Shown: piece by piece, positions 1-44,630 of the stretch
Numbering within the stretch: position 1 is the first letter of the stretch
Layout: each line of letters begins with the position of its first letter
Virus record (IMG/VR): IMGVR_UViG_3300005582_000018
Coordinates: 1 to 44,630 of that record
Direction: 5' to 3' (one strand)
Length of the DNA stretch: 44,630 nucleotides
Source of the DNA: a virus
The notes under the pieces: model-generated
Database searches by the model: none
The model's input: only the letters and a program-made list of their open reading frames with translations
Told to the model about the DNA's origin: nothing
Position numbers and translations under genes: made by a program

Positions 1-183
1 AGTATTGTGCAGCAGCCTAGGGTTGATACTGACTTTATCTTTGTCGACCAAATGGGCTGGCGGGTGATGACAACTTGTGGTCTGTCCACTTCCTAACCAA
101 ATGGTAGCATTGTACCATTTCGCTGCACAAAAACTCTCACTCAGCGGGTCTAGTACTGTGTGCTTAAATTCTAGATCGTTCAT
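1..183 (-). CDS. Radical SAM protein with N-terminal twitch-type half, N-terminal fragment (runs off the left edge)
   Basis: An open frame on the minus strand begins at an ATG at 183 and reads 61 codons to the window edge with no stop, so only the N-terminus is visible. It begins MNDLEFKHTVLDPLSESF. Residues ~19-61 align by eye with the N-terminus of the radical-SAM protein at 1257-2654: both have C-x-AKW, a Ser-Cys-(H/Y)-HPP-x-H segment, and an N-P-x-x-LHNT segment. That N-terminal half is typical of phage radical-SAM proteins that carry a twitch-like domain before the catalytic barrel. The start overlaps the end of the preceding glycosyltransferase-like gene by 20 bases, so the two are probably translationally coupled. 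The CxxxCxxC cluster motif would lie outside the window, so the catalytic assignment rests on homology to the neighbour. It is too short to be found by simple ORF length cut-offs. Confidence 0.72.
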   Translation of the reverse strand, partial: MNDLEFKHTVLDPLSESFCAAKWYNATIWLGSGQTTSCHHPPAHLVDKDKVSINPRLLHNT

Positions 184-1282
184 TTAAATATTGTTCTAAC
201 TGTAAAGGGAGTTGGGCACGTTGCTCACGGTTATACTCCACAAGGCGCTGCTGATTGTATTTACAGATATCTCTAGTGGCTTGCCAGAAATCAGCAGAGC
301 CAGAGTAACATATGGCACGAACTGTTTCTATTATACGCTCAATCCTGGCATGTGGACAATCAATTTGGTCATAGCTTTCATCTAACAAGTTGTGAAATGT
401 TTGAAAACCTGCGTTGCGCAAGTCTCGAAGATACCCTCGATTGGCAGCAACCACAAATGGATGTGCCATTAATACTGGCTTCCAGATCTTTTCTGTGCGG
501 AATGTATGGGGATAATCAAAAATAGTTTCTGAAACTAAAGTGAACCACGAGTCCGTGTAGCAGCGCGGGTTAACAATAGCATCTCCCCATGTGTTTCCAA
601 ATAGCTGATGCTTGACAAATCCTGAATCAGGCACTTGAGTCAGCTGTGGCACAGCACGGTCTATTTCATATTCAGGGGGCAGCAAGCGTATGGGTTCTGT
701 TTTGCCTGTGCCTAACTGGCTGGTGAATGCCATTTCAACTTGGCTACCAAGATTGGTCCACAATGCATGTGCCAACAAGCCATGTGCCCGCAAATGATCT
801 ATTAGATACTTGCGATGCGGGCGTAGTCTACCATTAAGAAACAAAAACTCATACGGACGATGTGTTTTATAGTCTAGTGCGGATTGTAATTGTGCTGCTT
901 TGTTTTCTGTGTATTCTACTATGTTTGAAAAGTAGCAGTCTGTTTTGCAGTACCGAATGCCTGGTTTCATGTCGCCCGATGTCAGCAAGCCAATGCGGCC
1001 ATCTTGTACCAGATCAGCAATACGCAATCGATTCAATTGCAACAGCACAGTTTCTGATCCTTCTGCTGGATTTGAAAACACAACACGACCAGGATTCTGA
1101 GTAGCCCAGTCTGTGATAGCTATCCAGTTTTCTTTCAGCACCACACGCCCTATAATGTAGGTGTTAGCAGGGTCTAGATCGGGCATTTGCCAGAATGATC
1201 CATCAGCATAGGGTTTCAGCAGATCCCATACTTCGGCCCATTCATCCACTATGATCTTATGTGCGCCTAGCATCACGCTCAC
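164..1282 (-). CDS. Fucosyltransferase-like glycosyltransferase (phage type)
   Basis: A 372-residue cytoplasmic protein with no signal peptide or membrane segment. Residues ~250-295 hold a conserved block, SETIFDYPHTFRTEKIWKP followed by a hydrophobic HPFVV stretch, then a GF-x-TF motif. This resembles the nucleotide-sugar-binding C-terminal part of GT10 fucosyltransferase-like proteins, where a T-E-K-(I/L) motif is followed by a hydrophobic strand. Such proteins are common in large marine phages, often beside radical-SAM genes, as here. The frame opens with GTG at 1282; an ATG at 1273 is an equally good start, since neither has a strong ribosome site. Both overlap the stop of the upstream radical-SAM gene, implying coupled translation. 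The donor sugar and acceptor are unknown; a role in modifying host surface glycan, phage DNA or virion protein is inference. Confidence 0.6.
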   Translation of the reverse strand: MSVMLGAHKIIVDEWAEVWDLLKPYADGSFWQMPDLDPANTYIIGRVVLKENWIAITDWATQNPGRVVFSNPAEGSETVLLQLNRLRIADLVQDGRIGLLTSGDMKPGIRYCKTDCYFSNIVEYTENKAAQLQSALDYKTHRPYEFLFLNGRLRPHRKYLIDHLRAHGLLAHALWTNLGSQVEMAFTSQLGTGKTEPIRLLPPEYEIDRAVPQLTQVPDSGFVKHQLFGNTWGDAIVNPRCYTDSWFTLVSETIFDYPHTFRTEKIWKPVLMAHPFVVAANRGYLRDLRNAGFQTFHNLLDESYDQIDCPHARIERIIETVRAICYSGSADFWQATRDICKYNQQRLVEYNREQRAQLPLQLEQYLNERSRI

Positions 1283-2654
1283 ATTCGGCCCACCATGACT
1301 TCATTTCAGGAAAAGTCTTTAAAAAGTCTGTGCCGCGGCGACGATCATGTTCCGTAAAGAAACGCCAAAAGTCTGCTCGCGCACGTGAATGATCCTGGCC
1401 TTGGCCTGCTCGCATCCAGGCAATGTCTCTGTCCAGTCGACTAAGTTCATAGTCCTTGAATCCTTGAAACGGTGCTTGATCAGTTTCGATCTGACGTACC
1501 ATCCAGGCCCATAGATGTTCCAGCTTGTCAGCATAGGGTTCAGGAAGAATCTGCAGACTCTGCCACACAGGTTCACGCAGCACAGGAGTGTCAAACCACA
1601 CACGCTGATAGGTCTTGGAATAGGTTTTTCTCAAGCCCAGAATGCCAGCAAACAAGTTCTCTAGACTTGGTACACTGAGATTGTTCATTGTGACAATAAA
1701 TGTCAGGCTTGAGTAACTGGGCACCTGAGTAAGAAACTGGTTGACTCGATCCCACAACAGATCAAAGTCCAGACCATGACGTATATATTCTGCTTGAGCT
1801 CCCCAGGCATCCAGACTCACGTACTGCATGAAGTGTTCTATACGTCCGTCACATAGTTGTTTCACATAGGCCAGATACTTTTGCCATGACTTTTCATCTA
1901 CACTAAAGTTTGACGTGACATTCAGATGTAGCTTGGCACTGGGATTTGCCAGCACATAGTCAAATACTCTGTAGGTGTTTCGATCCAACAAGGGCTCGCC
2001 ACCGGTCATGCGAAAGTGTTCCAGTTCGGGGTACAGGGTGGGCCACCAGGCCCAGAATGCTTCTACATAGGGATTATGTTCCCGTGCAGGGATAGGCTTG
2101 CGACTGCCGCTAAAATGCTCAGCAGCGTTATGAGGCACCAGAGTAGGATATGCACCGTGCCGATCAGTTTCTTGCTGCCAAGTGCTTGAGAACTGCGGGC
2201 TGCAATAGCTGCATGCAAGGTTGCAAACATTGTTAAAATTAACTTCCACATAGCTAGGAACGACATCTTCATCTCCTGTTGATTTTGTAATTACTGAATA
2301 ATCTTTGGCTGCCCATGGCTCACCTGATCTATAGTGCCTGTCACTCAGTTTGTCATGTGCTTCCATGTTCCAGCAATAGCTGCACTCTGCAGGTTTGATG
2401 CCTGCCAGCATGAGTTTGCGTTGTTCTTTTTTGTGCAGTGTATTATGTAATGCACCGGGATTGCGTCCAATATCTTCTATGGATATTCGGTGCAGAGGTG
2501 GGTGGTAGCATGAGTTGTTGAGCCCTGTGGGCAAGTGCAAGCTGACCTGTTTCCATTTAGCAAGACACAAGGCAGGGCCAAGATCGGCCTGCATTTTTTC
2601 TGCGGCTGTTAGGAAATGGCTTTTGTTATCAGTGGCTTCATCGCCTTTGTTCAT
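1257..2654 (-). CDS. Radical SAM enzyme with N-terminal twitch-like domain
   Basis: A 465-residue protein. Residues ~141-152 carry NNVCNLACSYCS, the CxxxCxxC motif that binds the radical-SAM [4Fe-4S] cluster, and residues ~215-222 carry TGGEPLLD, the SAM-binding GGE motif. Before the barrel, residues ~40-115 contain paired cysteines (ECSYCW, ~92-95) and a Cys-Tyr-His-Pro segment, an arrangement seen in phage radical-SAM proteins with an N-terminal twitch (half-SPASM) domain that may hold an auxiliary cluster. The reaction is unknown. The start is ATG at 2654, sharing a base with the stop of the upstream gene (TAATG). The same N-terminal layout recurs in the fragment at 1-183, so two family members flank a glycosyltransferase. 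Radical-SAM identity is firm; substrate is open. Confidence 0.9.
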   Translation of the reverse strand: MNKGDEATDNKSHFLTAAEKMQADLGPALCLAKWKQVSLHLPTGLNNSCYHPPLHRISIEDIGRNPGALHNTLHKKEQRKLMLAGIKPAECSYCWNMEAHDKLSDRHYRSGEPWAAKDYSVITKSTGDEDVVPSYVEVNFNNVCNLACSYCSPQFSSTWQQETDRHGAYPTLVPHNAAEHFSGSRKPIPAREHNPYVEAFWAWWPTLYPELEHFRMTGGEPLLDRNTYRVFDYVLANPSAKLHLNVTSNFSVDEKSWQKYLAYVKQLCDGRIEHFMQYVSLDAWGAQAEYIRHGLDFDLLWDRVNQFLTQVPSYSSLTFIVTMNNLSVPSLENLFAGILGLRKTYSKTYQRVWFDTPVLREPVWQSLQILPEPYADKLEHLWAWMVRQIETDQAPFQGFKDYELSRLDRDIAWMRAGQGQDHSRARADFWRFFTEHDRRRGTDFLKTFPEMKSWWAECERDARRT

Positions 2655-3580
2655 TACCAGCCTTCTTGTGCTCGAATAACATCAATCTCTCGAACCATGA
2701 TGCCTTCATTGTGCCAGTTGCTTCGGTAGTGATGCTTGAAAAACTTGCTTTGTTCTGCTTCCAGCATGGCCATGGGCAGATCCAGTTGTTGGTCTAGATC
2801 TTCTGCCACACGCCCGGCCAGCAGTCTTGGGTCACTGGATTCCACTGTCTTCCATAGTTCAGCTAATGCATCAAAGTCTTGTACCTGAGTGTGATCCCAG
2901 TTTGTGAGCATGGTCATATATGTGCCTTGTCTTGCACCTGCCATGCTCCAGTAGCCATGATCAACATCTGCACCTATGTTGTGCCAGATAGTAAGATGGT
3001 CCAGGTTGCGTTGATGCACACGATCCTTGAAATCAGCTAGTGAAGGTTTGGCTCCACGGTTCAGGCACATCTTTACACCTTCACGGAATCCTGCACGCCA
3101 GGCATGAAAAGCAGATCCATTGGGGTAGGTGGTTGAGTAACAGTCGTGCATGGCCCAGTATAGCGGATCGAAACAAAACTCCACTTGTGTTTCTGTACGG
3201 CCGTCTGTGGCTTCGTGTGTGCGCATGCGGTTCACAAAGGTTTTGGTCCAAGAGCTGAGTCCACCATTGCCATACATGAGTCCGTTGACGGCGTTTCTTG
3301 CTCGCCAGCGAAACACCGCAGAGTCATAATCAGCTGTGGGGAACTCTAGAGTTTGATTGAAGAATTTGGCGTCAGGCATGTTGTCGCCGTCAATCAAGAT
3401 GAATCGTTCTGTGGCGCTGGCAGCTGCCGCGGCCTTGTGTGCTGCATCTGACCCTCGAACACCATCCACACGCTGCGCCCATGGAACCATGTTGCGTATG
3501 ATTGCCCAGTATTCTTCTTTCTTGGGTTCATCAAATGTCAAAAATACCACGTCTAGGTCTGCTATATCAATTTGTTTCAT
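2654..3580 (-). CDS. GT-A-like glycosyltransferase (phage conserved family)
   Basis: A 308-residue protein from the preferred ATG at 3580 ([19 protein letters not shown]). A longer version from GTG at 3619 exists, but it overlaps the upstream gene further and has no ribosome-binding site. The N-terminal beta strand ([10 protein letters not shown]), the [13 protein letters not shown] helix and the FILIDGDN motif (about residues 59-66) resemble a GT-A nucleotide-sugar fold, where Asp-x-Asp binds the metal and donor. Proteins of this pattern are very common in marine T4-like phages and are usually annotated glycosyltransferase. It sits between a radical-SAM gene (TAATG overlap at 2654) and a small conserved gene (14-base overlap). 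No signal peptide is seen. Donor and acceptor are unknown. Confidence 0.65.
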
Positions 3581-3902
3581 AAGTTTTCTTTGTCCATTTT
3601 TGATGGGGCTTGTGCTCACTGACGATTACAGCGACATTGCGAAGATCGCAAGGGGATCCAGAGTCAGCAGGCACAAGTTTTGTGGTTGTTGTCCACACGC
3701 GGTGTATTAATTTTCCGTCACGCACACACACATGCATGGGACTGCGAGCAAAAGTCACAGCGTCTATTTCAATGTATGTACCTGGCACATTGTCCATGCT
3801 GTAAAATAATGGATTACCATCTGCATCATGATACAATCTATAACTCACTGCATGTGCAACAGGTTCGTGGTGTAGTATGTTCCAGAATTCAGTCAAGTTC
3901 AT
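3567..3902 (-). CDS. Conserved phage protein of unknown function (about 111 aa)
   Basis: Reading from the ATG at 3902 gives 111 residues beginning [15 protein letters not shown]. An 11-codon N-terminal extension to 3935 is open but lies deep inside the upstream gene. Features are a central [16 protein letters not shown] segment with a PGTYIEID strand, a (V)RDGKLI turn, and a C-terminal [17 protein letters not shown] tail. I recognise the general pattern as a small protein that recurs in large marine phages beside glycosyltransferase and radical-SAM genes, but its function is not known. It overlaps the genes on both sides by 14 bases, so it is embedded in the operon and probably made with them. 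No signal peptide, membrane segment or metal motif is visible. Confidence 0.7.
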
Positions 3903-4647
3903 GATGCCACTCCTTGACATTGTAGTGGAACGCACCTGACTGTGCCACTGTATTTACTCGCAGCAGATAGTCCCGGTATTCCCAGTTGAGTTCACGTGTC
4001 CAGTCTTCTGTTTGTGTACCTGCTACATGACGTTTCATGTGTGCTATGCGCGGATAATCAGCAAAGGGCATGGTACACTGTTCGGCACCAACAATATTGG
4101 CCGCCATGGCATACACCACATCAGTGGATGGCACATCTTCGGGAAACTTCAACAGTTTGCGATACTCACTCCAGTTTTCAAAAATACTGCGCACAGTATT
4201 AAAAAACGTCTGAGCTGTTTTGCTCCTGCGCCAATAGGTAATGGCATTGTACACATCAGGCAAATTGTTGGCATCAAACACCTGTCGATAATGGCGTGTT
4301 TTTGCTGTCTGATCTTTCCAGTCTCTACAGCCAGTTGACACCACAACGTCGCGATGACGTAGCATGGTCCACCAGTGGTCAATTGAGCTGGTAATCAGCA
4401 TGTCTGCTTCCAGTTTGATGGTTTCGCGAAACGGAGTCTTATCAACCACTTGCCAGTCATTGGCATAAGGATTGGCATGCACGGGTTCACTCAATTGATG
4501 AACATAGTTGAACAAGGTGTTGCTGATGGCGGTTTCGTCAGTGAGTAAACAGATTTGTGCATCAGGGTGCCAGTGTCGAATTGTTCCGGCAAGTGTGACC
4601 GCACAGTCAACATAATTGACTTGACTGCTATTTTGTGCCACAATCAA
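3889..4647 (-). CDS. GT8-like glycosyltransferase paralogue with degenerate DxD
   Basis: The frame is open from an ATG at 4722, but I prefer TTG at 4647. Alignment with the adjacent paralogue (4658-5470) starts there ([14 protein letters not shown] against ALIFAFNNEATDYVS), an AGGG lies four bases upstream, and this start avoids a 65-base overlap. The protein (~252 aa) has a Rossmann-like start and then a [14 protein letters not shown] motif matching TPWEQTLVLDADYV of its neighbour. The Asp-Ala-Asp of the paralogue is Glu-Ala-Asp here, so metal binding could be altered. Later parts share the [16 protein letters not shown] / WATVMMFRKSNTAAYIF pattern typical of GT8-like folds. The tandem arrangement suggests gene duplication followed by divergence. 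Substrate unknown. Confidence 0.6.
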
Positions 4648-4657
4648 GTAGCCCTGT

Positions 4658-5470
4658 TCAGCTATTGGCCGCAATGATGTCTCCAAGATGTTTTTTGCCC
4701 ATGGCATGAAAGTCCACGCCATTTAGAGAACAGTACAAATTTCCTCCATCAGACGCACGATGTGTGATTTTGAATGTTTCGTCGGCCTTGGCAATTTGTT
4801 CCAACTCGTACTCAGGCAGGATACTGGCCAGACTCCAGGGAATACTGTCAACTCTCCAGGTTCCGCCGCTGATGATTCCCAGGGCAATGCTCAGTGCAAA
4901 GTCATTGCGATAGGTATTTTTCTGAATCTTGTACAAGGCTCTGTAATGGTCCCAGTTGTCTCGCACCATGTGCATACAGTCAAATATGTAGGCTGCGGTG
5001 TTGCTCTTGCGAAACATCATCACAGTGGCCCAGCTCATGGGCATGCGATGTTCACCAAAGGTGTTTAGTTCATCCAGGTATCGTGACTTTGCAATATCAT
5101 AAGCACGGTCGTGACACATGAAGTCACGGCGACTGTTGATTACAAATTTCAACTGTGAACTGGCCACCACATAGTCTGCATCCAGTACCAGTGTCTGTTC
5201 CCAGGGAGTGAGAGTGTATGCATCTACTCTGCCAGCATTGTGCCAGGTCACAGTTGAGTTGTAGTCTTCAAAAAATCGTGTGCCACCGGATTCGGGCTCT
5301 GCGTAGATAACTTGATCAAATGTTTTGTTCAGTGCAGGATCTTGGCTGTTGGTCACAACAGCAACTGGTATGCCCAGATGGTGGCGAATACGACCTGCAC
5401 TCCAGGCGGCCATAGATACATAATCAGTGGCTTCGTTGTTGAATGCAAATATTAACGCACCGCAGGTCAT
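4658..5470 (-). CDS. GT8-like glycosyltransferase with DxD motif
   Basis: A 270-residue protein starting MTCGALIFAFNN at ATG 5470, which overlaps the stop of the upstream gene as ATGA. The order of elements fits a GT-A/GT8-like transferase: an N-terminal Rossmann-type strand, a YVSMAAWSAGRIRHHLGIP helix-strand, and TLVLDADYVVASSQL at about residues 91-105, whose D-A-D is a plausible metal/nucleotide-sugar motif. A mid-protein WATVMMFRKSNTA strand follows. It is paralogous to the next gene (3889-4647). There is no signal peptide, so it should act in the cytoplasm. The sugar donor and acceptor cannot be read from sequence. Homology to GT8 is by motif pattern only and is moderately sure. Confidence 0.6.
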   Translation of the reverse strand: MTCGALIFAFNNEATDYVSMAAWSAGRIRHHLGIPVAVVTNSQDPALNKTFDQVIYAEPESGGTRFFEDYNSTVTWHNAGRVDAYTLTPWEQTLVLDADYVVASSQLKFVINSRRDFMCHDRAYDIAKSRYLDELNTFGEHRMPMSWATVMMFRKSNTAAYIFDCMHMVRDNWDHYRALYKIQKNTYRNDFALSIALGIISGGTWRVDSIPWSLASILPEYELEQIAKADETFKITHRASDGGNLYCSLNGVDFHAMGKKHLGDIIAANS

Positions 5471-5772
5471 CGTAGTTGACGTTGTTGATCAAGTTCCACT
5501 AGCCATGCATTCATTTGCTCTTGCCATAACTGCATGGCCAGGCCTCTCAGCTGTTCAGGATTGACCTGTACCGGAGTTTCATACAGGTCCAATATCACTG
5601 CATCGCCTGGTGGCACAGTGGCCAACAATACCAGCAGTTCAGGATCAGCACGCCACATTCCGCCGTTATAGGCAAACAACATACGGGCTTGGTATTTTTC
5701 TTTTAGTACACGGCGAGCGGCCACATGATCAAAACGTACTCGTGCGTGGGCAATTAAAGCATCAGTATCCAT
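5467..5772 (-). CDS. Small conserved phage protein of unknown function; first gene of the auxiliary operon
   Basis: A 101-residue protein beginning MDTDALIAHARVRFDH. The middle holds a YNGGMWRADPELLVLLATV segment and a DAVILDLYETPVQVNPEQL segment; the C-terminus is a Gln-rich helix (QLWQEQMNAWLVELDQQRQ). I recognise it as a short protein often seen in T4-like environmental phages, without known function. Its stop overlaps the next ATG (ATGA). It is the first gene of the minus-strand auxiliary block, and its ATG lies only five bases after a TATAAT element. No Shine-Dalgarno sequence is seen, so translation may start on a leaderless or near-leaderless message. Confidence 0.7.
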   Translation of the reverse strand: MDTDALIAHARVRFDHVAARRVLKEKYQARMLFAYNGGMWRADPELLVLLATVPPGDAVILDLYETPVQVNPEQLRGLAMQLWQEQMNAWLVELDQQRQLR

Positions 5773-5777
5773 GCTGT

Positions 5778-5806
5778 ATTATACGACAAATCCAGATAAA
5801 AGTAAA
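5778..5806 (-). promoter_or_regulatory. Sigma70-like promoter for the auxiliary block
   Basis: On the minus strand TTTACT (5806-5801) is followed by a 17-base spacer and a perfect TATAAT (5783-5778). Only ACAGC separates TATAAT from the ATG at 5772, so transcription would begin at or next to the start codon. The -35 box overlaps the 3' arm and T-tract of the terminator that ends the tail-fibre transcript. The -10 match is strong and the -35 is 4 of 6. Confidence 0.55.
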
Positions 5807-5824
5807 GGGGCAGTTGCCCCTTTT
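5804..5824 (-). terminator. Intrinsic terminator after the tail-fibre operon
   Basis: A perfect 9-bp inverted repeat, AAAGGGGCA / TGCCCCTTT with a 2-base centre (effective loop about 4), lies two bases beyond the minus-strand fibre stop codon at 5827. On the minus strand it is followed by a T-rich stretch (TTTACTTTTAT). It would end the long minus-strand virion transcript and separate it from the auxiliary block. The hairpin is nearly symmetric but no plus-strand gene ends here. Confidence 0.75.
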
Positions 5825-5826
5825 GG

Positions 5827-6795
5827 TTAAGCTGTTGTGGCAGCCACAGTAGGTGTGCCCCAACTTGCACTGGTCAAATATGTTGTGCTAGGTGGGAAAT
5901 ATGTACAAATTGTGGTTGGTGCTGTACCAGCTGTGGCGCCAACTGACGCTGTACCACCCGAAATAGCATCTCCGTCAGCAGCACTCCAGACTGTGGTGAA
6001 TGTCAACACAGTAGATCCTGCATTGAGAGCCACCGAATGCTGAATAAAGTTTGCAGTGTACGGGGCAGTATCAGCAAACTGCTTGTAGATTATTGTGGCT
6101 GCTGCCCCAGGTGTTAGCGCATAAAAACCGGTGGCAGTACTCAGTGTGTTGGGTGTGCCTGTTCCGCCAATTTTGGTTGTTCCTGTGTAACTAACTGCTG
6201 CAATAGTTTTGGCAGCGGCTGCACCGGTAAAGAAAATATCGCCACACAGTGTATTAGCCAAGTCATTCCATTCTGGATCGCCCAGGGCGCCAGTGGCTGT
6301 TTTGCTCACATCCAGTTTGATGCGACCGCCACCGTTGAAGAAATGCCTTGCGGCTGCTGCACTGGCAAATGTCACTGTGTTGACAAATGTAATGGTCCAG
6401 GTTGCTCCTGATGTGGCCGCAGTCTTTGAGTTGGTTCCGGTCCAACCTGTGTATTGTGTTCCGTTTGCTACTGCATTGTTTCTGTTGGCAGTAATGTTGG
6501 TCAAGTCAGTGTTCAGGGCTGCTAACACAGAGATCAAGTTGCCTGTTGTAGGTGCTGTTCTTGCAGTGATTGTGGTGCCAGTTTGACTACCCATGCTTGA
6601 TATGGTGTTGACTAGGCTGGCCCAGTTTGTGGCAGTGACTGTACCAAGTGCGCTGACTGTGCTTAGTGCTGTTTGCCCCCAGCCTTTGTCTCCTGATCCT
6701 GTGCCCCAGATGTCGTTGACATTGGCACCTGCAGTGGTGCTAGCAAAACCGTTGTAGTCGGTTGCTTGAATTAGTCCGCCCGATGAATATGCCAT
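5827..6795 (-). CDS. Tail-fibre-like virion protein
   Basis: A 322-residue protein beginning MAYSSGGLIQATDYNGFAS, an N-terminus I recognise from virion/tail-fibre proteins of T4-like cyanophage-type viruses. An NDIWGTGSGDKGWGQ segment follows, and an ARHFFNGGGRIKLD motif lies at about residues 149-162. The composition is rich in Thr, Ala, Gly and Ser with few charged residues, as expected for a beta-rich trimeric fibre. It is the last gene of the minus-strand virion transcript and is followed at once by a hairpin terminator. The start ATG at 6795 has an AGGA about eight bases upstream. It probably forms or decorates a distal tail fibre; receptor specificity is unknown. Confidence 0.75.
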   Translation of the reverse strand: MAYSSGGLIQATDYNGFASTTAGANVNDIWGTGSGDKGWGQTALSTVSALGTVTATNWASLVNTISSMGSQTGTTITARTAPTTGNLISVLAALNTDLTNITANRNNAVANGTQYTGWTGTNSKTAATSGATWTITFVNTVTFASAAAARHFFNGGGRIKLDVSKTATGALGDPEWNDLANTLCGDIFFTGAAAAKTIAAVSYTGTTKIGGTGTPNTLSTATGFYALTPGAAATIIYKQFADTAPYTANFIQHSVALNAGSTVLTFTTVWSAADGDAISGGTASVGATAGTAPTTICTYFPPSTTYLTSASWGTPTVAATTA

Positions 6796-6808
6796 TATCT
6801 ATTCCTGT

Positions 6809-8557
6809 TTAGTTCTTGATTGTCACAATAGCTTCAATTGTACCTGATTCCGGGGTGGTCTTGTCAACCAGACTTCGTCCAATCACATTGAACGCTGTGG
6901 CTTCACCAGGTTGTGCTGCTCTTGCAATGCCATCTCCGGCTGCAACCAATCGATCACCCTTGCGGATATATCCAGTAACTTTGACAGGCACACGTCCGGT
7001 CATGGCCACTTTGGGGTGAGTATCGTCTTCACCAGCGCCGCCGTTCATGGTATAAGCTGGTCTTGTACTTATGACACCAAACACTTTTTCACTCAAGGCT
7101 GTGAGACTTCTTGTGATTTCCTGGGTGCCACCTAGTTCAACAACTGTGCCTGGCTCCAGCAATTCGTCAGATGCAAAACGTTCTGCAACGTCAGCGTAAA
7201 GTGCAGTAGTAGCCTGCGCAAACACCTGGTTGAAATAGTTGCTTGAACTACCAATATTGCCCACAGCGTTTGTTCCTGTCTTGGCAATTGAAGCCACGCT
7301 TACCACGTTGGCATAAACTGTGCTGGTGTCAATAACCACAACATTTGCTACACCGCCTACGTTGAAGTTGATGTTGCCGTTGGTGACACCAACATTGCCT
7401 TCTGTAGTTCCGTTCACAAACTTGGTAACACTAACACCCAGACTCAGGCCTGTGAGTTGACTACCGTTGCCAATAAAAAATGTTCCTGCTATGTTGGCTG
7501 CAGAAGTAACGTTGCCTGCCACACTGATCAAGCCTGCAGATCTCAAGTTGCCCGAATCAACGTTGCCAGTTGCCACAACACTTACACCAGAAATTGCTGC
7601 TGCACTAATAACGTTTCCGCCGCGCACATTGCCAACGGCAGTTACTAGTCCTGCTGTGCTGATATTTCCACCTGTGATATTACCGGCTATAGATACTAGA
7701 CCGCTTGATAACAAATTGCCGCCGCTGATATTACCAGTAGTGGCTAACGGGCCACCTGGAGGTGCAATAACGTTGCCTATAAAGTTTAAGCCAGTGACAT
7801 TTCCAGTAGCACTGACTATGCCGTTAGTTAGAACATTTCCGCCAGTGACGTTGCCACTAGCACTCAATGTGCCTGTAATATTGGCCCCGGTGCTGGAGAC
7901 CAATGCTGTTGCTGCACCACCTGACGTGATAACCACATTGCCAGTGTTAGTAACATTACCTGCAAAAGTTGTACCAGCTGAGTTGCTGACCGTGATACCT
8001 TTGTATATTGTGGGGAACAGTGTAGACGTAGGAGCCGCTGCTGTAAAGTTTGCATCTTTGCTGACAATTGCAACACGTACATTATTTACATACAAACTGG
8101 TCACATAGTGCGGAGTTGCTGTGTTGTCATTGACAGTCTCAGGAATTGCGCCAGCTGTGCCTTCAGCTGAAGTAAATGCAGGACCCACAACAATAAAACT
8201 AGCGCCAGTGTAGACCTTGACCTGCTGATTTGTGGTGTCGTACCACAAGTCGCCTTGTACATTGCTAGTAGGTTGTGTTGCAGAACTGGTAGCAGCACTG
8301 ATAGTTTTGAACACTGTACCATTGTAGACCTTGAGCAAGGTATTGGTCTTGTCCCACCATAATTGCCCAGTTAGTGGGGCAGCAGGTGCTGTGGTGTTTG
8401 AGCCATTTTCCAGCAAGTGGATAAAGTTTTCGTCCAAAAACTCTCCGTAACCTGCATAGTTTTTGCCCACCAGTGTCATGCTACTAGCAGTATTAACTGT
8501 GCCGTCGTTGACGGTAGCAAAAACTGTACCGTCGGTTAGATTGATTGTATATGCCAT
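6809..8557 (-). CDS. Tail fibre protein with 17-residue GNV repeats and a C-terminal processing-type domain
   Basis: A 582-residue protein. Residues 1-130 contain an N-terminal fibre module, with GQLWWDKTNTLLKVYNGTVF and its partial repeat GDLWYDTTNQQVKVYTGASF. Residues ~220-365 form a repeat shaft of G-N-(V/I)-x-G-G-N units. Residues ~450-582 form a compact end domain starting YADVAERFASDELLEPGTVV and containing a KVFGVISTRPAY segment. The end domain resembles domains found after fibre shafts in phage proteins of the Peptidase_G2/IMC type, which may assist trimerisation or cleave themselves; I could not identify catalytic residues with confidence. The gene is preceded by a TATAAATA late-promoter-like element and an AGGAAA ribosome site. 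Its product probably forms a tail fibre attached to the baseplate. Confidence 0.75.
   Translation of the reverse strand: MAYTINLTDGTVFATVNDGTVNTASSMTLVGKNYAGYGEFLDENFIHLLENGSNTTAPAAPLTGQLWWDKTNTLLKVYNGTVFKTISAATSSATQPTSNVQGDLWYDTTNQQVKVYTGASFIVVGPAFTSAEGTAGAIPETVNDNTATPHYVTSLYVNNVRVAIVSKDANFTAAAPTSTLFPTIYKGITVSNSAGTTFAGNVTNTGNVVITSGGAATALVSSTGANITGTLSASGNVTGGNVLTNGIVSATGNVTGLNFIGNVIAPPGGPLATTGNISGGNLLSSGLVSIAGNITGGNISTAGLVTAVGNVRGGNVISAAAISGVSVVATGNVDSGNLRSAGLISVAGNVTSAANIAGTFFIGNGSQLTGLSLGVSVTKFVNGTTEGNVGVTNGNINFNVGGVANVVVIDTSTVYANVVSVASIAKTGTNAVGNIGSSSNYFNQVFAQATTALYADVAERFASDELLEPGTVVELGGTQEITRSLTALSEKVFGVISTRPAYTMNGGAGEDDTHPKVAMTGRVPVKVTGYIRKGDRLVAAGDGIARAAQPGEATAFNVIGRSLVDKTTPESGTIEAIVTIKN
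7467..7860 (-). repeat. 17-residue (51-base) GNV repeat array in the tail fibre shaft
   Basis: Within the fibre gene the translated sequence runs through units such as GNVTGGNVLTNGIVSAT, GNISGGNLLSSGLVSIA, GNITGGNISTAGLVTAV and GNVDSGNLRSAGLISVA. All are 17 residues, with two longer or irregular units between them. The register (GN, then GN after four residues, then a Leu/Val pair) suggests a beta-solenoid or triple beta-helix shaft. At DNA level the units are diverged, so this is a protein-level repeat. Confidence 0.7.
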
Positions 8558-8575
8558 ATCAGTTTCCTATTTCAA

Positions 8576-8583
8576 TATTTATA
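8576..8583 (-). promoter_or_regulatory. T4-late-type promoter element TATAAATA
   Basis: The minus strand reads TATAAATA exactly, the T4 late promoter core recognised by gp55-type sigma factors. It is followed about 10 bases later by AGGAAA and then the ATG at 8557 of the tail fibre gene. It overlaps the stop codon of the upstream gene (8579). The window encodes a gp55-like factor. Spacing gives a short leader of roughly a dozen bases. Confidence 0.6.
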
Positions 8584-9184
8584 CAGCATTGATATTGCTC
8601 AATGTCTGAATTCTCACTGTGTAATCAATTTGAATCTGGCGATTCAAACTCTTTTGTACTGGGTGGAAGATCACATGAGTGATCAAGCGTAAATTGTCAG
8701 CAGCACCATTCCAGGCCTTGAGGCCCAGTTCGTCAAACACAAACTCACCGTTGAAATTGGTGGAGTTGTCAAAGGCCTGCTGTTCTGCGGGCTCACCGTA
8801 GTCCAACAAACATGTCACAAGAATGTCAGTATAAACATTGCCTGCTGTGTGTAGCACAGTCATTTTGTTGTTGGTGGGATCAGTGTCTGCTGCTGAATTG
8901 TCATCCACTACCTTTTGATAGGTTTGATTGTACAAGTCGGCGTTTTGTCCCGTGGTGTTTGGCGGCAAATAAGTGATCACACCAGTGGGATCCACCGAGC
9001 TTCCGCCGTTGCCAAATGCCATTTGATAGATGTATCCCAGGTTACGATCAGCTAGACTTTGAGCCATGGCCACGGAGATATTTTCGTAATGAATAGCATT
9101 CTTTTTGTCTACCAAGACTTCCCCTGTGACAGGATCAGTGATCTTGACGAATCCTTCAATTTTGCACAAACCTGGAGTTATCAT
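8579..9184 (-). CDS. Conserved virion structural protein (T4-like marine phage type)
   Basis: A 201-residue protein starting MITPGLCKIEGFVKITDP. The early segment TGEVLVDKKNAIHYENIS, the LGYIYQMAFGNGGSS turn and the late FVFDELGLKAWNG strand are a pattern I recognise from a structural protein that sits next to fibre genes in cyanophage-like T4 relatives. It is small, has no membrane or signal sequence, and is probably a baseplate- or fibre-attachment component. The ATG at 9184 overlaps the stop of the 49-codon gene upstream (ATGA), so the two are likely translationally coupled. The exact place in the virion is not known. Confidence 0.65.
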   Translation of the reverse strand: MITPGLCKIEGFVKITDPVTGEVLVDKKNAIHYENISVAMAQSLADRNLGYIYQMAFGNGGSSVDPTGVITYLPPNTTGQNADLYNQTYQKVVDDNSAADTDPTNNKMTVLHTAGNVYTDILVTCLLDYGEPAEQQAFDNSTNFNGEFVFDELGLKAWNGAADNLRLITHVIFHPVQKSLNRQIQIDYTVRIQTLSNINAV

Positions 9185-9330
9185 GCTCGCCCCTCCACGT
9201 AGGTTTTTTGTGTTTTTGGATCAAAAATTCTCATGTGGGCCTGTACTGATACTGACCCAGTTTCGTTGGGCTTGCGAGGTTTTTCCTCTTTTTTAAGCTC
9301 AACCGTTTGTGTAGACTGTGTGTTTGGCAT
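9181..9330 (-). CDS. Small conserved phage protein, 49 aa
   Basis: An open frame from ATG 9330 to TGA at 9183-9181 fills the only gap between the giant virion gene and the 201-residue structural gene. It encodes a 49-residue, lysine-rich peptide starting MPNTQSTQTVELKKEEKPRK and ending with HMRIFDPKTQKTYVEGRA. Its stop overlaps the next ATG as ATGA, which is strong support for a real, coupled gene. The C-terminal RIFDP-x-T-x-x-x-x-VEGR pattern is one I associate with short proteins near tail-fibre genes of T4-like environmental phages. Function unknown; it may be a small structural or assembly factor. A TAAATA motif lies just upstream, but too close to the ATG to leave a normal leader. Confidence 0.7.
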   Translation of the reverse strand: MPNTQSTQTVELKKEEKPRKPNETGSVSVQAHMRIFDPKTQKTYVEGRA

Positions 9331-9349
9331 GATAGTTTATTTACCTAGT

Positions 9350-12300
9350 TTAAAAGCCTCGCAAAAACCTTGCGGCCTGAGTGTCGGTGTCTTGCAGCGC
9401 AACGCCGTCACTGGCTTCGTTTACGCCCTGTTGGTACCAGGTTACACCTTGGCGAACCAGAATTGTGACTTCTGCCCCTGCGGGCGGTGCTTCTAGTGGA
9501 GGATGCACATTGCCATCAACCACAAAGTCCACTGCCAACGGATCATAATCAGTCACAAACCAACGATAGCGGCTAACTGCTGTGGTGTCGCTGTAGGCAT
9601 ATTGCCGGATTCCGCCCACATAAACTTCCACAGCTGGACGCTCGCTGCTGGAATCCAAGAAGTCTTCAAACAAGATACTTGGTGCATAGAACACGCTGGT
9701 TGTACCGTCACCCAGTGTGGAATCGCTCACAATATAGTCCTGGAACTGCGCAGGCAACAAGTTACCACGCCCAATATCATATACGTCTGCACCACTTGAG
9801 TGAGCTGCTGCCCCTGTGCCCAGTGTGCCGCGCATGAGTCCAGAAATGGTGTTGAGAGCTGTGTTTCTTTCGCGATACATGATACGCTCGCCGTCAATAG
9901 TTACTGCTCCAAAAATACCCTGAGTCAAGTTGGGATCGCTTAGGGCAGAGGCATTGACAACATATGCAATGTTGTCTGTGGCTGTGAGATCTTGTGCCAG
10001 TGTTGTGGTTGTTGCATCAGTAATTCTGTAGGTTGCTTGAACGCCGCGCATGTCCTGGAACACTCTAAATGCCATGGCTTCTGGCACTATGCTGTTGGTA
10101 AATTCTGTAATTACCAGTACCTGTGCAGCGCCAATGGCTCCGGTGGCCAGGATCAAGTAACCGTTTTCAACCACATAGTCTGCACCTTCAAACAGTCTAT
10201 AGCCATCCAGTGTGACCCATAGTCTACCAGCAGCAACTGGATCACGTTGCAGGTAAAAGTCATTGGTAGCTATAAGCACACCGGCTGAATAATCATAGGA
10301 TCCCGGAGCTTCAGACACTGCACCTTCGTCATATGTGGTGCTGTCATATGGTTCGCTTACTGTGAGGCCAGTAAAGATTGGTCCCACAAATACCAGGCTT
10401 AGTGCGTTTTGTTGTGCAGTATCGTTCCAGGTAGTGACAGCAACAACGTCGTCAATATTGAGTGCAGACACAATCTGCAATGTTTGACCAACCACATCAA
10501 AGTCTGCTTCAGTGTTCACTGTGATCAAGATTCTTGATCCGCTGGCAGGCGGTGATGTAAACACAACCTGTCGCCCGGGTGTGTTTGAACCTGTCCAGTT
10601 TGTGACGCTGAATGATCCCACAGTTGCACCCACGCTTTGAACCTGCAGGATGTTGTCAACCCAGACCACAACATCTGTAGGAGCATTGATAATGTTTTGT
10701 TGATATCCGCCTCGTTGCGGCAGTCCAAAGCTCACACTCGAATCATCACCCAACCATTCAATACCCTCTGCTGGCTGCAGGCGCAGGCCGTTGCGAGTAA
10801 CAACCATGTTGACCGAGTTGGTGCCAGCGGCATTGTTGGTCAGGGTGAATATTTTTGTAGTAGCTTGGCTAGCATCAACCACAAAATACTGCACCTGTGG
10901 TGTACTCCAGCTGTAGGCTGTGGTTGCTTTGCCTGTTCCGCTGCCGATACTGGTTGCAGTAAACACAGTGCCCACAGTGTTTGCAGCAGCACCTACTGCG
11001 ACAAAGTTGGTGGTGCCCACAATAGAAATAGTGTACTGCTGACCAATTACAAAATAGCCGGCCTCTACAGTGGTCAGACCCAGAGCAGTCAACGAAATAC
11101 CTGCTCCTGGTCCAGGACTAATACCAAAATCAACTTGTGATTCTAATGTGGGCACAAACAACAGCCAGTAGGCCACGTCAGTGATGGCCACGCCTTGTGG
11201 TACTGCCTGAATTGCTCGATAGTAGTTGCCACTGTTGTTGACCACATCTAGTTTGGCATAGGTGTCAAGAATGTTCCAGTTTGCGCTGTCTATGTATGGT
11301 TCCCATGTAACTCCGCTGATGGTTTCACCGTTGACAAACACAGCCATGATGTTGATTTCTGCGCTGTTGACTGGAATAACAACTGTTTGTCCAGTGGTGC
11401 TACCTGGATAGTTGGCACGATACAATTGATTGCTGCCACCTAGTTCGTACACACTGATGTTTATGCCATCGCCATCGGCTACTGTGAGCAAAGTAATAGT
11501 CTGATCTTCCCACTGAACTGAGTAGTCTACGCCGCTGGCAAGATCTCGTCCAGTGGTTTGATTGCTGACCAGAATCTGCACAGGATGCTCAACTACTCCG
11601 GCCCAGCTGTAGACGTCTGTGACTGCTGCTTCATAGGTGTAGCGTATGCTGGTCAACTGGAATCCATGTCCATCACGGTTCCAGTCTGCACCTGGACGAG
11701 TGTACACTCGCATGTCTAGAGTATCAAATTCAGCACCGTTGACCAATTCTTCAGGAGAATGTCCTTCGTACAGTCCTATGAACTCACCACCCGCAACATT
11801 GATGTCAGTGGGCAAGGTACCCAAGATTACATCTGTAAACTCGCTGGTGTAGTCTGCATCCACTGCCAAGGGATCACGCAGGAAGTAATCGCCATACACC
11901 TGTACACCAGGATAGTCAACTCCATCAATCAAGAGTGGCAATTCAAGTCCAGGCTGGTTAACTCCCGGAACATACAAGCCCATGGTACGGTCAACGCCTG
12001 TTAGTCCATAAGATCCAAGGCCGTAGTTGAACGTAGCAGCATTGACCAGAGTCCAGTCTTCAAGATTAAATGTTGGCCCCACAACCGCAGTACTGGTACT
12101 GCTGGCAGCTTGCCACACACGGTCATCGTAACGAACCAGGTCACCGTCTTGATAAGTTCCGTTGGTGCTCCAGTCTCTTACATCTGAGAAATACTGGAAG
12201 CGGTCATAACGGATCACAGTACGGAAAGATCTTGCCAGGGTATAGGATTCTATAGTGGTCGGAACTGTGGCTGCATTGTATACTTGGCCACTGCCTTGGC

Positions 12301-15300
12301 CGTTTACCACAGCATAATATTCTGCGCCGGTGCCGTTGCCGCCAGTGATTGTGACTACAGGTGCTGCACGATATCCAGATCCTGATTGATCAATAGTAAC
12401 AGCCACCACTTGGCCCAGACTGTTGATTACTGCGGTACCAGTTGCGGTTACCCCCGCATAGCTCAGGGCGGCTGTGCCATCTGCTTGTGATCCACTAGTG
12501 AACAACGGAGCAATTGTTCCGGTGTCACCACCAGTTGTTACTGTGTACAAATTATCAACAAAGAATATTTGCTGTCCTGCTGTGACGGTGGTTGATGCTG
12601 TCCATTCTGTACCAAATATCACAGACGGAGGTGTGCTATAGCCAGATCCCTGGTTGACCACGAGAGTGCTGTCAATGCTCAACCAGTGGTTGTTGTACCA
12701 TTGTGAATAAGGCCAGGTGTTCCAGATTGTGCTGGCAGCAGATGCATCACTAGCAGTATTGATAGTTGAGTTAAATGCAGTACCAAGTTCGTATGGCAAC
12801 AACACAGGGCTAATGTATTTTGGAATTTCCAGTGTTGTGTCATAATACGCTGGTACATCAAAGTCAGTTAGGTCGCCTTGCGAAATGTCAAAACCAGTAT
12901 ACTTGAGATTGAACTCACGCACCTGCACATGGTATGGTTTGACTTCTTGAATGTAATCACTTACAAATTCTTGATTGTCACGCACATAGTTTTGGTACGG
13001 TAACAGTTGACGAATTCTGTGATCCACGTCAATCAAGCTGGTTTTTACCAGCCACTCAGGTGCAGAGAACTCGCTCAACACAAAGTTAAACATCAGTATC
13101 AGTGCTCGATTACGCTCAATAGCCAGGTCATCAACAAACAATTCTTCATTGATAGCCTGTATGATCTTGCGGGTTTCTGTAACAGGTTCTTGATCATAGT
13201 ATTGTGCATCAAACACTTCAATATCAAATCCAAAACGCCCCACAGCATAGTCCCAGAGCTCGTTGGAGAATGCAATTGTGCCATCTTGTAAGCCCACACG
13301 TTCATAACCAAGGTCAGTCAACAGATATATTTCATATTTGCCTTGTGCATTGGCAGTGACCTTGACGCTGCTGCCCACAGGAACATTGATTGCACCTAGA
13401 GCAGAGTACGTGACCACTTGTGTTATAATTTTGGTACTAGAGTTGTAACCTGGGCGGTACCAGTCAATGTAACTCCAGTAGTCTGCTGTATTGTACCCTT
13501 GCACACGAGTAAGAGTTAATACTCGAACACCAGGAGTTGTATCGCTGGCCGACACAGTGTAAATTGTCCACAGGCCGCGATTATTGCTGTCTGTTACCAC
13601 CAGATACCGGTAGCCCAGGGCCACAGTGTAGATATTCTGGAAGCCCAGGATCTCCAGGTTAGCAACTCGCAGATTCCATAATCCCGAATTGGCAGTTGGT
13701 TCCGGTTCTGAAGAGTTCAACAGATTGAAACTACGGCTTTCGCTGATGGGGTACTGTGCCAGCACAGTGTTGGCATGAGTCAGGTAGTTGCGCAGTGCTT
13801 CAAAGCGGTCGGTAAACATTGACTGGCGTGGACGGAACTGTACCCCGTATTGTTCAGCCACTCCTAAATTGGGATCTGGAACTTGATTACCAAAAGTATC
13901 AGTTCCGCAGAAACTGTCTTGTAGCTTGCGATACAGGTTGTCACTCAAGAACCCATTAGCGCGATCTTGTGCAATTAATTCATATTCAGTATGCACGTTG
14001 TCATTGGTCAATTCTCGATCAAACTCGATACTGATCACTGTGTCACTAGCTTCAATATAGTCCCCAGAATTGTACAACGCAATTGTACTAGCGTTGATTG
14101 GGGCCATGTAAGGAATACCGCTGGCCTTGGGATCAGCAATGTAACTGGCCACAGTGGATGCTGGCAGAGTCTTGTTGATTTTTGTGGATGTTGTGGTAAT
14201 GCCACGAACCCAGAAATAGTATTCTGTAGCAAACGTGCCATCCTTGGTCAGACGAGTGTTCACAGTGTACGACAATGACGACAACGGTGTGCCTTCTCCT
14301 GTGTAGTCGGCTGGTGCCACTGCACTCACAATCCACTGATACACATCAACTACGCTGCCTGGGAACAACTGAGCCCAGCGACGGCTGGCATACACAATGC
14401 TGTCTTGATTGGGGTCAATAAATCTTACTGAAGAGATATCCCACCAAATTTCCCCCACATGATCTGTATTCCATGTGGTTCCACGAATGTTTGTTGGTCC
14501 CACATTGTATGCTGCAGGATCAATCGCACCAATGTAGTCTATGTTTTGTCGGGCCGCACCAAGAATTTTGCCTTGCAATGGATCAATAAAGTCCAAGAAC
14601 TCAGAGGTTGCTCTAGTTACCCGGTCGTACAAGAACACGGAGTTCAACAGTCTCACGTCTACCACAGGTTGTTGTTGTTCCAACACCGTCCAAGCCAGAG
14701 AACGAGTGGGGTTTTCAAACACAAATACTGCACCAAAATCTGCTGTGCTATCTCCAGAATCATTCTTGGGAGCACCAACCATGAGTACACCAGATGTGTA
14801 GTTGACTGCTGTACCAAATCCATCCAGGGTCTGCACATTGCTGTTGTTGATTTGATCACCAAACACAAATTTGCCTGGATTGTTTATGTTGGAGGTTGAG
14901 CTAGGCAAGTAATCGTATGTGTATACTGCGCCGCTTTGTATGATCACCGTAAAGAATACTGTGCTACCAGCATCAAATATTGTAGTTCCATCATCAAACA
15001 CCGTTTCAAGATACAGGCTGCCTTGCGGTGCACCAACCACAAGATTAATTGCACTGTTGTCTATGCTGACACTGGAACCAAAACCGCTGAATTCAACTGG
15101 GTAAGGACTGAAAATTGTTTGTGTCCATGCATACGTATCAAACCCTAGATCAGCAAAAGTTGCACCAACTGTTCCCGGAGCCACATTGACTTTGTCTAGA
15201 GCCGTTGCTGCTGCTGAGTTCTTGACTCCAATAGTCAAGTATCCAGTGGTGTCAACTGTGGCCAACACATTGGGTACTGTGGTATTAATTGCACTGGCCA

Positions 15301-18300
15301 GGCTTGCCAACGTTGCAGCCAATGGAACTTCTACATCCATGTTGTTGATTCTAATTGTTTCTCCTGCAGTTAGCGCCGCAATAAAACTATATTGAATTCT
15401 ACCGTTAACTGTTCCGGTATTTTCGTACATACCAATAGTAAAACTTGGACTGTAGTCTGCGGCAGGGTCTTGTACTGCTTGGTATGTGTACAAACTAGTG
15501 ATAGTGCCATAGATTCTGCTTTGATTTACAAAACGTTCAACCACACCACCTTTGTAGATTTGAGCACTGCTTTGAGGTTCGCCTATGTACAAGCTGCAAT
15601 TGTTGGAACAGATATCCAGTGCTTGTCCAAAGTTTGAAAAATTTGCCACTGTCTGTTGATCGACTTGTTGTAGTTGTTGGAACTGATTGGTTTCAATTTC
15701 AATTATGTCACCAATCTGCAGATCAGCATTGATAGTTACTACTGACCCAGAAATTGTGAATGAGTTGGCTGCATTGATCACACTGTCAGTCTGATTGATC
15801 AAGAATTGATTGTTCACAATCACACTAACAGGACCAGTTGGAGTGCCACCTAGTACTGTGAATGTAATGCTGGATGTGTCTGTGCCGTAGATGAATCGTT
15901 GCACGTTGCGATCAAACACATAAACTGTGCCTGCTTCGACTAGAGTATCAATGGTGCGATATGGTGCGCCAATCATGACCTGACGACCATCTGTGCTGCA
16001 CGATACTGACTGTCCAAATCTATCACCGGCAGTGAGTCCGCCTGTGACCGAGGCAGTGTCAATGGTGTCTACATATTCAAAGTAACCTCCAGCAAATGCC
16101 ACCACAACGTCAGTTGATATACGTGCAGTAATAAATGTTACTGTGGTGCCCGAAAACGTGTAGTCAATATTGGGACGCCATAAATCTTCGTTGACCTTGA
16201 TACTGAACGAATATATGCTGTCAACAGTGAACAAGCCCACAGTGTTACCACTTGCATCCGTACCATTGGCCAAGTTAAATGTTGCAGCATTGTGGGGGAT
16301 CTGGAAGCTGTTGTATCTTGCAAATTCAATCAGTACCAAAGCTAAAACTGTTCCTGTGCCTGTGCCCACTGCTGTGGCCACAAATTCAACACCAACGGTG
16401 TTGCTGGCTGCGCCAATTAGGGTGTAGTTGGTATCACCAACTGTTAGAATTGTGTAGGTTTCGCCGGGCACAATTGCGGTGGCTACACTCACTCCCGGAG
16501 GTGTTGTGAGTCTTACTTCACTAAAGTTGTTGACAATAGTATAAGTTGCTCCGTAAGTTTGGATTTGGCCATTAAACGTTACTTTGAGTTGGCTGTTGTT
16601 GCTGATCTGTATCTGTGTGTTTATGTTATACACTGTGGTTGATCCATCAGCAGTGGTTTTGATTGATTGATTTTGCCAGTCAACCCGACCATATGCATGA
16701 ACTGAATTCAATCCTGGTGCACCAATATACATCCAACGTTCGTCAAGGCTCACAGCTACCGAGTAACCAAATTCTCCTGCGCCGGTGAGCAATGTGCCGT
16801 ATCCTGAGGGCTGTGTCAACAGTTGCCATTGTGCATAAGGAATAACACCAGGCTGACCCAGGGCCGGATCACGATATATCACTGCAACATATCCGTTGTT
16901 GGCTTGACTGCCCGATCCTAGACTCTTGCTGGCACCTGCTGCGGCCCAGGTTTGATTTCCAAAATCCACAGCATTACCGTATCCACGTACACCAGGCACA
17001 TCCAGGGTCAATATACCGTCCCCGTTGGCAACTGGACTTACAGGGCTGTATTGATCGCCATAGTTCTTGACATACACATACACCGCACCTGTTTCGGTTC
17101 CTGAGCCAAATCCATATTTGGGACTACCAACTAAAGCGGCCAGACGATTCTGTGCCTGTGTAACACTGACACCATATTGTTCGCCTGCATCCAACAGCAC
17201 GGGGTTCAGTTCCACAACATCTGAGAACACTGCGTTCTTTTGCAGTACTTGCCATAGTCCGCTACCGTTGTCGTCTACCCAGACCTTGGCGCCAGGCAAG
17301 ATGTTGTTGGCATAAGGTAAGTTAAGCACATCGCTGGCCTGTGCCACACGCATGGTCTTGAGTGTGAATCCCAGGCCTGTGCCGTTGGCCACAACTCTGT
17401 CACCAGTGAATGCAAACGCAATGTTCACTGTGGTCAGATTGGACACACTTAACACCTGGTAAACTCCGTTGATCTCTATGTCAAAGAACTTGATGATCAG
17501 TTTGTCACCGGTTGCAAGCCCGTGTTGAGTGCTGAAAATTACTCTGCTAGTACCGTCTAGGTTGTCGCAAACGTGCTGGATAATTCCGGGCACAGCCTGC
17601 GCACGATAGATGTTCCAGTCGTAGTCGTTGATCTTCGCTACCCAGACACTGGTACCAACCTTGATTGAGTCAATGTTGGCGCTGAGGCTGGCAGAATCTG
17701 CAATGTCAAACACTGTGATATCAGCGTCATTCAAGTTGACATAGCCCGCGGTAGGCAAACCAATGTCTGTGGGCAGAGTAGTGGTGGTTGGTAAAATCTC
17801 AGTACTGGTCAACTTGTAGCTTTGACGCCATACATCACTCAGCAAGATTTGTTGATCAGCTTCACTAACCTGTTGTGGTACTACCACTTGCACCAGACTA
17901 GGGTTGGCATCAAGTAGCGCACGGTTCAAGCGCAGTTCAAAGAAGCTGCGGTTGGCGTTGGCACCGTACACAGCACGTTGAACAGCCCAGTTTTCATAGA
18001 TGTCATAGTCAGCAGCTTCTTTGCCCAGATTGGCCTGTTTGAACAATTCAGCAGATAAAATTGTGCCTTTTGAGCCCAGGAATTGACGGTACACATTGAC
18101 CTGACTCACGTCGTCAAGATTCAGTGCCGCCATGTATTGTCGTGGATGAAATCCAATCAAGCCATAGCTGAGTAAATCATTGTCAGTTTCAATATTGGCT
18201 GAATTGATGTCGTAACTGTTGGCTAGTTGATTTGCTTTGTTGGCCAGGTTGGGCAACAGTCCCAGCTCAATTTGGGTGTAATCGCTTTGTGTCCACACAT

Positions 18301-21300
18301 TGAAATCAAACGTTTCTGATGGCTGTACAATTTTCAGTGCAGACCAATAGACATTTTTGTATTTGACAATCTGACCTTTGGTATACACTTGCAAACCGGT
18401 CCATTCTTCTACATTGTCTTGGTTGAGAATAAAGCCCGGTGCATCAACCGAACCATTCCAGTCACCGCTGGTCACAGCCACAAGACTTAATCTGCTTTGT
18501 CTTGCTCCAGTGGTCGGAGCGTATATGAGATCGCCAAACACACTTTGATTGCTCAGCACAATCATGTGTTCGTAATTGGTAAAGCGCATGTTGATAAAGC
18601 TGATACTTTGAGTACTCAGTGGTTCAATGCTGAAGGAGTTGCCTAGCCGCACAACATTTAGAGTACGAGTAGGGAGTTCTCTAGAATTCTGATCCAACAA
18701 CAAGTTTTCAGTAGTTTCTGTTTGCACACTATCAACCACAGCCTGTGCCTTGGACACACTGAGTTTACTTGCCAAAGGATTGATGTTGATAATAGCATCT
18801 GTGTCCCAGCCTTGTTGACTCCAGTACAGAAATTCGTTGACCATTCTTGGCCAGTCTAGTACATAACCATTGGCCATGTTGTCAAATGTGAGGCCTTGTT
18901 GCTCAAGTAGTTTGCCATAACTCAACAAGAAGTCTGCCACGCTGGTTTCATTGCTGAACACAAATCCATATGGCACCTGTACAACTGTGGTGGTGTAAAA
19001 TGTTGGCACACGAACTGTGATTCCGCCTGAACTGTATGTTTGCAACTTGCCGTTGGGATAGCTTTGCAGCACATTGAAATATGGTTGATTGTTACCATAA
19101 CCAAACACAGCATATCCGCCGGTGACTTTTTGTATAGCCACGCTGGAATAAATGATTTGATCAAACGGCTGATTCTTGTACAACAAGATATCGTAGCTTT
19201 CATCAGGAATCATCAAGGCAGTGTTGGTGGAATTGGGGCTGGACTTTTCAGTAAACAACTTGATGTACTGCTTGTCGGAGAATGATGCCATGCGATAGCA
19301 CAGTCTCACATCTATACTCTTGAGATCAGCTGTTAGCAGTTTGGTCGAATCAACACCGGTCTGGCGATTGTAATCAACCAACCAGTTGATGTAACTGGCT
19401 TTTGACACACCGTCACCATATACTTCTACGCCGTTGGCATCCAGTCGATAACGATTGTTGTAGAGATATTGTTGATAATCTTCGTTGTAGCGATACAAAT
19501 CACGATCAGCAAACAGCGCAAAGAATTTTGCAGGGCGTGTGACTGCCAACATGTGCATGACTGAGAATGGATATGAGCTGGAGTTCCACCATGACGCTTC
19601 CACAGGGCCGCCATCGCCAAGGATCCAGCTCTTGACAAATTCTGTAGATGGATTATAATTTGGAGGCAGTGCGCCCACAACACTGTTGAGTGGGCTCAGT
19701 ATCTCACCTTCAGATCCTGTGGGAATCACAGGCAACATGCTGGGGTATGGGCCCGATCCGTACTTGTCGTACCAGATGCCTTCACGCTTGGGTCCAGCTA
19801 CCAGGCTGGCAGCTCTGGCAAACTCAGGCTTGAAGTATGGTGTGACTGGATCAGCAACATAACCGGCTGCTAGATCGTCCCACAACACCAAGTTATCACT
19901 GGTATAAGGTGCAGGGCCATAGGTATCTTGCCACCAGGTGGGTTCTACGCTAATGCCCAGCATTTCCCAAGGAGTCAAACTTGGCTGTTGAGTATCATAG
20001 TAGTATCGATAGATGCCGCGCCAGGCACCCAGTAAATTTTGTTTGTCTAGTCGACTTTGCGCCTGGCTATAGTTCCAGGTGAATTCATTGTTGGCTCTGT
20101 AATTTTGTTGGCCGTAGTCCAGTTTGTTCCAGCCGCAATAGCTCAAGAAGTCAGTGGCAAAAACAGTATTGATTTCTTCAAAGGTGTAACCAGTTGAGCG
20201 GAACTGGCCAGGCAACACATCTTCCGTCAAGAGTGGCACAGGATTTCCGTCCAGTTTGAGATTGTTATAAATTCTTGTTTCAAATTCTAGCAACACAGCA
20301 TCACGGATATCGCCAAACACTGGAGTGGTGCTACCGTCGTGTCCCAGTACAAAATTACTGGTACCGTTACTGGTCACTTGTGGTATCACTGCTGGTTTCC
20401 AGGCAGGATACAAGCCAAGTTTGGTTGGTGTGTTGGGTACAAATGAGCCGTATGTGGTCGAGTATTCATTAATGGTAACTATGTCACCAAGGGTCAACGT
20501 ACTCAATATTGTAATACGTGGTCCGTCAACTGCCACAGTGTAGTCAATCCCGCGAGTTAACAGTTGGTCATTTAGATATACCAACAGGCCGAGATAATTT
20601 GCTGAAGTATAATTGTACACCTGCACCGTATCAAATACCTGTGTGGTAATAAAACTCACAGTGTAGGCGTTGCTGTCTGTGATAACGCCAGCGGGCAACA
20701 TGTCACTCCAGTAAAACGGTTGATTGTCAAGTTTGCCCAGAGTTACTGATTGTATAGCAGTATCCAACACCTGTGCTGTGGTATCAAATCCAATGTTCTG
20801 AGACAGTACTGCGTCCAGCAATTGTGCTTTGAACTTGATATACTCGCGGCTGTTGTATTGCAACGACGCAAAAATATTGTACTCTGGGCTGCGCATAAAG
20901 TAGCCGGCCAGGGTCAGAGGCGCACTTTGTTGCAGAATCACTAGACCGTAAGGAACAATGTCCCCAAGATCTCTAGTGTTGTTGGCCCCGTTGACTGGTC
21001 CAGTTAGAGTTATCAAGTTTTCGCAAATACTCTGATAGTGGGTGCGAATTGTGCCCAAGGTAAATGAGCTCGAGTTAGCATTGAGCGGATTTGATTCAAG
21101 GTTGTTGGGCACTTGATAAAATGCCACCTTGCTGGTTTGATCACTCAGTACCAACACTTCAATAATATCGCCAAGAATATATGTACCCAACAGTGTGATT
21201 GTGGTGCTGTCTGCTGTGGTCACATAGGAGTAGGTTGAAGGGTCTTGGAATATGCTACCAACATATATTTTAATAACTGGAACAGCAATGGAAGTTTGTA

Positions 21301-24300
21301 CAGTCAGTGCCACATCAAGTTTGAGTGTGGTAGCAGCATAAGAGAATTTGAATTGCTGATAAATTTGTTGTTCTACAGCCGCAGTTTGCCATCCAATCAG
21401 TTTGTTGTATGTCAAACGAGAGTCATATTCTCTAGCTGAACCCGAACTGATGTCGTTGGTCACACTCACATTGTCCACAACATACAAGAATGTATCCAGA
21501 TACAAGTTGTTGTCAAATACAATATCACCCACGTTGTTGATATTCAAATATTGTAATGGGAATTGCAATACTGGATCCAGCACAGAGGTGTTACCCACAG
21601 CATAGCTAAACAATTTGCTGCCGCTAAATGTAGTGGACTGGTACTTGGTACCGTTGCCAAAGCTGACTCCGTCAACATCATAGATATTGTACAACGGAGC
21701 CTGTTGAACCGCAGTTTTTTGTTGTGCTTGAGTCCATAATACTCCATCATACCAAAAAGTCAATCCAGCCAGAGTGGTACCACTGATACAAACAGCTGAT
21801 TGATCTAGTAGAACGTCCCCATCTTGTGCCAAGGTCAACACAATAATAGGTTCTGGAATTAGTGGTGGCACAGTGTCGGGTGTGACAAAACTTACCACAT
21901 AAATTTTATTTCGAACAGCACTATCTTGATCTGCTGCAAATATTACTCGAGTACCTTCAACAAAGGTGTAACCATCAACACTGTAACTGGTTGAGCCTTC
22001 AATATTTGAAAATGCATCTGTTTCTTCAAAGTCAAAAATGTCCACAGGTGCTTTGCCTTGTGTGCCCATATTCCAGAGTCTAATACCTGGACGGAATTGA
22101 ACGATTGGCCGCTTGGCACGATAGTTGTTGTCAAATACCGCTGTGGTGTTGTTGTATGCTGCGGTGGCGTTGATAACATCAACGTGAAACCAACGATTGC
22201 TTCGTGTCCATGCATTTAGATCCTTGCTGGCACGATCAATTGTGAGATAATCCAAATCCGTGGGTTCTATTAGAATCGTGCTGGTGTCTGCATCTTGAAC
22301 ATAAGATTCAGGAGTAACAAAATCTATAACTGGTAAAAGTTCAATTGCTGTGCCTACTCCAGACACATAGTATTCTCGATTGCTGATAGCAATACTGTTC
22401 ATAGAGCCTGTACCATCAGCCAAGGTCACGGCCGTGCTGCCGTACTGAACCGCACTCACAGTAAACTTTGTGCCGTTGGCTGCAATTGATCGCACATAGT
22501 AGGTGGTACCTGCATCTAGGCCACCTATTGTAAAAGTTACAAAAACCACAGCTTGGCCAACATATAAATTGGTACTAGAAGAACTAGTAATATAATTGGT
22601 CCCTGCTTCAGTTTGAGTACAAGTAAATGCTGTTGTGCCTGACGCATAACTAGAGGGAATAACATCACCTGTGAATCTTACTTTGAGACCGTTGGTAAAT
22701 TTAACACCATTTGGAGAAGTGTAATCTTTGCGGCCAATAATTTCGTCTACATCTATAGTATTGCTAGCGGTCTGATCAATTAGTTTAATCTCTCCAAATA
22801 TTTCTGGATCAGTACCATCCTGATAGTACAGTGTGTTTTGTATAGCACTTAACAAGGGTATTTGTTGGAATTCACCTGTAGAATCCTTGTACCACTGTGT
22901 ACTGCTATAGGTAGTACCGTTGGAGATTGTGAATTTTTGCAAGGGAGCAATGTCAGCAATCTTGTTCAGTTGAATATAGATTACTCCAGCAATATCCACA
23001 TAGGTGATCTGATATTTTTGATATCGTTGATCTGGAGCAATGTCTATGGTAAGATCAAATGGTATACTGTCATAGCTGCCGTTTAGACTGTTGTTGGCAG
23101 GGTCTTGAATCAACGGATCAAAGAAACTGGTACGATACCAGCCACCATCCTGTGTGTCCTCAATAGGATTTGTAAAGATTATTGTACGGCTGTTGAGGTT
23201 GGTGTTGCCGTCAATACCGCCATAGGTGGCTATAAATTCATCTACTCGTTGATTGTTTATTTGCGCAAACTGCAGGTCAGTCAGCAGGTCAACGGTACCA
23301 ATGTTGGTAAGATTGTAGTAGAAATCTTGGGCTGTTTTTAGAGGCACGTTGAACACCACAGTTCCAAGATCTTCACCATTGTTGACCACGCCTAGCACAT
23401 CTCTTGAACTGATGTTAGGTGTGGATGTTACTGCACCTGAAACGCCCGGTGTTGACTGAATCCAGAAACCTGGACCTGTGCCTGCTATAGAATTAACAAT
23501 ATTCAATGTGCCTTGCATCAACACTTGATTTTCCGAAGCATAGTACAGAATATCTGGAGCATCCTGTGGCACAGTAAATGTGACCAAGCCAGTTGTGGCA
23601 CCGTTGCGAGTCACACCAGAACTGTATATTTCGCCAAGGCCTGTGACAGGTTCAGTCTTGATCCAGAATGGAAATATACCACTCAGTGTCAGGTTGAATA
23701 CGTAGGTGTTTCCGCGAGCCAGAGTTAGTGTGGGATTGTTTTGAAAATCAATCACATAAGCACCAACACCAGAATTTCGAACTCGATAGTTTACAGTTTC
23801 CTTGGCATTTTGTGACACTTGAAAAGTGTAGCTGCCGCCTCGTACCAGTTGAATAATTGGATCTGTACCAGCGATTCCAGAAAATTTGTAAACACCATTT
23901 TCTCTTGTGACTACAAAATTATCAGTAATTGGAATACCAACGGAAGCAACATCAACTGCTGCTGGTCCCGCAGGCACCCAAAAATATTGACTGAAGTTTA
24001 CAAACGCATCAAAGTCAACAAACGGATCCCAGGTATAGTATTCACTTGAATACAATCTATCAGGTCGAGATCCTGCGCCGCCTTGAAAAGTCACAGCATC
24101 GTTGAGACCCGGATATGTTATGACATCCTTGATTGTGTCGGTGTCTGGCTCCAGACTCACAACACCAGGTTCCAGTTGATAGTCAGCTCTGGTTGTTGTG
24201 GGCTCAATCACATATTGATCGTTGGGATTGACACCTGGACCCACTGTGCGGCCAATAAACCCTTGTGTCTTTTTAAAGTTGGGCTCTTGAATCAGTTGAT

Positions 24301-24382
24301 CAAGGGTAGCTGCCAGGAACTGCTTGTTGGCATCAGTCTGAAATATTTCAGGAAGAAAATCTACACTACGAACATTAGCCAT
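9350..24382 (-). CDS. Giant (5010 aa) virion structural protein in the gene-7 position, with FG-GAP propeller and repeated beta modules
   Basis: One uninterrupted 15-kb frame. The start MANVRSVDFLPEIFQTDANK is a pattern I know from very large structural proteins of marine myoviruses. Visible parts in order: an N-terminal conserved region (1-150); a cupredoxin-like beta domain (~220-292) lacking the copper ligands; an ASKDLNAWTRSNRWFHVDV region (~710-800); many short beta modules of the type 'V-x-N/D-G...G-x-D-Y-T...GD-x-(I/V)'; seven FG-GAP blades (~2400-3220); a conserved YIQEVKPYHVQVREF region (~3830); two 'T-N-(Y/F)-x-x-(I/V)-GAA-x-NTVG' modules (~2640-2680 and ~4445-4490); and a C-terminal VEVYVGGIRQY module. 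The gene follows gp6 by a TAATG overlap, the position of T4 gene 7 (1032 aa), so it probably serves as an enlarged wedge/periphery protein that may also bind the host surface. Homology to gp7 itself is not shown. Confidence 0.85.
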   Translation of the reverse strand: MANVRSVDFLPEIFQTDANKQFLAATLDQLIQEPNFKKTQGFIGRTVGPGVNPNDQYVIEPTTTRADYQLEPGVVSLEPDTDTIKDVITYPGLNDAVTFQGGAGSRPDRLYSSEYYTWDPFVDFDAFVNFSQYFWVPAGPAAVDVASVGIPITDNFVVTRENGVYKFSGIAGTDPIIQLVRGGSYTFQVSQNAKETVNYRVRNSGVGAYVIDFQNNPTLTLARGNTYVFNLTLSGIFPFWIKTEPVTGLGEIYSSGVTRNGATTGLVTFTVPQDAPDILYYASENQVLMQGTLNIVNSIAGTGPGFWIQSTPGVSGAVTSTPNISSRDVLGVVNNGEDLGTVVFNVPLKTAQDFYYNLTNIGTVDLLTDLQFAQINNQRVDEFIATYGGIDGNTNLNSRTIIFTNPIEDTQDGGWYRTSFFDPLIQDPANNSLNGSYDSIPFDLTIDIAPDQRYQKYQITYVDIAGVIYIQLNKIADIAPLQKFTISNGTTYSSTQWYKDSTGEFQQIPLLSAIQNTLYYQDGTDPEIFGEIKLIDQTASNTIDVDEIIGRKDYTSPNGVKFTNGLKVRFTGDVIPSSYASGTTAFTCTQTEAGTNYITSSSSTNLYVGQAVVFVTFTIGGLDAGTTYYVRSIAANGTKFTVSAVQYGSTAVTLADGTGSMNSIAISNREYYVSGVGTAIELLPVIDFVTPESYVQDADTSTILIEPTDLDYLTIDRASKDLNAWTRSNRWFHVDVINATAAYNNTTAVFDNNYRAKRPIVQFRPGIRLWNMGTQGKAPVDIFDFEETDAFSNIEGSTSYSVDGYTFVEGTRVIFAADQDSAVRNKIYVVSFVTPDTVPPLIPEPIIVLTLAQDGDVLLDQSAVCISGTTLAGLTFWYDGVLWTQAQQKTAVQQAPLYNIYDVDGVSFGNGTKYQSTTFSGSKLFSYAVGNTSVLDPVLQFPLQYLNINNVGDIVFDNNLYLDTFLYVVDNVSVTNDISSGSAREYDSRLTYNKLIGWQTAAVEQQIYQQFKFSYAATTLKLDVALTVQTSIAVPVIKIYVGSIFQDPSTYSYVTTADSTTITLLGTYILGDIIEVLVLSDQTSKVAFYQVPNNLESNPLNANSSSFTLGTIRTHYQSICENLITLTGPVNGANNTRDLGDIVPYGLVILQQSAPLTLAGYFMRSPEYNIFASLQYNSREYIKFKAQLLDAVLSQNIGFDTTAQVLDTAIQSVTLGKLDNQPFYWSDMLPAGVITDSNAYTVSFITTQVFDTVQVYNYTSANYLGLLVYLNDQLLTRGIDYTVAVDGPRITILSTLTLGDIVTINEYSTTYGSFVPNTPTKLGLYPAWKPAVIPQVTSNGTSNFVLGHDGSTTPVFGDIRDAVLLEFETRIYNNLKLDGNPVPLLTEDVLPGQFRSTGYTFEEINTVFATDFLSYCGWNKLDYGQQNYRANNEFTWNYSQAQSRLDKQNLLGAWRGIYRYYYDTQQPSLTPWEMLGISVEPTWWQDTYGPAPYTSDNLVLWDDLAAGYVADPVTPYFKPEFARAASLVAGPKREGIWYDKYGSGPYPSMLPVIPTGSEGEILSPLNSVVGALPPNYNPSTEFVKSWILGDGGPVEASWWNSSSYPFSVMHMLAVTRPAKFFALFADRDLYRYNEDYQQYLYNNRYRLDANGVEVYGDGVSKASYINWLVDYNRQTGVDSTKLLTADLKSIDVRLCYRMASFSDKQYIKLFTEKSSPNSTNTALMIPDESYDILLYKNQPFDQIIYSSVAIQKVTGGYAVFGYGNNQPYFNVLQSYPNGKLQTYSSGGITVRVPTFYTTTVVQVPYGFVFSNETSVADFLLSYGKLLEQQGLTFDNMANGYVLDWPRMVNEFLYWSQQGWDTDAIININPLASKLSVSKAQAVVDSVQTETTENLLLDQNSRELPTRTLNVVRLGNSFSIEPLSTQSISFINMRFTNYEHMIVLSNQSVFGDLIYAPTTGARQSRLSLVAVTSGDWNGSVDAPGFILNQDNVEEWTGLQVYTKGQIVKYKNVYWSALKIVQPSETFDFNVWTQSDYTQIELGLLPNLANKANQLANSYDINSANIETDNDLLSYGLIGFHPRQYMAALNLDDVSQVNVYRQFLGSKGTILSAELFKQANLGKEAADYDIYENWAVQRAVYGANANRSFFELRLNRALLDANPSLVQVVVPQQVSEADQQILLSDVWRQSYKLTSTEILPTTTTLPTDIGLPTAGYVNLNDADITVFDIADSASLSANIDSIKVGTSVWVAKINDYDWNIYRAQAVPGIIQHVCDNLDGTSRVIFSTQHGLATGDKLIIKFFDIEINGVYQVLSVSNLTTVNIAFAFTGDRVVANGTGLGFTLKTMRVAQASDVLNLPYANNILPGAKVWVDDNGSGLWQVLQKNAVFSDVVELNPVLLDAGEQYGVSVTQAQNRLAALVGSPKYGFGSGTETGAVYVYVKNYGDQYSPVSPVANGDGILTLDVPGVRGYGNAVDFGNQTWAAAGASKSLGSGSQANNGYVAVIYRDPALGQPGVIPYAQWQLLTQPSGYGTLLTGAGEFGYSVAVSLDERWMYIGAPGLNSVHAYGRVDWQNQSIKTTADGSTTVYNINTQIQISNNSQLKVTFNGQIQTYGATYTIVNNFSEVRLTTPPGVSVATAIVPGETYTILTVGDTNYTLIGAASNTVGVEFVATAVGTGTGTVLALVLIEFARYNSFQIPHNAATFNLANGTDASGNTVGLFTVDSIYSFSIKVNEDLWRPNIDYTFSGTTVTFITARISTDVVVAFAGGYFEYVDTIDTASVTGGLTAGDRFGQSVSCSTDGRQVMIGAPYRTIDTLVEAGTVYVFDRNVQRFIYGTDTSSITFTVLGGTPTGPVSVIVNNQFLINQTDSVINAANSFTISGSVVTINADLQIGDIIEIETNQFQQLQQVDQQTVANFSNFGQALDICSNNCSLYIGEPQSSAQIYKGGVVERFVNQSRIYGTITSLYTYQAVQDPAADYSPSFTIGMYENTGTVNGRIQYSFIAALTAGETIRINNMDVEVPLAATLASLASAINTTVPNVLATVDTTGYLTIGVKNSAAATALDKVNVAPGTVGATFADLGFDTYAWTQTIFSPYPVEFSGFGSSVSIDNSAINLVVGAPQGSLYLETVFDDGTTIFDAGSTVFFTVIIQSGAVYTYDYLPSSTSNINNPGKFVFGDQINNSNVQTLDGFGTAVNYTSGVLMVGAPKNDSGDSTADFGAVFVFENPTRSLAWTVLEQQQPVVDVRLLNSVFLYDRVTRATSEFLDFIDPLQGKILGAARQNIDYIGAIDPAAYNVGPTNIRGTTWNTDHVGEIWWDISSVRFIDPNQDSIVYASRRWAQLFPGSVVDVYQWIVSAVAPADYTGEGTPLSSLSYTVNTRLTKDGTFATEYYFWVRGITTTSTKINKTLPASTVASYIADPKASGIPYMAPINASTIALYNSGDYIEASDTVISIEFDRELTNDNVHTEYELIAQDRANGFLSDNLYRKLQDSFCGTDTFGNQVPDPNLGVAEQYGVQFRPRQSMFTDRFEALRNYLTHANTVLAQYPISESRSFNLLNSSEPEPTANSGLWNLRVANLEILGFQNIYTVALGYRYLVVTDSNNRGLWTIYTVSASDTTPGVRVLTLTRVQGYNTADYWSYIDWYRPGYNSSTKIITQVVTYSALGAINVPVGSSVKVTANAQGKYEIYLLTDLGYERVGLQDGTIAFSNELWDYAVGRFGFDIEVFDAQYYDQEPVTETRKIIQAINEELFVDDLAIERNRALILMFNFVLSEFSAPEWLVKTSLIDVDHRIRQLLPYQNYVRDNQEFVSDYIQEVKPYHVQVREFNLKYTGFDISQGDLTDFDVPAYYDTTLEIPKYISPVLLPYELGTAFNSTINTASDASAASTIWNTWPYSQWYNNHWLSIDSTLVVNQGSGYSTPPSVIFGTEWTASTTVTAGQQIFFVDNLYTVTTGGDTGTIAPLFTSGSQADGTAALSYAGVTATGTAVINSLGQVVAVTIDQSGSGYRAAPVVTITGGNGTGAEYYAVVNGQGSGQVYNAATVPTTIESYTLARSFRTVIRYDRFQYFSDVRDWSTNGTYQDGDLVRYDDRVWQAASSTSTAVVGPTFNLEDWTLVNAATFNYGLGSYGLTGVDRTMGLYVPGVNQPGLELPLLIDGVDYPGVQVYGDYFLRDPLAVDADYTSEFTDVILGTLPTDINVAGGEFIGLYEGHSPEELVNGAEFDTLDMRVYTRPGADWNRDGHGFQLTSIRYTYEAAVTDVYSWAGVVEHPVQILVSNQTTGRDLASGVDYSVQWEDQTITLLTVADGDGINISVYELGGSNQLYRANYPGSTTGQTVVIPVNSAEINIMAVFVNGETISGVTWEPYIDSANWNILDTYAKLDVVNNSGNYYRAIQAVPQGVAITDVAYWLLFVPTLESQVDFGISPGPGAGISLTALGLTTVEAGYFVIGQQYTISIVGTTNFVAVGAAANTVGTVFTATSIGSGTGKATTAYSWSTPQVQYFVVDASQATTKIFTLTNNAAGTNSVNMVVTRNGLRLQPAEGIEWLGDDSSVSFGLPQRGGYQQNIINAPTDVVVWVDNILQVQSVGATVGSFSVTNWTGSNTPGRQVVFTSPPASGSRILITVNTEADFDVVGQTLQIVSALNIDDVVAVTTWNDTAQQNALSLVFVGPIFTGLTVSEPYDSTTYDEGAVSEAPGSYDYSAGVLIATNDFYLQRDPVAAGRLWVTLDGYRLFEGADYVVENGYLILATGAIGAAQVLVITEFTNSIVPEAMAFRVFQDMRGVQATYRITDATTTTLAQDLTATDNIAYVVNASALSDPNLTQGIFGAVTIDGERIMYRERNTALNTISGLMRGTLGTGAAAHSSGADVYDIGRGNLLPAQFQDYIVSDSTLGDGTTSVFYAPSILFEDFLDSSSERPAVEVYVGGIRQYAYSDTTAVSRYRWFVTDYDPLAVDFVVDGNVHPPLEAPPAGAEVTILVRQGVTWYQQGVNEASDGVALQDTDTQAARFLRGF
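14710..17195 (-). repeat. Seven FG-GAP (integrin-alpha-like) blades with inserted domains
   Basis: Inside the giant virion protein, seven segments follow the pattern 'F/Y-G-x-(S/A)-V ... (V/I)-G-(A/S/E)-P/S ... G-x-V-x-V-(Y/F)': QYGVSVTQ...LVGSPKYG (~residue 2410), GYGNAVDF...AAGASKS (~2465), EFGYSVAV...YIGAPGLN (~2533), RFGQSVSC...MIGAPYRT (~2783), NFGQALDI...YIGEPQSS (~2915), GFGSSVSI...VVGAPQGS (~3098) and GFGTAVNY...MVGAPKND (~3187). Seven is the blade number of integrin-alpha beta-propellers. Blades 3-4, 4-5 and 5-6 are separated by other beta domains, so those domains would project from the propeller edge. Confidence 0.7.
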
Positions 24383-27300
24383 TAAATTACTCCGCTACCA
24401 GGGGCAGTACGCAAATTGGTACTGGTAAGTGCTTCAATCACATCAACATTGTTGATGGTTGCGCCGTTGACAAATATTTCATTGGGCGCTGAACGTATTT
24501 CGTACAGATCACCAAAGTATTTCTGTGGATCAAGTGGTACCAAGACCACTGAGCTGACTATTGTTCCAAGTGTTCGATGCAAGTATGCCGCCAATTCTGA
24601 GAAGTAAAAAGTATCGCCAAAGTTCCATTTGTCAATGGAAAAATATGTGTTCATGGCCGCTACCACTGCGCTTTTGATTTCACTAGTGCTGGCTGTGCTG
24701 TTTGATGCACGTATGACCTTGATAGTGGCTCGCAGATTAGATGCGGCTTTTTCACCAAACAAGGGTTTGAATACCACTGAATTCAACACAATGTTGTCGC
24801 TCAGCATTTTGTAATCTTGTAGTTTTTGATATGCTGTTGACAGTTCGTCGATGCTGGGCACATCTGGCTCAATCACTGTGCCTGTGGTGTCACGAATCCA
24901 GTTTTGGTATGCTGTGTAGTAAGACAAGGTCACAACGTACAAGTCAATGATATTGGTTGTGCCTGGATCAATTCTGCTGGTCAGTGGACTGTTGTGACGG
25001 TATTGATAATACAAATCTTGACGCCCGGTTCGAACAGTCCATTCAGCGGACACATCTATGAGTGTTCGCAATCCTGTGGTACCAATGCTGAGTTCGTAGA
25101 ATGCTTGATCAGTGTAGGCGTAGAATACTTGTCCTGGACTCCAGGCCAATTTGACCAATTCAATATCGTCCAGTGTAGCGTAGTCACTGGTCACACGACC
25201 AGATTCTACCAGCAGGTATCTTTGAAGATTATCAAAGTCCACAGTCTTTTGCAGATATATGTATTTTTGAGTGCTGTCTACTGTGGGGGCCACAATCTCA
25301 GAGAAAAAGTCTGGGTTGTCTGGCACGCCGTCATTGTCGCTGTCACGGAATCCCACCAGGACCTGGAAGTCATCAACATAACCGTCGCTCTCAACTGGCT
25401 GTCCGGTAATAGTCATAAAGATATCGCCGGGCAAATGATCAGTTGAGTCAGGTTGTGTGTTTACCGCCAAGCAGTTGATATAGTCTTTAATCACAGTTCC
25501 AGAGCGACTGTCGTAGACTTGTGCGCCATCATAGAAGAAGAAGCGAGTCTGCAGCACTGATCCAAAGTAGTAGGCCAGGCCGCGGAATGTGATTGTGTAG
25601 TTTTGATTTTGCACCACAAACTGCACCAACCAGGAAGCATCTTGATTAGTCCCTGCAGTTGAGCCTGCATTGGCCTGACTAAATGTAGTGTTTGCTGCCA
25701 GATTTGTGCTGGTGATCAAGTACCACGAATATGGTGTACCTGTGATATCTCCGTTGTTGTCATAGCCAATACCAAAGTTGCGATTCAACAAAATTTGTTC
25801 AGCCATGGCCTGTTCCAGGCTGAGTGGCAGGTCTGTAACAAACAGCGGAATGATAGTGTCTACTAGTGCGCCCGAAGGTACAAAGTTGTTGAGTGCAACT
25901 GGTCCTGAACCAGAACTCAAGTTGCCTAGGCCGTTGTTGTAGCCGTCGCCTTGTATGCTCAATGGACTGGCCCAGATTTCCAGTGTTTCGTCAGCGCGAC
26001 TTGGTGTGCCTTGTTGCAACTTGTTGTTGCTGTCAAAGTAATAGCCTGATGGTGCAACAAATTTAATTAGGCTGCCTACAGCCACGTATTTGAATGCTGT
26101 TGTGGTTGTGGAGCCAATTGGTATCGGAGTTCCGTTGGGCCAGGTGGCTGATGTTATTGCGTTTCTAAAATAGCCAGTGGTCTCATTGGCCAGTGTTGTG
26201 CTTTGATTCCAGGTGGCACCGGTGACCCAGGTGGTTGACCCGTATGTGGGCAGGGTGGTTGCTGTGACTCTGGGAAAGTTCTCATAGTAAAACTGCCGCA
26301 TGGTGGTTTCACCAATGCCGGGCTGTACCTGATTGGTGACCACGTCTGCAATTTCATTTCTATTGGTGTAGGCAAACAAGATTGTGGGCAGAATATTCTG
26401 TTTCCATAGTCCACCGTCGCTGCCAAAGGTATTGGTGCTGGAATATTTTCCTGTGTTGTCTACAAGGTCAAGATAACGACTGGTACCAATTGATGCACGG
26501 TTCAGAGCCTTGCTTTTCACAATTGAATTGTATTGTGTGTAAGGAAACAGGTTGTAGTCTTCACCGTTGACCATGCGATTCTGTGTGTAGTATCTAGCAG
26601 GCGCACGTTGCTTGATGGCGTCAATGCTTTCACGAGCTTGACTGTTGCTGACTGGTCTTGTGATACCACAAGTGAATGTCATGGTCTCAAGGTTGCCATT
26701 GCGGCTGATGTAACTGATAGGAACAGTCACAGCCTGCATTTCTTCAGGGTTGATGATGTATTGCAAGCCGTTGGATGCACGAACATACGCACGATATGTT
26801 CCCACTGGAATTTCTGAGAACACCCCATCGCCAAACACCATGGTGATTTGATCATTGGTTCTGGATGTCACTGTGTAGATCGGTCGCAGTGTTGTGCCCA
26901 CTTGTTCTGCGGCAGCCGCATAGATGTTTTCGGTATAGTTCCACTCACGACTCACACTGCCCACATTGTCCAACTGGAACAACCAACGGTCTTCGTTGTT
27001 GACGCCTTCAATGTTGATGTTTACTGTGCGGTTTGATACTTTTTCAGCCAGGTTGAAGTCTTGGTTTTGCAGCACGCCTTGTTTGAACATAAAGAAGTAG
27101 CCGGTGTTGGCTGACTGGAATCCCAGTTGATCATTGCGGAACAAGATGTTGAATGGTTGGTTAGCTCTTGGCGGAGGCTCATATAGATATGTGGCACCCA
27201 CAGATGTTGAGCTCATGACCTCAAAAGGCATGGTAACACCATCAACCACAGCGGTGTAAGGCACTATGGGCAAGAATCCTGGCACCAGGTTAACTGCATA

Positions 27301-27858
27301 TTCATCTGTACGCACACCCAGAATGGTCTGACGGTTGCCTGGACGACCCACACGTTGAGTATCCACTAGACTGCTGTTGATGATTGTGGTAAACTGTTCT
27401 TGCCAGTCAGGATTGGTTGGGTCAGACCAGTTCACAGTGATGTTGGAAAGATTTACGCCTTGATAGTCCACAACATTTTCAGTTGTGGTGACTGAAAATA
27501 CCTTGAGTAGGCCTTGTGCTGCTATGTTGCGCTTGGCGGTATAACTTACTAGATTGGCCAGGCGAGTGACACTGTCTCTGCGTTCAGCAGTGTCCATATA
27601 ATTTTCACGAGTGTTTAGGTCGGTGCGGAAAGCAAGAGCTTGACCCATGAACGCAATAACGTCCAGCAAGGCAATGTATTCTGAACTTTCAATGTAGTCA
27701 TTGAATGTTTCTGGATAGTACAGGCGCAAGTAATCAACAAAACTCTTGCGAAGAGTCTCAAAGTCATAGCTCTGGAAGTCTGCTTCGCGATAGGTTTGAT
27801 AGATCTGTTTCCAGTCCTCGACCCCAAATATCGCTGTTTGTCTAGTTGTTGTTGCCAT
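24382..27858 (-). CDS. 6: Baseplate wedge protein gp6-like, enlarged
   Basis: A 1158-residue protein. Residues ~55-130 (EYIALLDVIAFMGQALAFR followed by DTAERRDSVTRLANLVSYT) carry the conserved gp6/baseplate_J-like signature. Residues ~330-440 include the MVFGDGVFSEIPVGTYRAYVR strand pattern and a SRNGNLETMTFTCGITRPV segment, also typical. The protein is much longer than T4 gp6 (660 residues), with extra material in the middle and C-terminal half. T4 gp6 dimers form the inner wedge ring that holds the baseplate together and drives its change of shape. The start ATG at 27858 has AGAGG upstream and a TAAATA late-type element ahead of it. The stop overlaps the next start (TAATG). It lies directly after gp25, as in T4-like relatives. 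Confidence 0.9.
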   Translation of the reverse strand: MATTTRQTAIFGVEDWKQIYQTYREADFQSYDFETLRKSFVDYLRLYYPETFNDYIESSEYIALLDVIAFMGQALAFRTDLNTRENYMDTAERRDSVTRLANLVSYTAKRNIAAQGLLKVFSVTTTENVVDYQGVNLSNITVNWSDPTNPDWQEQFTTIINSSLVDTQRVGRPGNRQTILGVRTDEYAVNLVPGFLPIVPYTAVVDGVTMPFEVMSSTSVGATYLYEPPPRANQPFNILFRNDQLGFQSANTGYFFMFKQGVLQNQDFNLAEKVSNRTVNINIEGVNNEDRWLFQLDNVGSVSREWNYTENIYAAAAEQVGTTLRPIYTVTSRTNDQITMVFGDGVFSEIPVGTYRAYVRASNGLQYIINPEEMQAVTVPISYISRNGNLETMTFTCGITRPVSNSQARESIDAIKQRAPARYYTQNRMVNGEDYNLFPYTQYNSIVKSKALNRASIGTSRYLDLVDNTGKYSSTNTFGSDGGLWKQNILPTILFAYTNRNEIADVVTNQVQPGIGETTMRQFYYENFPRVTATTLPTYGSTTWVTGATWNQSTTLANETTGYFRNAITSATWPNGTPIPIGSTTTTAFKYVAVGSLIKFVAPSGYYFDSNNKLQQGTPSRADETLEIWASPLSIQGDGYNNGLGNLSSGSGPVALNNFVPSGALVDTIIPLFVTDLPLSLEQAMAEQILLNRNFGIGYDNNGDITGTPYSWYLITSTNLAANTTFSQANAGSTAGTNQDASWLVQFVVQNQNYTITFRGLAYYFGSVLQTRFFFYDGAQVYDSRSGTVIKDYINCLAVNTQPDSTDHLPGDIFMTITGQPVESDGYVDDFQVLVGFRDSDNDGVPDNPDFFSEIVAPTVDSTQKYIYLQKTVDFDNLQRYLLVESGRVTSDYATLDDIELVKLAWSPGQVFYAYTDQAFYELSIGTTGLRTLIDVSAEWTVRTGRQDLYYQYRHNSPLTSRIDPGTTNIIDLYVVTLSYYTAYQNWIRDTTGTVIEPDVPSIDELSTAYQKLQDYKMLSDNIVLNSVVFKPLFGEKAASNLRATIKVIRASNSTASTSEIKSAVVAAMNTYFSIDKWNFGDTFYFSELAAYLHRTLGTIVSSVVLVPLDPQKYFGDLYEIRSAPNEIFVNGATINNVDVIEALTSTNLRTAPGSGVI

Positions 27859-27879
27859 TCTTAATACGCCTCTATTGTT

Positions 27880-27887
27880 TATTTAGC
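27880..27887 (-). promoter_or_regulatory. T4-late-like promoter element GCTAAATA
   Basis: The minus strand reads GCTAAATA about 20 bases upstream of the gp6 ATG, in the 48-base gap after gp25. An AGAGG ribosome site lies between. It matches the TAAATA core of T4 late promoters, with two mismatches in the full TATAAATA. Spacing leaves a usable leader. Confidence 0.45.
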
Positions 27888-27906
27888 GGCAACAAAAACG
27901 GCTTAG

Positions 27907-28284
27907 TTATACATAGGAGGCACTGCGCTGTTGCAGATCAAAGAAAATACTCAGCCGCTCGGCATCTGTAGACGGGATCACAGTAAGCTCTACCTGAATC
28001 AGGATACCATTTTCTTGTGGGAAGGTCACAACTTGACTGATAAAAATTCTTGGGTCGCCACCGGCCACACGTTGCACTTCTCGTTCTATTGCCTGCTGCG
28101 ATGCTTCCACTTGATTTTCAAACAAAAAGTCCCAGAGCACTGTGCCGTAGGCAGGGCGCCCAGGTAACTGACCCTGACGAATGTTGAACGCATTCAGCAG
28201 GTCACGTTTGATCAGTTCAAAGTCTGTGAGAGTAAATTTTTTGTATTGCCCTTGAGTGTTAAAGCCAATGAATTTTTGTGCCAT
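27907..28284 (-). CDS. 25: Baseplate wedge protein gp25-like
   Basis: A 125-residue protein beginning MAQKFIGFNTQGQYKKFTL. Residues ~42-56 hold RPAYGTVLWDFLFEN, matching the gp25 family pattern in which an (E/R)-P-x-(Y/F)-G segment precedes a helix containing LFE. A later EVQRVAGGDPRIFI helix-strand matches the family as well. In T4, gp25 joins gp6 and gp53 in the wedge core and helps start sheath assembly. The length equals the family's usual 120-135 residues. It lies between the Ala/Gly-rich protein (17-base gap) and gp6. There is no Shine-Dalgarno sequence in the short leader, so expression may depend on read-through and reinitiation. Confidence 0.88.
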   Translation of the reverse strand: MAQKFIGFNTQGQYKKFTLTDFELIKRDLLNAFNIRQGQLPGRPAYGTVLWDFLFENQVEASQQAIEREVQRVAGGDPRIFISQVVTFPQENGILIQVELTVIPSTDAERLSIFFDLQQRSASYV

Positions 28285-28301
28285 AGTGTATTTATCGGTG
28301 C

Positions 28302-30113
28302 TTATGCATTGCGACCTTCAATTTTGAACTGCAATTGACTAATGCGTTCTTTCACATCTTTGCCACGTTTTACAACTTCAAGTGCGCCGGTGTCAAAGAC
28401 CTTGAAATCACCGGCTGTGACTTGCTGCACTCGAACTTCTGATGAAAGCCTAGCGCGAATATAATCACCTATTTTTGGAATAACGGCGGCATTATAGTTG
28501 GTCTTTTCTGTTTGGTATTCAGCGTCGGCGGCTGCCCATTCACTTTCTGTTATTGTTGCTTGATTTTCCAGGGCAGCAACTTTTTCGCTTAGGTTAGATA
28601 AAAATACTGCGCGAGCATTCACCAACTTCACAACTGCACTTTGAAGTGTCAGAACTCCTCTCAGTTGGGTTTCAAACTCACCAGGAGTAACAGGAGCAGG
28701 TGGACCATAGTTGACCGGCGGTATTTTGTCATTGCCGGCAATACGACTGCTGGCAGCATCTACTGTGGCTCTACTCACAGTGTCGGTTGCCGGTATAGGT
28801 ATTTTTGCGTCTTTGAAAGTGTCTGGTATCTTGGCAGCTACTAGGTTGACTGCAAATGCGCCATCGCGGACTGCGGTGTTCATGGCTGCTTTGACAGCAC
28901 CTGTTGCATCTCCAGGTATAGGCAGGCCTTTGGCAAACGCTTCAGCATTGGGCAGACTCTTGGCAGCATTTAGTGCCATGCCTGCAAGACCTTGTGCAGA
29001 TAAATTGCTGACTGGTATTCCCACTGCGGCCAGGCCAGCCACACCTTTGGCCATGAGATCTTGCTGTATCAAGCCCTGAGTGGACGGGCTAGCCAACAGT
29101 CCACTTAGCCCTTGTATGCCATCTTTTCCAGTCCAGCTTGCGGGACTTTTTGCAATTGCTGCTAGACTACTGGTGCCTTGTGTGAGCAAATTGCTGATGC
29201 CAGGTTTGACATAGCCAGCAGTTTCAAGCTGTTGAATGTTTAGACCATACTCACCAATGCCCTTGGCGTTGCTGATTGTGCTGGCTGATTGTGCTACTAG
29301 ATTTTTAGCCTGTGCTAATATTCCGGTGACCTGTGATGCAGTTATGGGACCTATACTATTTACAGCTGGTATGGTTTTGGCAAAATTGGCAACGTTGATT
29401 GGACTTGCGCCCAGGGGTGTTGTTGTCAATGCCGTGTTGATTGTTCGTAGTGCTGACGTTGCAACACTGCCAGCCTTGGCAGCGGCTCCTACCAAGGCAG
29501 AACCAACTCCGCTGATGGAAGACACTGCTGGTCCTACCAATGCTGTTAGCCCTGCTGCTGTGCCTGCTAGACTGCCGCCTAGTGCGCCGCCAGCTTGAGC
29601 CAGTGCGCTGGATGCTGACCCCAGTGCAGAACCAAGTCCAGCTTGCGCCTGAGCTACCAGGGCTTGAGCACCTGGTAATCCGTCTGCTGCTTGTGTCGCT
29701 GCGCTGAGTACATCACCAGATTTGAATCCTACTAGTCCGCCGGCGTTGGCTTGTTTTTTAAAAATATCAAATGCTTGTTCTCGAGTAAGACCAGGAGGAC
29801 CTTTGACGTCAAATACTTTTGCCGACCCGTCTGGTGTTGTGGTTGGTGTTGTGGCAAACTCTGTGCCGCCTCTCTGAGAGCCAGCGGGTGCAGCAGTGGT
29901 ATCTTCAGGAGGGCGCGGATATCCTAGACTAGCCAAACCGGGTAGGCCACGACGAAGTCGTTCACCATTCACTCTGTCCCAGGCTATAGTATCAGTGCCG
30001 GTATATTTGAGATCTTCATCTTTTGTTTTTGAATTTAATGAAGTTTCAAAACTAGTGGCAGAAGAACCAGCAGAGGATTTTAAACTATCAAGGTTGAATG
30101 TAAAATTGCCCAT
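28302..30113 (-). CDS. Ala/Gly-rich baseplate-cluster protein of unknown function
   Basis: A 603-residue protein with no clear relative in T4. It starts MGNFTFNLDSLKSSAGSSAT. After a Thr/Pro-rich linker, residues ~125-165 contain GLTREQAFDIFKKQANAGG and GDVLSAATQAADGLPGAQ. A long low-complexity stretch of Ala, Gly, Ser and Leu (~165-450) follows. The end is a helical, probably coiled-coil segment (~505-570, VNARAVFLSNLSEKVAALEN) and a beta tail. It sits between the spike gene (gp5-like) and gp25, one base from each stop/start region, so it is certainly part of the baseplate operon. It could be a spike/hub accessory or internal tail component. I do not assign a function. Confidence 0.6.
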   Translation of the reverse strand: MGNFTFNLDSLKSSAGSSATSFETSLNSKTKDEDLKYTGTDTIAWDRVNGERLRRGLPGLASLGYPRPPEDTTAAPAGSQRGGTEFATTPTTTPDGSAKVFDVKGPPGLTREQAFDIFKKQANAGGLVGFKSGDVLSAATQAADGLPGAQALVAQAQAGLGSALGSASSALAQAGGALGGSLAGTAAGLTALVGPAVSSISGVGSALVGAAAKAGSVATSALRTINTALTTTPLGASPINVANFAKTIPAVNSIGPITASQVTGILAQAKNLVAQSASTISNAKGIGEYGLNIQQLETAGYVKPGISNLLTQGTSSLAAIAKSPASWTGKDGIQGLSGLLASPSTQGLIQQDLMAKGVAGLAAVGIPVSNLSAQGLAGMALNAAKSLPNAEAFAKGLPIPGDATGAVKAAMNTAVRDGAFAVNLVAAKIPDTFKDAKIPIPATDTVSRATVDAASSRIAGNDKIPPVNYGPPAPVTPGEFETQLRGVLTLQSAVVKLVNARAVFLSNLSEKVAALENQATITESEWAAADAEYQTEKTNYNAAVIPKIGDYIRARLSSEVRVQQVTAGDFKVFDTGALEVVKRGKDVKERISQLQFKIEGRNA

Positions 30114-30114
30114 G

Positions 30115-31632
30115 TTATTTTGCCTGTATCTCTACGCCGGCTGGCACTGGTGTTGCGCCCGGAGGCGGTGTGGGTTTGCCGTCTTCAAATGCCACTTTTA
30201 CATCAACACCTTTGTTGTGTGACGGGTATGGCTCATGAGTGGGAGCTCGACTCACCACACTTTCCAGACTGTTGGCACTGACCTCCCAGCCTTTGCTGGT
30301 GCTGAATTTGGTATCATCAAACACAGTTTTTGTTATGGGTGCAGCGGCCTTTACTTTGCCTGCCTTGGGGCCGTTTAAATCAAGTGTACCGCCATCAAGT
30401 ACCAGTGCCCCGGGTGCGCCCCAGGATCCCGACGCACAGTTCAGCGTTAGCACACCATCAGCCTTGACACCAACTGTGCCAGTGCTGTACAAGGTGATAT
30501 CCTGTTGTGCTCGTAACGAAATGGTGAGGTCACTTTCAATTTGAAATGTGCTGCGAGATTTGGCTTTTATTGAGCGTCCAGCAAACATGTTGATATCTCG
30601 GTCAGCATGTAGATTGATGTCACCTTTGGTGCGCACGTTCACTGAGTTTGTGGCAAATATATCCACGGTGCCTTCTACTCCAAACTCCAGCCAGGTTTGC
30701 CCATTGGCATGAGTGATGTAGAAAAAGTTGCCTGTATCACTCATGGTGATTTGATGGCCTTTTGAGGTTCGCAATCTAAACAAGGCATTGTCGCCTTCAA
30801 GGTCACCGTCATCCATCACAAGACTATGTCCGCCAATTCGGCCAATAACTTTGGCGTCACTGGGCTTGATTTCTCCGTCATTTAGTTTGGTTCTAATGTC
30901 GTTGGCATTCATGCCGCCTTGATAGATGGCCACTCCCGGGGTACTAACACCAAACACAGCACTGGGAGTTTCGCGTTGACTGCTGGAACGTATAGTACCA
31001 CGTTCTAGATCATTGATTAGGCCTTGTTGAAATAGACTCTGTGCCAGATAGCTATGCACAGGTTTGGGTTGCTCAAAGAATCTAGGATCGTTGAAAAGTG
31101 CATCGTTGAGAGTGTTGATTTCTGTAACCGGCAGTCTTGTTGCATTGGCAAAATATGCTTCTTGATTCTTGTTGCCTGTGACATAACGGGTTGATGATGC
31201 AATTGCAGGCACCATGTTGCCTAGGCCTTGCTCGGGAATCACTCCAATATAAAATCCCTGGCTGCGATCACCATTGACAAATATACACACCACAGTGATG
31301 CCCACATCTGGTGGGGTAAACCACATGCCGTAGCTGTTTTCATTGCCAGGATAGGCACCTACTGAATCAGTAGAGCCACCTGTGGCCGGCAGCGGAGTTG
31401 ATCCAAAAAATGACGGCATGTAGCTAACGGTGGTCCATTTAGTATCGTCTTCCATGCTGGCTTTGCCACCATCAGCAAATGCTTCAATGTACACACGCAA
31501 TCTTCCTGATCGTGTGGGATCCACGGTACTCATTACCACACCAGTAAACGGACCAAATTCTGCAGGCAGGCCACCGCGGTCCAGTTTGTACTTGCTTGAT
31601 CGCCCTCGTGTGCGTTGTGTGATTTCTGCCAT
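30115..31632 (-). CDS. 5: Baseplate central spike protein gp5-like (OB fold plus beta-helix, no lysozyme domain)
   Basis: A 505-residue protein. Residues ~25-150 form the OB-fold domain (FTGVVMSTVDPTRSGRLRVY, later MWFTPPDVGITVVCIFVNGD and GFYIGVIP). Residues ~260-410 form the C-terminal needle: an RIGGHSLVMDDGD segment, then short strand repeats such as NVRTKGDINLHADRDINMFA and LRAQQDITLYSTGTVGVKAD, typical of the gp5/VgrG triple beta-helix. T4 gp5 carries a lysozyme domain between these two; here the linker (~150-260) has no lysozyme motif that I can see. The protein should be the membrane-piercing spike. The ATG at 31632 has AAGGAAC upstream and lies eight bases after the hub-like gene. 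Confidence 0.85.
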   Translation of the reverse strand: MAEITQRTRGRSSKYKLDRGGLPAEFGPFTGVVMSTVDPTRSGRLRVYIEAFADGGKASMEDDTKWTTVSYMPSFFGSTPLPATGGSTDSVGAYPGNENSYGMWFTPPDVGITVVCIFVNGDRSQGFYIGVIPEQGLGNMVPAIASSTRYVTGNKNQEAYFANATRLPVTEINTLNDALFNDPRFFEQPKPVHSYLAQSLFQQGLINDLERGTIRSSSQRETPSAVFGVSTPGVAIYQGGMNANDIRTKLNDGEIKPSDAKVIGRIGGHSLVMDDGDLEGDNALFRLRTSKGHQITMSDTGNFFYITHANGQTWLEFGVEGTVDIFATNSVNVRTKGDINLHADRDINMFAGRSIKAKSRSTFQIESDLTISLRAQQDITLYSTGTVGVKADGVLTLNCASGSWGAPGALVLDGGTLDLNGPKAGKVKAAAPITKTVFDDTKFSTSKGWEVSANSLESVVSRAPTHEPYPSHNKGVDVKVAFEDGKPTPPPGATPVPAGVEIQAK

Positions 31633-31640
31633 GTTGTTCC

Positions 31641-34600
31641 TTAACGATCTTTAACTATTTGCTGAGTAGACGGGCCGCCTGTGGCGCCTGGTACTGCGCC
31701 ACGTCGTGGGCCTGTTCCGGCCGCGGCCTGAGTCAATTGTCCAACGATTTGTATAGCCGACAAGTTTGTCTGCCCCGACAATACCTGTGGCAATTTTGGA
31801 GGACCGGGCCCCACTCTGTCAGATACTGTGCTAATAATCCCGCCTGTGCCGCTGGTGGCCAGGCGTGGCGGGCCTGCAGGCAGCAGGGTGGGTCCAAGGG
31901 CTGCCAATTCGCCTGGTTCAATGGTGGCTCTACTTGCAAATTGACCAATGCCCACGTTGTTGTATGATCCTTGTGCTCCTAGTATTGCTGCTTGGCCACC
32001 ATCGGGCCCGCTTAATAGTCTAGGATCTTTGAGGGCATAGTCGCTGCGAGCTTGCTGGGCCGCAGCAGGTGACAAATTGAGACCAGTTCTAATTTCAGTA
32101 TTAACAGTCTGATTTGGCTGATCAAATCGTCGAGGATCATTTGAACTACCGCGACCGGCTCCTGCGCCAGTACTGGTATTTGTTTCAGCTGCTGATGGTT
32201 TGGGAAACAGATATATTGCACCTGTCAAGGCCTGTTCAAATCTTCCGCCTTTGAATTCACTAACAACTTTTGTTGCTTTGTACACCTTGCTTTGTACCGC
32301 TTCTCTTGCGCCGTTGGCATTGCCTGAATAGCCACCCGAATATGGGTCGGCCAGGCCAGTATTGATATTGTAATCTTCTGGACGTTGCCACAGCATTTCA
32401 AACAGCACATCTGTACTTTCAAAAGAAATGCTGCCGTCTTCTCCAAATCCTGTTTGGGCTGCAACTTTGTTTTCGCCTTGTTTGATATCTTTGAACAGAT
32501 TACCTTGTTGTATCCAGTCAGGATCACCAATTATTCGTACCTGAACTTCTCTCAAGGTCGCTGGACTAAGCAGGTAATCGGCGGCATTGGCACCAGGTTC
32601 AAGTTTTTTGCCTGTTTGCCCTGCACTGGGTTGATTGCTGCGTGGCGAATACTGGAATTTTATTGTGTCAGTTTGATTGTATTGTACAATCTCACTTAGT
32701 CGACTGGTGCCATAGTTTTGTTTGAGTCCTGCATCGGCGCTGTTCTTGGGATCATTGCCAGACACTGTGAGCGTGTACAATCCATTTAGATTTTCTTTGT
32801 AGTCTATCACAGCCACATTCTGACCAGTGAACCAGTATGGATACTTTTTGTGTATTCCGTTGAACTTGCTGACTGGAAAATATTTACTGATAAGATTTTG
32901 CGGAATAAAAGGTTGCACAACATACTTTATCTTGTAGGCATAATCGCCTCTCAATGGATCCATGTCTTTCTGCGTGGCAAACATGTTTATTATGTACCAG
33001 GACACTGGTTTGTTTCTGCTGTTGGGATTTGGAGTCCAGGTGCCATCAGTGTTCACAATGATCAATTGTTGATCTTGTATGTAACTGCTGTTGCGTATGA
33101 CCAGTTCAATAACTTGAGTTATGTTTTGCCCAGCAGTGATACTCATGCTTTGACTCACTACATCAACTGTATTTGTTTCTTGCTTGAGACTTTCTACATC
33201 TGTTACACCGCCAGCAGTCATTTTCTTGTCATCTCTGACTTGGCCAATTGGTTTCAAGGTTGCGTCCGCAATGTCGGATGCAGAGACGCCAGGAACATCA
33301 CTTCTGAATTCAATAGAATATTCATCAGCTATTTGTATTATGCCGCGGTCAACTTGAGATCGTTGAAACTCATTCATTGCTGCCACTAGATTATTGGTGA
33401 TTGTTTTTTTGGCTGTGGGGGCAGCCGATGCGTTGGATGGGGCCGAACCTTGACGTGCAATTCTTGCTATTGAGCGGGCATTTTCTCTGTTGCTGCGGCT
33501 CAAGGCAGCTTCTTGACTAGTAAGTCGTGCGGTTTCGGCAGCACTTTGATCAGTATTTGCTGTGCCTTGTCTTGAAAATCTATTGTCGCTGGCATCTGCG
33601 GCCACAGTACCACCCAGTACCCCGGCCACAGTACTGTCCACCAGCTGCACATCGGACGGAATTTCTCCGCGGCCAACTCCAACAAATTGTCCAATAGCAC
33701 CACAATCCCAATCGTAGGTGACTGTCTTCGAGCCCACAGTCCAGTTTATTCCTTTTATTATGAATGGTACAAATTTTTCAATCACAGCCTTGGGATCGGT
33801 AGTGCCGCTGGCTTCTCCCATGCTGCGTATAGGATAAGTTAGATTGCCGCCTTCGTCGTAGCCGTAAAATCGTATGACTGCAAGATACGTGACCGAAGTG
33901 TAATTGACAACTCCGGCACCGTCTTTGGGTTCTAAATTTTCAGCAGCCTTGTACAGTCGATCGGTCAAGGTCATGCCTTGTGGTTCAACCACTGTCATCT
34001 TCATTTCTGTTGCTGATTGGCTGGCGCCGGTTGCGCCACCCAGAGGGAAAGTGGTCAATGAAAAAGAATCAATGTAGAAGTCATCACCAAAAAATGGATT
34101 TCTTCCGCTGTCGCCACCGTTGGGTGTTGCTTCGCCCATGCCTTTTTTGGGGGTTCCTTCTTTATTGACTCCTGCGCCACCACTTTGAAACAGCAAAAAG
34201 TATCCGTCAATTTTTTTATTCTTGCTATTCAACAGTATTTCATACTGTTTGTTTGTCAGCATGTATATTGATATTGAATATGTATAGCTGTAGTAGTTGT
34301 CCAGTGGGTTAGCACGGGGAACAATTTTGATGTTGGTATAATCATCCTCTTGGGCAGCTTGATTAGCAATAACTGAATTGTCTTTGGCATCATCATTGGT
34401 GGGTGTGCCCGGTTGTGTAGCTAGATCAACACCCAGTGGCAGGCCAGTGGCATCATATAGCTCTCCAGTCTCGGAATTTCTTCTTAGACTTGATAAGGTT
34501 CCATCGTCATCTCTAATGTTGATGCCTCGGGCATAGTCGTTCGTGGCCTGTGTTTGTACCGTGGTGCGGGTAGTGGCATTTGTGCCCGAATCGCCGCCAC

Positions 34601-34715
34601 CAGAATCAATTGTGGATGTTTTGGTAGCATTTGAGGACGATGTTGTGTCTGGTGCTGCCACCACTCTACCATTGGGGGCAAGTTGCTGAGTGTCAGGGGT
34701 GTTGGGTGCTGCCAC
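31641..34715 (-). CDS. Large baseplate hub-like structural protein
   Basis: A 1024-residue protein starting at GTG 34715 with GGGGA upstream. Residues 1-125 are Thr/Ser/Asp-rich and probably disordered. Residues ~130-365 are conserved in structural proteins of many large myoviruses: NPLDNYYSYTYSISIYMLT, then FFGDDFYIDSFSLTTF, MKMTVVEPQGMTLTDRLY, and a FVPFIIKGINWTV strand. Residues ~500-720 contain a second beta-rich region with VVSQSMSITAGQNITQVIEL and WYIINMFATQKDMDPLRGDY. The C-terminus (~850-1024) is Gly/Pro/Gln-rich. The position, between gp53-like and gp5-like genes, suggests the hub that carries the spike (the role of gp27 in T4), but I see no direct similarity to gp27. Call is structural by pattern and context. 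Confidence 0.65.
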   Translation of the reverse strand: MAAPNTPDTQQLAPNGRVVAAPDTTSSSNATKTSTIDSGGGDSGTNATTRTTVQTQATNDYARGINIRDDDGTLSSLRRNSETGELYDATGLPLGVDLATQPGTPTNDDAKDNSVIANQAAQEDDYTNIKIVPRANPLDNYYSYTYSISIYMLTNKQYEILLNSKNKKIDGYFLLFQSGGAGVNKEGTPKKGMGEATPNGGDSGRNPFFGDDFYIDSFSLTTFPLGGATGASQSATEMKMTVVEPQGMTLTDRLYKAAENLEPKDGAGVVNYTSVTYLAVIRFYGYDEGGNLTYPIRSMGEASGTTDPKAVIEKFVPFIIKGINWTVGSKTVTYDWDCGAIGQFVGVGRGEIPSDVQLVDSTVAGVLGGTVAADASDNRFSRQGTANTDQSAAETARLTSQEAALSRSNRENARSIARIARQGSAPSNASAAPTAKKTITNNLVAAMNEFQRSQVDRGIIQIADEYSIEFRSDVPGVSASDIADATLKPIGQVRDDKKMTAGGVTDVESLKQETNTVDVVSQSMSITAGQNITQVIELVIRNSSYIQDQQLIIVNTDGTWTPNPNSRNKPVSWYIINMFATQKDMDPLRGDYAYKIKYVVQPFIPQNLISKYFPVSKFNGIHKKYPYWFTGQNVAVIDYKENLNGLYTLTVSGNDPKNSADAGLKQNYGTSRLSEIVQYNQTDTIKFQYSPRSNQPSAGQTGKKLEPGANAADYLLSPATLREVQVRIIGDPDWIQQGNLFKDIKQGENKVAAQTGFGEDGSISFESTDVLFEMLWQRPEDYNINTGLADPYSGGYSGNANGAREAVQSKVYKATKVVSEFKGGRFEQALTGAIYLFPKPSAAETNTSTGAGAGRGSSNDPRRFDQPNQTVNTEIRTGLNLSPAAAQQARSDYALKDPRLLSGPDGGQAAILGAQGSYNNVGIGQFASRATIEPGELAALGPTLLPAGPPRLATSGTGGIISTVSDRVGPGPPKLPQVLSGQTNLSAIQIVGQLTQAAAGTGPRRGAVPGATGGPSTQQIVKDR

Positions 34716-34718
34716 GGG

Positions 34719-35021
34719 TTAGATCCCCAGGGCTGATTTCAGCGTGGTCATTTTTGGCAGATATATTTGTACATCAACCACAAAGTCTAGAGGTGGTGCA
34801 GTCAGTGTGTTGGGGTTGCGCTGATAAAATACCCACCACAAAGCAGCATTCTGATACAGGTCATAGGCCAACAAGTCGGGTCTATACTGATACGTGCGAT
34901 TGATAGTAAATGTTAGGTCATCATCTTCTTTAGGTATAGGTCTATTGACCATGCTGTCAAGAAAAAATTGACTGTAGCCTGTTTCAAAATACGGGCTGGT
35001 AGAATCGTATGCAATTGTCAT
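34719..35021 (-). CDS. 53: Baseplate wedge protein gp53-like
   Basis: A 100-residue protein. The core YQYRPDLLAYDLYQNAALWW followed by VFYQRNPNTLTAPP and DFVVDVQIYLP matches the gp53 family pattern (R-P-(E/D)-x-L-A-x-x-(I/L)-Y-x-(N)-x-x-(L)-(Y/W)-W-V). In T4, gp53 stabilises the wedge core with gp6 and gp25, both also encoded here. The ending IYLPKM resembles a short LysM-like strand common in these proteins. The start ATG at 35021 overlaps the previous stop (TAATG). The product is slightly shorter than T4 gp53 (about 196 residues). Confidence 0.82.
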   Translation of the reverse strand: MTIAYDSTSPYFETGYSQFFLDSMVNRPIPKEDDDLTFTINRTYQYRPDLLAYDLYQNAALWWVFYQRNPNTLTAPPLDFVVDVQIYLPKMTTLKSALGI

Positions 35022-36301
35022 TACCAGAATCCTCCTTTGAGTAAATTGCCATTGGCAAATTCTTTAAGACTAAACTGTTTGCTGACTTGGCTGCGAGTTT
35101 GCACTGGTGTTAGCACAATATCAATTTCCATCTTGGTTGGCACATACGTGCATTCGTTTGTGTTGTTTACATAACTGCGCAAGGGGTTTTGAGCAGGTGT
35201 TTGCGGTAATGCACCCTTGTTCAGCAACGCATTGGCCAGGCGGATTGCTCCAGAAAAGTTAACGCCGCCGGGGCGGAATGATGACGCCACGGACGTCTGT
35301 CGATTGCTCATGTTGGGACCAAAGTTGTTGGGACCGTTTGTTCTTATGTAGTCTACTTCGTTGGGTAGGCTGTAATTAAATGACGTAACCACACAGGCGT
35401 GATTGCTAAACTGATAGTCGCCGTAGCCGCTGAGGTACACCAGGGGCGGAGGTGTACCACGTTGCGCATCCTTGTTGCCATAAAACATCTTGGTTACACT
35501 TCTAAAAAAGTGTATCACTGCCAACAGGTATGCTGCTTCTCTAGTGTCTTGCGCTGTGAATGTGCCATTTATTTGCACATCACCCACACTGCTGCTTTTG
35601 TAAAACAAGCCGCGATAGTTGGAATGTATCAGCTCGGCCTTTGCATAGTCTGCGGTGTAGCTTGTGCTAATTTTTGGAGTATAGGGAAATATTACTCCGT
35701 TGGTGGCAGTGAGTGGTCTTAGGATGCCGGCTTCTGTTGCATTGTAAAGATAGTCGCTGTTGGGAGCCAGGCTGAGTCTAACACGCCAGTCACCATTGCC
35801 AGGCTGCTTGTAACGACTCTGCAGGGTGCCTTGGCTCTTGACCAGAGCCTTGAAGGCTGAGGTGGTGTCGTTGTTGGTACTGGGAAAACTCACACCAGCG
35901 GCGTCTGCTTCTGTTCTAATTTCTTCTAGAATTTCTAGGTTTCTGTCATTGGCTGCGTCAACATCTTCGGCGCCTTGTGTGGCGCCTGCCGAAGCTTCTT
36001 CAAGAGCAGCTTCGGTCTGCGCAGCGGTAAGTGGTGTGTCAACTGGTTCTGCTGCCCTTGCTGCTACTGCTTCATCAACTCCTGCAAATTCATTATAGGG
36101 ATTTTGATTAGCTGTTGCTGTGGTAAAAGAAGAAAGTTGAGCTTGCAAGGCTATTTTATCTTGCTCAAGTTGATTGATCTCTTGCGCTAGTTGTTTTTGC
36201 TCAGCCGACCCAGATGGCTGGGCTGCAAATTGCCGCCGCAATACTATAAGTGCATTGTCTATTGCAGTTATTTGTAATTGTAGTTGTTCTGGGTTGGCCA
36301 T
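35021..36301 (-). CDS. Probable baseplate/tail-tube junction structural protein
   Basis: A 426-residue protein, first gene of the minus-strand baseplate operon. Residues 1-65 form a coiled coil (LQLQITAIDNALIVLRRQF, LAQEINQLEQDKIALQAQL). A Glu/Ala/Thr-rich linker follows (~70-150). Residues ~168-330 are a conserved beta-rich domain: DWRVRLSLAP, ATNGVIFPYTPKISTSYTAD, HSNYRGLFYKSSSVGDVQIN, AYLLAVIHFFRSVTKMFYGN, then PLVYLSGYGDYQFSNHACVV. I recognise this domain from structural proteins of diverse large myoviruses, where it is thought to act at the baseplate or the tail-tube start (gp48/gp54-like role). That exact role is inference. The ATG at 36301 has AGGAAA upstream and a late-type TAAATA element ahead of it. 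Confidence 0.6.
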   Translation of the reverse strand: MANPEQLQLQITAIDNALIVLRRQFAAQPSGSAEQKQLAQEINQLEQDKIALQAQLSSFTTATANQNPYNEFAGVDEAVAARAAEPVDTPLTAAQTEAALEEASAGATQGAEDVDAANDRNLEILEEIRTEADAAGVSFPSTNNDTTSAFKALVKSQGTLQSRYKQPGNGDWRVRLSLAPNSDYLYNATEAGILRPLTATNGVIFPYTPKISTSYTADYAKAELIHSNYRGLFYKSSSVGDVQINGTFTAQDTREAAYLLAVIHFFRSVTKMFYGNKDAQRGTPPPLVYLSGYGDYQFSNHACVVTSFNYSLPNEVDYIRTNGPNNFGPNMSNRQTSVASSFRPGGVNFSGAIRLANALLNKGALPQTPAQNPLRSYVNNTNECTYVPTKMEIDIVLTPVQTRSQVSKQFSLKEFANGNLLKGGFW

Positions 36302-36317
36302 ATTATTTCCTATATCT

Positions 36318-36325
36318 TATTTACC
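36318..36325 (-). promoter_or_regulatory. T4-late-like promoter element GGTAAATA for the baseplate operon
   Basis: The minus strand reads GGTAAATA, 16 bases before the ATG at 36301, with AGGAAA in between. It matches the TAAATA core of T4 late promoters. It lies in the divergent gap shared with the gp55 gene and is the natural start for the virion transcript. Confidence 0.55.
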
Positions 36326-36356
36326 CAAATTTTTAACGGCGTAGTTAAACAAAAGG

Positions 36357-36384
36357 TTGACAACTGCTGCAAATATGTTATACT
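36357..36384 (+). promoter_or_regulatory. Sigma70-like promoter for the gp55 gene
   Basis: TTGACA (36357-36362, perfect -35), a 16-base spacer, then TATACT (36379-36384, five of six for -10). CAGGAG, a ribosome-binding site, follows at 36395-36400 and the ATG is at 36413. This is the best host-type promoter in the window. It allows the late sigma factor to be made by unmodified host polymerase before late transcription begins. Confidence 0.75.
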
Positions 36385-36412
36385 AAGTACATATCAGGAG
36401 ACTACGACACAC

Positions 36413-37339
36413 ATGTCATTACTACCCAAAGCGGCTCCCCGCGTTAACTATCTCAACAACAGAGATATTCTAAAAGAAATTCACCTTAGCAAGAACAACT
36501 ATTGCTGGTATCAAGATCCGGTGCTAGATCACCAATTTGATATTATTTTGCCGTCTCGTGACAAAATCAATCAAAGAACCATAGCAGAAGCGCGGCGTAA
36601 TCGTGCTGATCGACTCAAGCGTGAAGGTACTATTGTGGATCCAAAGAAAATCCCCAACACAGACATTGTGTTTCGCATCTCTTGCTGGGATCACATTCCT
36701 CGGGCACCCAAGAAAATCACCAAGGCCGAAGCCAAAAAGCGCAGCCGACTGGAAGATATTCTGGATCTTGACGACGTGGTCGAAGACGATCCACTAGCAG
36801 ATATTCTGGATGCGCCTATTCTAGATCTGAATCATGTGCGTGTGAACTTCCCGCCTTTTGAGCACTATAGAATAGACGATGCCAAGGTGCCGTTTATCGT
36901 GGGTCGCAGTCATTGGCAAGGTGACTTGGCCACTGGTGTATATTCCAAGGACCACGGTGACATGACTAGAAAACTGGCCATGATGTTCATGAAACTGTGT
37001 GAGCGGTATGCCACAAGATCAAACTGGAGAGGATATACCTACAATGAAGAAATGCGTGGACAAGCCCTGCTGCAACTCAGCCAAATTGGACTGCAATTTG
37101 ACGAGTCCAAATCGCAGAATCCTTTTGCGTATTATACTGCCGCTATTACCAATAGTTTTACTCGTATCCTGAACATTGAAAAGAAAAGTCAAAACATTCG
37201 CGATGACATCTTGGAGATGAACGGACTCAATCCTAGCTGGACACGACAGAATTCTGGCAAGCACTCAATGGCAGCCATGAGCGGCCCAGTTACTATCACA
37301 ACCTATACCACATCCGAAACTGATCCAGTTGAGACTTGA
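36413..37339 (+). CDS. 55: Late-transcription sigma factor, gp55-like
   Basis: A 308-residue protein from ATG 36413 (MSLLPKAAPRVNYLNN); an upstream in-frame extension to 36284 runs through the promoter and is not coding. The conserved part is residues ~195-290: GDMTRKLAMMFMKLCERYA, SNWRGYTYNEEMRGQALLQL, SQNPFAYYTAAITNSFTRIL and a KSQNIRDDILEMNG tail. This matches gp55-type sigma factors, whose region-2-like part contacts core polymerase and reads TATAAATA late promoters. T4 gp55 is 185 residues; this one carries a charged N-terminal extension (many Lys, Arg, Asp). It is transcribed divergently from the baseplate genes. Partner sliding-clamp loader and gp33-type co-activator genes are not in this window. 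Confidence 0.85.
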   Translation: MSLLPKAAPRVNYLNNRDILKEIHLSKNNYCWYQDPVLDHQFDIILPSRDKINQRTIAEARRNRADRLKREGTIVDPKKIPNTDIVFRISCWDHIPRAPKKITKAEAKKRSRLEDILDLDDVVEDDPLADILDAPILDLNHVRVNFPPFEHYRIDDAKVPFIVGRSHWQGDLATGVYSKDHGDMTRKLAMMFMKLCERYATRSNWRGYTYNEEMRGQALLQLSQIGLQFDESKSQNPFAYYTAAITNSFTRILNIEKKSQNIRDDILEMNGLNPSWTRQNSGKHSMAAMSGPVTITTYTTSETDPVET

Positions 37340-37352
37340 TCTGCCAAAGTCA

Positions 37353-37381
37353 TTGACTTCAGCAGCTATAGAGTGTAAACT
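37353..37381 (+). promoter_or_regulatory. Sigma70-like promoter for the gp47 gene
   Basis: TTGACT (37353-37358), a 17-base spacer, then TAAACT (37376-37381), in the 60-base gap between the gp55 stop and the gp47 ATG. AAGGAAA, a strong ribosome site, follows at about 37390. The -10 matches four of six bases. It would let the nuclease operon be read independently of gp55. Confidence 0.45.
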
Positions 37382-37399
37382 TGTGGATTAAGGAAACCG

Positions 37400-38416
37400 A
37401 TGACAAATCTATTTCGCAAAGCCGCGGTCTTCACAGACATACATTTTGGACTCAAGAGCAACAGTACTCAACACAACGAAGACTGCCTGAACTTTGTGAA
37501 GTGGGCCACCACCAAGGCCAAGGAACAAGGTTGCGAAACCTGCATGTTCCTAGGTGACTGGCACAACAATCGGGCCAGTCTCAACATTGTCACACTCAAC
37601 TACAGCCTACAAGCACTGGAGCACATGAATGCTAATTTTCAACGTGTGTATTTTATTCCTGGTAACCACGATTTATATTATCGCGATAAACGTGACATTC
37701 AAAGCGTGGAGTGGGCAAAGCACCTCCCTAATGTGGAAATCTGCAATGATTGGGTTAGCGACGGTAATGTCACTATTGCCCCTTGGCTATGTGGAGATGA
37801 TCATAAACGCATACCCAAACTAACGGGCAAGTACATGTTTGGGCACTTTGAGCTGCCCGGCTACCTGATGAATGCACAGATTGAAATGCCCGATCATGGC
37901 GAAGTGCAACGTGAACACTTTACTGGCTTTGAACATGTGTTCACCGGACACTTTCACAAGCGCCAGACCAAAAAGAACATCACCTACATTGGCAACTGTT
38001 TCCCGCACAACTATGCCGATGCTGGAGACGATGAGCGCGGCATGATGATTCTGGAATGGGACCGGGAGCCTGAGTTCCATGCTTGGCCGGATCAGCCCAG
38101 ATATCGTGTGTTTGGTCTCAGCAACATAATTGACAATGCTGCCACTATCCTGGCACCGGGCATGCATGTGCGTGTACAACTGGACATTGAGATCAGCTAC
38201 GAAGAAGCCAACTTTATCAAAGAAACATTTATCAGAGACTATGGCCTTAGAGAGATGGCCTTGATACCCAACAAGAATTCATCTGTGGATACAGATATGG
38301 CGCCTGGTGAGATCAAGTTTGAAAGTGTGGATCAAATTGTCACCGATCAGATCACCAATATTGAAAGTGAATTCTACGATAACAAGCTGCTGTTGAAAAT
38401 CTATCAAAATCTATGA
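37400..38416 (+). CDS. 47: Recombination endonuclease subunit gp47-like (Mre11/SbcD family)
   Basis: A 338-residue calcineurin-like metallophosphoesterase. Metal-binding motifs appear in the expected order: FTDIHFG (D13, H15), FLGDWHN (D53), IPGNHDLYY (~N92, H93), GHFELPG (~H151) and FTGHFHKR (~H186, H188). It pairs with the gp46-like ATPase encoded 1.4 kb downstream to form the Mre11-Rad50-type complex that resects DNA ends for recombination-dependent replication, and in T4 helps degrade host DNA. The length equals T4 gp47 (339 residues). The ATG at 37400 has AAGGAAA upstream. The gene end overlaps the next start by four bases (ATGA). In T4 the 47 and 46 genes are almost adjacent; here two unrelated genes lie between. 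Confidence 0.93.
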   Translation: MTNLFRKAAVFTDIHFGLKSNSTQHNEDCLNFVKWATTKAKEQGCETCMFLGDWHNNRASLNIVTLNYSLQALEHMNANFQRVYFIPGNHDLYYRDKRDIQSVEWAKHLPNVEICNDWVSDGNVTIAPWLCGDDHKRIPKLTGKYMFGHFELPGYLMNAQIEMPDHGEVQREHFTGFEHVFTGHFHKRQTKKNITYIGNCFPHNYADAGDDERGMMILEWDREPEFHAWPDQPRYRVFGLSNIIDNAATILAPGMHVRVQLDIEISYEEANFIKETFIRDYGLREMALIPNKNSSVDTDMAPGEIKFESVDQIVTDQITNIESEFYDNKLLLKIYQNL

Positions 38417-39207
38417 TCTACTGTGTGTGGTATCCCAGTGGCGGGTTTGGACATTTTGTAAATGCTATTTTAACTCTGTACGGAAAGAATTTTGTGCGCC
38501 CTTCTGGTACCTTGAATTTTTCACCTGATGGCAATAGCCACAGTCTTGATGTTGTTGTTCCAAAATATTTTCATAATTACTGGCCGCACGAGTTTAAGTT
38601 TGACAAAAATAAAAACTACTCTGTACTAGTAGATAACGGTATAAACGATGAAAGTGTTAACTTTCAAACCAGATTTTCAAACGCCACTGTGATCAAAATT
38701 TGTTATACAGATCGGTGCTGGCCTGTTGTTGCCCGCACAATGATTGTCAAAGCCATGAAAAGCAATATTGAATCAGTATTACCAACTGATGAGTGGGCCG
38801 TTGATGAACCTTGGGCTAGACGAGAAAAATATTTTTTGTTCTTGCGCGATCATCAATTGAAAAATGCTTGGCAGCCTAGAGACGAGAATTTTATAAATGT
38901 TGAACACATGTTTGACTACAACGGTTTTTACAACAGGCTAAATAAATTTGTAGAGCTAGAGTCGTTTGAAGATATTTGGCAACAATGGCGAGTAGCCAAT
39001 TCTAAGTACATTGACCCAGTTGAAACAGCCAACGTGGTCATGCAACATATTAAAAATAAACAAACATTTAATTTACGCCAGATCACCGATACCTGGGATC
39101 AGGCAGTGATTTACTATTATTTTTGGATTTGGTTTGGCGTTGAAGTCCCACATTACAACTTTGCAAACTGGATAGATTCTACTGATCAACTTGCAGCACT
39201 ATTATGA
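38413..39207 (+). CDS. Conserved phage protein of unknown function, inserted between gp47 and gp46
   Basis: A 264-residue protein starting MIYCVWYPSGGFGHFVNAIL. The Gly-rich N-terminus (W-Y-P-S-G-G-F-G-H) directly after a first beta strand looks like a phosphate- or cofactor-binding loop of the kind seen in sulfotransferase- and glycosyltransferase-like folds, but I see no full motif for either. A late segment (QAVIYYYFWIWFGVEVPHYNF) is aromatic-rich without being a clear membrane span. The coding sequence is visibly richer in A and T (long A/T runs) than gp47 and gp46. It overlaps gp47 and the next gene by four bases each. The N-terminal pattern recurs in marine phage hypothetical proteins, as I recall; function unknown. 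Confidence 0.65.
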   Translation: MIYCVWYPSGGFGHFVNAILTLYGKNFVRPSGTLNFSPDGNSHSLDVVVPKYFHNYWPHEFKFDKNKNYSVLVDNGINDESVNFQTRFSNATVIKICYTDRCWPVVARTMIVKAMKSNIESVLPTDEWAVDEPWARREKYFLFLRDHQLKNAWQPRDENFINVEHMFDYNGFYNRLNKFVELESFEDIWQQWRVANSKYIDPVETANVVMQHIKNKQTFNLRQITDTWDQAVIYYYFWIWFGVEVPHYNFANWIDSTDQLAALL

Positions 39208-39788
39208 ATGCACCGAATATCTTGTTAAGAGATGACAATTTTTTGTCTAATCAAGAAATTGAATTTTATCAATCTCTAATGCCCCATGACTGGACTCCAG
39301 GACCATCAATACAAGATATTAAATATTTTTCAAAGAACTTGTATCAATACTATCAATGGAACGGCAATTGGGACTCGGCTAAATGGTTAGACTCTACACC
39401 TCCAGAATGGGAACTGTTGTATAACAAGATTGCAGAATTTCTCCCCAAACACTATGTACACTGGATTGATTTAAAAATAACACCGCCATTGTCGACTGGT
39501 ACCCCTTTGCATAGAGACAAAGACCCCTGGAGTCCCGGGGGCGATACCACTAGATTTTCTCGTGCAATTACTGTATTATGTAATCTCAATCGTGAATGGG
39601 ATCCGCAATGGGGAGGAGAGTTTGTATTGCATGTTGAGCAAAACAAACAATTAACAGAGCACAGCAAAATTCCTATTTGCCCTGGACAATTGTTAATCAT
39701 GGAAAATTGTTATCATAGCATTGCACCTGTTGTTGCACACGATCACAGTAGGCTTACTTTTATTTTACATGTTTTAGAATATCGATGA
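39204..39788 (+). CDS. 2-oxoglutarate/Fe(II)-dependent oxygenase
   Basis: A 194-residue protein with the double-stranded beta-helix signature of this superfamily. PLHRDKD (about H102, D104) gives the His-x-Asp pair of the iron facial triad; WDPQWGGEFVL is the conserved W-G-G-E-F strand; ENCYHSIAPV (about H170) gives the distal His; and the Arg of DHSRLTFI twelve residues later is placed to bind 2-oxoglutarate. Family members hydroxylate or oxidise proteins, nucleic acids or small molecules. T4-like marine phages often carry such genes, but the target is not known. It lies between an unknown gene and gp46 with four-base overlaps (ATGA) on both sides, so it is co-translated with the recombination nuclease. 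The coding sequence is AT-rich, as in its left neighbour. Confidence 0.82.
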   Translation: MNAPNILLRDDNFLSNQEIEFYQSLMPHDWTPGPSIQDIKYFSKNLYQYYQWNGNWDSAKWLDSTPPEWELLYNKIAEFLPKHYVHWIDLKITPPLSTGTPLHRDKDPWSPGGDTTRFSRAITVLCNLNREWDPQWGGEFVLHVEQNKQLTEHSKIPICPGQLLIMENCYHSIAPVVAHDHSRLTFILHVLEYR

Positions 39789-41866
39789 TTCAAATTAAAA
39801 ATCTCACTGTTAAAAACTTCATGAGCGTGGGTGCTGCTACTCAGGCCATCAACTTTGACCGCAAAGACATTACCCTGGTGCTGGGCGAGAATCTCGACCT
39901 TGGCGGCGATGGATCACGCAACGGCACAGGCAAAACCACAATCATCAATGCACTCAGCTATGCCTTGTACGGCAACGCTCTGTCAAACATCCGCAAGGAC
40001 AATCTGGTAAACAAGACCAACGGCAAAAACATGTTGGTCAGTCTGGAGTTTGCAGTCAACGGTGCCGAATATCGAATTGAACGTGGGCGCAAACCCAATG
40101 TGCTCAAGTTCTATGTGAACAATGAAGCCACTGTGGCCACAGATGAAGCACAAGGTGATTCAAGAGAAACACAAGACGCAATTGAACGCACCATGAACAT
40201 GAGTCATGACATGTTCAAACAGGTGCTGGCTCTCAACACCTATACTGAAGCATTCCTGAGCCTAAAGGCCAATGATCAACGAACTATCATTGAACAGTTG
40301 CTGGGCATTACACTATTAAGCGAACGTGCTGATACAATCAAGGAATTGTCTAGAAGCACCAAAGATTCAGTATCTCAAGAAGAATTTAGAATCAGAGCCG
40401 TGGTTGAAGCCAACGGTCGTATTGCAGAACAGATTGAAAGTCTCCGACGACGACGAGTGCTATGGCAAAAAAAGCAAGACAGCGATCTTGAATACCTGGC
40501 TACACAATATGCTGACCTAACACAAATCAATATTGAAGCTGAATTGCTGGCACATCGAGATCTTGCAGTCTACAGTCAACAAAAAACAGCACAAGACGCT
40601 CACACCGCCTTGGTGGCTAGATCTACAGCCTGGCGACAAAAACAATTCCGAGACGTGGCTGAATTTCGTGCCAACTATGATTTGCTAAGTCACATTGACA
40701 TTGCGGCTGAACTGTCCGCACACGCTGCTCTGGTTGCTCACACCCACCAGGCCAAGAACACAGCGGATATTGAAAAGCTAATTGCTCGTTGTAAGTCTGA
40801 TGAAGTTCGAGAACAAGCTGCTATTGTCAAACTAGGTACAGAGATTGCTGAACTAGAAGCACACAAATGCTATGCTTGCGGACAAGAGTTTCATGACGGA
40901 AGTCACGAAGCAGTACTGGAAGACAAACGCAAGACCTTGCAAGAAGCTGAACTACAGATCTTGGGCACCAACAGTCAGCTGATTGAACACGCCGCGGCAC
41001 TGGCCGCACTAGGTGTACTGGGCGTGAAGCCTGTTACTCACTACCGCACCGAAGCAGAAGCCATTCGACATTCAAGCGAGTTAGAAAATATTCAAAAGCA
41101 GATTGATGCCAAACTTGACGAACTTGACCCCTATGCTGAACAGGTGTCAGAATACACTGAGGTTGTGCTGGGTGCTCAACCAGTCACACACTATGATACT
41201 GAGGCCAAGGCAGTCACACACATGAGTCAGGTTGCCAACCTGCTGCAACAGATCACTACCAAGACAGCCGAAACTGATCCCTACACTGATCAGATCAATG
41301 ACATGACCAATCAGGCTCTGCAGACTGTGAGTTATGATGCCTTGAACGATCTCAATCGATTGCAAGAGCATCAAGACTTTTTGCTCAAGCTGCTGACATC
41401 CAAGGACAGTTTTGTTCGCAAGAAGATCATTGATCAAAACTTGAGTTATCTCAACGCAAGGCTCACACACTATCTGGATCGCATTGGCCTGCCACACACT
41501 GTGAAGTTTCAAAACGATCTCAGTGTCAGCATTGAAGAACTAGGCCGTGAACTGGACTTTGACAATCTCAGCAGAGGTGAACGCACTAGACTGATTTTGA
41601 GTCTTAACTTTGCATTCCGTGACGTTTGGGAAAGTCTATATTCTCCAATCAACCTGTTGTTTGTAGACGAACTAATCGACAACGGTCTAGACACAGCAGG
41701 TGTAGAGAATGCTCTGGCCTTGCTCAAACGCATGAGTCGTGAGCGTCACAAGAGTATCTGGCTGGTGAGTCATAGAGATGAACTGAGTGGGCGAGTAGAA
41801 AACATACTCAAGGTTGTGAAAGAAAACGGATTCACCAACTACAACACCGAGGTTGAACTTGCGTAG
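39785..41866 (+). CDS. 46: Recombination endonuclease subunit gp46-like (Rad50/SbcC ATPase)
   Basis: A 693-residue ABC-type ATPase. Walker A is GDGSRNGTGKTT (41-52). Two coiled-coil arms flank the zinc hook HKCYACGQE (CxxC near 362-365). The ABC signature LSRGERTR is near 594, Walker B LLFVDELIDNGLD near 624-636, and the H-loop VSHRDEL near 661. It is longer than T4 gp46 (560 residues), mainly because each arm contains a pair of internal repeats (see the separate entry). With the gp47-like subunit it should process DNA ends for phage recombination. The ATG at 39785 overlaps the oxygenase stop (ATGA). The last 8 bases overlap the next gene. Confidence 0.93.
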   Translation: MIQIKNLTVKNFMSVGAATQAINFDRKDITLVLGENLDLGGDGSRNGTGKTTIINALSYALYGNALSNIRKDNLVNKTNGKNMLVSLEFAVNGAEYRIERGRKPNVLKFYVNNEATVATDEAQGDSRETQDAIERTMNMSHDMFKQVLALNTYTEAFLSLKANDQRTIIEQLLGITLLSERADTIKELSRSTKDSVSQEEFRIRAVVEANGRIAEQIESLRRRRVLWQKKQDSDLEYLATQYADLTQINIEAELLAHRDLAVYSQQKTAQDAHTALVARSTAWRQKQFRDVAEFRANYDLLSHIDIAAELSAHAALVAHTHQAKNTADIEKLIARCKSDEVREQAAIVKLGTEIAELEAHKCYACGQEFHDGSHEAVLEDKRKTLQEAELQILGTNSQLIEHAAALAALGVLGVKPVTHYRTEAEAIRHSSELENIQKQIDAKLDELDPYAEQVSEYTEVVLGAQPVTHYDTEAKAVTHMSQVANLLQQITTKTAETDPYTDQINDMTNQALQTVSYDALNDLNRLQEHQDFLLKLLTSKDSFVRKKIIDQNLSYLNARLTHYLDRIGLPHTVKFQNDLSVSIEELGRELDFDNLSRGERTRLILSLNFAFRDVWESLYSPINLLFVDELIDNGLDTAGVENALALLKRMSRERHKSIWLVSHRDELSGRVENILKVVKENGFTNYNTEVELA
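40500..41320 (+). repeat. Paired internal repeats in the gp46 coiled-coil arms
   Basis: On the ascending arm, QYADLTQINIEAELLAHRDL (about residue 243) is repeated as NYDLLSHIDIAAELSAHAAL (about 297). On the descending arm, LGVKPVTHYRTEAEAIRHSS (about 412) is repeated as LGAQPVTHYDTEAKAVTHMS (about 461), with further match through DPYAEQVSEYTE / DPYTDQINDMTN. Units are about 50 residues, one pair on each side of the zinc hook, so arm length may have grown by matched duplications. Confidence 0.65.
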
Positions 41867-42725
41867 TATCCAAGTCTTGCATTTGGAACCTACAGATGTG
41901 TGCCAGGCTGTGTGTGCTTTGTGTGCTCGCGAAACTGATTTCAACTTCCGCAAGGATCGTCAGCATCATCTCACAGTAGAGCAGATTCTCAAACACTTCT
42001 CTGACGAGCAAATTACACAACTGAACAAGATGTTTATGTGTGGAGTATATGGTGATCCAGCAGCTGGAAAAAACACACTAGACATTTACAATTATTTTAG
42101 AAATCTAAACCCCAATATTACACTGGGCATGAACAGCAACGGTGGCTTGCAAACCACCGTGTGGTGGCATGCCTTGGGCACCATATTCAATCACCCGCAG
42201 GATTATGTGGTGTTCAGCATTGACGGACTAGAAAGCACAAACGAAGCGTATCGTAAGAATGTCAAATGGTCTAAGCTGATGCAAAACGCACAGGCATTTA
42301 TTGAAGCCGGAGGTTCTGCGCACTGGGATATGCTGGTGTATCGACACAATCAACATCAGGTTGACGAATGCGAGCAACTTGCTCGTGACATGGGATTCAA
42401 GTGGTTTCGTGCCAAGGTCAGCCGGCGCGGATTTACAGACAGACTTGAAGCCCCTGTAGGATGGCAGTTTCCACAGGTGGTTGCCACAGCAGTCGATTGT
42501 CATGCACTGCGAGAGCAAAGCGCATATATTGATGCACAGGGTAATCTAAGTCCTTGCTGTTGGCTAGGTGCCAGACAACAAGATTTTGTTACGGATTTTG
42601 ACAGTGTTCAAAGTTCCTGGAATAGCCCACAACCCAATATTGTTTGCTTGGACACCTGCGGATCCAAAGATGGCGGCTCTAGTTTTGGTAATCAATGGCA
42701 AAGGGAGACTGAGCTGAATGTTTAA
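41859..42725 (+). CDS. Radical SAM protein with SPASM-type C-terminus (first of a tandem pair)
   Basis: The frame has no nearby ATG. A GAGG at 41849-41852 lies six bases before TTG 41859, which I take as the start; an earlier TTG at 41853 abuts GAGG and is unlikely. Near the N-terminus, HLEPTDVCQAVCALC gives the CxxxCxxC cluster motif (C15, C19, C22). The KMFMCGVYGDPAA and LGMNSNGG strands fit the radical-SAM barrel. The C-terminus holds further cysteines (LSPCCWLGAR near 232; CLDTCG near 263-267), consistent with a SPASM/twitch auxiliary cluster. The next gene is a paralogue with the same layout. SPASM proteins often modify peptides or carbohydrates; the substrate here is unknown. It overlaps gp46 by 8 bases. 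Confidence 0.85.
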   Translation: MRSIQVLHLEPTDVCQAVCALCARETDFNFRKDRQHHLTVEQILKHFSDEQITQLNKMFMCGVYGDPAAGKNTLDIYNYFRNLNPNITLGMNSNGGLQTTVWWHALGTIFNHPQDYVVFSIDGLESTNEAYRKNVKWSKLMQNAQAFIEAGGSAHWDMLVYRHNQHQVDECEQLARDMGFKWFRAKVSRRGFTDRLEAPVGWQFPQVVATAVDCHALREQSAYIDAQGNLSPCCWLGARQQDFVTDFDSVQSSWNSPQPNIVCLDTCGSKDGGSSFGNQWQRETELNV

Positions 42726-43821
42726 TGTTAATACCATTGACGAGTACCAGTTGGAAATTACAAGTTACTGCAATGCCGCGTGTCCTCAGTGTCCGCGAAA
42801 CTCACTTGGACACGGACTCAATCCGTTTATGCCGCTGGATCATCTTGACAGAACAGTGATTGATACTGCATTTACTGACACGTTATGTCAGCGACTAAGA
42901 CAAGTGTTCTTTTGTGGCAGCTACGGTGATCCAATCATGCATCCAGACTTTTTGGGCATACTTAGAGATTTTAGAAGAAAAAATCCTACCCTGTGGTTGT
43001 ATATCCATACCAACGGAGGAGTGCATGATCCGGCGTACTGGACAGAGATAGCACAAATCATGAACGGGTATGGACAAATTGATTTTGGCATTGACGGTCT
43101 AGAAGATACTTTACATCTGTATAGAAAGAATGTAAAATATCACAAAGTCATTGAAAATGCTCAAGCCTATATAAATGCAGGCGGTAGAGCGCAGTGGAAT
43201 TTTATTGTGTTCAAGCACAACGAACATCAAGTTGATACAGCCCGGCAACTGGCACAAGACATGGGATTTTTTAATATACTGATACGTAAGACCGGAAGAT
43301 TTTTAAATCATGATACCTTGGAAGAAATGTCTGAGTGGCCAGTATCAAATAGTAGTCAGGTGCTAGAGCCTCCAGAAAATTCTGCATACAGAAATCGCAG
43401 TATGATGTTCTTGCCTGCACTCAAAAGCGAATACAAAAATATTAAAGATTATTTTGATACGACTGAGATAAAATGTGATTCCTTACTGGGTAAAAAAGTT
43501 GCCATCACTGCACAAGGTGTCGTGCTACCTTGCAATTTTTTCAATCATAATTTGTACGATGCTAGATTTCGCAATAATGCGTTGCCCGGGGCAAACGCTC
43601 TGAGCCAGGTTGATGGCAAGAATCAAGTTCGTGAATTTTTAGAACAATACGGATTGGATAATTTGAGCATTCAACATCATTCACTTGATACTATTTTTAA
43701 CAATGCATTATGGAATGATCTAGTTTCTAGTTGGAATAATAAAAATAGGCTGTTTGAATGTGCAATGACCTGTGGGTCAAAATTGCAAAAAGTATGGGAT
43801 CAAGGAGGATCCGTTAGATGA
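42718..43821 (+). CDS. Radical SAM protein with SPASM-type C-terminus (second of the pair)
   Basis: A 367-residue protein, ATG 42718, overlapping its paralogue by eight bases. ITSYCNAACPQCPRNSLG gives CxxxCxxC at C18, C22 and C25. FFCGSYGDPIMHPDF and LYIHTNGGVHDPAYW parallel the VYGDPAAG and SNGGL strands of the preceding gene. The shared segment IDGLE(S/D)T...YRKNVK...NAQA(F/Y)I(E/N)AGG is nearly identical in both, showing duplication. C-terminal cysteines (KCDSLLG near 252, VLPCNFFNH near 270, ECAMTCGS near 347-351) fit a SPASM region. Its middle (~205-250) has an insert absent from the shorter paralogue, in a locally AT-rich stretch. Substrate unknown. Confidence 0.86.
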   Translation: MFNVNTIDEYQLEITSYCNAACPQCPRNSLGHGLNPFMPLDHLDRTVIDTAFTDTLCQRLRQVFFCGSYGDPIMHPDFLGILRDFRRKNPTLWLYIHTNGGVHDPAYWTEIAQIMNGYGQIDFGIDGLEDTLHLYRKNVKYHKVIENAQAYINAGGRAQWNFIVFKHNEHQVDTARQLAQDMGFFNILIRKTGRFLNHDTLEEMSEWPVSNSSQVLEPPENSAYRNRSMMFLPALKSEYKNIKDYFDTTEIKCDSLLGKKVAITAQGVVLPCNFFNHNLYDARFRNNALPGANALSQVDGKNQVREFLEQYGLDNLSIQHHSLDTIFNNALWNDLVSSWNNKNRLFECAMTCGSKLQKVWDQGGSVR

Positions 43822-44402
43822 ACACATTGATCACAGGTGGCAACAAAGGTCTAGGATTATACCTAGCAACTGCATTAAGTGCAGAAAGTATCAGCAGAGC
43901 AAACGGCTGGGATATCACCAAAGATGTTGAGAAAATTGCTGCCCACAGCATAGACTACGATGTGTTTATCAACAATGCATTTGACGGGCCGCCGCAAGAA
44001 TCCTGGGCCAATTTTGCACAGTCACAGGTGTACTTTGCAGTGTATGACGCATGGAAAGCTGCTGGCAAGACTGGACATATTTTCAATATTGGTAGCTCGG
44101 GCAACAAGACCGTTGTTGCACCTGAGCCCAGATTTGAAACCTATCGTGTAGCCAAAGCTGCCTTATCGCATGCCAGCAAGCAAGGCACACAGGCATTTAA
44201 ACAAAATCAAGTGGGATTCAAAACCACTCTAATAACACTGGATAGACTGGACACTGAGCTGACTCGCAGCCGAGCATCCTGGACAGGCAACGGAATCAAT
44301 CTAAACGACATAAGCAATTTTATAAAATACGCTATCACTGTGAACTCAAACACAGTTCTAGAAGAGGCAACTTTTTACTGCAATCTCGATCACAAGGCAT
44401 AA
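43818..44402 (+). CDS. Short-chain dehydrogenase/reductase (SDR)-like protein
   Basis: A 194-residue protein, short for a classical SDR (about 250). The Rossmann nucleotide motif TGGNKGLG is at 6-13, INNAF (the NNA structural motif) near 50-54, NIGSSGNK (catalytic Ser region) near 90-97, and YRVAKAAL (catalytic Y109 and K113) follow in the expected order. All active-site elements are therefore present. The shortness comes from tight loops and a reduced C-terminal substrate region. It would use NAD(P)H to oxidise or reduce a small molecule, possibly a sugar. The ATG overlaps the second radical-SAM stop (ATGA), so the two are co-translated, and the SDR may act on the radical-SAM product. This link is inference. 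Confidence 0.85.
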   Translation: MNTLITGGNKGLGLYLATALSAESISRANGWDITKDVEKIAAHSIDYDVFINNAFDGPPQESWANFAQSQVYFAVYDAWKAAGKTGHIFNIGSSGNKTVVAPEPRFETYRVAKAALSHASKQGTQAFKQNQVGFKTTLITLDRLDTELTRSRASWTGNGINLNDISNFIKYAITVNSNTVLEEATFYCNLDHKA

Positions 44403-44435
44403 CTATACTGCAAAGGTAATACAACAAATTCTCGC

Positions 44436-44630
44436 ATGACATGGCACTATCAAAACACTCCAGTTGAGACACTGCCAGAAGAATGCATAGGATTTGTTTA
44501 CCTGATCACCAATAATCTTTCTGGTCGCAAGTACATAGGCAAAAAACTAGCTAAATTTTCAAAAACAACTTACAAAACTGTAAAACAAAAAAACGGCATC
44601 AAGAAAAAAAAGAAAATTAGAACCAAAATT
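44436..44630 (+). CDS. GIY-YIG-like nuclease, N-terminal fragment (runs off the right edge)
   Basis: An open frame from ATG 44436 (MTWHYQNTPVETLPEE) continues for 65 codons to the window end without a stop. GFVYLITNN (19-27) followed by GRKYIGKKL (30-38) matches the GIY-YIG core of two beta strands with the pattern (G)-F/I-(V)-Y ... Y-I-G. A lysine-rich stretch (KKKKKIRTK) follows, as in small phage-encoded GIY-YIG proteins. The catalytic Arg and Glu further downstream are outside the window. T4-like marine phages carry such genes as possible homing or repair nucleases. It begins 34 bases after the SDR gene and may have its own expression signals, though none is clear. Confidence 0.7.
   Translation, partial: MTWHYQNTPVETLPEECIGFVYLITNNLSGRKYIGKKLAKFSKTTYKTVKQKNGIKKKKKIRTKI

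Follow-up and report, generated by a model that had tools for sequence, protein, structure and literature searches.

A giant virion protein encoded in the window, the 44,630-nt stretch of viral DNA analysed here (IMG/VR record IMGVR_UViG_3300005582_000018), carries, we are highly confident, a propeller with the integrin alpha type of fold inserted into one of its beta-hairpins. The explanation of the whole that we incline towards, if only somewhat, would combine a single hairpin insertion, a platform built up on one face and reversible contact with the host surface. An integrin-type fold is here nested in a putative baseplate protein of a large uncultured jumbo-phage group. With an insertion site pinned down to a few residues, close relatives with and without the propeller, and extra modules that grew on one side, the case offers a concrete test of the growth of giant proteins by nested domain insertion.

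The protein is encoded by an uninterrupted ORF of 5,010 aa (9350..24382, minus strand) of the PHROG 10938 family. Three parts of it matched phrog_10938 ('virion structural protein') with E values of 2.5e-198, 2.5e-68 and 1.5e-16, a tblastn search with the giant protein reached PA5oct at E 7e-102, and the part upstream of the propeller had matches in 86 jumbo-phage records, including PA5oct, Atu_ph07, 121Q/PBECO4, Salicola SCTP-2 and Vibrio 2.275. Homology identifies it as the giant virion protein of jumbo phages like RaK2, 121Q and PA5oct, whose gene lies beside gp6 and gp25. Searching IMG/VR with the propeller region returned 162 relatives, for which 78 loci were retained; where the ORF was complete in the locus, its length was nearly always 4,400–5,300 aa. 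No FG-GAP family match was found in the giant proteins of five jumbo-phage isolates, each scanned whole. Alignment of the propeller to 50,697 phage records by tblastn gave no match at E 1e-3 and, at E 10, two short, weak matches, both inside the first of the inserts described below. No cultured phage belonging to the propeller clade was found, and a single-protein search of 84,980 genomes turned up no cellular origin for the propeller.

The gene is placed directly after that of a gp6-like baseplate wedge subunit (24382..27858, minus strand; phrog_10646 at E 4.2e-278, and tblastn matches to jumbo-phage wedge proteins), as in PHROG 10938 jumbo phages, with a gp25-like wedge subunit (27907..28284, minus strand; phrog_261 and phrog_43) and a hub protein gene also nearby. 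Homologues of the giant protein have been detected by mass spectrometry in the virions of PA5oct and of CBB, the latter (CBB_236) with 21 peptides (PMC5259590). Together, the adjoining gp6, gp25 and hub genes and the presence of homologues in virions agree with the baseplate setting proposed in the initial annotation. Gene order suggests a gp7-like place for the protein. Kinship with T4 gp7 itself was considered and set aside, as profiles built from three stretches of the giant protein matched no phage chain among PDB sequences; with the rest of the giant protein lacking a match in solved structures, its place in the baseplate is read from gene order and PHROG labels.

The initial annotation had described seven FG-GAP blades, the number found in integrin alpha, at 14710–17195; we located the repeats at 17191–14699 on the minus strand, and the likeness to integrin alpha was upheld by Pfam, profile and fold tests alike. 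Blade 1 (17039..17191, residues 2398–2448), blade 3 (16670..16786, residues 2533–2571) and blade 5 (15506..15646, residues 2913–2959) were recognised by blade-profile comparison and in the AlphaFold model, and blade 7 (14699..14833, residues 3184–3228) by Pfam as well. Blade 4 (15893..16033, residues 2784–2830), likewise seen in the blade profiles and the model, gave the strongest individual FG-GAP_2 match in Pfam (E 1.5e-8, 31 bits). In blade 6 (14900..15097, residues 3096–3161) the b2-b3 loop is long, as it is in compact relatives, and blade 2 (16847..16999, residues 2462–2512), a degenerate FG-GAP repeat, has four strands in the model; all seven are on the minus strand. Over a 1,500-aa segment with the propeller, Pfam FG-GAP_2 (PF14312) scored 50.8 bits (E 1.8e-13; cut-off 23) in four stretches, and no other Pfam family was found in that segment.

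Profile-profile comparison paired six of the seven window blades with one another, most pairs at 57–97% probability (the low pairs being B3-B7 at 17% and B5-B7 at 3%), whereas nine non-blade control segments from the same region reached at most 4.3%. The degenerate blade 2 of the window family scored no higher than 7% with the other six window blades, and its best match in the compact relatives was their own blade 2 (60%, E 9e-5), while blade 6 matched blade 6 of the compact relatives at 99.2%. In the compact relatives all seven blades matched mutually (21/21 pairs at 90–99%), and 25 of the 26 had Pfam FG-GAP_2 matches at E ≤ 0.01 (best 111 bits; E down to 2.3e-32). Window-type and compact propellers aligned end to end in profile alignment (100%, E 1.2e-51), and the compact-family sequence profile found integrin alpha-4 at 3.8e-16, followed by other integrin alpha chains. 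The window-type profile alone reached integrin among PDB sequences only at E 0.53, which is not significant, so that the compact relatives are needed for the sequence link; a direct phmmer search of the PDB with the window propeller gave nothing useful.

Structure prediction, suggested as a check in the initial annotation, gave a confident fold whose best PDB matches were integrin alpha heads. The AlphaFold model of the window propeller, built with 56 relatives (pLDDT 81.4, pTM 0.83), comprises seven blades with inserts, and its three best Foldseek matches in the PDB were integrin alpha-5 heads (TM 0.60 to 4wk2_A, normalised by the length of 4wk2_A). So that inserts would not influence the comparison, we also modelled a compact relative that lacks the large ones, L118, which had been found via an anchor downstream of the insertion site. 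Its model (pLDDT 79.2, pTM 0.82) has seven blades of four strands each; every one of its 50 best PDB matches was an integrin alpha chain, the lowest E being 3.6e-16, with a TM of 0.66 to 4wk2_A, normalised by 4wk2_A. From the whole-length match to integrin heads we infer that the ring is closed. The best Foldseek match among viral models was an uncultured phage protein, A0A6J5L8L4, which may belong to the same family as the giant protein, followed by FG-GAP-type proteins of giant viruses. The non-significant integrin score of the window-type profile and the weakness of blade 2 speak for the reading that there is no propeller, just generic beta repeats within a structural protein of the phage; this reading is contradicted by the Pfam scores, the blade profiles, the models and the fold searches, and we give it hardly any credence.

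The integrin-type propeller occupies a well-delimited site. The recipient hairpin opens with a strand pair, VWVDDNGSGLWQVLQK (17237..17287, minus strand, residues 2366–2382), that has the same motif in propeller-less relatives (AYVDDGGIVEGAWTVYKR in relative L152), and the returning strand AWTVLE (14675..14692, minus strand, residues 3231–3236) aligns with the W..R strand of these relatives. Across the junction L152 reads AYVDDGGIVEGAWTVYKRAQGRWTAFR, uninterrupted; L118 reads VFADSDSNGNWGVYEKS, then the propeller, then TAGWNLLR; and the window protein reads VWVDDNGSGLWQVLQK, then the propeller, then AWTVLEQQ. As the hairpin motif is continuous in propeller-less loci and split in L118 and the window, the propeller fills the turn of a beta-hairpin. 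Site length was measured between flanking anchors in 160 further loci. Without a propeller, the anchors were 209 (PBECO4), 236 (L152), 269 (Vibrio 2.275) and 322 aa (PA5oct) apart, and the distance was also 209–322 aa in a number of uncultured loci lacking the propeller; with a propeller it was ~640–880 aa in the compact type and ~950–1,200 aa in the window type. Propeller-less phages have a short hairpin or different sequence at the equivalent spot, a different extra sequence being found at the site in SCTP-2, Atu_ph07 and the L188 group. The SCTP-2 insert looked LamG-like, but Pfam gave nothing for it and a LamG fold is not claimed.

A quick tree of 137 rows, whose root is not known, was built from the flanking parts of the protein with the insertion site left out. 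All propeller proteins fell into one clade (SH-aLRT 100), and the presence of the propeller required three changes on this tree, compared with 42 in shuffles. Three members of the clade were scored 'none' by the blade HMM; reading them as propeller-less was rejected, since FG-GAP-like stretches could be recognised by eye in 3/3, with weak FG-GAP_2 matches in two of the three and CBM-like modules inside the FG-GAP-like stretches, likewise in two of the three. Given that the propeller marks one supported clade, it was probably gained once. We propose that an integrin-alpha-type FG-GAP propeller would have been inserted a single time into a surface beta-hairpin of a RaK2/121Q-like giant baseplate protein; the two ends of a closed propeller lie side by side, so that it would fit a hairpin and leave the rest of the protein undisturbed. 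The different extra sequences that SCTP-2 and the others have in this same region could also be taken to mean that propeller and inserts only add size, as decoration with no specific ligand that persists because the hairpin tolerates insertions. We find such neutral elaboration improbable, as seven blades with conserved strands have been kept across the clade and eroded propellers occur in only a few relatives.

FG-to-FG spacings were 63, 81, 54, 68, 57 and 92 residues in L118 and 65, 70, 251, 129, 183 and 88 in the window, a comparison which indicates that the window type gained three inserts, of ~190, 60 and 125 residues, at the 3/4, 4/5 and 5/6 blade junctions. These inserts arose later than the gain of the propeller. 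Insert 1 (16037..16666, residues 2573–2782) consists of three modules with counterparts at residues 991–1135, 1216–1360 and 4411–4780, insert 2 (15647..15901, residues 2828–2912) has module matches elsewhere in the protein, and insert 3 (15098..15511, residues 2958–3095) was delimited by the model and loop-length analysis (all on the minus strand). Modules of inserts 1 and 2 matched the same protein around residues 991–1135, 1216–1360 and 4231–4780 at up to 97% probability; the insert 2 module matched residues 1216–1360 and 991–1090 at 89–95%, and module 1b of insert 1 had 56% identity to part of residues 4411–4510. Insert 3 had no strong match elsewhere in the giant protein. Judged by these sequence matches, the modules of inserts 1 and 2 are copies of ones that the protein also uses at other places. 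The initial description of several blades separated by unrelated beta modules needs correcting on this point, as the modules between the blades are not all unrelated.

Residues 2601–2700, within insert 1, had an identity to the window of just 0.42–0.47 among relatives, and the two 50-residue bins with the lowest conservation in the whole protein fall within this insert; CBM5/12-like modules were found in the corresponding span of ~15 other relatives. Over 56 relatives, the b1-b2 loops of all seven blades were constant in length and the b3-b4 loops had a length SD of at most 1.9, whereas the b2-b3 and b4-b1 loops reached 97 and 260 residues, respectively, and differed by tens to more than 100. 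Integrins have their Ca2+ loops at b1-b2 and b3-b4, and the FG-GAP/Cage motif lies at the other end of the blade (PMC3192720); their alpha-I domain sits between blades 2 and 3 (PMC3192720, PMC12422189), that is, within a b4-b1 loop. Since the length changes in the phage proteins are confined to the b2-b3 and b4-b1 loops, the inserts lie on the face that bears the alpha-I domain in integrins. The initial picture of extra domains radiating from the rim of the propeller needs correcting in this detail, the inserts and length changes being limited to these loops of one face. The presence of extra modules on only one of the two faces suggests a putative one-sided binding platform on the virion. Relaxed constraint can be another source of insert variability.

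Once in place, the propeller would then have been used as a platform, with modules from elsewhere in the protein added to the loops of one face, carbohydrate-binding-like modules likewise added on this variable face in some relatives, and the opposite face kept fixed. The propeller would be exposed at the baseplate periphery, where its variable face may reversibly touch glycans or proteins of the host surface, ahead of the baseplate's change of shape. We put the chances of such a putative role in host-surface binding at roughly even. Receptor binding by the propeller is plausible, and docking of other virion parts would fit nearly as well. As a docking scaffold, the propeller would bind other virion proteins (tail fibres, neighbouring wedges), with its inserts acting as sockets. 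Integrin propellers always bind another subunit (PMC3192720), the setting is that of a baseplate wedge, inserts 1 and 2 reuse modules of the same structural protein and the invariant opposite face suggests a fixed contact. However, conservation within the protein is lowest in a stretch of insert 1, which would be atypical of a protein-protein socket, and virions are also built by related phages that have no propeller; we consider docking possible, though on the unlikely side.

Returning to host-surface contact, one could go further and suppose that phages evolved an alpha-I-integrin-like design independently of animals, the ligand-side face being retargeted by swapped modules (beta-modules, CBM5/12-like). 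We hold this extension to be doubtful; if true, jumbo phages would have an exchangeable adhesion head on the baseplate, separate from the tail fibres. Whether host-binding heads sit on the baseplate itself, and not on fibres alone, is also testable.

Compared with the N-terminal propeller of integrin alpha, the phage propeller has the same fold of seven FG-GAP blades of four strands and detectable sequence kinship, and it resembles the alpha-I-domain integrins in having extra domains between blades (PMC3192720, PMC12422189). Unlike in integrin alpha, the phage inserts lie between blades 3/4, 4/5 and 5/6 and are not vWA domains. In integrin alpha, DxDxDG-type Ca2+ loops connect strands 1 and 2 in blades 4/5–7, whereas the phage propellers are without such a motif (DxDxDGxxD in 0/166 phage propeller proteins). 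Furthermore, the integrin propeller is N-terminal, followed by thigh and calf domains and a membrane anchor, and has a beta subunit partner, while the phage propeller is internal (residues 2398–3236 of a 5,010-aa virion protein). Bacterial integrin-type propellers (FG-GAP_2, PF14312; Chouhan et al. 2011, PMC3192720) belong to the same Pfam family, which the phage propeller matches above the curated cut-off, but those described in that paper, which makes no mention of phages or viruses, keep their Ca2+ sites and the phage propellers do not.

Other viral FG-GAP-type proteins are propellers by name or fold (Mantoniella virus MntV1, PMC11467894; BFVD A0A5J6VJ74 and A0A6J5S3H5; Atu_ph07 A0A2L0UZX4) but, as judged by their names and lengths, are separate proteins, whereas the window propeller is nested in a 5,000-aa protein. 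A Kelch-type propeller of phage CBB (CBB_552, PMC5259590) is similarly a beta-propeller in a jumbo-phage virion protein, but the CBB propellers are of the Kelch type and are encoded by separate genes apart from the baseplate cluster (PMC5259590). In the open-access literature no paper was found linking FG-GAP with a phage baseplate or tail fibre, nor a described phage protein of this architecture, as the initial annotation had surmised. In RaK2/121Q/PA5oct/Atu_ph07 jumbo phages, the giant virion protein (PHROG 10938; CBB_236) is homologous over most of its length and has the same position after gp6, but it has a short hairpin or other sequence where the window protein has its propeller. Both the fold and the giant protein family are already known; their combination, with nested and one-sided growth, was not found in the open-access literature.

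One small module occurs twice in the giant virion protein: within its seven-bladed FG-GAP propeller (window 16283-16465, residues 2640-2700) and far towards the C-terminus (window 10853-11152, residues 4411-4510), the two copies sharing 56% identity across 39 columns. A short stretch similar to this module was also seen in cyanophage S-TIM54. The C-terminal part of the protein additionally carries a CBM5/12-like module (window 12041-12181, residues 4068-4114), which scored 17.9 bits against CBM5/12, under the Pfam cut-off of 26.2. Modules akin to it were detected between propeller blades in other phages using a small HMM that included the 4068-4114 copy. The propellers of three relatives (L142, L150 and L157) had an eroded appearance, and each harboured one or two inserted CBM5/12-like modules.

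Elsewhere in the window, three radical-SAM-domain proteins are encoded near the tail module (1257-2654, 41853-42725 and 42718-43821), and an SbcCD-like nuclease pair lies on the opposite strand (37400-41866).

The hairpin position that receives the propeller is occupied by other sequence in some relatives. In the L176-L214 group, which forms a further large lineage of the giant virion protein, the site holds ~830 aa and no propeller (for example, L188:6490-8973 and L183:6583-8979), with one CBM5/12 match in this segment. On visual inspection, the segment contained repeated modules rich in 'INDAGI..V.A', reminiscent of flagellin IN motifs. In Atu_ph07, repetitive sequence adds ~1,500 aa at the same site (L085:15289-19572), and a separate protein of this phage, A0A2L0UZX4, named hemagglutinin, was a fold match to the propeller.
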